DNA from: Chrysoperla carnea
Lineage: Eukaryota; Arthropoda; Insecta; Neuroptera; Chrysopidae
Length of the DNA stretch: 64,000 bases
Assembly (NCBI RefSeq): GCF_905475395.1
Contig: NC_058337.1
Span: 105,208,368-105,272,367, forward strand
Reading direction: 5' to 3'
The notes below the pieces were generated by a model. That model ran no database searches. It was given only the letters and a program-made list of their open reading frames with translations, and was not told the DNA's origin. The stretch's first letter is position 1. Each line of letters starts with the position of its first letter. This document shows positions 1 to 64,000 of the stretch, in pieces. Made by a program: the position numbers and the translations under genes.

Positions 1-3000
1 AGTGCCATTTGAATTTTTACATTTATACATAAAATTGTTTCTTATTCAGGAGGGTTACCTATAGTTACTACCATGTTTCATGTCAACAATAGCAGGCTAC
101 ATACAGACACTTGTTTATTGATAACATTTAGTATTATTTAATAACAATTCAAATTATTATTATACAATAATGATTGCGTGACCGTTATGCTATTAAAAAT
201 ACAAGACTACACCATATTAAAAATATAATATTCTAATAATATGCACATATTAAATATGTACCAATGTAATATGTACACATGGTAATTAACTTCGATTTAA
301 TACACACTTGAACTTACAATATTACATCAGTTATGTAATTTTGTAATAAAAACATGTGCAGTGTTTGTTTTAACTTTTTGTTTCGTCTAGCTGTCTCGTC
401 GGGTGTATTTTTTAACCGCACCGAAGAACTGATTATAAAGATCAAAGTGTAAGGACTACATTCGGAAAATATATAGTGCATACAATTTTAAATAGAAATA
501 ATGTTTGTTTAGTCTGTGTACCATAAACGAGATAAGTATAAATTTCGATACGAACGCCGCGCTGGCATGGTTCTCGTTTGAATTTCAGATATTTCTTTCC
601 TAATTGAACTTATGGATGAAATATATGTGTCGCTACAGAGAGCCTAAACGTTAACCAACGCTATATACCCTAATAAAGTAAATGAATTTAAGTCGAAAGA
701 ATTAAAATTGTATTATTTTATTATCAAACTAAACCATATTAATATTAGAGCCACATTATGGATATTTATATTTCTCGAAAATGATTGCCCTGCTATATAT
801 ATATATATATATATGCTTATTCATATATATGCTTATTTACCACGTAGTAGAAAGAAAATTTTCCCGAATTTGAGTACTTTGAAAATCAATCCTAAATATG
901 TCTGTGAATACTAAAAAGGAACTCATTTATTATTCTCATGAGTAATTTAAAAAATTAAACTGGAAAGCGGTGCATGCATATCACCATCTGTTTGACTAGA
1001 AATCCTGGTGTAAATTGTCATATTGTATAATATAATTAGTTTAATTTTAGGACATTTTTATGTGTTTTTATTTTTTATGAAAAATAATATTATTTGAATA
1101 GATTTAATTTGATTTTTTTGAGAGGGGTCACAAGTGTATAATTTTATGTTAATCAATCAAAAATTGTCTTAATGTAATTTTTGGTGTTATTAATTCTATT
1201 CCTGATATTAATTTGAATTATTTCAAAAATAATTTTTTTGTACCCATATGTATTATGTGTTGTAGAAATTAATTTTATAGCTAATTGACAGCGCCGGATT
1301 GAAGAACTTACGGGTAGTAGACACTTTTGACATTATCTCAATTTACGCGCTTGAGTAAAATTACGACAAATTTTATGAATAACGCAATACGGGAGTTTTC
1401 TGATGTCGAATTTGCCATATTACGTATAAAAATATGACTAGACTTTATATAATGATAAAATTTGAAAGTGAAATTAAAATTGATTAAAAACGAAGAAGTT
1501 ATAAGCATTCAAAGATTGTTGCCCACCTCCTTTTAGCAAAACAAAGTTTTATACGTATTTTTTTTGTATCTCTATGGTAATATCGGACATTAAGACGTCA
1601 CTAACCTATATCTAGTTCCTCTTTGTTTAAATAGTAGAATGTACTGTGAGAATCCTTCGCCTGAAGTGATAAGAAAATTTTGTCAACATGCCTATTGGTA
1701 TAAGTTATTTTTTGGGCAGATAACTTTGAAATTGACTAATTCAAGAGGCGTCAAAATTGGATTGTGTTTGGGATCGAACGAGGATATTTTATGGTTATTA
1801 AATTTGATATTTACATTAATCAACAGTCAATTCATACTCATAAATGCCAAAAATAAAGTTGCAATTTAAATGCATAAATGCAAAAATCATTCAATTCCTT
1901 CTCAGCTATGAACAAAAGTCTATCTTTGGCTCTGAATGCCAAGGCCAAATTCAATACTCTCAGTTATACCTCCGAGAATTCAGCAGATCTGAAAATATAT
2001 TTTTGACAAAATAAAAATATAATTCCGCATGTATTCAAACATGTCAATCACGATTTTGTTCTGCAATTTTGATCCAAAATAATAATTATATACCATGTCA
2101 TAGGTGTAATATTAGACACCCAGAAATATTATAAGCGATAATTGATATTTAACATCTGCGACAAAATACTATTATTATACTTTTTTTTATAGAAAATTGC
2201 ATTCTAAAAAATAGTAAATAGAATAGGGCGGCTTTAGTCTTTATGTATATTGGAAGAATATAAAAAAAAATGAATTTTTTACCCAAAAAAGAAAAAATTA
2301 ATGTGTAATGAACTGAAACTATTGTTAATATTCATTTTTTCCAGTAAAAAAGGAATTTTTTATTGAATTTTTATATTTATATTTTTTTTATACTGAGAGT
2401 GTAAATTTGATTATTCATCGTAGCTACATTAAATATTTAACGGTATAAATAAAACGGGTAGTGTCCTGCAGGATTAATAAATATTTAGGTAATGAAATTT
2501 CCTTTATTGAAAAAAAATCAGTCGGGGCTGAATAATTTTTTATATAGGTACTTAGGAATGATAAACCGTTTGCTTTAGTAGTCTACTATCTCTAGATTCT
2601 GTAGATAATAGTAAAATTTAACAGTTTATGTGAAGATTCCTTAGGGATATTTAAAAATCCAATTCATATTTTTTTATTGAATTTTTGTTACAGCAAAACG
2701 CTTGTTTGCTCTAAAAAGTGGAATAATTTTAAGTGTAATGTAAAATTCATTTCATGGAGTGCTCTCTGCATCCATTCTTTAGATTAAAATTATAATTATT
2801 TTCCTCTTTTTGATGCAATAAAGCGTGCTTTTTAGTTTTTTAAACTAAAATTTTCTTATTTTTAAGCTTCGCTAAGTTAAAGATTGTTTACTGTTTGGGC
2901 AAAAAAGCAGAATTTAAAAGGTCCCTTGGGAAGAAAGATGCCTGGCATAAAAACATTTTCGGTAGCGGGACGTTCTTTTTCACAGGGCTCAGGCAATGTT

Positions 3001-4480
3001 TTTATGCGCTCCTAAGCTTAAAATTGGAAGTTATCTGTTTTTTTGTTAGAATAACTGAAATGTAATCGAATAACAAATACAAAATCACTGCTCAACCTTC
3101 ATCCTAACAGGATATTGCAAAGAAAAACGTCTCCCCCCACTTTAAGAAAAACGATTGTAGGTAGTATTTTGTACAAAACAAAGTTTTTTTGATAATTTTT
3201 GTTCATAAGCGTGAATGTTCGCAATAGGTTTTTTAAGAATAAATTAATAATATAATATAATGTATAGAAATTAGTTTAAAATATTCTGGATTAACACCCA
3301 TTTAAAATGTCACAACGGGGAATAATCTAATATTATAAAATGCATATATATTTTTATTAATACAATAATTCATTGAAGCGTTCGAGTTAATACTTAAAAT
3401 GATTGACTACTATACTCTAGTTATTTTGTATCCCTAAACAAAACCACACGAACATGCTATAATCCGCTTTGTACTTTCGACCATGTTCTAATCGATATGA
3501 ATTACTAAGCTTTTTTGTGGATGGATTGTCTAAAGAAAACACACATCAAACAAAAAAGTGTATTTTGTAAAAAGGTTTTTTTTTTGTATGTTTTTTTTTT
3601 TTTGTTGACAAATATTGACAGTCACTAAATTGGACATATGTCAAAAACAGTGATTGAATTTCGGTGGCTACTAAACTGTGGGGATGATATTTCATGATTT
3701 CAGATTGTTTGTTCAGACTATTCATTTCTCTTATAGATGCAGTCACGTGGTAAAACAAAGAAATCGATACGTGAAAAAGTTCCTCGTATGAAATTTCGGA
3801 CGATGTAGTTATAAACCATATATCCTATCATTAAGCGAACTCGATTTTTGAGTCACGATCAAAATTATCGTTTGTACTGAGTAATCAATGGTTGAGGTAA
3901 TTAAAACCTAACATTTTGAATTGATAATTATCTGTCTACAAAGCTGCATAATGGTATGAGAGTAATTTTCTCGACTTTTTTCGGTAAGGCACTAGTAAAT
4001 GTAGTAAATGCCAAGGTAAATGCAATCGCTCACAAATGCCAGATGAAAGACATAATTCATTCTTGCTTGATTTCAAACATAAAATAAATGTCCAAAAGGT
4101 CCAAAATCCAACTGTCTTGAAATCAACTTTTTCTTAACGATGCTCTAGTTTCCATAGAATTTATGGATAAATTAAGCAATAAATAAATCGGCAAAATTTT
4201 TGTGAATTAAATCCAAAATTATATAATATTAATAAAAAAAAAGAAAAAAGATAAATGACAAATCATAATAGAATTATAGATCCCAAGCATTAAAACGACA
4301 AATGCTTTCTCCGTTTCAGAGATTGTGCAACACGTATTGTAAAGTAAATGGAATTTTATATAAAGCATCTTAAGGTAGATGGGCGGGAATGATAAATAAG
4401 GTGATAGAATGAAATTAAAAATATATACGAAAACCAAAACATAATCAGGCGATACAAATAAAGATGATAGCAACAGTTAA
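1..4480. other. AT-rich intergenic sequence, no gene recognised
   Basis: I see no coding region with convincing composition or splice structure. Short open frames at 708-914 and 1639-1869 have no recognisable domain, and the first runs through a TA dinucleotide tract at about 797-815. A small inverted repeat lies at about 2946-3007, and homopolymer A/T runs are frequent. It may carry the regulatory sequence of the first tail-anchored gene at its right end. Confidence 0.5.
797..815. repeat. (TA)n microsatellite
   Basis: A run of alternating T and A, about nine units, inside a spurious short open frame. Confidence 0.8.
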
Positions 4481-4521
4481 TTAGAATTCTATAGTAAAAT
4501 AATACGTATAAAGAGCCGAAA

Positions 4522-5394
4522 ATGAAGAATAAAGAAGAATCTCTAAAAAAAAGTCCAGTCTATAAATGCAAAGCACCCTGTAAATTTGTAAATCCAAATT
4601 CGGTACATTTTGACCAAAATTTAAGCAAATATAAAATCGACCAAAAACGTGGAAAATTAAAAAAAGTACAAGATAGTCTTTTACAACTAGATAAAGGGAG
4701 ACAAAAAAGTTTAGACAGAAGCTTAAGAAACGTAAACCAAGATGATCTTTTAGGTCTATATAGAGTCATAGGGGAGGAATCAGACACAAGCTTAGGAGAC
4801 GTAAAGCAAGATTATTATCTAGGGTTGGATAAAAGACGAAAGAGTTCAGAAAGAAGGTTAAAAGATATCAAACACCATGATCGCCCTGAACTAGATAGAA
4901 AGAGGCGGAAGAGCTTCGAAAGAAAGTTAAGTGATATGAAACAAGAGGATCGTTTAGGACGAAATAGGAAACAAAAGAAGATTAGGAGAAGAGAAAAAAG
5001 ATTAGGAGACTTAAAACAAAATGATCGTCTAAGAATAGAGAGAAGGAGACGAAATAGTTCAGAAGTAAGCTTCGGAAACTCAAATGAAGATAACTCATTT
5101 TCCAGCCTTATACTGAAACAAAGTTCATCAAAGAAACCACATGCAACAGGGCAACCAAGAAGATCCAAAGACGTAGAAATTGACGCTGGTTTAAGTGATG
5201 AATCAAAAGATACAGACCAGGCAGATGGATTAAAAGATACAGGGACAGGAGGTGGATTAAGAGATGTAGAAAGAGTTGAAAAGAAAGAAGAACCTTGTGG
5301 CAAGACATACATACCCGTTATGCTAGAATTTGTTGCGAATGCTTTAATTTTATTGGTAATAGTTGTTTTTATATCTGAAAATTTCTTAGATTAA
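4522..5394 (+). CDS. tail-anchored basic repeat protein, copy 1
   Basis: Single open frame of 290 codons. The protein is strongly basic. Residues about 66-185 hold five degenerate 23-residue repeats built on a core like KLSDMKQEDRL followed by a run of Arg/Lys and Ser. Residues about 220-255 are acidic and Gly-rich, with short DGLKDTG / GGLRDVE-type repeats. A single hydrophobic segment at about 266-284 is followed by only about six residues, so the predicted topology is tail-anchored with the bulk facing the cytosol or nucleoplasm; no signal peptide is seen. It heads a same-strand cluster of four such genes and shares their 3' UTR block (AATAAA at 5496-5501), but lacks the 5' block shared by copies 2-4. 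The ATG used is the first in frame. Family and function are not recognised. The open frames on the opposite strand here are shadows. Confidence 0.72.
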   Translation: MKNKEESLKKSPVYKCKAPCKFVNPNSVHFDQNLSKYKIDQKRGKLKKVQDSLLQLDKGRQKSLDRSLRNVNQDDLLGLYRVIGEESDTSLGDVKQDYYLGLDKRRKSSERRLKDIKHHDRPELDRKRRKSFERKLSDMKQEDRLGRNRKQKKIRRREKRLGDLKQNDRLRIERRRRNSSEVSFGNSNEDNSFSSLILKQSSSKKPHATGQPRRSKDVEIDAGLSDESKDTDQADGLKDTGTGGGLRDVERVEKKEEPCGKTYIPVMLEFVANALILLVIVVFISENFLD

Positions 5395-5483
5395 TTTTCA
5401 GGAGGATTTTTCGAAGTCATCAACCTTAACAATCATTGCACAATTTTCACGAAATATAATTAATTAATTTTTGTTAATGTTGT

Positions 5484-5505
5484 ATACATTTTGTGAATAA
5501 ATATT
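5484..5505 (+). terminator. polyadenylation region of tail-anchored gene 1
   Basis: AATAAA at 5496-5501 is preceded by CATTTTGTG. The same TTTTGTGAA..AATAAA arrangement follows all four genes of the cluster, which supports this as the real 3' UTR element. Confidence 0.6.
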
Positions 5506-6570
5506 ATAATATAATGTGAATTGTTTCGTTTAATATATTTGATTAAGAATACTGGAAATCTCTTCAAATCAAGATCAGATCTATTTTTTCTCGATGGTAA
5601 TATCTTAAACAAAAGTGTGAATTCGTGATTGCAGCAAATGTACAAAAATAAGCCCCCCCCCCAGGTAGCAAAAATTCCCCCTATGAGTTAGAAACAATGA
5701 GATTTAACACTCGAATATATTATAAAATTATAGAAATTTTCGTGATTCATGTTATGTGGGATTTCACTGTTAAGATTTTTTGTAATTGAAGACATAATGT
5801 CAAAATTCAAAGAACTTTTCTTCTCAAGAAAAAAAAAAGTTGTCTTTTGAAAACACAATCCAAAAAAGTGGTTTATATAGGGTATTTTCAGTGCATAATA
5901 CTATGAGGTTTAGAGCCAAATAAAGTTGCTAAGGCGTCAATAAAATTTGGGAAATGTAAGCTTAAATAGCTTCCTTGCCCAAATTCCTTCCTAACTTCCT
6001 AACTGTTTACTGTACCCCAAGTAGGTATTTCAAGGGTATTTCATTATTTGTCAAAAAGGATTATTATTTAATCACAGTTACTATGGGAATGTATGGATAG
6101 TAAAATTTTTTTTTAAATAATTATTTTTTTCATAACTCCAAATTATATTTAAATATAATATGATAAATCAACAGTCAAAATAATCGTTTTCAAAACATGG
6201 ATTAATCACTATCTAACAGAAGACACGCGCAGGAAAATACAAGTTTAAAGGAAGTAAGTTTTATTCAATTTATTTGGCAGAAAGATTCTTTTTGCATTTT
6301 TCAAGTATCTATAATATGAAAGTATTTTTGAATTTGAAAAGTGATTTATTATCACCAAAAGAAAACTTGTTTGAACTTTCATTCTTGGGTTTCTTTTTGA
6401 TAAATATACCTGTTAATCGAAATATTTAAATACAAATAACATTACCTAGAATTTGCTATAGAATCTTCCAATTTAATAATAGAAATGATCTTACCTTACA
6501 AAGCAATAGATTGATCGGGCTTACAAAAACTTATGATTTTCTTAATACTTTTTTTGCTGTAATATTTTTT
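5506..6570. other. intergenic spacer between tail-anchored genes 1 and 2
   Basis: No gene seen. Contains a C homopolymer near 5653-5662 and A/T-rich unique sequence. Confidence 0.5.
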
Positions 6571-6625
6571 GGGAGCGCTAGAGTAAATAATTATCGAATT
6601 TTTAGTTTTCAAATTATGGAACAAA
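6571..6625 (+). promoter_or_regulatory. conserved upstream block of gene 2
   Basis: About 50 bases, including TAAATAATTATCGAATTTTT then AGTT(T/C)TCAAAT, recur almost unchanged upstream of genes 2, 3 and 4. The block ends at an upstream ATGGAA, which here opens a five-codon ORF (6616-6633). It could be core promoter and 5' UTR, or the end of a 5' UTR intron, since it contains the acceptor-like GAATTTTTAG. Confidence 0.55.
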
Positions 6626-6753
6626 ATAAATAATAATAATTAAATGGTTAAACAAAATGAAGGCAATGTTAAACGAAAAGATGAAAGTTAGAAGAAAACT
6701 AAATGATTATAAAATAACAAAATTACTAAATTATAAAATTACAAAAGTAGAAA

Positions 6754-8739
6754 ATGCCAAAAGGTAGATTTGGTTCATGGTTTGGAAAAAAGTTAAAAAA
6801 TAAATTGAAAAATACTGTTGGACAAGGCAGTAACGATAATATTACAAAAGTAGGTAGCAGTATATGTACAGTAGCTATTCGACCATTAAATGACGAAGAA
6901 AAAGAATGCTTAGAACTAAGTGACAATAGTGAAAATAAAACTTGTAGCGATAACAAAGAAGTCACAATGGTTAGACGATATATACAGAAAGGAGTAGAAG
7001 ACGACTTTGGGAAAAAGGACAGAGAACTCAGTGAAGGCAAATCAAATATTTATGCAGACTCAAGTCCCAGTAGAAACAGCGTAAATTTGATAGACTCTGG
7101 TAAATCGGGATGCAAAGAAAACAATCGAAAAGGCTATATAGATCGAATTCAAGAAAAGAGAAAACAACAATATTATAAACAAAAATATCATTCACAAAAT
7201 GATCCCTTAGATTTTTTAAGCTCAGATAAACAAAGCAAAGCGAGTAAAGAATCTTGCATATCTAGAAATCAAAAACATAAAGACAATCCAAATTTTAAAT
7301 TATGTAGAAATGAAGTTGTAGATATTCCCCAAAGTTCCAGAAATGTAACTCCCGATATACAAATCAAAACAGAATCATTCATATTAAAAAATTCTACAGA
7401 ATTAAATAAACAAGGTAAAAAATGTTGTGGAAGAAAAACTCAAGTGCAAGATGCCTTTGACTTAATACTTCCCGATAAACATAGCAAAGCAAGTAAAGCA
7501 ACATTTATCTCAAAAAACGAAAACGAATTTGAAGTAATGAGTGCAAAACCAGAGAAAAAAAGATGTTCTAAAAAAATAAGTCCAATAAAAATCGATCATA
7601 CAAAACTAGATGCAAGAGATCCATTGGTACAAAGTGACCACGTTGAAGCCAAACTACCAAAAAATGGTTATTCGAGAAAAATTCACTCTCACAATGATTA
7701 TGCGCAAACAATACCAAATGTACACACGAACTATATACAAACAATTCCAAGTATACATGCCGATTTTGTACAAATAATTCCGCAAAGAGCATCGCTAAGC
7801 CACCATCAAGATGATTTTCTAAATAGAAGTCTAAAGGAACTATTTTATCAACCAGAAGAAAAGATTTCATCATATAGATCAAATCGACATGGGCGATCAC
7901 TAAAAGAAAAGGGTTCCCGTCAAGGTATGTCTTTTAACAAGAATCGCGAGCGTCAAGCTCATAAAGCAAAATATAAACAGATCTTAGCAGATATTCTGGT
8001 TGAAGACTTTAAGAAAAAGACTAAAGGAAAAAAATATCAGGATGAAAGTTTAGAGGAGGACAGTGATTATTCATTCCGTAAATGTAAACAATCTTGTAAA
8101 TTAAAACGTCACGCTGTTGGTCTTGTAGAAGATAGTGAAGATGACAGGAAATATAAACAACCAAGAAGAACAAAAAGTCGACATAAAGCAATCATAGTAA
8201 AAAGCAACGATGATAGAAAATTTAAGAAATCGAGTAAAACAAAAAAATTTAAGCCACGAGGGGGAAGTATTTTAGACATGCTTAGTATTTCCAGCATTTT
8301 ATCAGATAAAAATTTAGGACACATGAAAAAAGGTACGAGCACGCATAGTAAATCATCATGGCGAAGAGGAAGTATTACAGATGCATCTAGATCAAAACAT
8401 CCGAATAGAAAGAAGAAATATAAGGAAACATATAGATTGAAAAGACAAAAGGAGAGTGACACAACAAGCTTGGAAGAAGTAGAAACAATTACAAGCGATG
8501 GAGACTCGAGTTTGATATTATATCATCCAAAATCCGTAAGCAAGTCACAAAAGAAATCTCTAAATGAAATTGAAACAGGACCAATATTAACAACCCTAAC
8601 ACCTGCTCAGCAACCGTCTATTGTGTATATGGATTTAATTATGAAATTTATTGCGCTTACATTAACAATATTTGCGTCTGGGTTCTATATAAAGCAATTA
8701 TTATATCCTGAAGATTCTTCCTTTTTTAACTTCCTATGA
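6754..8739 (+). CDS. tail-anchored basic repeat protein, copy 2 (largest)
   Basis: Single open frame of 661 codons, very rich in Lys, Ser and Asn. Internal repeats are visible: SSDKQSKASKESCISRNQ near residue 155 returns as LPDKHSKASKATFISKNE near 240, and an IQTIPSIHAD-type motif is repeated near 325-345. Residues about 442-470 contain a CKQSCKLKRHA...EDSEDDRKYK module that reappears at the N-terminus of copy 3. A hydrophobic segment at about 626-646 (DLIMKFIALTLTIFASGFYI) and a 15-residue tail end the protein; the same motif ends copy 3. No signal peptide. AATAAA lies at 8825-8830. I chose ATG 6754, which follows a short non-coding leader that also contains a 16-codon upstream frame at 6643. 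The family is unknown; a membrane-tethered, intrinsically disordered protein is the most the sequence allows. Confidence 0.75.
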   Translation: MPKGRFGSWFGKKLKNKLKNTVGQGSNDNITKVGSSICTVAIRPLNDEEKECLELSDNSENKTCSDNKEVTMVRRYIQKGVEDDFGKKDRELSEGKSNIYADSSPSRNSVNLIDSGKSGCKENNRKGYIDRIQEKRKQQYYKQKYHSQNDPLDFLSSDKQSKASKESCISRNQKHKDNPNFKLCRNEVVDIPQSSRNVTPDIQIKTESFILKNSTELNKQGKKCCGRKTQVQDAFDLILPDKHSKASKATFISKNENEFEVMSAKPEKKRCSKKISPIKIDHTKLDARDPLVQSDHVEAKLPKNGYSRKIHSHNDYAQTIPNVHTNYIQTIPSIHADFVQIIPQRASLSHHQDDFLNRSLKELFYQPEEKISSYRSNRHGRSLKEKGSRQGMSFNKNRERQAHKAKYKQILADILVEDFKKKTKGKKYQDESLEEDSDYSFRKCKQSCKLKRHAVGLVEDSEDDRKYKQPRRTKSRHKAIIVKSNDDRKFKKSSKTKKFKPRGGSILDMLSISSILSDKNLGHMKKGTSTHSKSSWRRGSITDASRSKHPNRKKKYKETYRLKRQKESDTTSLEEVETITSDGDSSLILYHPKSVSKSQKKSLNEIETGPILTTLTPAQQPSIVYMDLIMKFIALTLTIFASGFYIKQLLYPEDSSFFNFL

Positions 8740-8805
8740 TAGTGTTTTTTTGTTGCTGATATCAAAATATTCGTACATTATTTTTCCAAAAAAAAAAAAA
8801 TTCCC

Positions 8806-8842
8806 ATTGTATTCATTTTGTGAAAATAAAATTAGAAACTAT
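8806..8842 (+). terminator. polyadenylation region of tail-anchored gene 2
   Basis: Contains ATTCATTTTGTG followed by AATAAA at 8825-8830 and TTAGAAAC. This block is nearly identical behind gene 4 and similar behind gene 3. Confidence 0.6.
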
Positions 8843-8879
8843 TACTGCTATTATGAGAATGATTTATTAATAAGGAACT

Positions 8880-9340
8880 AGCCCATGTAGTTTTTAAGTT
8901 TCTAATAAACAATAGTGTTACCAATTTGACTGGAAATATCCAATTTGATTGGAAATATTTCATGCACCAATCAGATTAGTAAAATAATAATTGATTTTGG
9001 ATAAATTTTTGGGAGTAGCTGTGTTATAGACGAATGTTTTGCGTGAAATCATACGGAACATATTGTGGCTCGTAAAAGTATTTATAATCCAAAAACGTAT
9101 CAATACAAAAAATGTTACCAGCAATTTCGCTTAATCACCAAATCAAACAGAAACCATGAATTTCTTACTGGTCGAAAGACACCAAAGTATCTTTAGTTTT
9201 AGAATTTCGTAAAGAATTCACAAATTCTGTTGATCCAATGATTTTGGGTCCGGTATATATTTAAATACGCAAATTTAACTCTACAGGGAAGGGTCATATG
9301 CATTTTTTTTTCTCTTATTGTTAGTAAAAATGTTATAATT
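8880..9340. repeat. spacer with diverged interspersed repeat
   Basis: The stretch at about 9200-9245 (TTAGAATTTCGTAAAGAATT then GATCCAATGATT) resembles the direct repeats at 49194-49261 and 49277-49342. Part of 9130-9170 (AATCACCAAATCAAACAGAA) resembles 40455-40490. This marks a dispersed, diverged element in the spacer between genes 2 and 3. Confidence 0.4.
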
Positions 9341-9562
9341 TGAATATGTTTGTTTTTTGTGTATAAATAATTAATGAGATCTTCTATGAAAGTTTCTCCT
9401 CAGCAAACGAAAAAATTTGTATATAGATTTGGAAAAAATATTTTTAAATTTGATGTAAACGTTTTTTTTTTAAATATGGCTTTATTTAAAAATATTTAGT
9501 ATTTTAAAGAATATCTTTGACTAGAGTCATGTTTTTTAATGACATTTCTAACAATTTTTGAA

Positions 9563-9613
9563 AGGACGCTAAAGTAAATAATTATCGAATTTTTAGTTCT
9601 CAAATTATGGAAC
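9563..9613 (+). promoter_or_regulatory. conserved upstream block of gene 3
   Basis: Same block as upstream of genes 2 and 4. Here the upstream ATGGAA frame (9607-9627, six codons) overlaps the main start at 9620 in another frame. That overlap would be expected to influence start choice if the block is transcribed. Confidence 0.55.
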
Positions 9614-9619
9614 AACAAA

Positions 9620-10483
9620 ATGACTAAGAACAAAAAATATAAACAATTGGATAGATCAATATACCCAGGAGAAAATTTTGGAGAGGAAAGTGAAAACGAT
9701 CCATTTCGTAGATGTGGACAATCTTGTGAATTAAAACGCCTAGCTGAGAGTCTATTACCAGACAGTGATGATGACAGAAAATACAAACGTTTAAGTCTAT
9801 CAGAAGCAAGAGATGCAAATTTGACTAGTAATTCCAGTGCTGTATCACTATCAGATCCAAGATTGGTACAAAAGAAAAAATATAAAGATACAGATAAATC
9901 GAGACCTCAGATCAGAAAAAGAAATTATAAGAAAACTTGGAAATCAAAAATACGAAAGAAAAGTGATGGAGAAAACTTGGAAGAAACTGAATTCACTACA
10001 ACAGATGATGAAAAGTCAAATTATTCTAATATCATGCTAGATGACTCAAAGAAAGAAGTTGAGCTTATAAAACAACCAAACAAGAAGCCAAAAACCGTCC
10101 CTGATACAGAAAACCTGTCTCCAAAAGAAGTTGGTACGGGAAAGCAACCTCTAAAAGAAAATGGTACAGAGAAGCAACCTCCAAACGAAGCTGGTTCAGA
10201 GAAGGAACCCCCAAAAGAAGTTGGTACAGGCAGGCAACCTTCAAAAGAAGTTGGTAAGGAGAAGCAGCCTCCAGAAGTAGTTAGTACAGTCAAGCAACCC
10301 CTAAAAGAAGTTAATACAGGACAACAACCTACAACAATTACACCAGCAATAGAACCAACTGAACGATCGTCTATTGAGTGCATAGATTTAATTCTTAAAT
10401 TTACTGCGCTTACATTAGCAATATTTGCGTTTGGTTTTTATATTTCGCAATATTTGAGCTGTGGTTATTATTATTCCAATTAA
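9620..10483 (+). CDS. tail-anchored basic repeat protein, copy 3
   Basis: Single open frame of 287 codons. Residues about 31-62 (CGQSCELKRLAESL...DSDDDRKYK) match the middle of copy 2, so this copy resembles the C-terminal part of copy 2. Residues about 165-245 form seven to eight degenerate decapeptides of the GTGKQPxKEV type, a 30-bp minisatellite within the coding sequence. The protein ends with a hydrophobic segment at about 255-275 (DLILKFTALTLAIFAFGFYI) and twelve residues, closely matching copy 2. No signal peptide. The start at 9620 sits thirteen bases after an upstream ATG in another frame. AATAAA at 10529-10534 lies in the shared 3' block. Function unknown. Confidence 0.72.
   Translation: MTKNKKYKQLDRSIYPGENFGEESENDPFRRCGQSCELKRLAESLLPDSDDDRKYKRLSLSEARDANLTSNSSAVSLSDPRLVQKKKYKDTDKSRPQIRKRNYKKTWKSKIRKKSDGENLEETEFTTTDDEKSNYSNIMLDDSKKEVELIKQPNKKPKTVPDTENLSPKEVGTGKQPLKENGTEKQPPNEAGSEKEPPKEVGTGRQPSKEVGKEKQPPEVVSTVKQPLKEVNTGQQPTTITPAIEPTERSSIECIDLILKFTALTLAIFAFGFYISQYLSCGYYYSN
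10136..10340 (+). repeat. 30-bp coding minisatellite
   Basis: Seven to eight degenerate copies of a 30-base unit encode GTGKQPxKEV-like decapeptides (for example GTEKQPPNEA, GSEKEPPKEV, GTGRQPSKEV) in tail-anchored protein 3. Length polymorphism would be expected here. Confidence 0.75.
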
Positions 10484-10511
10484 TTTTTCGACTTTCTTTT
10501 CGTTTTAATTT

Positions 10512-10545
10512 TGTATTCGCTTTGTGAAAATAAATTTATAAAACA
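10512..10545 (+). terminator. polyadenylation region of tail-anchored gene 3
   Basis: GTATTCGCTTTGTGAA followed by AATAAA at 10529-10534, matching the blocks behind genes 2 and 4. Confidence 0.55.
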
Positions 10546-10666
10546 TTGCATACTATATGAGTTTAAACTGTTGAATTTTAATTTTGTTTAATGTTTAAAA
10601 ATATCTTTTAAAAGAAAAAAAAATTCCATAGGCAATATTTTATCATAATTCTTCTTGATTATTATT

Positions 10667-10718
10667 TGGGGACGCTTAAATAAATAATTATCGAATTTTT
10701 AGTTTTCAAATAATGGAA
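10667..10718 (+). promoter_or_regulatory. conserved upstream block of gene 4
   Basis: Third copy of the upstream block. Here the upstream ATGGAA frame is reduced to ATG GAA TAA (10713-10721), five bases before the main ATG at 10726. Confidence 0.55.
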
Positions 10719-10725
10719 TAATAAA

Positions 10726-12458
10726 ATGAATAATCAAAGCAATAGTAAGCACTCGTATGGACCAAAATATAAGCTTGAAAGCCATGGAGAAGAAAATGTA
10801 GAAAAAAGTGGAGTTGAAATTTTAGTAAAAGAAAATAGACATGATACAAAATTTAATAAATTCAATAAAGCAAATAATAGAGTTGAAATCGTAGCAGAAA
10901 AAAATAATGATGCGAGCAAATGTAAACAATCTTGTGAAACTCTAAATCCAGTTATATTTTTAGTACAAGAAAATGACGATAACTTAAAACATAAACAGTC
11001 CTTAGAAGCTGAACATATAGGTATAAGTTTAGTGAAAATAAATATGACAATGATAGAAAATGTAATCAATCTAGTGAAGCTAAATATTCAGTTGAAACTT
11101 TAGTGGAAGAAAATATAGTTAACAGAAAAGATAATAAGATCTGTGGAGCCAAAAATCTAGTTGCAACTGTTTTAGAAAGAAATGAATCTGATATTAAACA
11201 CAAACAATCCAGTGAAGCTAAAAATTCAGTTGATTCTTGTGAAAAAAATAAAATTGTCAGAAATTGGTATGAAATCTGTGCAGCTAAAAATCCACTTGAA
11301 ATTCAATTAAAAGAAAATAAAGTTGACAGTAAATGTAATGAAATCTGTGAAGCCAAAAATCAAGTTGAATCCTTAGAAGAAGGATATGACTTTGATATAA
11401 AACAGAAACAATCATCTGGAGGAAAAAATTTAGTACAAAACAATGATGAAAATAAAAAATTTAAAAATTCCAGTGAAGCTAAATATCCAGTTGAAAATCT
11501 AGTGGAAGAAAATAAATTTGACAAAAAATGTAATGAAATCTGTACAGCCAAAAATCTAGTTGAAACCTTAATAGAAGGAAATGACAATGATATAAAACCC
11601 ATACACTCACCTGTATCACAAAATCTAGGTGATAGTATAGTACAAAAAAATCCTTATGAAAAATATGAACAATCCAGGGAAGCTAAATATCTAGTTGAAA
11701 ATCTAGAAGAAGGAAATAAAGTTGACAGTAAATGTCATTCAATCTGTGACGACAAAAATCTAGTTGAAACTCGAGTAGAAGATGATAAAAAATCCTATGA
11801 AGCTAAATATTCAGTTGCAGCCCATGTAGAAGAAAACGAAGATGAGAGAAAATGTGCAACAGAGCCCTGTGAAGCAGAATATTCACTTGAAATTATAGTA
11901 GAAAAAAGTGAAGACGAAAAAAAAAGTAAAAAATCTCTTAAAACAAAAAGTCCAATTAAATCTCTAATAAGCAAATGTAAACACTTTTATAGATCAAGAG
12001 AGCGTAAACGCAAATGTAGTAATTCAATATCCTGGGAAGGAATTATTACAGATTTATCTAGCTCAAAATCAAGTCAAAATTTAGAGCAAGAAAAAGAATG
12101 TGAAGGCTCATCGACGTCAGAAGAAAGCTTTACAGATTTGTTAAGTATTTCTGACGTAGGAGGAACAGCAAGCGACGATGAAGTAGAACTAGCTGAAATA
12201 AATTATGTCTATTTTAAAGATAAAATAGTTGATGAAGACTCAAAAATAGACGTCATTAATGAAATGAAGCCAGATAATAAAATCAAAAATGTTGACCAAG
12301 GGCAACAAACCGTTCCAGTAATTGCAGGAACTTGTCAGGGTATGCCTATTGTGCACGTAAATTATTTCTATAAATACGCTATAATTTTGATGACTTTTGT
12401 GGCTGGATTTTATATAACGTGGTATTTGATATATGGTGATTCGTATTTACTATTATAA
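10726..12458 (+). CDS. tail-anchored acidic/Cys repeat protein, copy 4, with apparent frameshift
   Basis: Two overlapping open frames (10726-11103 and a frame open from about 11036 to 12458) belong to one gene. The 23-24-residue repeat pattern (EAKxLVExLVEEN..D.KC..(S/I)C) runs through the first frame up to about 11034, then continues in the next frame, which reads ENKYDNDRKCNQSSEAKYSV. Loss of a single G at about 11034 explains the shift. The remaining roughly 470 codons have no further stop, so the break is recent, a sequencing error, or avoided in the cell. Many repeats carry paired Cys. The protein would be about 577 residues and ends with a hydrophobic segment (YFYKYAIILMTFVAGFYITW) plus about ten residues, homologous in position to copies 2 and 3. 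AATAAA lies at 12573-12578. A short intron around the shift is a less likely alternative. Function unknown. Confidence 0.68.
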
Positions 12459-12554
12459 TTGGTGTTCTTGATAATTTTCCACTATGTTTTTCTTTTATAA
12501 TATAAAAATTGCGTTCATTTGATTGCCACAAAAATCGTTTCCATTTTGTAAATG

Positions 12555-12590
12555 TTAAATTTATTTTGTGAAAATAAAATTAGAAACTTT
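12555..12590 (+). terminator. polyadenylation region of tail-anchored gene 4
   Basis: TTTATTTTGTGAA then AATAAA at 12573-12578 and TTAGAAAC, nearly identical to the block behind gene 2. Confidence 0.6.
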
Positions 12591-12865
12591 TTACTACCAT
12601 TTGAATTGAAATTGATTCATAAGCGTAACCAATTTAAGTCTGACCACAACAGTGTTACCGAGAGATAAGACGACTAATAATATTCTCTTTATACAATTAT
12701 GAAAATTAATGCAATCTTGTAAATTAAAAAAAATTATTTCCTCCATTTAAATTAAATTTGATTTTATAAATTTTAATCCAAATCAACAGCGAATTTCTAC
12801 TTTTTAATCCTCATTATTGTTGTTAGAAAAAAAAGATAATGACAAAATAATCTTGCATTTTCTTT

Positions 12866-13342
12866 AAGGTAGTACCAGCATGAAATCATTTTTCGACAGA
12901 TTTGGCCGAATTTTTTTTCTCGGGTTTATAATAGCTTTATTTATGAATTCCTAAAATTTCATAATTTTTGACCGTTTAGATTGCGAGATATTTAAAGACA
13001 AAGTTCGCGATTTTGAGGGTCATGTCCCATTTAAAGCATGTAAAATGTCCGGTCTCTCCAACTATTTTTTATGATATTATTATAGGTATATTGAAGAAAA
13101 AGTAGAAAAAAATGTTTATACAATACAATTCTAAAAAAAAAATTTAGAAATTAATTTTCACTTTCGAGATATTAATTTTGACGTAAATTGATCGAAATTT
13201 GGACGTTGGCATAATTATTTCCCATTTTAAACGGTCAAAATTTCTGAAACTTTGGGAATTAATAGTAAGCATTATTAAATTCTTAAATTTAATTTTTCGT
13301 TAAATTCTGTCGAAAAAAAAATTGTACCATTGCTTTAACATA
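12866..13342. mobile_element. imperfect inverted-repeat MITE with TTAA-like ends
   Basis: The left end reads TTAAGGTAGTACC, then TTTTTCGACAGA, then TTTTTGACCGTTTA. The reverse complement of the right end has TTAA..ATGGTAC, then TTTTTCGACAGA, then TTTTGACCGTTTA in the same order. The element is about 475 bp. TTAA at both ends fits a piggyBac-type target site, but the arms have diverged and no transposase is present. The TTAAGGTAGTAC end is shared with the foldback element at 26959-27290. Confidence 0.5.
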
Positions 13343-13344
13343 GA

Positions 13345-15440
13345 AACTGCAAATACCATGCTGGAACATCGTTAAATTACTGCATCAAGCTTATCTTTTT
13401 GTTACACATTTAGAAAAATGTACACAGTTCTAAAGGTAAAATTCCTAATTATTCCTTTCGATCGTCAAATTTCATGATCTATTCGAGTTTCGGATATTTT
13501 TGAAGATATTTATGAATAAAATTGCTGGAAAGAAAATATTCAAGTTTTTGAAGTTTTAATTAAAACATTTCAAAACAAAACAAACATAGTGGGAGACATC
13601 CAAGTCGAAACCGTTGAATTATTAACTAAAATGTAACTTTTTTTCAACGTTCATTGACTTAGTTTTAACTGCTAGAAAATAATAATAATTTTATTTTAAA
13701 ATTATAGTGCAAATTCGAAAGATTATACATTTTGGGAGATTTTGGGAGCATTATACTCAAATTTTAGACTAAAAGCTGACTGCAAACATTTGGACCGTTG
13801 AAGAAACACCGAACTAATTGTATATCAAGAGCTAAGCCCACGAAATTTTGACCGAGAGCTTAACTTCTGGCATTAGTAGATTCCAATGAACGAGTCTCTA
13901 ACATTTACCCTACGTTTACTTGAATATCCGCAAATTGTGGCTTGGAGAGTTATGCCATCTTTCACACAATCAAAATCCGTCTTCATAATATCTGATGTCT
14001 TCAAAATACCATTAGTTACTATCTAGGGTAAAACTTTTATGATACTTCAAAAGTTTCCCGATATGAGTTAGAATTCCATGTATAAAAACGATAATCAAAA
14101 ATTTAGTTGAAAGTTCGGCAGAAGTTACTTCTTAATAAACTGAAATAGCTGATAAAACCCAGCAAATTTGGGTGGTGGCTTTAGTAGTTATGTGACAATA
14201 ATGATGAAGAGATCAATAATGTTGGACCCAGCTAAAACTATGAGATCATTTTTTTGATGTTAAAAACAAATAAAAAGAAATAAAGAAGTTTTGAAAAGTT
14301 GTTCCTGAAAAAAACAAATAATTTTGATTCAACAAAAATACTTAAAAATTCAAATATAGACAGAAATTTACATTTAATTTCTGCAATTAAAGTTTCTTTT
14401 TACTTTCAAAAAAATGTTTCCTCTGCTCATATCCGAAAGTAACCATTTAAAGTAACCATTAACAATATTTATCCATGTTTAAGTAACTATCAAACAATCT
14501 TAAATCTGAAACTTTTGGAAAAATCTGTTTAACAATAGGAAACCCAAATTTTTACGGTTAGCTTTTGGACCATTGGCTATTTAAAAAAAATTATCATTGA
14601 GTGTTTATTATTAGTTCACAAGCCAAAAAAAAAAAAATAACAAATGTAAAAAACAAATGATCAAATATCAAAAAGAATTAACCTTGAACGTATAACAACT
14701 CTAACAGACCAAGACGATTACGCCAAAGAAATATACTTTATTACGAAGTAAATAAAACTTTTGTTATTTCTGCGAGGCAGGAAAACCTGTTCTTTAATCT
14801 ACAGGGAATTTTGAGAAAATTTATTAAGCATGAATCAATACAAATTAATAATGGTTCGAAATAGATATTATCTATAGAAAAAGAAAATTTTGGAATTAAA
14901 AATATAAATTACCTACCTATATAAAATTTTATAAAAATACACTGCTGGCCTACAATAAATACACGCCTTAACTTCTCCTTTTTATAAAATCGTAAACAAG
15001 AAGCCAGGGATAAAAGTAAGATATGCAATCTTGTAATTTGACATCCCATTTTTTATTACATGAAGTAAAGAGCATAAACATGTAGGAAACAGTAGCCCTT
15101 AACTTTAAAGAGACATCGCATTAATCTGCTTTACTTTAAAAGAAAACTTTTTAAATCAAATAATAGACATTCCCAATTTTATAACCAATAATTATTAATA
15201 TTTTCGCTGTTTATATTAAAATGCACCAAAAAATACCATTTTGGCAACATATTTGGGTTTCATGAAACTATTTCCTCTTGATAATAAAATAAAATAAATG
15301 ATATACAATTATCCAAAATTTAATTGTGGATAAAAATTGCACAAAAAATGAGTAAAAACTTTAAATAAACATAATTTGTATGTTCAGTATAGAAATATTA
15401 AATGTTTTCTTGATCTACAGAAATATTGAATGTATCCAAC
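13345..15440. other. intergenic sequence, no gene recognised
   Basis: AT-rich, with no open frame or splice pattern that I can support. It separates the tail-anchored cluster from the secreted-peptide cluster. Confidence 0.45.
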
Positions 15441-15459
15441 ATTTACTCAATTTTCCAAA

Positions 15460-15660
15460 TATCCCATAAATTTGGTACTCTGCTCTTAATGATAAATACA
15501 CACAAATTATTATTTCATGCTGGTCAACACTAAAGTTTGCATGACAGATTTAATTAAAATAAAAAAAATTTCGTAAATAAGACACGGTATAAGCAGCAAT
15601 AAAAAATGGACAATTCCACATTTATTTAAACCTAATTAAAAACAAAAATATAAAAAGACA
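15460..15660 (+). promoter_or_regulatory. conserved upstream region and TATA box, secreted peptide gene A
   Basis: The block 15460-15640 (landmarks TTTGGTACT, GGTCAACAC, GATTTAATTAAAATAAA, GACACGGTATAAGCAGCAAT, AATTCCAC) is matched upstream of gene B (17107-17280) and, more weakly, upstream of gene C (reverse strand of about 23410-23550). A TATA-like AATATAAAAAGAC at about 15647 lies about 100 bases before the start codon, the same relative place as in B and C. Confidence 0.55.
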
Positions 15661-15745
15661 TCTTAACAAGAAAAACTTCTGAAGAATTCATTTATTAATT
15701 GAGTGTGTTACTAATTGGAGGCAATAATTTTGTGCAATTTTCAAA

Positions 15746-16936
15746 ATGAAAATTTCAGTAGTGTTTGCTTTTGTTACAATTGTTGTGTTATTTCAATGCG
15801 TTTACGCTGATGTTAAACCAATAACGTTAACAGAATTGGAAAAAAGTTCAGATATACAACTTAAATCAGATTCAGGTACACAATTCACTTCATCAAAGTA
15901 ATTAATTTACTAAATTTTTAAACAAAACGTCTTGTCTACTTCAACGTTATTTTGTTAAAAATTAATCTGCGGTCGCACCCTAAATTGCTCCTATAGCACC
16001 CTAAAGTGTTCCTACTTTCACTGTTGTTTGACGTTCCCCTGCGTGGCTGGCCGCTGTATTATACAAAGGGTACTTTTAGAGTATTTCTCATTTAGTTTTA
16101 TACGCTCGTAGCCTAAAACAATGTACTTCTTTTTAAATATTTTTAATGATAGCGTTAATAAAATTGGCTAAAAAATTTATCTATTTAGAAATTATGTTGA
16201 AGAATATTATACAGAGTCTTCAAAAAGTATTGAACCGCCCGCGGAAGTTGCAAACTAAAATAAGACGTAAAGGATAATTTATAATGAAAAAAAAATTTTT
16301 TTTGAAGTTAAACAAAAATTATTTATTTGCGACAATTGACAAAAAAATTTCTTTTTCATGACAAAAACATAACTAGATTAGTCTCTTATAAAAAAAAAAT
16401 CATCAATTTTTAATGGAAACACTTTTTCGAAAATTATAGAACAAATTTGCATTCAATACCTACCTGTCTTCAAAAAAAAAAAAAAAAAGTTTTAAACAAA
16501 AAATGATGTTTTTTTTTATAAGGAATAACTTTCTAACTTTTGAAATAACTAAGGGAAAACTTTTTAACAATTTTGTCCAATCTCGAAAATTTTCGAAATT
16601 CAGACCAGCTTTCTTTACTTTAAATATGCTTCAACAAATTTCTTTGTCTTAAAAGAAAATGTAAAAAACAAAAGAAAAATTGTACTTACAATTTACCAAA
16701 ACTTATAACGAAAAGTTTCTTTTTCAGTTTTAGGCGAAAAATTATTACGTGTGCCACGGACCGTTTATCGTGTAAATTACCCGAATCAAGGAGGATATGG
16801 CGGCTGTTACTCATGTGGTGGATATGGTGGATATGGTGGATATGGTGCATATGGAGGAAACAGAGTAGGTGGTAGTTATTCTCAATCTTCATCGTCTTCT
16901 TCATCCTCATCTTCCAGTTACGGGAAAAGGAAGTAA
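15746..16936 (+). CDS. secreted Gly/Tyr/Ser-rich peptide A (two exons)
   Basis: Coding exons are 15746-15875 and 16728-16936 (phase-1 GT-AG intron, 852 bp), giving 112 residues. Exon 1 encodes a signal peptide (MKISVVFAFVTIVVLFQCVYA, likely cut before DVK) and a conserved segment, DVKPITLTELEKSSDIQLK. Exon 2 continues with VLGEKLLRVPRT, then a GGYGGYGGYG-type stretch with two Cys, a Ser run and a basic end, YGKRK. The exon structure and both conserved segments are shared with genes B and C, which confirms the splice choice. The low-complexity Gly/Tyr/Ser composition is typical of secreted structural, silk-like or cuticle-associated proteins, but no known domain is present and function is not established. 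AATAAA occurs at 17063-17068. Confidence 0.75.
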
Positions 16937-17106
16937 AAATTTTAATTGTGCCTTGAAAAATTTTGCCCTTTTTAAAGTACTTTCTTTTGTGTATATACCT
17001 TTAATTTAATTTCTTAAATCATACAAAAGTTATAATTTAAGTTGTAATTATTTTTACAATATAATAAATTGAATAATAAATCCAGAAAATAGAATTATTC
17101 CAAAAT

Positions 17107-17290
17107 TTGGTACCTTATCCTAATTTTTAAATATATCCAAATATCATTCGTTCATGATGATCAACATTAAAATTTACATTCATCAAAGTCATCAATGGAT
17201 TTAATTAAAATAAATTAAATACATAAATTAGACATGGGTTTTAGCAACAGAAAAAAATGGTCATTCCACTTTAATACCCAAAAAAAATTT
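17107..17290 (+). promoter_or_regulatory. conserved distal upstream block of gene B
   Basis: Matches 15460-15640 upstream of gene A in the same order (TTTGGTACC, GATCAACATTAAA, GATTTAATTAAAATAAA, GACATGGG..TTAGCAACAG, TCATTCCAC). Its join to the TATA region is interrupted by the MITE at 17301-17980. Confidence 0.55.
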
Positions 17291-17300
17291 AACGAATATA

Positions 17301-17980
17301 CCGGGTGAACAATTTTTAACGTTTCATGCCCTTTTTTTCTTAAGATGCGAATTTATGAAAAAATAAAATATTCAATCATTTTTAAGTTACTTTATTTTGA
17401 TTTTGAGTAAAAAAAATAATTTTTTTTAGTTTATCATATCATAGTAAATATTCAAACTAACTTGGGATTCAAACTGAACCCCACTTACATTTAGGCAAGC
17501 GTTTGGTACAAACTCTTACGCTCATTTTTCGCCAGCACTTATGGCGGCCTCATCAAGATCTAGATAATCATGAGCTGTTCATAGTTCTATACATTTTATT
17601 GATGGCATTTTTAAGACTTCTCAAAAAAAAAAAACCAGTAGAGTCCGATGGACCATTGGATCGGGCCATCTGATGGATTGGATGTAACTATCTTCCTTGG
17701 AAATTTCATTCCTACCTCAAATCGGAACACAAGTACATTCCTAAGAGCACAAGACTTGCAAAAAAATTCGGTAATTTTGACATTAAATTATCTTAACTTG
17801 AATAATTATTTTCACATTTAAAAGTACCATAATTTTCAAAAATCATAACGGAAAATTTTTTAGATCTCAAATACTTTTGAAATCCATTTGTAAATCAAAA
17901 GTTTGATGCAGTATTTAACTAAATAAAAAATAACGCCTTAAGAAAAAAAGAAGATGGAGCGTTTAAAACTACCCACCCTG
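17301..17980. mobile_element. MITE with CCGGGTG/CACCCTG ends inserted upstream of gene B
   Basis: Terminal inverted repeats of about 50 bp are visible: left CCGGGTGAACAATTTTTAAC...CTTTTTTTCTTAAG, right (reverse complement) CAGGGTGGGTAGTTTTAAAC...CTTTTTTTCTTAAG. TA lies on each side, as in Tc1/mariner-type insertions. No transposase reading frame. It lies between blocks that are adjacent upstream of gene A. Confidence 0.65.
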
Positions 17981-18010
17981 TATATAAATGTAACTTAATA
18001 TATATAAATA

Positions 18011-18030
18011 AATATAAAAGACGTATTATA
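18011..18030 (+). promoter_or_regulatory. TATA-like box of gene B
   Basis: AAATATAAAAGACG lies about 95 bases before the ATG, as in gene A. The segment before the start, GGGCAATAATTTGTGTAG then TCTCAAAATGAAA, also matches gene A. Confidence 0.5.
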
Positions 18031-18110
18031 TCAGGAAATAATTTTTTTAATAATCATTTATTGATTTAACGTGTTCCGAATAGTGGGCAATAATTTGTGT
18101 AGTTCTCAAA

Positions 18111-20238
18111 ATGAAATTAGCTGTAGTGTTTGGTTTCATTACAATTGTGGCGTTATTTCAATTTGCTTACGCAGATGTTAAACTATTAACGTTAACAGAG
18201 ATCGAAAAAAGTTCTGATTTACATCTTAAACCACCACAGAAAGATTCAGGTACGAAATTTTCAATGGATATTAAATTTATCGAAATGGTTTACTGAGTTA
18301 AAAACGCCGTATAAAACTAAATTTTATTTTGTTTTTCTTTACTATTGCAAGGTAGTTGCTTGAGTTGTTTTATCGAGGCCAACTTTTTGAACCTTAAGGT
18401 GTATTTTCGAGCCTAATAGTACAGTTTAATTGATTCGAATTTACATTTTTGCTAAATATAAGTTTAATCAGAATTAAAAGATCGAACTACTTAGATTAAA
18501 CTGTTTGCTTTAAAAATTTACTTTTTTTTAATGTTGGCCTCGATAAAACAACGCAAGTATAATAAATACTCTCGTTACGCACCGTTTTCCATGCGATAAA
18601 CAGCTTATTGCCGGTTGCGTGTAAATTGTTAAGACTCAAATTTCCAATTGAGTGTCGTAAGTAAACTGATCACACTCAATGAGCAATTTGCATTTTACCA
18701 TTTCTCTTAAAATTATAAGCCCACTTCGATCGGGATTCTAAATTTGCTCGTGTGTGCAATTGCCAGTTTTTTTCTACTTTTTGCACAATATACCACTTAC
18801 TTCGCTAATAAAGAGGACTCTTTTGCATATTTCCAATCTAGAAAAATTTGATACAACTTTAAAAACGAATAATTTTCAAATTTATAACAAGTGAAATTTA
18901 CAAAATTTTTAAAACCCCTGCCAATTTTTTTTGGTACGGAACCCTAAAATCGCACTTGAAACATAGCTAAGAAACATACACATTGTGGTCAAATTTAGAA
19001 CACCCCTTTTTTTAGTTCGGGGGTTAAAAAATTAAAATTAATTCTTCGATTTGATTACTTAAACAATTTTTTATAATATTGTCCAAATTATTCATCACGG
19101 TTAGACCTTGAGATCATAATGAAGTAAACCATTTGTGACTGTTCTTGTCTTTTTTTAAAAAGATAATATAACGTTAAAGTTTGATAATAAAGAAAATTAG
19201 GTGTTTTTTGAGTGAATATAAATCAAACAGTAAAATATTTTTTTTGATTTTTATATAGATTTTTAATTTGCACATACAGTTCGGTAAAAAAAAGCAGAAA
19301 AGTTGCAAGTTTCGAAATAGTTGGGAAATAATAGTTCAAATAGCAATTTTAATTATAATCTCAGTTTTTTTAATACCACATAGTTTAAAAAATAAAAAGA
19401 ATATTTCTAAAAAAAAGATTATCTTTTTTTAGCAGATCTTGATTCCCTTGACATTCAATATCATGCAAGATCAAATAAATATATTAATGAAACAGTTTCT
19501 TACAAAAAACTGACAGCTCTGATATTGTTATCCAAAATTTGAGATAAACAAGTTTGTATATTATTTTAACTCGATTAGCGACTTCTTCAGAAACTAGCCT
19601 TTTTTTGAACAAAGTATTTATTAATTTTGTCAAAATTAGAATACATAAACATATTTTTCGAATGTAAAACGCTACAAGTGGGCTTTTTCATTCTATTTTT
19701 GCCCAAATTATTCGCACTTCGTTGAAATCTTTCCAAAATAACTCGAAAATTAAGACATACAATTCAATATTATTCTTGGATGTCCTGTTTAACTCCCTTT
19801 ACTGAGATTTCCCTGATTACTTAAAATAATTGACTTTCTTATTTGAAGCGGCGCTTGTTTCGATTGACTCTTTCACATATAAGTAATAAAAATTCTTTTT
19901 TTTTTTTTAAACGTTTATAATATAATTTAAAAGAAAAAAAATGAATTTTGTTGGAATTTATTTAAAAATCCAGGAATCTTCAACAAAACAATTTTTTTTT
20001 AGTTTTAGGCGAACAATTATTACGTTTACCACGAACACACCATAAGAAGTTTAAATATGGTCATGGTGGAGGTAATGTTTGTAACCAATGCGGTGGCAAC
20101 CATGGAGGTGGCTATGGAGGCTACCCGAGCCATGGAGGATATTATAGTGGTTACCCTGTGGGTGGTGTTTCAGGTAGCTTTTCTCAATCTTCATCACAAT
20201 CATCATCCAGTAGTTTTGGATATGGTAAAAAGAAATGA
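18111..20238 (+). CDS. secreted Gly/Ser-rich peptide B (two exons)
   Basis: Coding exons are 18111-18249 and 20003-20238 (phase-1 intron, 1753 bp), giving 124 residues. The signal peptide (MKLAVVFGFITIVALFQFAYA) and DVKLLTLTEIEKSSDLHLK are close to A and C. Exon 2 reads VLGEQLLRLPRT, then a His/Gly-rich stretch with a CNQC motif, GGYGGYPSHGGYYSGY, a Ser/Gln-rich tail and GYGKKK. The intron holds a small foldback element (18359-18557) and an interspersed repeat (18888-19030). Short open frames that read through the donor or begin inside exon 2 in another frame are shadows. Function unknown; a secreted structural or adhesive peptide is plausible. Confidence 0.75.
18359..18557. mobile_element. 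small foldback MITE in intron of gene B
   Basis: The ends CTTGAGTTGTTTTATCGAGG.. and (reverse complement) CTTGCGTTGTTTTATCGAGG.. are inverted over about 25 bp around a roughly 150-bp core. No coding capacity. Confidence 0.6.
18888..19030 (+). repeat. interspersed repeat ending in CGGGGGTTAAAAA, copy 1
   Basis: Starts with AAGTGAAATTTACAAAATTT, contains TCGCACTTGAAACATAGCTA and ends ACCCCTTTTTTTAGTTCGGG then GGTTAAAAA. Related copies lie at 20788-21427, 35519-35760 (opposite strand) and 42432-42655. It resembles the 3' part of a widespread insect retroelement or SINE. Confidence 0.6.
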
Positions 20239-20787
20239 AATATTTAATAACTGATCTAATTTTAAGTGTAATTATTTAATGTTTTTTTAATATATGGATA
20301 AAATTGTAATATAAAGATTTGTATTTTTTTTTTTCAAATAAAATCCAAACTCCAATTTAAGACTCAATTGGAAACCTTTGATATGATTTTAACCTCAAAT
20401 TGATTTCTTCATGATATCTTACATATCCTAATGTTGCTTTCACCGATTCTGCTATCTATTATAGACGAAATGGTGTTCATAAACTATCTCTTTATATCCC
20501 TCCCTCTCTTCATCTTACACTACTAGCCCATACTAAAATGTTTTGGGTGAAATGATTCATCAGGAATCATGTTGAAAAAGATGTTCCTATATATCTAAAA
20601 GTAATTTGAAGAAACATGGCGTCAGTTTTGCTTGGTACAGGTGAGAATATGAATGTCACACCCCTGCATCAGCAAATATGTATGGTGTTGCTGGATACTA
20701 ACTCTGCATAAATAATTAAAGCGAATTACGAAAATGCCGTACAGAAATAAGCCGGTATAACTTTTGTACTGGAAATGATTCGGAGAA

Positions 20788-21427
20788 CAAGTGAAATTTA
20801 CAAAATTTAAAAAACCCGCGGCAAATGCGATTTATTCCTTGTAAACCGATTTTTGAAAACTTTGCTATAAAATGTTCTCAATGGAGTTGGTTCGACTAAA
20901 GAACGCACAGACGCATGCCACTGAGGAACACGCAGAAGCACAGATAAACACTTTAAACTTATAACACTCCTTCTAAAATTAATATCAAAGTGATGGTCAA
21001 GGACATCAGATGAGATGAAAAGGATACTTAGAGAGCTATCATTTTTTACGACAAATTTTTGGAAATATTTTAATTGAAATTGAAATAGTTGGCTTTGTTC
21101 CTGTGAATTATTGTTTTGAATTACTGAATTATTTTACGATTTTACTTTTCGAAGTGAATGGAGCCAAGTTTATTTGACCTTTTATTTCCATTGTAATTAT
21201 TTATATGTTAAAATTATATGTCATGCCTTTTCCAAACTGAATCGATTTTGAAGACCATCGCCAAGTTTTTAGTTTTTTTAAGTCCGAAACACTAATCTCG
21301 CACTTGAAATTAAAATCGATTCATCCGTTAAGGCGCTACGATGCCATAGACAGACAAACATACAGATACACACACATAGCTGTCAAACTTATAACACCCC
21401 TTTTTTATTGACTTCGGGGGTTAAAAA
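20788..21427 (+). repeat. interspersed repeat ending in CGGGGGTTAAAAA, copy 2 (expanded)
   Basis: Opens with AGTGAAATTTACAAAATTTA and closes with CGCTACGATGCCATAGACAG...AACACCCC...CGGGGGTTAAAAA. It is longer than the other copies, so it is a fuller copy or carries an insertion. It lies between genes B and C. Confidence 0.55.
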
Positions 21428-21692
21428 AGGGTTGTAACTGATGGACAGATATGCATGAGAGTGATCCAACAAAGATCCTTTTTTATCATGGGATGACGAA
21501 TCCCAAAGAAAAGGATGATTTTATTTGGAAATGACTAATTTGGAGTACAAGTGACAATAGCAAACACTGAAAAAGTATAGATGGGATTAATAAATATATG
21601 GTTGCAGTTAAATATTAGACTATATTACCAATTTTTACATAATATAAAAATAATTAAATTGCTACTTTTAAATTTGATTCAGTTTTTAAATT

Positions 21693-23275
21693 TTATTTCT
21701 TTTTGCCATTGCCCCAAGAACCAGAACTAGAACTAGCACTAGACTGTGATTCAGAATAACTTATTGCTGGTCCGCCGCCATAGACTTGACGACCTCCTTG
21801 ACACGAATTACAAGTCGATGGGGGCTGCGGAGCGACGTATCCACCACATCCACTTGTACATCCACCTCCGGATCCACCGTATCTCTGTTTCTTCCATGAA
21901 GTTCGTGGTAGACGTAATAATTTCTCGCCTACAACTGCGAAAAACGTCACCAAATTTTAATTTTGCATGAAAGCATTTCGAATTGATTTAACAACAGACT
22001 AATAGTTCCTAATACGAAGAATGGGTCGAGATCTTGATATAAAAGGGCGTTAGTTTCTTTACGCCCTTTTTGTGCTGATTGGTTTTTTATTTTTATTTCG
22101 CAGTGTTGTTACCATACCCAAAAAATTTAATACGACTCAAATTGAGAGGTTTACTTACAAAAATTCGAACACGCTGATTCGGCACTTTATGCACTATTAC
22201 GCACTTTCGTCCGTAGATTCTCTGTACGACCATTTATTACCTACATTAAACTGGACTATGAACCGAGTTTTTATTATCTATCAGCGAAGGTGATGAATTC
22301 TTCAACTTACACAGAAAACATTATTCAATTCAATTTCAACATAAGGACCTGATCTGTATTCTGATATTCCCGTAAATCAGCAGAGTCGAAGACGTTCGGA
22401 TTAAATATTAGAGAATAACATTTTTGTAACAAATTTATTGCGTTTACATTATAAAATTCAAATTTGGCATCAAAATGGTCATGTTTTAACAACGCTTATG
22501 TGTTTACTGTAAATTAATGGAAGCGTTTTTCTCAAATCACACTTTGCGAACTTACGACACGAATTAACGACGAACTTACTTATTCAACCCTCCTCCTCAA
22601 TTGTAAGTATATAAAATCGAAAGATTTGAAATCGGTGTGATCGATGACTTGCGGTAGTGGACATATTTAAAAGTAGACAAAGTCCTGTATTAACTCATAT
22701 GTCATAATAATAAAAAAATTTTATTGGGAAAATCATTTTGTCATGGTACAACCGGCGGCTACAAATAGAGCTACGATAACATGCTTAAATTGAGTTTCAG
22801 CAGATGTTGAATAAATAGATACATATTAATAAACCATAGTAATTTACAACAACACTGTTCACATGTATGATCACGGTTGTTTTTTGTCTAATTTAAGCCT
22901 GCTTATAAATGTCAAATTGACTACATGACATCATTAAAGATTTTCCCAATACGTATTTGCCATGAGGTTTCTATAATGCGAAATAATTTTGGATTTTTTT
23001 CTAAGGAATTATCATCAATTTTTGCTCATTAAATAAGAAATCGATAAGAAAAAAAAACTAGTGAAGTTAGAGTGTTTTAAATATAGTAAAATATTTCGAT
23101 ATTATCCATTAACCAAAGAGTTGATGAAAACTTTAGATATCGTACCTGTTTCTGGTTTAAGTTGTACATCAGAATTTTTTTCCACTTCTGTTAACGTTAT
23201 TGGTTTAACATCAGCGTAAACAAATTGAAATAACACTACAATTGTAACAAAACTAAACACTACTGATAATTTCAT
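21693..23275 (-). CDS. secreted Gly/Ser-rich peptide C (two exons, reverse strand)
   Basis: On the reverse strand the coding exons are 23275-23146 and 21934-21693 (phase-1 intron, about 1.2 kb), giving 123 residues. The signal peptide (MKLSVVFSFVTIVVLFQFVYA) and DVKPITLTEVEKNSDVQLK match gene A closely. Exon 2 begins VVGEKLLRLPRTSWKKQRYG, then a Gly/Cys stretch (CTSGCGG, CNSCQGG), a Ser-rich tail and NGKKK. Exon lengths match gene A (exon 1 is 130 bp in both). It is inverted relative to A and B, so the array arose by duplication plus inversion. A TATA-like CATATAAAAAC (reverse strand, about 23366) lies about 90 bases upstream. Function unknown, as for A and B. Confidence 0.75.
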
Positions 23276-23289
23276 TTTAGAAAATTTCT

Positions 23290-23560
23290 AATCTAAGTTG
23301 GTCAAGTACACTGAATGAATAAATGAAAACTTACCAATTTTGAATCCTAATAAATGTTTTTATATGCATAAAGTTGCATTTTTTTTATAATAAAGAGTGG
23401 GATGAGCGATTTTATTTTGCTATAATTATACCGTCTGTAATTTTTACAATAATTAATTCATTATAATTATTTTACCAGGCCATATAAAAGAATATTTGGC
23501 TATTCTTAAAATAAGGATATAGTACCAAAGTTTAGAGCGGTATAGAAGTTAGGAAAAAAG
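23290..23560 (-). promoter_or_regulatory. upstream region of gene C
   Basis: On the reverse strand this region shows CTTTGGTACTAT, GACGGTATAATTATAGCAA and a TCCCAC landmark in the same order as the gene A block, followed by a TATA-like box at about 23366. Confidence 0.45.
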
Positions 23561-23783
23561 TCTGGAAACATTTGATAATTCTCTAGAATGTCATTTCGAA
23601 TTAAGAAGCAAAAAACTGGGGGCTTTATTATAAAATCTTTTTTAATATAAGATGAGCACTTTTTGTGCGCTTGTATTGTTCATTTTGTTAAAATATATCT
23701 CCTTCAAAACCCACAACAAAAAAGGTTTAGTGAAAATTTCTTTAGCTTATACATTCTTGAAATTTAACTAAATATTTTTTGCA

Positions 23784-23850
23784 TTGCATTCGTGTCTAGA
23801 ACTCGAATAGCCTAATTGTTAGGGCGCTTGACATGAATCCAAGAACATAT
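23784..23850 (+). repeat. tRNA-derived SINE-like head, truncated copy
   Basis: Nearly identical to the first 60 bases of the copy at 23990-24070 (CTAGAACTCGAATAGCCTAA..), but it breaks off before the B box. Confidence 0.6.
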
Positions 23851-23989
23851 TATATCCAAATATAGTCGAATAGACCATGATGTAAATATCGTGTGCATGA
23901 TTAAATGTAAACATCAACAATAAGTAATAATAATAAATAAGTGGATAAACAAATTAAAAAAATTCATTGAGTTGAAAAAAATTGCATTC

Positions 23990-24075
23990 GTGTCTAGAAC
24001 TCGAATAGCCTAATTATTAGGGCGCTTGACATGAAACTAAGAAGTCCGGGTTCGAGTCCTGGTTCGAGTGTATTT
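23990..24075 (+). repeat. tRNA-derived SINE-like head with A and B boxes
   Basis: Bases 23999-24069 can be drawn as a 71-nt cloverleaf. The acceptor arms ACTCGAA/TTCGAGT pair fully, the T arm CCGGG-TTCGAGT-CCTGG pairs (one G-T), and the box A-like TAGCCTAATTATTAGG and box B GGTTCGAGTCC are present. The anticodon stem pairs poorly and the loop lacks T33, and a second copy exists nearby. I therefore call it a SINE head or tRNA pseudogene rather than a working tRNA. Confidence 0.6.
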
Positions 24076-24119
24076 TTTTCAATTCTCTTTAATTAAATAT
24101 TTTTTATTGTTGTTTTTTA

Positions 24120-25450
24120 TTGACTACTTAAGGGAATATAATTTAACAAATTTTTTGTTGCAAATGAATTTTTTTACCTTACCAGAAATGGCCGCAAATA
24201 CTTTTTTCCGCATCCTTATTTACAATACTAATTACTAATTTTAGAAAATGCTAATCAAAAAAGCGGTAAACAGAGAAGTATTTATTTCAATAGCTAAGTA
24301 TATGTCTCAACTCGGAGTAAACAAACATTCATTCGTATACAGAGAACTATTTATTTAAAACGTTATCATTAAGGAATCGTATACTCAGGGACACTTTCCC
24401 TTCACTTCTTTTTGTTTCAGTGTGACGACCTGCTGTTAGGTCGAACTACGTAATCATTAACATATTTGCGATGGTATGTTGGCTATTTTGAACCGTCGAG
24501 AAATTATTGCATGATAATTTTCATGAATGATAGAACAAAAAACTAGCGATTTTACACATTCTTTTAATGCCCAAGTGATAATGCCCCAGTGGCCCGGGCT
24601 TATCTATTTTTCAAAAACCATATCGTAACAAATGACCCGGATATTTTTGCAACGAAGTGTGTGCAACGAAGCAACGCGAAATCCATTTCAATAACAGCTT
24701 CTTAGTGTTCATTTTTATCCCATCATAGTTACTAAATCATAGCCATTCGTGACTCTAAAACTTTACTTATAAAATTATTGGGAATAAAAAATTTTCTTAT
24801 ACTACATTCGTGGGAAATTTGATCAAATAACTTCAGAAACTTTTCTCCATGAAGCTTTACTCTGTATATGATTGTACTTGTATATGATTGTACGATCATT
24901 TCGTACCGCGCTTTATATATATTATTCATTCCTAACCAATATTAGATTCGAATTGATTCATACTTGATAAATTTTCTCAAAAATTCCCCACAAATTAATG
25001 ACAGATTTTCTCTGCTGTAGAAATAACAATTCTTTCGTAATATTTCTTTGGCGAAGATAATTGTTTTAGTCTATTACTAAGTTAATGTTGTCAAATTATA
25101 TATGACTGGTCTCCCAATAGAAATCATTGTTTGCAATGTACTTTGAATTAAAATAAATAATCTGAAAATTTCCACTGCAATTTTCGAAGATATAAAAGGA
25201 ATTTCTACTGAAAACCATAAATTGTAATTATATAGAGTCTCGGTCATAAAAATCAAGACGTGAAAAATGAATATCTTATATAAAGAGTTCTATTTCCCAG
25301 GTATGAGCTTTTCTCTATGCTATTAAGACTTTCTTAAGTTTCTTATGAATTTGAAAAGGTCCAAATAGAGTTGAAAATATCCGCTGATGGTTACGAAAAT
25401 GGATTCTAGTAAATAAATTTGGATAACTTTTTAGATGCAGGGTGAGAGAG

Positions 25451-25481
<31 letters not shown>

Positions 25482-26940
25482 GGAGGGAGGGAGGGAGAGA
25501 ATCAAGGTCATAAAAATCAAGGCGTGAAAAATGAATCTCTTAAATAAAGATTTCTATTTCCCAGATATGAGCTCTTCTTGCGCCGAGTTTAAAGAGACAT
25601 AGTAATCTGACTCAAAAAGTTTTCTCGTTTATCCAGACTAAATTTCAAATCTTCTTAAAAAAAGTTTTTATTGAATCTGTTCAAACGTCAGACTTTTGCA
25701 GAGTCCTGAAATGTAATTATCTCATGAATTAAAATAATATTTACACAATCATTGAAAAAATATTGACCCAAACAATAAATTAGATGTTGTCTATGTCTAG
25801 AAAATATTAGCAAAAAAAACTCAAACAAAATTATAATAGTTTTATTAATAACATAACACGTTTATTAAATAATAAAAATTCATAAAAATATCAACTACCG
25901 AGTGTTTATTGAAAAATTTCCTCTGTAACAAAACGTTCGAATCGGAAAACAATTAGAATGAATGTATCAAATGCTAAAAAGGCTAATTTACTAAGGAAAT
26001 ATGATAATAAAGATGAATCTTGTTAGTTGAAAATATGAAAATCAGTACCTGAAATGTAAAAAAAAATTATTGCCATAAGGATTGCTCAAGTTAGATTATG
26101 GATCAAGAAAATAGAAAACGAATTTTTCGATGTGTAATTCATGCAATTTATTTGTTTCACAAATTTCCCTTCATTTTAGTTTACACTCAGTTCCATTTCA
26201 ACCACCTCTACGATAAAAAGCGAACGTATGACTCCCAACTCTGTGACTGTTTTACAGTCTGATACAGGGTTATTCAATAGTGTTACCACTTGTGTGTTTT
26301 ATACATAATTTGTAATTTTCTATCATTGCAGACTAAATATAACCTACCTTCCTTTAAATCTTCCAAGATTAGTTGAATGGCCATATTCTGCCTGAAATGA
26401 TAAAAACTTAAAAATTATGTACTACCTGTTATATGGACCTATTTGATTGAATAACCCTGTCAACTAGGAAAATTTTTTGATTTTCGGGTTTACAATAAAC
26501 ACAATGTAACAATTGTAAATACATTTTTTTGATTACGTAGATATAACAGATAATAAATGAATAAGATTTGATCTTGAAATGTGATGTAATAAAATATAGT
26601 CAATATAATCTTATAACCAACAAAAAATAACACATACACAAAATTCACAGTCTAGCATAATAATTCATAATTAAAATGATTAATTCTAATAATAATAATA
26701 ATAATAATCGTATTATTAATTGGTTTTTTATGGTTTTAATATAAAAATTCAAAACCTGTTATGAGAAGAAAAAATTTAAAAATCGTACTTCTGTTCCTTA
26801 AAATATGCCAGCATGTTTCCTAGCATTTCCTAGCAGGTGCTGGTCAGCATGAATTTGAAACGCAAGCTGAATCTTTCCTTGAGAAAATAAATTGTTTGGT
26901 CTAAAGCCTGGCGAAGAAGTTTACAGTCATTTAAGAATGT
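24120..26940. other. intergenic sequence, no gene recognised
   Basis: No supported gene. Contains a direct duplication with a GA microsatellite (25248-25568) and an AAT microsatellite at about 26688-26707. Confidence 0.45.
25248..25568 (+). repeat. direct repeat flanking a GA microsatellite
   Basis: About 65 bases (TCATAAAAATCAAG.CGTGAAA.. to TTTCCCAG.TATGAGCT) occur at 25248-25312 and again at 25504-25568 with few differences. A (GA)n/(GGGA)n tract at about 25449-25499 lies just before the second copy. Confidence 0.7.
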
Positions 26941-26958
26941 CTAGACTCGGAGCCTTTT

Positions 26959-27290
26959 GTATTGACTTAAGGTAGTACTATCGGAATAGACATTGCATTC
27001 AGAATTTAATGAAATTTGCCATAGTTGTCCATTATTATATCATAATTAACCAGTTAAATTATTAGGGGCCTTCAGAAAAAAGATATTTTAAAGAAATTTT
27101 AACATTGATCCTTATGGGAAATCACAGATTTTATTTTATTTCACAAAACTGGACGTTCAGATTTTCAGTTCTCTGAAGGCCCCTAAAAATTTAACTGGTT
27201 AATTATGATATAATAATGGACAACTATGCCAAATTTCATTAAATTCTGAATGCAAAGTCTATTACCGATAGTACTACCTTAAGTCAATAC
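26959..27290. mobile_element. long foldback element, near-perfect 118-bp arms
   Basis: Arms 26959-27076 and 27172-27290 are inverted copies with only a handful of mismatches (GTATTGACTTAAGGTAGTAC at each end) around a loop of about 95 bp. No reading frame. The end sequence TTAAGGTAGTAC is shared with the 12866 element. Arm identity suggests recent origin or gene conversion. Confidence 0.75.
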
Positions 27291-27365
27291 ATAACTAAAA
27301 GTGATAAAGGGTTAAGCGAATAAAAAGGTAATGTAAAAATCCTAACCCCCATTTATCCATTTTGT

Positions 27366-27440
27366 TTCAGTTTTTATAGCGGCGTCAAGATTCAATTTGC
27401 GTGAAAAAATAATTAAATCGTTATTTTTGGAAGTTGGCTT
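27366..27440 (+). repeat. short dispersed repeat shared with 32773-32870
   Basis: GTTTCAG...TATA..CGGCGTCAA.ATTCAATTTGCGT...ATTAAATCGTTA occurs in both places. Confidence 0.45.
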
Positions 27441-27819
27441 GCAATTTTTTCTAAAAGAATTCTAACAATTTATATGAGTGGGGTGCAGGTCGAAATTCCG
27501 TCTCTATTTAACACGTTTTTTTTTTATTAGCTTCATACGTATGTTGCGGAATATGTACGGAGTATGTAACGGAAACTTTGAACATGATTTTGACCACCTT
27601 CAAAACGTCGAATTCACTCGAAATTTGGCATACTTATCAAGGATCGACGACACTACAACAATTTAAATAAGCTTATTTGATTATCCTAATTGAAATTGAA
27701 ATGAATTTTCAAGATTAACGATTTCCATAACTGAAAATATATAAATTTACTTGCGCTCCCACCATATTTATACTGAATTTTTGATAAATAAATAATAGTA
27801 TTAAAAAACTAAAAAACAC

Positions 27820-28092
27820 AAAATAAATAATAGTTCAAAAGAACTAAAAAACACGCTTTTGTAACTAACTGAAATAACAGGTAGAAAGTAATTTCTGTAA
27901 ATTCAAAAAAATCATTCTATCGTAAAAAAGTATGGGTTGCTTTTTAAGATATTTTATAATGACTTTAATTTTATCAATATCTTTCTATAAAATATTTACA
28001 ATAATTAAATTTAAAGAAATTATTTTCTACCTTTTAGTTCAGCTAGTTACAAATACATGTTTTTTAGTTTTTTAAACTATTATTTATTTCGG
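27820..28092. mobile_element. foldback MITE with about 75-bp arms
   Basis: The left arm (27820-27897: AAATAAATAATAG..CTAAAAAACACG..TTTGTAACTA.CTGAA) and the right arm (28018-28092, reverse complement) match with scattered differences. The outer AAATAATAGTATTAAAAAAC at about 27789 partly repeats the arm end. Confidence 0.6.
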
Positions 28093-29229
28093 AATAAATG
28101 CAAGTCTATGAAAAATTCCTTGACAAAATACAATTTAAAATAAATCACGTTTTGTTCTAATAATCGCTTTTCCTCTCAGTGATCTATTCTGGATTCGTCT
28201 CATCACTATTATAAATTGAGAGCAATAACTCAAATTAAAAGATTACAAATAAATAAACCTCAGAACAAGCTTTAAACCTAAAATATATAATTAGCGTATA
28301 AACTGAAAACTAATATTTACATAACTTATTAGTTCCAAATTTCTATTTATTTATCATGACATGTAGGAACATTTTACAAAATATTACAAGTGAATGATAC
28401 AGTTAAACTACATATTCAAGTATTGAAATTTGTATGGAAAGGGATCGATCTGATGATGAATATATTGAAAGGGGGTGAAAAATACTTCGTCTATTCAACA
28501 CCCAATGAACCCTATACTTTTTTTTTTAGCTGTGCAAAGAATTTTTGTTTTTAAATTGTTAGTATATGTGTATTTGAGCAAATAACAAATTGACTAGACA
28601 TTTGAATGTTGTTATTGATTTTTCCTCGGGTATGGAATTAAGAAAGGAAACCCCGATTGAGTATTTTTTTTCTGATATCAATAGAGCTATACACGATACG
28701 TCAAACGTGCAATGGTTAACGTGCAAAGACATTAACCATTCCTTTGTAGGAAATTTTTAGCCTGAAATAAACAATTGAATTGTAGCAATTTTTAGAATAT
28801 TAAACGTAAATTCGAGAAAAAATGCTTTGAAAATAAACTGTAGTAAATCTGATTTCTTACAACTTATTATGATACAGATATCAATGAGGCGTATCTCGTT
28901 AATGGAAATTCGATAATATAATTGCTGATTTTCTCCTTTCTGTGTTTATCTACTCATGCTGTATAGCTTGCTTATATTAAAAAAGCAACATTCTTGTGAA
29001 CGACTAAAATCGTTCTTCAATCCAAAAAGAAACTTTTCTTAAAATCAGCTAATTTAAAAATTAATCCATGATATAATTAGACCATTATATAGAATTTCAT
29101 TTTCATACTATGTATATGACATATACTAAGGTATACTAATATAAGTTTAGTCTTAAGTTTGTAAGGCTTAAAAATATTGATAATATAAACAAAATTTTGG
29201 TATAGGTGTTCATAAAATCACCTAATTAA

Positions 29230-29420
29230 TCCATTTCCGATTGTCTGTCTGCCTGCCTGTCTGTCTGTCGTCTGTCTGTCCGTCTATCATCACGATTACT
29301 CAAAAACGAAAAGAGATATCAAGCTGAAATTTTTATAGCGTGGTTAGGACGTAAAAAGTGAGGTCAAGTTCTTAAATGAGCAACATAGGTCAATTGGGTC
29401 TTGGGTCCGTAGGACCCATC
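29230..29420 (+). repeat. interspersed repeat with TCTG tract and conserved body
   Basis: A (TCTG)n-like tract at about 29244-29286 is followed by CGATTACTCAAAAACGAAAA..ATCAAGCTGAAATTTTTATA and GGGTCCGTAGGACCCATCTT. I recognise this as a type of dispersed repeat seen in insect genomes, but cannot assign it to a class. Confidence 0.5.
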
Positions 29421-30059
29421 TTGTAAACCGTTAAAGATAGAACAAAAATTTAAGTATAAAATATTTTTTATAAAAAATAAACAACTTTTGTTTGAAACAT
29501 TTTTACGTAAACATCATTGTTTACCCGTGAGAGCACAAATTTTCCGACAATTGTATACTATTTATTGTATGGGAATATCAGTTATATATGTGTGACTTGT
29601 ATGTATGTGTAATGTGACAAAGTAATCAGACTGTCTATACATGGTATTTCAACAATTAACTCAGTCAATTGTTTGTTTTCATTTGTCCAATTTATTTTTT
29701 GAAGTATTTAGTCAAATGATGATTGGTCTTAATTTCAATATGCTTATTACAAATACATATATAAAGTATGTTTTTAAAGTAACTTTTTTAAATATTACAT
29801 GTATGTAATTCGGTTTAGAATGTAAATATTATAAAATTTTATATAAGTACATTACATATATATAGTCAGTCATTCAGGGATTTTATATGCAATAGCAGAT
29901 TATAGGGTTGTAATTTTAATAAGCATTATTTTAAATTAATAAAAAGTGTAAATAGTTTGTTTATATTTAGAAGGCATTCAAACAATATTCATTTTCATTT
30001 GAGGTGATCGATTTTTGAATCATCGTAATATTTTATTAAATTTTTCTTGTTTCTTTCCC

Positions 30060-30350
30060 AACAATATGAAAAATTTTGATGAATTTTTTGAATCATGTAT
30101 CGACAAAGTTAAACGTTTTGGCAAAAATGAAGATTCGTTTCCAAATGTCTACTAAATGCTTCGCGTTCTGGCAGTTTTACCTACAGCAACAAATGAACGC
30201 TCCTTTTCAACGATGGGTACAGAGTTTTGGAAAGTTTTTTCTGTAGGCACCTCGCAGAATTAAATTATTGAAAAAAAGTAACTGAATATTACATTTTGAG
30301 TAATAAAATCTTCTCTTACTCGAAAAAAGATTTTTGTTTTTATTGACTGT
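30060..30350 (+). mobile_element. degenerate hAT transposase 3' remnant, copy 1
   Basis: A frame at about 30150-30260 reads MLRVLAVLPTATNERSFSTM, the hATC dimerisation motif of hAT transposases, then loses coherence. Downstream bases (CCTCGCAGAATTAAATTATT, CTTACTCGAAAAAAGATTTT, TTTTATTGACT) match the copy at 58320-58645. Broken, with no complete transposase. Confidence 0.6.
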
Positions 30351-30639
30351 ATGACCTAACATGAAGAACAAATATTTGAACTCCTACCCCCGTTGGATGA
30401 CTCTATATATGCAAAAATTCAACAACAGGATTAAATTTTAATCATGGCATATTTTTTGATTTTTTATGTTAAGAAACCAAAAGAGTTTAGAGAATTGAGC
30501 TCTTAAGCATTAAATAATCACAAATATTTCTAGCCACTACCTATATATTTTGGACTTAATTTGTAATATTTGGACTTAATAATTTGTTAAGTACTCTGAT
30601 ATACAAGATGATTCTATATAAAAAGGTATGCCTAAAAAA

Positions 30640-30765
30640 TTCATTGTGGCGTTCAGTACTACTTACTCGCATTTTAGTAGAAGCGCAGGTCAGTGTATTG
30701 AATATATTTATTTGACACGGAATTGAACCTTCCAACAGAATTATATTAAAGTACTAATTACAATT
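30640..30765. repeat. dispersed repeat related to 43640-43755
   Basis: Shares landmarks in order with 43640-43755: CA.TTTAGTAGAAGCGC, an AGTG.ATT..A.ATAT segment, and CCA.CAGAATTATATT. The motif GCGCT(C/T)CCACCA at 27753 and 36047 belongs to the same group. Confidence 0.4.
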
Positions 30766-30965
30766 ATCTAAGGCATCGAAAATCCTAAGCGAATAGACCG
30801 ATTGTAACTAATTTATTTGTGGATGGGATCAGTAGAATTCTTTATAAAGTTTTATTTAATGAAAATATGTTCGGTCATGAAAACGATCTATAAATGCTTA
30901 CGTCTCGGTTTTTTTTGTTTTATATAATTTCACCTATGTATTAGAAAACGACTGACTTATTTCCT

Positions 30966-31080
30966 TTAATCCCTAGGGGGACACAGGGTCGCAACAAAGA
31001 ATCTCCAGTGAACACGATTGCTGTTCAGATTTCTTGGCTTCACTCCAGGTTTTGTCTTCCAGTTCTGCTTCTCTCCACGG
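30966..31080 (-). mobile_element. LINE ORF2 C-terminal fragment (degenerate)
   Basis: The reverse strand reads ..NSNRVHWRFFVATLCPPRD then a stop at 30968-30966, a tail of the W..FV.ALC type found at the C-terminus of many insect non-LTR retrotransposon polymerases. The upstream frame is lost within about 110 bp, so only a scrap remains. Confidence 0.4.
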
Positions 31081-31099
31081 AATTAAAAAATAGTTTTAG

Positions 31100-33400
31100 T
31101 AAAAAAGGAATAATTTTGATACGAATAGCTCTTTTACAAAGATGTCTTTGCTTTGTCGCACCTAAGAAAATATACCATCTTTGGCTAAATAGATTTTCTA
31201 CTGCAGAAATATTATCCGGAAACTTCCTATATATAAAAAACAACACCTTTTTATAGTTATTTCGAATTAATTTGGTTTTTAAAATTTTTTATAATTCAAG
31301 GATTTTAAATTTCGATTTTAGAATATCAATATAGGGATTTAAATGGATTATATAAGATAATTTTCATAAACTTTTCAGGTTTTTATCTTTTGTAGGTCAT
31401 TAATTTGTAAATATAAAGAGTATCCATTTGGATAATGTTTATTCGCAGCTTTTCATTCAATTTCAGGCGTATACGAATTCTAAGAACGAAAAAACTGATT
31501 ATCCGATATGATAACGAAGCAATAAACTTCTTTGTTGGATATAAAATCTTTCGCAACATCAATTTAATAAATGTAAAGTACCCACACTGTAAACAAAATG
31601 AAAACTTTAAAATTATTTATATTATACATTTATTTTTTTGTCACATTTAAATTTTAAAAAATTCGCTCTGGTTAATGCTATTTATTATATTTTTTATAAC
31701 TCAGTACCTATTTATTTGCGTAGTGAAAATATAATAAGAGTTATAAATAATGTTCCAAGCTTTTTTAACAACATTGAAATAATACATTTTTTAAAGGGTT
31801 AAATGTATTGAATAGAAAGTCGTTTGTATATAACGAACGAGCCCTTTAGAGGGCGTTTATACACTATATGTATAATATATTATGTGTGTTTTTTTTTTTA
31901 TATTAAAAATGATAAATGGCTTAACGTACTTAAAATGATTTTTTTTCCATTAATTAACTAGAAAATTTTTAGTTATGGTGGTAGGATTTTGGGTAACTAA
32001 AGTTTTTAAATTAAGTGTGTAAAATTTATTTATGTCACTAAAATAAACGGATTTCAAGTTTATTTAAAAGAAAAAAAAAAAATTCGTAAAACCAGTTTCA
32101 AAAATTAAATGTAATAATTTTGTCAATGTATTAGATCTTCAGCCAAGCGTAGTTTTAGTTGGTCATTTTATAAAGGCAGAAAATGTCATAGGTGTTAGCC
32201 AGCCTCGCTTCCTCAATCGTAAGACTATTCCGTGTTCTGTAATCGGGAGATTTTGTCGGCAATAGAGTTCCAAAGATGTAGCGTCAGTTTCAAGTTTGAA
32301 CTGATTCCAGCAAGAACCTATTGAAACCGATTTAATTGACCGGTATTTGTAAAAAATATGGTAATGGGAGTGGGTTAGCTCGCAACCCTAAATAAGTTAA
32401 GTTTGAGCACTGAACATGAACTTATCTATTTGTCACTAAATTTAACGTGTAAGATGATTCGAATCGAAATTATTTCAGTGAGCTAGAACCGTTTTCTGGG
32501 GAAAGGCTTCTTACAATTGATGTAGGAATAGTCCACATCCATTTTCGAGCAGCAACTTGTCTATTTCGATTCTTTTATGATTATTCCTAAAATTTTCTGG
32601 GGAGTAAGGAGATATAGTTCCTAATTATTCATACAAATTTGTTTTTAAAGAAAGATCCTAATAGACAAGTTTCTGCTTGAAAATTGATACTCTGATGAGG
32701 ACGCATCTTGAATCAATTGTAAGAAAGACGCTTCTAGCCCACAGAAATCATTTCCATTTGAATCATTATTGTTTCAGTTTTGCATCTTTTATCGATAGTA
32801 TAAACGGCGTCAACATCCAATTTGCGTCACAAAAACAAACAAAAATCATTAAATCGTTACTTTTCAAACTAAACGTGATTGAAGATTTTTTGGATGGATT
32901 TTAGTACAATTAATGTGATTTTCAGATGATTTTTCTGTTTGGAAAATAATATTTCCGATAAAAGGAATCTTAATACGGGGATATACCAAATTTTCCCAAG
33001 CCTGTCTTGTTTAAACCCTCCTCTGTTCCACCGAGAAAATATAATCCAAACGCAGTATCTATGCAAAAACTTCCAAGGTTTTTGAACATAGCGATTGAAA
33101 AATTAAAATATGTATTCATTGCATATTAATGATATTAATTCAACACTTCAGAATTTTGTTGAGTGCAAAACTACTAATAATATTTTTTTAATATGATTAT
33201 AGACGCCTGCAACTGTGAGAAATATCACTAATAAATATTCCCAAATGTAATTAGATAAAAAAATATCTTTTTCTATAACGAGAGATAGTACTTCAACGTT
33301 TTTTTTAACGAAATAAAAACTCTTGAAAACTCTTTTTTTCCTATATTTATTATAATATGATTAATAAAAAGATATTAAATATTATTTTAACAAAAAAATT
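31100..33400. other. intergenic sequence, no gene recognised
   Basis: Short frames at 31435-31650 and 32677-32904 have no recognisable domain. A small GC hairpin (ACGAGCCC TTTAGA GGGCGT) lies at about 31836-31855. Confidence 0.4.
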
Positions 33401-33437
33401 ATTTCACCTAAATACACACACCATTTTCCGTTTAATA

Positions 33438-33703
33438 CACGTGTCACCAATTTGTACGCGCTACAACGGAGTATCAACAAAGATGTGTGGATATTGATAT
33501 CCTATAAAAATACCAAACAACGCCTGGAACACACGTGTCTTACATGCGTCTGATAAAAAACTGGAAAATATATACATAGATAACAAGTGGATCTTATGTT
33601 ATTATTATTCTTCAAAATATTTGATAATTTTAGGTGTTAAATTATATTTTTATTAGAATATTGTTTGTCGTTTTTTTTTGGCTGGTCACGTGAGTGACAC
33701 GTG
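33438..33703. promoter_or_regulatory. cluster of four CACGTG E-boxes
   Basis: CACGTG occurs at 33438-33443, 33532-33537, 33687-33692 and 33698-33703. The last two form the near-palindrome GTCACGTGAGTGACACGTGA. CACGTG is the canonical bHLH (Myc/USF/TFEB/CLOCK-type) site. Whether it acts as an element is inference; no adjacent gene is recognised. Confidence 0.35.
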
Positions 33704-34149
33704 ACTTATTTATTAATATGTTATCATAATATGGTGTGATAATGATACCTCAATTTGATAAATAAAAATTAATCTAATTATTTATGGCTTTTTGGTTAAC
33801 CCTTGAACATATTTAGAATAATTTTTCGTAATATACAATGATGTTATTTGAGGGCTTATTCGAGAAGTTCATAAGCCTAGCTGAGAATCCAAATGTTTGA
33901 AGTGATTGGGCTAAGCTTTTGTCAATTTTTGTTTACAATAGTTCACGATATTTTTAGTTCAAAAATTGGGAAAAAAAATTTTTCTATCCCTTAGACACTG
34001 AAATTCATCGATAGATTTTGAAATTGTAGAGAAATTTTAAAATTTTTTTTTTAAGTTTGAGGTGGAATACTGAATCCAAATACTATAAGTTTAGGATTTT
34101 TATCTGAATCGAGTTTTCAAGTAAGATTAATAATAGAGAATAATCATGA

Positions 34150-34205
34150 AATTTTTATTTTATTTTATTTATTTATTTATTTATTTATTTTTTTTTTTTT
34201 TTTTG
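34150..34205. repeat. (TTTA)n / poly-T low-complexity tract
   Basis: ATTTATTT repeats pass into an uninterrupted T run of about 20 bases. Confidence 0.8.
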
Positions 34206-37200
34206 CTTTATTAAAAGGTCATTCATGTAACAAACAGCAGAGAAAATTGTTTTTCGAATAATTATAAGAACATCCAGGATAAAAACCATCAAAGATTTGT
34301 TCGTATCTCTTTCTAGTATAATAGAATTTAGCAAAGAGTTCTTTTGGCAAACACAGTAAATGACATCAAATACTATGCCCGATCTCTCTGTCTAATATAT
34401 ATCTTATTAGCAGTTTAAAAACCTTAAGTCATCCGTATTTCTTGGCCGATTTTAATTTTAATTTCACTTTTTGCCATCTCTTTTACGGTATTTTCATATT
34501 TTATTACTAAAACCGAAGAAAAATTTCATGAATATTCCCTATTTCTATTAGACTTACATTCCTCTAAAGAAAATGGTTCCCACAGAAATTCAAAAAACAA
34601 TGAAAAATTGTTTGTCATCTAATTGGAAAATATTGACTTACGAAAGATCGAAAAAAAACAATACCCAATGTGGTTTTCAAACAGCTTGTACCACTACGAT
34701 TTTGGATAGTAATTTCGATTTGAAAGATTCTTTCCAGTGTTAATTTCGTTTAAATTTAATAAATTTCATTTTTGACTATATTTTCTTTAAATTTAAAACG
34801 TTAATAAAAACTCCCAAGTTTTTCAATGTCTAAGTCATCTTTTGAGCCATTTTTCAAGCCCGAACACATGAGTCTGCCTGAAAATAAGCAATATGCATTA
34901 ATAAAAATTTCTTTATTTGTTCTATTTCGGTATAAACATGCATACATCAATGCATTAATGCCCTAAAGTACAATTTTATTATTCATACGATATATATAGG
35001 TACCTCAACATAACTAGCAGTAAATATATTTAACAATAGTCCTGTAAAAATCACACAAAGAACATTAATCCAACCCTAACGTAACCTGACAAGGGATTAT
35101 GACAGCTTAGGCCGGCGGCTATTAGCTCAACTATTGTATATTCTATACTACCATCCATATATTACTAGTTTGTATATTCATTCATCCCTTCTACATCCCT
35201 TCTACGGTGCAACAAAACAAAACAAAAAATGTAAACATAACATAAAAATTTTAGTTTACGTTTTTATTGTGCTAAAAATAATCTTAGTTTTTGTGTGGAG
35301 TATATGTCTATAAAACAAACGGTAGTTTTAGATATTCATTCGACTTTCATAAATTTAATACATTTAAAGGTTTGGAGCTTTCAGTTAATAAAAATTTTCT
35401 CTACGAAAATGTCCATAGTCGGAATAGTCGGAAAGACCTGAAAAATTTTTAATTAGGGTCCAAGTTTCAAAAATTTAATGAATAAGCATGCTTTTCATAC
35501 GCTTTTCATATTTCAAGGTTTAATTTTTAGCCCCCGAACGAAAAAAGGGGTGGTATAAGTCTGCTCGCTATATGTGTTTGTGCCTGTCTATCTGTGGCAT
35601 CGTAGTGCTTAAACGAATGAACCGATTATGATTTTTTTTGTTTCGTTTGAAAAGTATTTTAATGGAGAGTGCTCTTAGATATGTTTGCGAGTTTAGGGTT
35701 CCATACCCGAAAAATTTGTCGTGAGTTTTTTTTAATTTTGTAAATTTTACTTGTAATAAAGCCCTTATTGCATTAACTTAAATCAAGTGATCGCCTTCTG
35801 CTCAGAAAGCCATCATCATAAGTTTTAATCGCAATTTTCGTATTTTTGCCTCTTAAGTTTCTCTAAAAAAGATATTTTTCCCTTAGGATTTTTATATGAC
35901 TTAAAATAAAAGGATAAAATTAAAAGCTCCACATTATTATGATGGAATAAAAAATTTCATATTCTCAACATTTTAAACTCAATATTTCAAGCATTTAATG
36001 ATAGCCGTATAGAAAAGCCGCTTCTCTTATTCTCAATTACTTCACAGCGCTTCCACCATATTTCTGTTTGAATTGTCATGATAGGAGATTCGATGAATTT
36101 CCTTTTAACTGAGTTTTGGGAATTTAATAAATCTAAATTCGATCATAAATTTAGATTTGATCATAAAGAAAATTTAGTCAACCGTGGTTCGAACTTATGG
36201 AAATCGAGTGACCTCAATGGTTGTCAATTGGTAGACCAAGTCCCTAGTCTTTTTTTCTGTGAGACTAAGCTTAATATTTGGGATCTAAGTACCTCCATAA
36301 TATGCTTACGAATGTCAAATGAAATACAAACGATAGTAAAAAGTTCAATCGTTATTTACTTATTTATATTTGTTAACTACAAATGTAGAAGAAAGCTTTA
36401 AAATAAATAAATAAATAATTTACCACAATAAAAAAAGTAAACACAAATTTTTGTAAAAAAAAAAGATATGTTTGTGGCTGCCTACTAAATAAACTTAAAC
36501 TTGATAAATTATAAATTAAATTTTAAATAAATTATTAGCTTTAATATATTTTGAGTGTTATATATTATTTATTAAATAAAAAAACGCATTTTAAAAGATT
36601 TTTGTCAATAAAAAACAAATCGTTTTTTAGATGAATTAAATTTATTTCTTTATTTAATTTAAGATGACAAGTTGTTTTTCTCTAAAGGTAAGAAGATTGC
36701 TGAGTAATAAATTTTGAAAGTACCTTAATTCTTCCGTCACAATTCGTCATTTTGAATTCAAATCAAGATATTATTTCACAAATGCTTTACTAATTAACCT
36801 ATCCTAAGCTTTAAGGCTTAACACAGCCTCACACTTGATTGACTCTTTATTATGTTAAAAAAATATCTTTTATTTGAGTAACAATTTGAATTGCGTTTTC
36901 AATTCATTTCAGCTCCATCAAACCATTCCCCTTTGCTACAAAATGATTGCTAATCAAAAAAATTTTAAATAAAGTTTTCATATTTCTGTCAAATTTTCAA
37001 CAGCAACAAAAATTTTTAATAAATATTGTATTAAGGGCTTTTGAACGAAAACTCGTTTGAAATATTTTCTCTTATATTTCTCGATTTATTTTATGGCTAA
37101 ATTATATTTTTCTGTTTGAAAAAATCTTCTCAATATTACTTAGACCTGTAAAGCAGAAAATCTTTAATGTTGTGCTAGATTCAAATAAATTCATACTTCA

Positions 37201-38840
37201 AAAACTTTTAGATATGAATTTAAAAGCTGAACGAATAAAATTAAAATGAATGAAAAAATCTTTAATCAAATTTCTTAAAATCTTTATAATTCTTAAATTG
37301 AACAATCGATTGAGAACAATGGTTTTTTCACTTGATTGAAAAAGAATTAAATGCAGAATTAAAATATTCATCAAAGAATAAAAAAAACTAACGTTGATTT
37401 AATCAAACAACTCAAAAATTATGATGAAATTATGATGAAAAAAACAATGTAAAAATCGGGCAGGCGAGGATCGGATTAGCCAAGTCGGGGTTCCATACAA
37501 AGAATACAAAAAAGGTATCAAAAAAACTATTCTATTTTAACTACTATTACAGATTAATGAAAAAAGGTAATAATGAAGTCTTTTTTTAGAAACAAAAAAA
37601 TTTGGAAAGACTACTCGACAGTGTTTTGAAAAATTGATTTCTCGAGGATGCAGGGGATATGAAAAGATTTGGAAAAGGTATACACTTTACTAGACAAGAA
37701 AGGTAAAAGCTGTTATATTAGCAGATAGTACGTACATTTCATTTTATACTTCTATGAACTTTTTGAATGAATTTTGCATAATCTAGTAGCTTAATTGTGA
37801 ATCGATGACTTTTTTAATATTTCAAGATATAGATTTTAATCATCAAGAAAAATATAGTAATGAATTCTTTGAAACAAATATCCTTTGAAGGATTGCAATT
37901 CATTTCCAACAAAGAAAAGTACTTATTATCACGTTTCCTCAGCAATTTTATCCAAATTTATTCTCTTTTTTCGCTTAGAGGCCGAAATTCTCTTTTTTTT
38001 GTTTCAATCTTATTTTAAATTGAAAAGAATCTGATCGATTTAAAATTATAATTCAAAATGTATAGAAATATCTTTTCTTTGTCTCGATTCGACTATATTC
38101 GAGATTCAAAATTGCAACAGTTTAATTACTCCTCATTTTAAAAAGTCCCAAATAGTTTCACAGAGCTTGACTGGACAAAAACATAGATATCATGTTGCTT
38201 TTAAAAAGTCTATGCGGACAAATATACGAATCATCCTACAAGTGCTTTTATCTTCCTTCAGAGAAACGGATCCCTAACAAATAAATCATGTATACAAAAT
38301 TTTATAGTATTTTTCGAAGAAAATACATCTCTCAACTATAAACTAGGTACTGTGTTAGTTTTATTTTACTCGTTATGACCCATTGACTTTTACTTTTACA
38401 AAAGGGAGTCGGAAATAAATAGAATACAACCCGCAGGAGGTCTTTATATAAATATTTCCCCTAATTTTTTTTTTTTGCAGATTTCTAGTTCATAGAGATA
38501 ATAATAAATAATAGAATGAATAAACACCCTCATGCAGAGTTTAAGTAAAGATTTATAACAACCCGCACCTGCTTGAAAGTGCGAATAATTAGAAAATTCT
38601 TGTATATAATTTTATCGAGTGTCTTGTTTTGGTGATACAGTTACGCGGTATAATAAGCTCGACGTAAATTTCGATGAAAAATCTCTAAAGAACAACTTAA
38701 TCTTTCTTCATCCCAAAGCTTTAAAAAAATCTATCTCCTTTTGCTATCCATGAATTTAAAATTTTTTGAGATTGCGAAATGTTTTTCTTATAGGCTTCAT
38801 TTTCATATAGTCTAATGTAACTTAAGTAAGTTTTTTAATG
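34206..38840. other. intergenic sequence, no gene recognised
   Basis: AT-rich, without a supported gene. The 107-codon frame at 36078-36401 shows no domain or homology pattern. Contains one interspersed repeat (35519-35760). Confidence 0.4.
35519..35760 (-). repeat. interspersed repeat ending in CGGGGGTTAAAAA, copy 3
   Basis: Reverse-strand copy of the family at 18888 and 42432. The plus strand reads GCCCCCGAACGAAAAAAGGG..GTCTATCTGTGGCATCGTAG..GTAAATTTTACTTGTAATAA. Confidence 0.6.
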
Positions 38841-39345
38841 TACATATCATGCCCTTTTATTTGCTATCAGACTTGGCAATATTTGAAAATATTCTATTTT
38901 TCATTCCCACATCTACCCCTCCCCCATATCCTCTTGCGCTGGGGTTACAGTTTTGTAAAGTGCACGTCATGTTATTTTATTTAATACTCCACTTTGGTAT
39001 ATTTGAAATTGTTCATCCCTATTTCTCGCTCCACCTTTCCACCCAACGAAGGTTAAAAATAGATAAAAACAATCCTTTCAGCTGGTTGTATATTGTGGCA
39101 AAATTTGAGCATAATCGATGTGCTACTTTTTAAGTTTTTGATGCACACCCCTTTCAACCTCTATTTCAACCCCTTACAGCCTTTTTTCCCATTAAAGAGT
39201 AGCCTATGTGTTAATCCAGGTTATAAAAAATTTGTGTTCCATATTTCATTCAAATCCGTTAAACCGTTCTGGTGTGATTGAGTACCAAACATCCATCCAT
39301 CCATCCAAACTTTCACGATTAGAATATATATATATATATATATCA
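38820..39345 (+). repeat. interspersed repeat with internal ~115-bp units and (CCAT)n end
   Basis: Degenerate units starting GTACATATCATGCCCTTTTA, GTGCACGTCATGTTATTTTA and GATGCACACCCCTTTCAACC follow one another. The right part (TTCAAATCCGTTAAACCGTT, ATTGAGTACCAAACATCCAT, CCATCCATCC, then TA repeats) looks like the 3' tail of a dispersed insect retroelement. Short open frames across it are not genes. Confidence 0.5.
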
Positions 39346-40884
39346 GATTTGTTTGAAAAACATTAGTTTAAACAATATCGTACCGGTTTACTCACCGGCA
39401 ACGTCCACTTTTATACGTTCAGGTGCCTTTTTTATACGAGATCCTGCAAAAATTTTCCATCCGAAAATTATTCATGCTCAATTCTATTCTTTCTTCTATT
39501 CTATTCTGGATTCCTATTCTTTATTTACGTAAGAAATCTCTTTACATTATACAAAACTAATAGTTTATACATGCAAAACTTAAAAATTATACAAAAAAGT
39601 ACGTGTACATGCTACATCAAGTCAAAACAAAATATCTACTATAAAATTATAATACAGAAGTGTATGAAAATAATTGCAAATTTTGAAATGAATATTAATT
39701 ATCTAATTTGAATTATACATTTTATTGGTTATTATTTTTTCCTTAAATAATAATAATAAATACATGTACACATAATAGTTTAGAGCTTTAAGCAATTATT
39801 TATTATTTTTCCCCTTTTAACAATATTAAAATAATTCAATTTTATTGTATAATGTTCTGCTTCTGTATTTGTGATCGAAACTTCTATACTAGTGACTGCC
39901 TTGTCCTTAGGTGAGTTTTATATGTACATGATTTTATTTTAACGAGAAGGAGTCAAATAAAAAATATACAGGATTGTATTTCGTGATTGAAATTATTACT
40001 CCCGAACAATGAATCGGAATATCATATTTTCATTTTATACTGACTTGTTTAGGATAGACCAACGTGGAAATAATGCGTGCACAAACCAACAGGTGAAAAA
40101 AAGATTTCGAAAAAAATAGACCGGCAAAAATACACCTGGAAAAAATAACATTTAAAAATTTTTTTGTAATAATGTAATTCTGTAAAAACTTCAGAGCCTA
40201 GCTTTATAGTCGACAAACTCAACCCAACCAACTCTTAATTACAACAATACTCCGAGTCAATGAAATTTTCGATCTATTTTTTAGGTCTATTAGTAGATAC
40301 GGTGAATGACTATACAAAGAGTGAACGAAAAATGTAAAACCTATTTTTCGAAATGTTATTCGCTTAATTTACTTGCAAATTTTCTCTCATTTCAAATCGA
40401 AGAAATGAAGTACCCTTATCTTTCACCATCTTGGGATCTATCCAGGGTATCCCTAAATCACTAAATCAAACAAAAACTATGAATTCCTTTCATAATTCAA
40501 AATTCGAAAAATAAAACGAAACAAAGTTTACTATAATTTTTTCGCTAAGTTTAATATTAACAAAGAAATTTACGTTCGGTGTTCTATAATCAGAAATTTA
40601 AACTTTAAATTTTGAATATATATTTCTATGGAAACATGATTAAAATAAAAAATGGAGTGATGGTACATTATAGTCAAGATTTTTTTACAACTTTTTATAA
40701 TAATATCCTAATATTTTCCTTAATATTAATCGAGAAATTCAAAAAATTAAAAACGATAATTAGCGAAGCCTTAATCGTTATCTTTGATCGAATAATGCTA
40801 AACAATTGTTTCTTCAAATTTTGTAAAGAATTTATATTATCAACCGCTATCTTTTGGTACGGTGATTTAGAAGTAATTTGTGTA

Positions 40885-41305
40885 CAGGGGCGTAGCTACC
40901 GCCGTATCAATGATGCGGGGCCCCCGGGCTACAGAAGCCCCAGAGTTAATTTTACTCAATGTATATTCGACCATGACAACTCACAGCAGTATATTCGTGT
41001 ATGGCTTTCTTATAATAATTGGTTAATTAATGGTAAGAAAATACCATCGATACTTGAACGTGAAACAATTGTTTCACTTGCAAAGTAAAACAATTGTTTC
41101 ACTTGCAAAGTAAAACAATTGTTTCACTTGCAAAGTGAAACAATAGTAAAATTATAGTTTGGAGAGATAGATGTATATCTATTTATGGTAAAGCTATTGT
41201 AAAACTAATTAAAACTTATTTTAAAACTGAAGGGTGCCCGAAGCTTCATTTGAGCCCTCCAACTAATTATGATACAGGGCCCCTCCAAGGCGAGCTACGC
41301 CACTG
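40885..41305. mobile_element. hAT-like MITE, CAGGGGCGTAGC/GCTACGCCACTG ends
   Basis: The left end CAGGGGCGTAGCTACC and right end (reverse complement) CAGTGGCGTAGCTCGCC are inverted, of the form common in hAT-group elements. The length is 421 bp and no transposase is present. An exact 8-bp target duplication is not seen. The 158-codon frame at 40612-41088 runs into this element and is spurious. Confidence 0.65.
41061..41144 (+). repeat. 25-bp tandem repeat, about 3.4 copies, inside the MITE
   Basis: The units (T(A/G)AAACAATTGTTTCACTT then GCAAAG) at 41061, 41086 and 41111 plus a partial copy at 41136 are almost identical. Each contains the palindrome AAACAATTGTTT. Confidence 0.85.
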
Positions 41306-42431
41306 ATTTTATATAACGTGAAAATAAATACTCATACTTCCCTGTATTAAATACACTGGAATATTATGGACCTGTAAAATGATGTTGATAATAAAATTGT
41401 GGTTTGTTATAAGAATAAAATAATAATTGATAGATTTTCTCTATCGATTTTTGACCATCTGTCGTCCATTTTACCACATATTCAGATACTCACTACTTAG
41501 TTCTTCTCAAAAATATATAACACTGTAATACATATTCAAATAATGTGACAATAATATTAAATTTCTTTTTAAAAATGTTATTTAATCCTCTGGAGCCTTT
41601 GGTTAATAAATATTGTTTTTTATTTTAACTAACTGTTTGTTATTTTGAAGTAGTCCACTATAAAATTGATTTTATCAGTTTTTTTTATTTGGAACATCTT
41701 TGAATACCATTTTAAAAAGGGATTGGGTTATTTGATATCACTTATCAAAGTTACAAAGAGGGAAATATATATTAAGTGGTTTTTATTGACATCTTTTTAA
41801 ATCTTTGGAGAGATAAAAGTCCTGGTCAGTTTGTTTGTAGTAAAAAGGGACTTGATTTGTTTTTTATTTTTTGATTCAACAAGTTTGGGTCTAACTATTT
41901 TTCTCGGTTTAATGTTTACATATCGTTTTTTGGTTCAAAAGCCGAATATTCAAAAATGAATTATGCAAAAATGAAATGAGCGTAAAGATTAAACTTATAA
42001 GGGACTCTAGGCAAAAATGGTGGGATGAAAAATTGTACTTAGGTAGTAGAATGTCTTTGCTTATTATAGAATTTTCAATTTCACTAGTATTAGGTACTCG
42101 AAGAAATTCCAAATTTAAATCAATAATTAACGAAGTCGCTGACTACCATGAATCCTGCTATAATTGCAAAAGCTTTTTCGGTTTCCTTTTAAAAATAATA
42201 AGTTAAGCTACTAATTATGATTAAAAAAATTAACATAATTTTTATTTCTCTCAGGAAATGAAAATAATTATTTGATGAATATTATTGATAAGATATTCAT
42301 AGGAATCAATTATCTACCATTACAAATGTATCAGACAATTTATTCTCAGTAAATACAAAATCTGCTAGTGAAAAAAGTATTCTGTGAGAAAAATTATCGA
42401 AACCAAAAAAATAGCATACTTAATAACTATT

Positions 42432-42655
42432 TCTTTATAAGTAAAATTTACAAAATTTAAAAAACTCCCGGCAATCTCGCACTTGAAACATAGCTAAGAA
42501 CACTCTCCATTAAATTACGTTTTAAACGAAACCAAAAAATCAAAATCGGTTCCTCCATTTAGGCGCTACGATGCCACAGACAGACAGACATAAAGACAGA
42601 CCCATACAAATAGCGGTCAAATTTGTAACACCTATTTTTTTTAGGTCCGGGGTTA
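42432..42655 (+). repeat. interspersed repeat ending in CGGGGTTAAAAA, copy 4
   Basis: AAGTAAAATTTACAAAATTT.., TCGCACTTGAAACATAGCTA, GGCGCTACGATGCCACAGAC and the 3' end GGTCCGGGGTTAAAAA match the copies at 18888, 20788 and 35519. The short ACAGACAGACAGACA stretch is part of it. Confidence 0.65.
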
Positions 42656-42670
42656 AAAATTATCTTAATA

Positions 42671-42992
42671 CAGTAGAATCTCGATAAGTTAAAGTCCAAG
42701 GGAAACACAAAATATTTTAAGTTATAGAGGTTTTAAGTTATCAAGTGACTATGTTAGGTAAAGGTTAATATAGAGGTATGTACATGTTTCTATGTACCCT
42801 AGTTAATATAGAGGTATGTACATGTTTCTATGTAGTTACTGAGGGCCTATACAGAGATTATTTATTTAAGTTATAGAGGTTGCGTCTTTTAAGTTATAGA
42901 GGTTTTGGGCTCTGATGGGAAGGGAACATAGTATTTTTTGAAATAACAGAGGTTTTTATGTTACCGAGGTTTAAGTTATCGAGATTCTACTG
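42671..42992. mobile_element. pogo/Tigger-like MITE, CAGTAGAATCTCGATAA ends
   Basis: The perfect ends CAGTAGAATCTCGATAA and TTATCGAGATTCTACTG lie between TA dinucleotides, as in pogo/Tigger-type mariner insertions. The length is 322 bp with no transposase. Internally GTTATAGAGGTTTTAAGTTA-like units recur, and a 33-bp segment (TTAATATAGAGGTATGTACA..) is duplicated at about 42764 and 42802. Confidence 0.75.
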
Positions 42993-42999
42993 TAATGCT

Positions 43000-45610
43000 A
43001 AATATGAGTATTGTTCAAGATAGCCAGGGTAATCCAAGAGTCAGTATCATCCTCATTTATTTGTCTTAGATTTGGATAAAAATCTTTTTCTACGCTTCCT
43101 ATATCCCTGACACACTCTGTAAATGCATTAACATATAAATAATATCCAATTGTCAGCTTTGATTACACTAGTTGATTAAAAACACGAGATTTCTGTCAAT
43201 GGTATTTACCAGTTATTGAAAGGGTTTTTTTTTAACCATAATGGTCAAACATTGTGTAAATAATAATTTGAGTCATTATTTAATTAAAGGTCTGTTGCAG
43301 AGGGTAATTAATATTCCTGATTTATTTTCCTGTAAGTATTGTGTTCTAAAACAAATATACAAGGGTAGGTATTTGTTTATTAGTTTTTTAAAACGTATTT
43401 AAATTTATTAAAATAATTATATTTTAAATAAGTTAATAACTTGGGGCGATATTTTTAAGTGCATGGTCAGATTGCATAAACATGACAAGGCTTTTAACGG
43501 TAGATTCGATTAGTGACGAAATCGGTTTCTTTTAAATCCATCTAAAACAAAAAAAAATCTTAAAATGCGATTTCCGGCGAATTTTAATTTGAAGCGGGAT
43601 GGTTTACATTATTTCTTGACAACATTTTTACCTGATTAAAAGTTAGGATGACATATGCACTTTATTTTGGTGGAAGCGCCGATAAGTGCATTAAACATAT
43701 CTGTTTATTGCAGGACTGAATGTTCTCAGCGCTCCCACCAGAATTATATTTTGATAATAAATTAAGACTATAAGAGCTGGACTGGAGAATGGTATGATCC
43801 TTTTTCTTCCAAACTATAAAACGTTAATGGTAGAAAATATATGAAGTCCTGCTGTTATAACTTAGGCCACTCTGTAAATGTTGCTCCTGTTATAACTTGG
43901 ACCGCTCTGTAAAAGGGAAACCCCTGTCAACACAATACGTACATTTAAATAAATGGCAGGAAGTTTGTAGGTAACTCTAAAAAGGATTGAAAATTACATT
44001 ACCATTTTACAATTCAACTCATTTTTCAATCCTTTTGACACTTGTACCTATTTTGTTGGCAATAATCTCGGCCCGCGGTTAAAATCTCTTCTTTTTTTTA
44101 AATCGAATTTACCTTCACAAAATAACCCTCACAAAAGCAGGAAATTGATTGCGAAGATTCCGCTTCATTATATGGGCTGACATTCACAGGTTTAGCATCC
44201 TACGTTTGGAGTACGTTTTTGAAATGTTTCAAATATTCGCTATGGAATACCATCCTGTAAGAATTTCTCAAAATCTAAAAATAGAGGAAATGGATTCGTA
44301 GGTAATTTAATAACCAATCGTCGGTATTGAATTCTCATTTGGTACCCTAAGGATACTTATCATTTTCACATACTCCAGATTTTTATATAGAAAACGAACA
44401 TAGAAAAAGCATTAAATAACTTCATTTTATGGAAACAAATTATGTACAAAGATATGTTTTTCTTTGAAAGAAACATACTAAATTTGGCACAAGTCCAGAT
44501 GGCAAGCTTTTAATCTAGATAATAAACTTTAGGTCGAAAACTTATAATATTTAATGTGTAGTAATTTATGTATGCTACAATTCAACCATTTGTTAATTTT
44601 CACTTCTTTCAAGTAAATATTTTTATTATACCTAAAATAAACCGACGACAAATGCACAAAAAAGTACAAAATAATTTTAAAGTACCGTATTTCATCAATA
44701 ATAATGAATATCGATAATTTTTTTTTACTTCTTGAAGTGGACGCTAGCCATATTCTCAGCTGAAAACCGATTCATTTGCGTGGATTTCAAAGCGTAATTG
44801 CTCACAACGGATATTATATATTGATTGAAGACTTCAAAATTATATTTTTTGTTTATTTTTGATCAGTTCTATTTCTTGCAAAAAAATTTAATTTACAGTT
44901 ACACGCCCATCGACACAAATAGTTTACGTATTTAGTTTTTATGAACATGTCTATCACGGATATTATACCTTAAATATTTCAAAAATATTCCAAATTTATG
45001 TAATAAACATTATCCTTATTTATTTTTGGTTCAAAATGTAATATTTACTTAACATATTATTATAATAAAGATATTAGATACAGTACTATATTTGTTCCAG
45101 TATTTATCAAAATAATCTGCAACATTTAGATACAAATATACTATATTTTTGGTAAAAACGACCCTAATTTGTCAGAAAAATCACCATGAAATGTTTATTT
45201 TTGTTAAAAATTATATTTAAACATTTTGAAATGTGTGCGTAATATTATTTGTTACGGCTTATTTTACCACAATTTATTCTGAATTTTGTTTTATATATAC
45301 ACATTATATTATATTTTATATTTTTGTAAAATACCAAAGTCATTGGATTATGGCAGTTTGAAATTTGAATAAAAATATTATATAGAAATTTAATCGTCTG
45401 TGGTTTCGTTGTGGGTAGAAATTTGGTAAAAATATTCGATTTACGAAAATTCGGTAAAATGACCCGTTATTTTAGAGACCTTCGAAAACTTTTAATTACA
45501 TTACTACCTTAAAATTGATTAATACTAGTCTCGTGTTTTAGCTCTGAATAAGTACATTTATCGTCTCTGATTTTAAAAAGAGAAGTCGATTTTCTTTAAA
45601 TCTAAGAGAC
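43000..45610. other. intergenic sequence, no gene recognised
   Basis: AT-rich. A dispersed repeat at 43640-43755 has inverted GGTGGAAGCGCC / AGCGCTCCCACC motifs. Nothing else identified. Confidence 0.4.
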
Positions 45611-45615
45611 GAATT

Positions 45616-46126
45616 AGGGTCGATCTTCACCCATTTGCTAACCAGATGAGACATAGTTTTTATGAAATTTTATTGATATATAAACACGCCTATCATAGTC
45701 TATTCATGATTATTTTTAATTAAATTAATTTTAATCAATTTTTTCTATGAACAGTTTTTTGCAGGTAAGCCTATACCATTATTTTCGTAATTAAATTATA
45801 CCAATTTCGATTTGAATCTTCTGATACCAATTTCGATCGATTTAAAGATCGGAGTAGTTTCCATTATTTACTTACCTGTTAATATAGTATGGACAGATTT
45901 ACACCGATCTGTTAATCAATCGAAAGTGGCATCAGAAGAAAGATAATTTAATTACGAAAATAATGGTTTAGTCTTGCTTGAAAAAAGGAAAAAATTGATT
46001 AAAATTCATTTAGTTAAAAATAGCCAAGAACACGTTTGAAAACCGATGCAGATGATGTGTTTATAAATCAATAAAATTTCATAAAAAATATGTCTCATCT
46101 GGTATCAGATGGATGAAGTACGCCCT
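45616..46126. mobile_element. large inverted-repeat element with ~200-bp arms
   Basis: The left arm holds AGGGTCGATCTTCACCC, ACCAGATGAGACATAG, ATGAAATTTTATTGAT and CATTATTTTCGTAATTAAAT. All reappear in reverse order and orientation on the right (..CCAGATGAGACATA.. on the reverse strand near 46091-46106). Arms differ by point changes. No coding capacity, so a non-autonomous foldback transposon is likely. Confidence 0.65.
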
Positions 46127-47644
46127 TATGTACTCTTGTACTATTTCTAAGATATCTTAATAACTCTACAGCTATCAACTCTTTAATAAACATATTATTG
46201 CCATTTATTGCAGTATTTGTGTAAATTTTTCCAGTGTTTCATCATTGCTTTCTATAAAAGCACCGAACATTGCGTGGTGGTGGATTTGGAAAATAATATG
46301 TTTCAATATGTAAACCAAAATAAAAATTCATATTAGAACTCGAATAAGAGAGGATATTACTTTATATTACAGATATCGTGTACTTTTCCAAAAATGTATA
46401 ATTTCATCAATATTTTACATCAATAATATGAAATCTTTTCAAGGACATTTTATTCCATCCTTTACCAGTGAAAAAGCAATATAAAAACGTTTCACATCAA
46501 TAAATATAAGCGGAAAATGTTATTTATAAAATTGTTTTGACATAAATTTTCATTTGAATGGCGACGATAATCATAATAATATGTAAATTATTTATTATTT
46601 ATAAGCTTTTTGTATACATTATATGAATGAATGTAAACTGTTTTACTATTTTATGCGATGATGTTTCAATGGAAAGTTCACATCACCTATTCATTTGAAA
46701 TCTGGAGTTATATAGAATTCTATTTATAATTTTACTATAATGGTATAGCAGCTAGCAACGTAATTAAAAAATTGATTTCAAAAGGCTTTTGAATATTTCT
46801 TTTCTTGTTGAAATTAGTTTGGAATTAAGTATGCCTGGTCTGAAGCGGCTGCGCTTATTGAGTTTACTAGTCCGCATTTTCCGAGGCAAATATTTCAGGA
46901 AAAGTAAATTTTTTTATATAATTTTTCATGACCTTTTAGCAAAATAAATTATAGTTTACAGAAAATTTTGCTGTTACAAAAACCTCGCAAGATATTATTT
47001 AAATAATTAAAAAAAAGTAAGTTTTCAAATTATTTTAGTGGTGCTGTAATGTTAAAATGATTTAGTTTTATAACTAAATAATGTAATTTTAATTTGCTAG
47101 ACAGAAATTAGATTACTTTACTAGCTCTAAGTGTCAAGACGTACTTTATCTCTACTTAAGGTCAATAAGGAAAGAAATATCTTGTTAAACGTTACCAGCT
47201 CTCGATTCGTAAGTATGTATTTTTAATCGTCCAAGTTTGATTGAAGTGAAGGTTGTATTAAAATTAGTCTGGGTAATGTAAGAAAAACTGAGTAATAGAG
47301 TACAATGAATACAAAATAAATGAAGAATGGATTATTGGCTACGCAAGAATACATAAGAATCGAGATTTGGATTAGTGGCTTTGCAAGAATAAGTAAGATA
47401 AAAAGAAATCGGAAGATCCTTTGAAACTAAATCTATTTGCAAAGTGGTATTTATTCGTAGAACAAAGCATTTATTTATACATATATCATTTCACGGATTG
47501 CATATTTATTTTTAATGACTTTTATTACACATTTGGTTTTTGTTACGTGTTTTTTAATAATGTACAAATAGGATCATCACGTGACCATAACATTTTGCAG
47601 CTTGGAATGTAAATAGGATCTGTCAATACTGACGATGGAATCGA

Positions 47645-47885
47645 GGCTAATCCAGCATTGGTTTACTAAAGCTTGATTTGCCAGCTTTGGCCTGATCTTG
47701 GGCCTTGACTAGTATTTCAAGTCATGGTTTGCCAACTGTTATCCAAGGCTTGGTCTAGGCTAACAATTCAAATCTTGCTATGTTAGCCTTTGTTGAAGTT
47801 GGGGCCAGCAACTTAAGCATTCTAGCGTTTGCCCAAGCCTTGGTCAAGGCTTATGAAACCAAGTTTGTCGTTACTTATGAACCAA
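47645..47885 (+). repeat. GC-richer degenerate repeat of AAGCCTTGG/CCAAGGCTTGG motifs
   Basis: Variants of CAAGGCTTGGTCTAGGCT, CAAGCCTTGGTCAAGGCT and ATGAA(A)CCAAGTTTGT(C/T)G recur over 240 bases in an otherwise AT-rich area. No coding frame. Confidence 0.55.
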
Positions 47886-48810
47886 GTTTGTTGTTAATTT
47901 ACATTAATTTTTAATGCAGTTATGTATGCTAGCATGTTAGTATGCTGACACCCAACTATGAAACGATGTTGATACGAGATTGGTCCAATGAATTATTCTT
48001 TCATTTATATATGAATTTGTGGCAATAAAAAAAAAAGTTCTCTATTCAGTCGAATTTACGTTTCAAACTTTATTTATGAAACCTATGTATACTAAATTGT
48101 ATTTTTTAATATGCCTTATTTATGGACTCCGATGGTAATATGTTTATACATTTTATTCTATATGTATTTTTTATTTGAAATGACAGTCAGTTTCTATTGA
48201 CTGAAAATAAAAAATTCCATAAAATATTTTCACTCAATTCGAAAGTATATTTTGAATTTATTTTTCTAGTTAAACATATAGAATATAAAATATATCCGGT
48301 TAAATTTTACTTCCAAAATGTTTCCCGCTTCATGAATTACGAGTCTGTATTACGAATATGACAAACTAGCACATCTCTACTTCAATAGGCGCTACAGGAG
48401 ACCGTTATGTGTCTTGGTCTCCTCCACAATTTGCCTCGAAATTTTATTACGAATATCAGAAAATGTTCACATCGATTTTCCAATTTACCATCTTTATAAG
48501 TAAAGTATAAATCAAAAATAAACCGTGATTCGTGAAAATGATTAAAAAGCTCATTAAACTTAGTAATTAACTGGTTATTAAATTAAATAATACATTTAAT
48601 AATAATTATTATTATCAGTCAATGTTAATAATCAATTTTATGGTATATGATAAATAACTTAATTTAAAATATTTATTAAACTTGCAACTTCAATTTTAAA
48701 TAAGTAGTTTTAATTAAGGATTATAAACTTTGTAATAAGTTATGAGATAAATAAATTACATTACAAATCCATAGTATTAGATACAAAAAATATGTATTTA
48801 TACATATATA

Positions 48811-49348
48811 CAGGGTGTAAAAAAATCAACGGACGAAACAGAAACACCATGTATTCCCTATTTTTAACTTATAACAATTCTCGTCTAATATTAGAAACCC
48901 TTAAATTTAGTTTTTTCGGTAAATATTTAAAGAGAAGATAATTCAATTCATATTACAGAAATTTGGGTTCGATGCTAAAAATTTGAAGCTTGATATTCTA
49001 GAACTTTTAACGTAAATTTATTTGTAAGTAATAAGCTTAGCAAAAAAAGACCGATAAAAAATTATTCTTCATTTGCAACAACTTTACTTAGGTTTTCCTT
49101 TTATTAGCCGAGAAAATTTATAATTTAAAAGCAATAAATAATGAGGCCTTAATCGTTAACGGGGGAGTCAGATGGCAAAATTCCAAATGACTTGACTTCT
49201 TAGAACTTCGTAAGGAATTTAACGAATTCATTGAAAATTTAGTCCAGTGATTCAAGTAAATTCATAGAATTTTTCTTCTTAGAACTTCGTAAGGAATTTA
49301 ATGAATTCATTGAAGATTGAGTTAGTCCAGTGATTCAAGTACACCTTG
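48811..49348. mobile_element. MITE with CAGGGTGT/ACACCTTG ends
   Basis: The left end CAGGGTGTAAAAAAATC and right end ACACCTTG lie between TA dinucleotides, matching the end type of the 17301 element. The arms beyond the tips have diverged. It contains an internal direct duplication at 49194-49342. Confidence 0.5.
49194..49342 (+). repeat. direct duplication of ~67 bp
   Basis: TTCTTAGAACTTCGTAAGGA..GAATTCATTGAA..TTAGTCCAGTGATTCAAGTA occurs at 49194-49261 and 49277-49342. A diverged relative lies at about 9200-9245. Confidence 0.7.
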
Positions 49349-49349
49349 T

Positions 49350-52300
49350 ACAACAATCTATATTAAACGTCCTAGTTTATTGAAACATTATATAATATTG
49401 TACCTACCACAACTAATGGTACCGGGTCTACTTAATGCATATTTGTTATGTATATTATTATGGACCGTTATCTCGTTGATTTTACAAATGAAAGACAAGT
49501 TTTTGATGTATAAAAATGAAAAAATTTATCCAGAATATCATTCCAACACACTCAATTCGCCCATTTTCACAATTGTCTTATGAAGCATACTAACTCTTTG
49601 AGAAAATCACAAAATAATTTTTCTTGATACCGTAGCTAAAAGTAAGGTCTTTTAAGCTACGACATAGTATGTTTTGGCGATGGGATGTCCCGGCTTCTTC
49701 TCGGTTTTTATATCTCTCGGTCATATTGTTTGAAAATTTGGCTAAACTAGAGAAGATAATTTGGCTAAACTTCTAATAAGGGTAATTTTGATCCAAAAAA
49801 TACTAAAGTCGAGTCTATTTAAGAATTGAATTGATTGGTTTCTGAGATTTCACCTAAAGTCCAGTACGAAAAACCTCATTTTCAGAGCGATCCTGGAGAT
49901 ATCTTGAAAAATATTCGTATAACATAACTTTTAATTTTTGTATAAAATTATATAACATATACTCGTTTGTTCCATTTATAACAAAATAGGAACAACAGTA
50001 GGTACAGGATAAAAAGGATAACATAATACACAGGACGCATGGAAGACGGCAGTATTCGGTTACCATAGTAACATATATGAGAGGCGTCGAGCATTTATGC
50101 GATGTTCGGCTGTGCGGCAAGAATCACGTATATTTACAAGAAATATTATTTCGTTTGTATTTAAATAGCATTATTCCATCAGTGATGTTGTTAATCGAGT
50201 GCTTGATAATATCATTTTTTATTCAGTTAATTACCAAGTTTAATTAATTTTTTTTTTAATTTTAAATACTAATAATTTGAATTAAAACGTTTCACTGTAA
50301 GTACTTAATAATTCAACATTAATATATATTTATATTTTGTCTGTTTGAAAATTATGATTTCCATGTGTTTTACTGGGTGTCCTTATACCGGAAATTAAAA
50401 AATTTCTCCAAATAGAAAGCCCGGGAATATTTTTCCCAAAATAGATTTTTAGCTTATTTTCAAGAACAATTTTTCTGAAAATTATTCTTGTTTTTAAATT
50501 AATTGATATAACTGATCTCTTTTTATAATCTGTTTTCAATCGTGTAATAAAAATGACGAAGGTTCCCAAAGTTTTTGAGCTAAAATCCAACATATGTTGA
50601 AGCTTGTATTTGGGTGACTTGTCATATCTTCAAGCTTGAGCTTGTATTAGGATATTAAAATCTGCCAATCAGTTTTTAAACAAGAGTATATTATTCTTTT
50701 AAGTAACCGTTCAAAATCTTCAAGTTAAGAAAATATTAGATGCATAAAATTAATGATAACTATTCTTTTATTCTATATTATTATTCTTTTATTCTATATT
50801 ATAGATACTTTTTATGGATATTCCTAGTATATAGGCTGTTTTTTTAACTAAGCATATAAGCGTGAAACTCGAAGTTAACTCTGTTAAGAGTTTGAAGAAT
50901 ACTTTAAATTAGAAAGTTGTTCTTTAACATTTATTTGTCTGGAAAAGTTTTCTGAAAACCGAATAGTTTGGGTAGAAATTTATACCAAAATCTATTTTTT
51001 GTATGTTTTTAATATTTTTTTTTTAAGTGAGGTAGAGAAATCGAAAAAACAGTTTTGGGTAAAACTTTGCAGTTAGTTATAATCTAATCCATGAGGAAAA
51101 AGTTTCTAATTTAAAGCGTTATTCATAAAATTAAAGGTCTATGTAAAATGTACCTACGCCAATAAACTCAATATTTTTGCTTGGACCTTTTTTCTCGTTA
51201 AATCTTATTTTTCGATTTTCGAACATATGGCAACTTATATAAACCTGCATCCTGTGTACAGGATTATACCGCCTCGAGCGTACCGAAGTCGTTTACCATA
51301 CTCTTGGACCTGGGCTTACCACTGATTTAGTTGGCTAAGTATATGTTGACGCAGAAATAACGTCGAATTCACGTAATAATGTTATTTTCATTTTTCTTTA
51401 GCTGACTACAACCATGTATAAATACCTTAAAGTACTTTTGAATTGTGTTTTCTCGTTTCAATTAATAACTGATCACTCTGTATTAATGTCTCATGAATAT
51501 ACATTATTACATATAGTAATACGGGCTGCGGGTACAATTAATTGAGTTATATAATAAAACTAGATCGGTAGAAGTGGAAAGAGTCAAACATTTTAACCTT
51601 TTAATAGGTATATAAAAAATTTTGTTATTTCGTTTTTCATTTATCTTGTTTCCAGATGGAGAAAAGCACATAAAAAATTTTACGACATAATATTTTATTT
51701 TAGTTTGTAACACAATTATTTTTACGCGACTAAAATCTCGTATTCAAAGCACACCAAACATTAGTTTTCTTTCTCGATAGTCAAAACAGTGTCGTAGGTA
51801 CAGGTTTTAATTCGTTTACATTCGTGAAATTTGCAACCCTTCACCATTCTAAGCTACACGCCTGGATCAAAGAAATTTCATAATAATCTCAGTGTCAAAT
51901 AGGCAGATTTTTGGGTTGAAAATATTAAGCAATAAAGATGCGAGAATAGTTTTCATTGATTCGGCACTTTTTGAAAATAAAGTTTCAAATCACAAAGTGC
52001 TAGCGTCTTAGAAGACGATTTCTAACAAGTCATAATTAGGTCATAGTGGTTGATTTTTTAAAAGGCCTAATAACTTTGAGAAATAACGCCAATTAAAAAA
52101 TTTCTTATCGAATTATTTTCTTTTATGGTCCAAAACGAGGTATACCTTATATATATTTTTATTAATATTATCTTTAGTAATTAAATTTATAAGGGAAAAT
52201 ATTCGAAAAAATAAAAATATCTAGTGTTCGTTAAGACTTCTGGTAGAATTTAAGACAAGGGAATAATAAATTCAGTGGTGGATTTATCAATAAATTCTGG

Positions 52301-53030
52301 ATTTTTGGATAGAACTGCTGCTTCTTGTAAATTAACACACTGTTCTTAAATGCGCTACTCTAAAGTTCATTTCTCTCCAAACCATTAGGTTAATCAAAAA
52401 ATTCAAAATATTTGGAAGAAGAAACAATCGTTATTCAAATTCCACTCAAAAGACAAAAATGTATCGCTGTGAGCGTAGCCAGTATTATCCACTGGCTACA
52501 GTAGATATTTTAATACAGCTAACGAAATAAAACAGTCGGATGAAAGTTTCTTATTTATTCAAATTCTGGCAGAAATTTTGAAATGCCTTTGTTGGAAAAT
52601 ATTCTTTTACAAGCTTTTCCTCTACTTTCAAAAAACATTCCAATTCTGTAATGTAATGTACTTCATAAGATACAAAAGCCGCCACTGTTTGTACGTACAC
52701 ACGCACTAACAAAGTTCATTTAGAATAATAAAAACGTTAATAATTTATTCTAATAGTTTTTAAATCTTGATGAAGTCTAATTCTGACAATAAATAATTTT
52801 ACATGAGATTTATATTAGCTGTGGTTCTTGTTACTAAATGATAGTTCAAGCATTGAAATGAGATACAATTAATAAAATGCAATATTTCATTGTCTTCAAT
52901 AATAATATCGGAATACATATTATGGTGCCCTAAGCGATAACTTTTCAATAATAATATTGTGTTCTATTTCTTGTTAATTTTTTTCTCTATTCTATTTTTA
53001 AAACATTAAAAAAAAAAACATTTAATTATG
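49350..53030. other. intergenic sequence upstream of GGCX
   Basis: No gene supported. Short frames at 49854-50120 and 50330-50593 on the reverse strand have no recognisable domain. The GGCX promoter and any 5' UTR exon should lie here, but I cannot place them. Confidence 0.4.
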
Positions 53031-53076
53031 TTGCAGTATTTATAATAATTTTTCAGAAAACGAACAGACACGAAAT

Positions 53077-56000
53077 ATGTCAACCACTAAAGTTAAACAG
53101 GACCAAATTAAATCAAAAAGTTTTATGGAAAAAGTATTTGGATTTAGTTGGAAAGATGTTAGTTCATTCGAAAATTTGGTTAAATATATGTATCGACCGA
53201 CAGATCCATCCAGTTTAGGAATTATTCGATTTTTTTATGGTAAAAATTGTTGTTTAATTGTTTTGCGCATGATCGATTATTTGTTTTAATTGTTGGCTCT
53301 TAACATAATCAGTTTCTGCCAGATACCTATTTGTCAGTGGGAACACCGACCTTTATCAAACAATTGCGGTATCATTCCGAATGTAGATATTGTTTATTTA
53401 CAATTTTTACGTGCTCATCAATGGTATCACGAGTACTCTAAAAAGTTCGGTATTACTATTGGCAAGCATGTGACGGAAACTGCACAAACCAATAACGAAA
53501 TATATTCGAAAACTACTTCTAAATAAGTAGAAATATTGGTTCATTTTCAAGAAGAATCAAACGTATATTATTCTGCCATCAATCTTCAAATCAGCATTCG
53601 ATTTCTTCAATTTGAAGTAATTTTTGACTTGAAGAATGGAGAACAATAGTGTAAATAGTTATAATTGTTTTTTTGTAGGTTTATTAATGCTATTAGACAT
53701 TTCGGAAGAACGTGGTGGTGCTGAAATTGATTTACGGTGGGGAGAACCACGTGATTGTCATTTTCCATTAATTTCATATATACGACCAATGTCGCTACCG
53801 TATATGGGATTAGTTTACGGATTTCTATGGCTAGGTATGTAAGTTTCAGAAGTAGTTTTAGTAACAAATTTTGATTATATTCACCACGATTTCAATTGGT
53901 CGCCCCCGTAATTTCTTATCATTAGTATTTTCAAACTCTGGGTGTTGGATTCTGAAATGTTGCGATGCGGTTCTGTAAATTTTCATCTAGTGAAATAAGA
54001 ACTTTTCACAGGAAAAGGTTCAAGAATAACGAAATAGTTACTAAGCAAAATTAATCTTTTTTGGGATTAACGTTAAGATATGGAACAAATAAAATTATTT
54101 AAGCTCTTCTTTTATTAAATTGTTTTAATTGCCCGGCGGCCAATTAAAGAAAATAAATTATTATTTCGAGAATTTTTTATTAAATGCGAATTAATATTTT
54201 TTTTTAATTTTTATTTTAAAGGTGCCTTGGGTATAATGCTTGGATATAAATTTCATCTAAGTACTACAATATTTTTAATACCATATTGGTATTTATTCTT
54301 AATAGATAAATCATTTTGGAATAATCATAGTTATTTATTTGGTATATGTGCCATATTATTTGTAGGAACAAAAGCCAATTACTATTTGTAAGTAAAAATT
54401 TGTCTACTGATTTATTTATAGAGACCAAAAAATGATCAAACAAATATTTTTTTTTTGTAAAAAAGTAGAAAAAGTTTATAGAATTGTCATCCCAAAACGG
54501 GAACATGTGTTAATACCTACATAAAAAAAACTACCGAAGTAATAATGAAAAATTGGTAATAAGGTTTTAAGTCTTGAACAGATTTGTCCTTAAAAAATTT
54601 TCTGAAAAATAATAAATGATAGTGCATCTAATTTCGTTTCACAGATATCTAGGTACTCATACGTGCTCTTGATCTGGGAAGATAATTCTTTATCATAAAT
54701 AATATTGAACTTCACCAAGTAAAGTTTTCTAAAATATATAATTAAATATAAGTATTTATTAAAATGAATAAAATATAAGAAAAGAATTCACAGATTACAA
54801 ACGTTATTTAGGCAAAGTGTGCTATGTTCGTGACGCAGTAAATATACACATGCATAATTAAAGTTATTACATTACACATCATATTATATTTACGAAAATT
54901 TTATTTCGGGCGTTTTTGTTTCTCTTTTAAAACTTTGTATCTTTCAAATTATTATGAACAAATAAAAATAAAAACAGTTTTATAATATAACTTATCTGCG
55001 ATCTTTCCATTTTTGTCAAAAAAATTTTTTGGTCAACATCTCAATGCTAAAAACGTGAGGCTTAATTAATGTTTATCTATTTCTAAAAAATTATTTTGTT
55101 CCAAATTTTTCAAAATATATTTTTTGTTTTTTGCAAGCTTTGACTCTTTATGGGAAATTTATAATAAAAATATTTTACCTAAACATATTGAATTGATATG
55201 ACGATAGTGGCCTTATAACCTTTATTCATCGAAGTTTGAATGTGGAATATTTCGAAAACTATAAATTCTAAGTTTCTTATCATTCAATTAATCTGTTCAG
55301 TGATGTAGAAATAACGAGATTAAAATTACGTCATTTATCACAACTTGAAATATTAAGAAATATATTTTTATGCAAATTTCCAAAAAGATAAAAAAATACC
55401 AATAGTAGATTACGACCTAAATTTAATAAATTTTTTATTTTTCAGTTCTATAGATGGATTGTTAGATAATAAAAAAAGAAATGCAGAAATTCCATTTTGG
55501 AATTATTTCATTTTAAAAACACAATTTTTCCTGTTATATTTTTTGGCAGGTTTAAAAAAAACTGATGTCGAATGGCTGGAAGGATATGCTATGACAAATT
55601 TATCAAGGCATTGGGTATTCGATCCCTTTAAGTGAGTACCTATATGTACCTAATTAATAAAGCCGCCGGTTCACAATTATTTAATTAAGGATAAACTCAA
55701 AATAAAACGAATTATCGTAGTTTGAAATAATTGATTTTCAACAAAATTTTTGTGATTTTTACGATTTTATTTCTACTTAAAAAAATTTCAAAAAATCAAA
55801 AAGAAAATTTTTGCCTTGGATTTCTTAGACTAATTTGGATCAAAAGTAGTCATTCTATAAATTCAACTTTATTTTTTGTAAATTTAATATTTTGTGAGCA
55901 GGACCTTTTCCTATTTTACTGTTGTAAATAATTATTAAACATTTTAAACTTTTTCAGATTATTTTTAACAATAGATCAAATAGATTTTTTAATTGTCCAC

Positions 56001-58248
56001 TGGTTTGGATTTATTTTTGATCTAACTGTTGGATTTTGGATGCTTTTTGATTTAACTCGACCATATGCAATGATATTTTGTGTTACTTTTCATTTTATGA
56101 ATTCCCGTCTCTTCAGTATTGGTAAAATATTCCTTTCGTTGTTATAAGGCCATTTTCTTATCAAAATTTAGTTTCGATGATTATACATATTAAAAAACAA
56201 AAATCCTTCAATATCACCGAAACTGAATTTCGATAAAGAAATGATAAGATCTTAATAATTAGTTGATTTACTTTCATAATTTCAGGAATGTTTCCATATG
56301 TTTGTTTGGCTACATTGCCACTATTCTGTTCCGTTCGATGGCCAAGGAAACTTGAATATAAATTTAAGAAAATTATTCTAAAACAAAAAACACCGGTGGT
56401 CTCGAAACCCCAACCAAGCAAGGCTTGTATTTACGACAAAGAAACAGTAAATAAATTTAAGGATAAAATTGAACTAAAATCAGAAATTTCGTGGAAACAT
56501 AAATTGGTCGTTTGTCTATTATTGACACATTGTGGTCTGCAATTATTTTTACCATACTCTCATTTTATAACCAAGGTATATGGAAGTTTATGCAATACTC
56601 ATTACAGATTTGAAATGAACGCGTATTGTTTTAGGGTTATAATAATTGGACAAATGGTCTTTATGGATATTCATGGGATATGATGGTTCATGCTTGGGAT
56701 ACGATTTTAGTAGTTGTTAAAGTTGTGGATAATAAAAGTGGCCGTGAACATTTTTTGGATCCTGAAGCTTGGGTATGTTACAAAGAAATATCACAGTTTT
56801 AAAAAATTACAGAAAATCTACCTTAGTTACTCTGTTATACAAATTATGTTCTCAACCTTCTGATCAAAAATTAGATCATTCTGATGAAAAATTCTCATGG
56901 CCACAAAAATTTTTAACGAGTAGTTTTCGAGCTACGAGCAATCAAAGCTACATTTGGGTAGATTTGTAAAGTCAGTTTCACAGAAACCCATTTTCCTAGT
57001 GATATACAAAAACTATAATAAATTCGTAGCTTTGATCGCCCGTAGCTCGAAAACTACTGGTTCAAAATTTTTGTGGACGTGAGAGCGTTTGATCAGAAGG
57101 ATCCAAAGAACATTTTAGAATGAGTTGGAAAAAGTTTTAGAGAAAGCCATTTTCCTAACTAATATTTCGGGGTCCTTTCGTTCATGCAACAGAGAAAAAA
57201 CAAATCCGGAAAACAAAATGTTTTAACTTATTTTTTTAATTTCAGACCTTAAACGATCGATGGACCAAACATGGCGACATGATGTATCAATATGCACATT
57301 GTTTAAAAGATAATTTAATCGCAGAATATCGTCAATTGGACGAAGTTAGCAAAAACAATCCAAATTATTTAACATCGGAGAATGTATCAATTTACATAGA
57401 TGTTTGGTGTTCATTAAATGGACGCTTCCAGCAAAGAATGTTCAATCCAAATTATGATCTATTAAATGTTAATTGGAGTCCATTTAAACCAATTGAATGG
57501 TTGATGCCATTACTGACGGAATTCAGTGGATGGCGAACCGATTTAAATGAAATTCAGAAACATGTTTATTCATGGTCGAATTATTCAGATGTGATTTTTG
57601 TTGCAGACTTTCCAGGTAACAGCATTCAAGTATTAAACCTAATAATTTGATTATCGTTAGAAATAAAAAATTAAGAGACTTATTACTATCTTTGACCTTT
57701 TACTCTCTTAGACCTATATCCCCGAAACTAGCCGCCCAAACATGATACAGTTCGTTTCAAGAAAATCGATGACATACACAAAAATTTTGCTAATCGATTT
57801 ATATATCTTTCTAGGTTTATATTTAGAAAATTATATCTCACCAGATTTGTCAAATGTCTCATTAACGGTATTAGAAGGTGAAGTTTTCTTCGAAATGGAA
57901 GACCCTAAACGCGCCCAATCAATTGGCAAAAAACTATACAAAGGTCAATCGATACCAATACATGCTGGCGACTTCCATAAAGTTCATACAACATCAACAA
58001 CACCAGCTTCCTACATGTACACTTATATCAATCAAACTAAAATGGAAGCTGATTTATTGTCAAGTCATCAGACAAGTACGATAATTGAGGATCAAAATTA
58101 TTACCCAATGAAATCCCCATTTCCTTTAATTGAAGATGTCAGCTTACGTATTGAAAATATGAAAACTATGTTTCATGTTATAATTAATTCTATTTTACAT
58201 GTTTTACATGGAGTACCAATGGTTCGAAGAGTTAAAATATATGATTAG
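53077..58248 (+). CDS. GGCX: vitamin K-dependent gamma-glutamyl carboxylase, nine coding exons
   Basis: Coding exons are 53077-53239, 53679-53834, 54222-54387, 55446-55631, 55958-56121, 56286-56575, 56635-56772, 57246-57615 and 57815-58248. All introns are GT-AG and all phases join into 688 codons. The family enzyme is an ER membrane protein that converts Glu to gamma-carboxyglutamate while epoxidising vitamin K hydroquinone. Seen here: RPTDPSSLG near residue 41, LDISEERG at 60-67, the pair Cys81/Cys440 matching the family's conserved disulfide (human Cys99/Cys450), WNNHSYLFG with His142 (human His160), LKKTDVEWLEGY with Lys200 (human catalytic Lys218), and GYNNWTNGLYGYSWDMMVH at 376-394. Several hydrophobic segments fill residues 50-370, and a luminal C-terminal region follows. 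It is about 70 residues shorter than human, mostly at the C-terminus. A TTTTTCAG at 53049-53056 suggests a 5' UTR intron. It is convergent with COMMD3. Confidence 0.95.
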
Positions 58249-58319
58249 TTAGCAAAAATACAATTGTGTTTCATTAATCCTTACGCAACTTATGTTTTTA
58301 TTCCAATTTTTTTGATCCT

Positions 58320-58645
58320 TAGTTAGGAAAAACAAATGAAGATGCGTTTCTCAATGCTCCGCTTTCTGATAGTTTTTCCTATGGCAATAGCTACCAATGA
58401 ACGCTCCTTTTCAATTATGCGCCGTCTTAAAATATACCTTAGATCGACAATGTCTGAAGATTGGCAAAACAGTTTTGACTTGCTCAAAATTCCTTACAAT
58501 ATAAAAGTCAATGCGAACAGAGTTTTTTCTGTACCTCGCAGAATTAAATTATTTCAAAGTAGTGATAGAGTATCGTGATTCGACCAAATAAAATCGAAAT
58601 CTCTTACTCGAAAAAAGATTTTCTTGTTTTTATTGACTTTATGAT
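58320..58645 (+). mobile_element. hAT transposase 3' remnant, copy 2 (downstream of GGCX)
   Basis: The frame 58336-58578 reads LRFLIVFPMAIATNERSFSI, then MRRLKIYLRSTM..DWQNSFDLL, the hATC dimerisation region of hAT transposases; the rest of the enzyme is absent. Its 3' flank (CCTCGCAGAATTAAATTATT, CTTACTCGAAAAAAGATTTT) matches copy 1 at 30060-30350. It begins about 75 bp after the GGCX stop and contains the first plus-strand AATAAA (58587-58592) after that stop, so it may form the GGCX 3' UTR. Confidence 0.7.
58587..58592 (+). terminator. candidate GGCX polyadenylation signal
   Basis: First AATAAA downstream of the GGCX stop codon; it lies inside the hAT remnant. Inferred from position only. 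Confidence 0.35.
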
Positions 58646-58690
58646 GAATGAATTTTCTGAATAAAATTCAAAATAACAATTTCTATAAAT

Positions 58691-58725
58691 TTTATTAAAA
58701 AAATATTGCATATAAAATATTTATT
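58691..58725 (-). terminator. candidate COMMD3 polyadenylation signals
   Basis: AATAAA on the reverse strand at 58725-58720 and 58696-58691, 12 and 41 bases past the COMMD3 stop. The convergent GGCX signal lies about 100 bases away. Confidence 0.45.
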
Positions 58726-58736
58726 ATCTATTCTTC

Positions 58737-60047
58737 TTATTGAGTATTTTCTGTTAATTTTTCAACATGATGGCAAATATCTTTTAGCTTAGAAACTAAA
58801 TCAGTTAACTCTAAAACATCGCAACTGAACGATATATACGTTGGTTCATTTTCATTTGTTTCTGGATTATATTTTAAAGCTACAAGACGTATTCGATAAA
58901 TTGCATCTGTATCGACTGAAGCAGCTTCTGACGTCTACAATATTAAAAGACATAATAAATAATAGCTCCAAACGTTACAATAAATTTGAATCTGTTAGCA
59001 AAATAGACCTTTTTCACATTTTTTTTCTTTTTTTTTAAATGAAAGTAAATGTCTAGATAAATGGGTTAATTTTTTTCCCCGATTTTTTTGAAGCCATATG
59101 ACCGAGAAAACAGACAATGAAAATCATTGAAATTCAAATTGGCGAAAACGATCCGGAAGCACACGATGTTACACGAAGGTTGGTTTGACGTCATTTAAAG
59201 TTGATAATAATGATATATTAATACAACTGTTGACACTGTTTTATTGTCATTGCTTGTCAGATTCACATCATAGATCATGTGTGCGGTGGAGCCAAAAAAA
59301 AATCGTTTTAAAATATTTCAAATATTGTGACTTTTTAACAATTTTTTTCATAGTGTTTTTATTGCTAAAAATGCGTAATTATTGAGTTACAGGCTCTACT
59401 CGACCTATATTTTCATTAAAAAATTATCAAAAATCATTTCTATTTTTCATGAAAAAGGTCTATTACACAACAATAATTTATGATAGCGTGTGTAGGAATT
59501 TTCATATAGTTAGTTAGCTCAAGATTTATCTAATATATAATAATGTTTTTTACCTTTACAATACAATCTAATTTCCAATTAAGACCTTTTAACATAGGTT
59601 CAGATAATATTGTAATAGCGGATAGCTTCTTTTGGACCGCCGATTTAGATTCATTACAAAACTTGGTAATAATCTGACCATAACTCGTATTTAACTTTAA
59701 TGTTTCAGAACAAAATTCTTTCAAATTTTCTTCTGTTAAATCGTATCGAGCATTTTGAATTATTAAATCCGATAAAGCTGCATATAATTCTTTAACCAAA
59801 TCTGGTTTTGATGAGGTAATACTTGAAACACCTAAAAAATAAAATCCGATTACTGTAGCACACTCCTTGAAATATGTTTTTGTGATAACTTACTGGCTAA
59901 TTTGTGTGGAGTTAAAATATTTTTTAATGCTAATTCTAAGATATCATTTAGTAATTCATTAGGAATTAGATTTGTCTGTTGTAATAACATTAAACTATTT
60001 TTTATTTGTGGGCTTATTTCAATACCAGATTGTATTTTAGACTCCAT
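58737..60047 (-). CDS. COMMD3: COMM domain-containing protein 3, three exons
   Basis: On the reverse strand the coding exons are 60047-59894, 59831-59554 and 58934-58737. Introns are GT-AG with consistent phases, giving 209 residues (human about 195). COMMD proteins form the COMMD ring of the Commander complex, which works with CCDC22/CCDC93 in endosomal recycling of membrane cargo. Seen here: an N-terminal helical domain (residues about 1-130, with IKNSLMLLQQTNLIPNELLN then VKELYAALSDLIIQNARYDL) and a C-terminal COMM domain from NWKLDCIVK (Trp137) through YISFSCDVLELTDLVSKLKD. The match in length, order and the WKL / FS.....L..L...K pattern fits COMMD3 best among the family. I chose ATG 60047; upstream in-frame sequence to about 60118 has no ATG. 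The interval between exons 2 and 3 contains further short frames that are not coding. Confidence 0.88.
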
Positions 60048-60119
60048 GTTTACTTTTATTTGACTTACAATTACTGGAGTACATTCTATTAAAAGTATCA
60101 ATCGGATATACAGAGAGGA

Positions 60120-63100
60120 GATCTTAACAGTAGTTTAAAAAAAAACTGATAGAGGGATTACAATAGAAATAAATACTATAACAATGGATCATTGTTGCAT
60201 GTTGACGATAAATTATTTGCACGCATTAATTAAAATAGAAATAAAATTTCTTCGATATTTCAACATTAATGGATTAGAAAATATTAGAAAATATTCATTC
60301 TCACAACCCAACCTCTACTTCAAATAATTTTTCTTACATTTATTTCCAATTTTTTTTCTAATTACCTTTGAATTTTTTTTATTGAACTTACATAGAATAT
60401 AGAGATGAAGTAAATGTGGTACCTGAGAATGGTTGTGTTAACTGCAGCGTTTACTAATGCGCAATCACAAAAAAGCTGCGAAATTTGTTCACATTAAGAA
60501 CATTTTGGGAACATTAAAAAAAAATCATTTTCCGTTCCTTTTGCAATATAAAATATAAATGCTGAACACCGCGCTAGATTCTAATCATGAAAAAAGACGT
60601 ATTTAAATCATTTTCATGTGGCTGTAATTTAAATATGATTTAGTTTTATAATAACAGATATTTGGTTGCTTTATTTCGGTTGTGCTAATTATTATCTAGC
60701 CTCCTTAAAATTATCTTTTTTGACGTTGCCATATCTTATACCATTTCATGTTAATTAATTTTTTAAAAGTATAACTATTTCAAATAATTCATTAATATTT
60801 TATTGTCAAGGACATTTAATTAATAAAATAAACAAATATGATTATTTAATGATATTTTTAATTTAAAAATCTGATTTATTTGACTAAAAAGATCGAACAG
60901 TTCGATAAACATTAATAATAGACATCCTCAAAGCATCCTGTATTTTAATTTATTTAATTCCAACTATTATTTAAAATAAAATTATTAACCTTAATGGTTA
61001 TTTTAAAAAATATATAAGTATTAATTATATTTTTTGAATATATAATTACAAAAAATAATAATTAATGTCTTTATTATCAATTTGTTGATGTTATCACAAG
61101 CAATAGGATATTATTTTTTTAAATTTTTATGGAAATTATTATTTGATTATTAAGAGATAAATATTATTAGATAAAACATAACGATATAAGCCTCCAGTTA
61201 TCATGAATTTTTAATTTTAGAATCTTTCAATTAATATTGGTGAATTTTTACTTGCTTTTAAGAGAAAATTCGTTTAGTTTACGTAGGTTCTGAAGACAAA
61301 ATCTGTTTTCTTATTTTGATTTTATAACTTCGATTATATTGAACTCAATTCATTTAGAAAATGTTAAATTTGATTAATATATTTTGATAAAAACATAAAT
61401 ATTTATTAATCGAAAATCAGTTGTAAAGTTATAATTTCATTTTTTATTATGTTTGAAAAAAACTGGTATCGTCTTCGTTTTCTTTTTTAATTTTTTGATT
61501 TATTTACATAGCAAGATTTTTACACAAGATTTCCATTTTCAACTTTCAATTTTATATCTCTCTGAAAGATGTTAAACATGGCTTAAAATAATAATTTTTG
61601 TAATAATATGTTTATTTTTAATTATTTAATTTATGTGAGTTGTTTAATAATTTATGAAAGCGATTGATTAACTTACCAAGTAAAATCAAAATAAAAGGTG
61701 TCCGAAAACTCGTCTACTGGACCACAGGAGATGATTGGGGACAAAACGCCAGCAAAATTTCTTTAGCTACAACGATTTAAAAATAAATGTATAAATATAT
61801 TTAAAAGTCATGATTTGATGTGTAGCATTTTTTTAATTTTTTTATTATTCAATTTTACGTTATTTTCAAAGTGAATACGAAAGTTGAAAATTCGGGCTTG
61901 AAAATCAATTAATTTATTTCAATTTTCTGGATAGATAGATAATCCAACTTTCCATGTGGCAAAAACAAAAACAAACCTGAACGTTTAAATCCAAAAAACA
62001 ATTTGGTCTTAAAAGTTGAATTTCAATTTTCTTCAACGCATGTCAAAAGTATAAGTCAATTAATTAAGTGATTGAGAAGACTTATCAAGTGCAATTGAAA
62101 TTCTCAGTATCTTTTAACTATGATTAATTGTATTATTTATTATGTTAATATTGCAAATATTGATGAAACATTATTAAAACTAACCTTTAACTTTTACGTA
62201 ATTAATTTCGTATCCATAATTTAAGATCTGGGTATTACTGGAAATTAAATACAAAAAGCAAAATTTGTAATTGTTAATACCGTCACTTATTTCGCACTAA
62301 TTTGAAGACGTAACCAAACCGCTCTAATAGAGAGCATGGGAATACCCTTTGTTAATGAAACGCTGATATGCAGTTTGTTAGCCAACGGGGATCGATTTTA
62401 TATTTTATTCTCAAATATCACCATAATATTATCGAATTTCTTCCGTAAAGGAAAAATCGATAGATAAACAAGGAGTAGAGGGGATGTGCGCAAAGTATAA
62501 AATTTAGAATTTTTTCAAAATAAAAAATTATTTCGTACTTTTTGATCAGTTGAAGCAAAAAAGTACTCTTGTGATTTTTTTTCTAGGCGATTCGTTTCCA
62601 AAAAAAAAAAAAATTCTTAAAAAATTAGAAATGGAACATTCGTGTTTTTTTTCCAATCTCTGAGGGAATTTGCTTAGTTACCATAGCTCTTGCGCTACAA
62701 ACTTTGTTTAATGTCTAATTGTCACAGTAATATCGTATTATTGATCATATATTATTGTTTTTCTTAAAAAAATATCGGTTGAATCGAACTGCTTGTGGAC
62801 CTAAAAGTACCCCATAGTAATAAACTTTAGAAATGTTTTTCAGAGATCAGAATTGTTCCCTAATCTGTAGTCTAAGTAATTCTGCTCTTTTCAATTGTGT
62901 AATTATACCTGCAATAAAAAACAATTTCACTTCAATTACTTATAAATAAATCTTATTATTTTTTTGTACTCTTAAAGTTAAATAACAATACTAATAATAC
63001 TTTTTTATAAATAAACATAAGTATATAATAATAAACTCTATTAACGATTTGTATAATATTTACATTAATAAACTTACATCTATTACTTTATTTAATTATA

Positions 63101-63285
63101 AATTAATTATTTAAATGAATGTATTACTTAAAGTGTTAAAAAAATTGTGTAATGGATAATTACTTTAAATCTTCTAATTTCATTCTGTCATCTTTAAACA
63201 ACATAAAAAAAGACATGTGTTCAAGTAATTTTATTGATCATCATTTCACACCATGATAGATAAGCCAAGACAAATCAGTGTAACG
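60120..63285. other. AT-rich sequence upstream of COMMD3, no gene recognised
   Basis: No coding region supported on either strand. Very AT-rich from 60780 to 61150 and from 62940 to 63120. The COMMD3 promoter should lie near the left end. Confidence 0.4.
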
Positions 63286-63290
63286 TGGAT

Positions 63291-63517
63291 AAAATTAAAG
63301 AAAAAAAAACTCGTATTAAGATTTAAGATTTTTGTAAAAATGAGAGTCTCAGATTTATCGAACATGATCAAATTCTTGTACGTCAGAACTCGCATAGTGC
63401 TAGATTGGACTAATTACCGAAGAAAATTTGGTTATATAACAACATATTGTTAGATATATAACCAAATTTTTACAAAAATCTTAAATCTTAATACGAGTTT
63501 TTTTTTTCTTTAATTTT
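63291..63517. repeat. nested inverted repeat
   Basis: The outer arms 63291-63340 and 63466-63517 are a nearly perfect 50-bp inversion (AAATTAAAGAAAAAAAAACT, CGTATTAAGATTTAAGATTT). Just inside the right arm lies a second hairpin, AAATTTGGTTATA ... TATATAACCAAATTT (63425-63469). The motif AACAACATATTGTTAGATA occurs inside the hairpin and again right after the outer arm (about 63520). The open frame 63253-63453 over it is spurious. Confidence 0.7.
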
Positions 63518-64000
63518 AAACAACATATTGTTAGATAGGAATAGGAGTATCAGTCAACGAGCGCAAGTCATCACCTCTATATTAGTAAATTTAAAAATAG
63601 TAGAATATCACACTAAGTTTATTAAAATTGGCGTGTTGTAGAGGAAGATCAATCTTTATATGACGCTACGAAGAGCAATATATCGATTTTTGATTAATAA
63701 GCGAAAATATGATATAAGTTTATTCGAATTTCATATTTCGTTTATGGAAATTTAAAAAAAATTTCGCTTGGTTTATCAAAATAAACATATTTTATTCTGT
63801 CTGACAGTTCTTACATTTTAAACTGAAAAACTTCCATGTCTTTGAGGACTAAATACCTATAATTAATAAACATGTGAAAATAAACAATCGGCTGAGTTAA
63901 TTGTTTAAATACCTTATATAAAAAGTATTGAATATCAGTGCTTGTATTATTTATATGTATAAGCTTTAAAAAAAAGAATTCATGAAGGATAAAGTAGCCG

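Follow-up and report, generated by a model that had tools for sequence, protein, structure and literature searches.

Paralogous genes for repeat-rich, probably tail-anchored proteins form a cluster in the green lacewing Chrysoperla carnea

The locus analyzed here, part of a 64,000-nucleotide stretch of DNA (the window), raises the question of whether four consecutive genes of the green lacewing Chrysoperla carnea belong to a single tandem family. The cluster is located on what is presumably chromosome 1, and its four coding regions all lie on the forward strand within positions 4522–12458. A preliminary description assigned to them proteins of 290, 661, 287 and 577 residues with a shared C-terminal anchor, shared flanks and divergent repeat bodies. 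The ORFs of genes 1 to 3 are indeed intact at 290, 661 and 287 aa, while the proposed single 577-residue ORF of gene 4 is interrupted by a frame break. For comparison, the longest stop-to-stop frame in 30 first-order Markov 64-kb sequences modelled on the window was 178 aa, and the frequency of G at codon position 1 is 0.24–0.34 in the genes versus 0.13–0.14 in one intergenic control. Gene 1 (4522–5394) encodes basic 22–23-residue repeats, followed by a hydrophobic C-terminal segment (residues 268–284) and a tail of six residues; gene 2 (6754–8739) encodes a Lys/Ser-rich body with a C-terminal anchor (residues 628–644) and a 17-residue tail; and gene 3 (9620–10483) encodes decapeptide repeats, formed by 30-nt units at 10119–10334, with an anchor at residues 257–273 and a 14-residue tail.

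Gene 4 is represented by two overlapping frames. The first (10726–11103) runs from ATG to stop and contains about four diverged 23-residue units, while the second, open from 11013 to 12458, encodes further 23-residue units with a higher period of 68 residues (204 nt), a C-terminal anchor and an eight-residue tail, and possesses no ATG near its start. Counted from the ATG (10726) through the stop (12458), the region spans 1733 nt, a length not divisible by three, and the break lies near 11.03 kb. On paper, 94 GT-AG pairs delimiting introns of 40–400 nt would keep the frame open, a count that is unfiltered for splice-site quality. However, an intron that restores the frame is unlikely, because the repeat units reach close to the break from both sides: in the first frame, units extend to residue 91, and in the second, complete units begin at residue 13 of the tested piece. 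Judged by eye, the units are in phase across the break, which may represent an allelic or assembly indel.

Topology was assessed by hydropathy, a hydrophobic region being defined by a 19-residue Kyte-Doolittle mean of at least 1.6. Exactly one such region, located near the C-terminus, is encoded by each of genes 1 to 3 and by the second frame of gene 4, and none by the first frame of gene 4. The 17-residue hydropathy maxima range from 1.9 to 2.8, and the tails that follow (6, 17, 14 and 8 residues in genes 1 to 4) carry a charge of 0 to −2. The anchor of gene 2 is of moderate hydrophobicity, with D and K close to its start. By the same hydropathy approach, no N-terminal signal sequence was found in any of the four, the 11-residue maxima within the first 50 residues being 0.31, 1.37 (a moderate value), 0.30 and 0.48 for genes 1 to 4, respectively. 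Tail-anchored proteins possess one membrane segment within about 30 residues of the C-terminus. The products described here resemble such clients of the GET/TRC40 pathway in having a sole hydrophobic segment, within about 20 residues of the C-terminus, and in lacking a hydrophobic start at the N-terminus, and those of genes 2 to 4 are probably tail-anchored. They differ in their long low-complexity repeat bodies, in that membrane insertion is here a prediction, and in the lack of an accepted Pfam match (genes 1 to 3 and the second frame of gene 4) or PDB match (gene 2 and the anchor profile). The short tail after a C-terminal helix also recalls the KASH-type proteins of the nuclear envelope. 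KASH peptides, however, have a proline-rich C-terminal ending, whereas the tails of the cluster end in NFLD, FNFL, YYSN and YLLL, and no Pfam match was obtained. Since the helix is hydrophobic and the tail lacks positive charge, the endoplasmic reticulum (ER) or the nuclear envelope would be the most likely destination, reached by post-translational insertion. In mammalian cells, to which the rule applies, a hydrophobic helix combined with low tail charge favors the ER, according to PMC5450235.

The anchors and bodies of genes 2, 3 and 4 are related to one another. In blastp comparisons against a database limited to the five sequences (genes 1 to 3 and the two frames of gene 4), the anchors of genes 2 and 3 matched at E 1e-14 and those of genes 3 and 4 at E 7e-5, while the repeats of genes 3 and 4 matched at E 1e-6 and gene 2 matched the first frame of gene 4 at E 6e-5. 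Independently of database size, none of 1000 half-wise shuffles reached the anchor score for the gene pairs 2/3, 2/4 and 3/4. Furthermore, the body of gene 2 aligns with gene 3 over 182 columns at 30% identity. The 23-residue unit of gene 4 is also present in genes 2 and 3, its full score being reached by 0 of 500 shuffles for either gene and its best single-unit score by one (gene 2) and two (gene 3) of 500, so that the notion of divergent middles was wrong in part; in gene 1 the unit was not found. Repeat periods exceed the shuffle threshold in gene 1 (48, 23 and 45 aa), gene 3 (20, 10, 30 and 40 aa) and gene 4 (68, 23 and 45 aa, among others), in agreement with the repeats proposed for these genes, while gene 2 barely reaches it, with a z of 3.2 at lag 40 (threshold 3.2).

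The same three genes are flanked by common blocks. A 31-nt 5′ block is located at 6584–6614, 9575–9605 and 10681–10711 (all on the forward strand) for genes 2, 3 and 4, respectively, with 30–31 of 31 positions identical; past about 40 nt on both sides, identity drops to 3–13 of 20. Genes 2 and 4 differ at about 60% of their synonymous sites, yet their 5′ blocks are unchanged over all 31 positions. A genome-wide search allowing up to three mismatches returned three sites, each at one of genes 2 to 4, versus none for the reversed control. The corresponding 3′ (poly(A)-signal) blocks lie on the same strand at 8807–8839, 10511–10543 and 12555–12587; their 26-mer is exact at genes 2 and 4 and has one further site, with two mismatches, on another contig. 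The resemblance between the blocks of genes 3 and 4 is less strong, with 7 of 500 shuffles equalling it. Based on the common anchor, 23-residue unit, 5′ block and 3′ block, genes 2, 3 and 4 are paralogues as judged from their sequences.

The interpretation that we favor, and consider rather probable, is that the cluster arose when a whole transcription unit was copied in tandem; the encoded proteins would be tail-anchored, of the ER or nuclear-envelope type, with repeat bodies that change under weak constraint, and the regulatory block would be nearly fixed. The genes are apparently intronless, as read from their single ORFs; the 5′ block includes a splice-acceptor-like TTTTTAG, and an upstream non-coding exon is therefore possible. 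It could be argued that a single transcription unit contains genes 2 to 4 as alternative last exons or as closely spliced members, with the 5′ block as a duplicated 3′ splice site rather than a promoter. The block with this motif indeed stands directly ahead of ORFs that each have a poly(A)-type block of their own, and the stop-to-stop frame of gene 3 is open across the 5′ block from 9578. Nevertheless, we regard this explanation as unlikely: the identity of the block is about equal downstream and upstream of the AG, no upstream exon was identified (in the course of an unsystematic search), and in genes 2 and 4, where the stop-to-stop frames are open only from 6751 and 10714, stops separate the ATG from the block, which therefore forms no in-frame coding sequence there.

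Gene 1 resembles this trio in some respects. Its 3′ (poly(A)-signal) block, at 5480–5512 on the forward strand, with an approximate end because it is two bases shorter than in genes 2 to 4, is the best non-training site of the matrix derived from those genes (fourth among about 128,000 positions), and its pairwise scores were equalled by 3, 5 and 5 of 500 shuffles. The 5′ block was not found at gene 1 (499, 297 and 332 of 500 shuffles as good), nor was the 23-residue unit of gene 4 (200 of 500). Its anchor matched those of genes 2 to 4 at E 0.19 or worse in blastp and was not returned at E ≤ 20 by their anchor profile among 1367 window ORFs of at least 25 aa; the anchor score was equalled by 10 (versus gene 3), 68 (gene 2) and 337 (gene 4) of 1000 shuffles. 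The suggestion that all four genes share anchor and flanks thus stands for genes 2 to 4, while gene 1 has the 3′ block and lacks both the 5′ block and a detectable anchor match. Similarly, a tandem family of probably tail-anchored repeat proteins with no Pfam match is supported for genes 2 to 4 and only suggested for gene 1, possibly a very diverged member by its 3′ block and layout.

Searches for relatives returned few candidates. Protein searches of the same genome, of limited sensitivity, listed no match outside the locus, and a Pfam scan of genes 1 to 3 and the second frame of gene 4 found no domain above cut-off; RcsD_ABL and ZW10_C (gene 2) and CTHRC1_C (gene 4), at E 0.045–0.12, fell far short. 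The single row obtained for gene 2 against PDB sequences (E 0.82) was not accepted. Two Tako8 rows returned by the anchor profile (E 0.0009) cover profile positions 6–20, ahead of the membrane segment, where no stretch passes alone, and were taken as chance. A viral or prokaryotic origin was likewise rejected, as one scan of each collection with the alignment of genes 2 to 4 yielded 126 and 108 pattern matches, respectively, of which none was confirmed. Literature on Chrysoperla genomes and testis transcriptomes, lacewing orphan genes and tail-anchored repeat proteins yielded no account of the family, which does not prove that none exists, and passages of PMC10359004 proved not relevant.

Over the alignable stretches, dN/dS ranges from 0.44 to 0.65, and diversifying selection is therefore not indicated there; of the two modes initially put forward, diversifying or relaxed, the latter fits. 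The ratio is below 1 in all three bootstrapped comparisons (bootstrap P(≥1) 0.108, 0.017 and 0.017), with a 95% interval for the anchors of genes 2 and 3 of 0.33–1.27, which includes 1. Values obtained without bootstrap are 0.589/1.191 for genes 2 and 4 and, over 34 codons of doubtful homology, 0.72/1.125 for genes 1 and 3. The net charge of the body is +24 in gene 1, +49 in gene 2, +8 in gene 3, and 0 and −20 in the first and second frames of gene 4. Neither body length nor charge is conserved among the copies, a feature that, together with the frame break of gene 4, the rather high dN/dS and the anchor interval spanning 1, would suit a decaying locus, in which the copies are remnants of a family whose function is being lost, gene 4 is already a pseudogene and the repeats drift freely. 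Such decay is improbable given three intact ORFs far above chance length, ratios below 1 throughout the bootstrapped comparisons, and a 5′ block that persists in genes 2 and 4 despite their synonymous divergence. A membrane tether for nucleic acid or microtubules, bound by the basic bodies in the manner of nuclear-envelope or spermatid-shaping proteins, would fit genes 1 and 2 but is more doubtful still, with gene 3 near neutral, gene 4 neutral to acidic and no Pfam domain above cut-off.

Under the favored interpretation of tandem duplication, repeated duplication would have affected a single transcription unit that appears to lack introns and extends from its core promoter to its poly(A) signal. 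Each protein would expose a long, hydrophilic and probably disordered repeat body to the cytosol on one C-terminal membrane helix, and the bodies, under weak purifying selection, would shift through gain and loss of repeats from the common 23-residue unit seen in genes 2 to 4. Because body charge spans +49 to −20, what probably counts is the tether itself, bearing an extended body in the form of a brush or linker, rather than a fixed body sequence. The 31-nt block would most likely be a common core promoter that maintains joint expression of the copies in the same cells, and a site of expression in the male germline can only be guessed from the style of evolution. A more far-reaching proposal, which we advance very tentatively, is that selection holds the block fixed across the paralogues as a core promoter or start-site element private to the locus, and that expression pattern and membrane tethering are the conserved function, leaving the protein sequence free to vary in nearly all but the membrane tail.

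Tandemly duplicated, fast-evolving genes for repeat proteins are of a general kind in insects, and the cluster looks like a gene family of this common kind in its local arrangement, single-ORF genes, repeat turnover and lack of a Pfam match; it differs in its unusually sharp, nearly invariant 31-nt upstream block. At present, it adds, at a descriptive level, to the many clusters of fast-evolving genes in insects and is a compact case of gene duplication and repeat-body turnover in which regulatory sequence outlives protein sequence. Should the proteins be produced, they could be used to probe the role of a membrane-tethered repeat body whose sequence hardly matters.

The preliminary description had assigned open reading frames of 290, 661, 287 and 577 residues to the four same-strand repeat-protein genes. 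The first three are intact on the forward strand, starting at 4522 (gene 1), 6754 (gene 2) and 9620 (gene 3), and among 30 sequences simulated with a first-order Markov model of the window the longest chance frame was 178 residues. The fourth did not hold as a single frame, as gene 4 comprises two forward-strand frames, the first running from the gene start at 10726 until it ends at 11103, and the second (11013-12458) being open, bearing the C-terminal anchor and most of the repeats, and having no ATG nearby; the 577 residues look like a length divided by three rather than a reading frame. In the gene 2 leader (6643-6770), several upstream ATGs precede the main start, and one short frame was seen by eye to overlap that start in another frame.

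Genes 2, 3 and 4 are paralogues. In blastp comparisons against a database of just these locus sequences, genes 2 and 3 matched in both the anchor (52% identity over 64 columns, E 1e-14) and the repeat-rich body (30% over 182 columns, E 7e-12), genes 3 and 4 in the repeats (E 1e-6) and the anchor (E 7e-5), and gene 2 matched gene 4 in its first frame (E 6e-5) and more weakly in its second (E 0.008). For the last 70 residues, the scores of all three pairs were reached by none of 1000 shuffles, the score of genes 2 and 4 being 49 versus a shuffle maximum of 46. Furthermore, when gene 2, gene 3 and the first frame of gene 4 were scored with a profile built from twelve 23-residue units of the second frame of gene 4, each full score exceeded those of 500 of 500 shuffles, and the best single-unit score was reached in 1, 2 and 0 of 500 shuffles, respectively.

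These three genes are each preceded by a 31-nt block (6584-6614, 9575-9605 and 10681-10711) with 30, 31 and 30 identical positions in the three pairs, around which identity drops to 3-13 of 20 positions past approximately 40 nt. Across the genome (559,487,470 bases in 337 contigs), the block occurs at three sites with at most three mismatches, one at each gene, as does a 42-nt version, and the reversed control returned none. Because aligned synonymous differences between genes 2 and 4 amount to ~60% (46 codons), an unconstrained 31-nt stretch would remain identical with P ~6e-13 under a simple rate. Alternatively, this identity could stem from gene conversion confined to the block. A promoter role is suggested for the block, whose TAAATAAT and TCAAAT could be TATA- and initiator-like motifs; alternatively, its TTTTTAG could be a splice acceptor.

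The block following the stop codon contains AATAAA. Genes 2 and 4 have exact copies of its 26-nt core, one further site with two mismatches lies on another contig, and the gene 3 copy diverges beyond the mismatch limit of that search. The proposal that all four genes share anchor and flanks stands for genes 2-4; the anchor of gene 1 was absent from the matches of a profile built on the other three. The repeat-unit profile did not match gene 1 either (200 of 500 shuffles as good), and no sequence kinship to genes 2-4 is detectable despite a similar period length. A 3'-block matrix from genes 2-4, permitting a gap no longer than two bases, a limit picked after the gap was already visible in pairwise alignments, ranked a site 86 nt past the gene 1 stop fourth of ~128,000 positions, outranked only by the three training sites. 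Since the next site, located elsewhere, scores nearly equally (15.6 versus 16.4), it is by position rather than score that the 3' block speaks in favour of gene 1 membership.

Like the flanking blocks, the hydropathy layout is established: each protein has a single hydrophobic region close to the C-terminus, followed by a tail of 6-17 residues with a charge of 0 to -2, and a hydrophobic start is absent by hydropathy (first-50-residue maximum of 1.37 in gene 2 and at most 0.48 in the others). In mammalian cells, the ER is favoured when a hydrophobic helix is combined with a tail of low charge (PMC5450235). Insertion into the ER or nuclear envelope is putative, as is a cytosolic, disordered body; germline expression is a guess. 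With the last 45 residues excluded, body net charge is +24 (gene 1), +49 (gene 2), +8 (gene 3), -20 (gene 4, second frame) and 0 (gene 4, first frame), and these unlike charges argue against one charge-based binding function common to all genes.

Elsewhere in the window, three related small Gly/Ser-rich coding stretches, at 16724-16933 (+), 19981-20235 (+; 59% identical to the first) and 21696-21941 (-; 49%), share the start GE[KQ]LLR[LV]PRT and a Ser-rich final segment that includes G-K-[KR]-K; a Pfam scan of the trio returned no match, and they are perhaps a second small peptide cluster. Pfam matches point to vitamin K-dependent gamma-carboxylase-like exons (54119-57650, +; HTTM match at 54119-54388, lumenal-domain match at 57240-57647) and, just past them, to a sequence that is probably left over from a hAT transposase dimerisation region (58327-58578, +; E 7e-5). 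Open reading frame pieces at 59530-60134 (-) look like a COMM-domain protein, and the one piece scanned (59853-60134) had no Pfam match. The upstream neighbour beyond the window, a 374-residue frame with a helix-loop-helix domain (L009, 680-1804, +), is presumably neurogenin-like.

Diversifying evolution, as previously proposed, finds no sign in dN/dS values of 0.65 (95% 0.33-1.27) for gene 2/3 anchors, 0.57 (0.33-0.95) for gene 2/3 bodies and 0.44 (0.10-0.91) for gene 3/4 anchors, which are rough because the method is a simple count and the alignments are short, AT-rich and in part saturated. Protein searches of the own genome (E <= 1) matched only parts of this locus; as gene 4 was found by neither the gene 2 nor the gene 3 query, and itself retrieved neither of them, sensitivity is low and remote copies may exist elsewhere in the genome. 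The locus is a small, fast-evolving tandem family in the lacewing, real and of an ordinary kind, the one noteworthy feature of which is its nearly invariant, locus-private upstream block.
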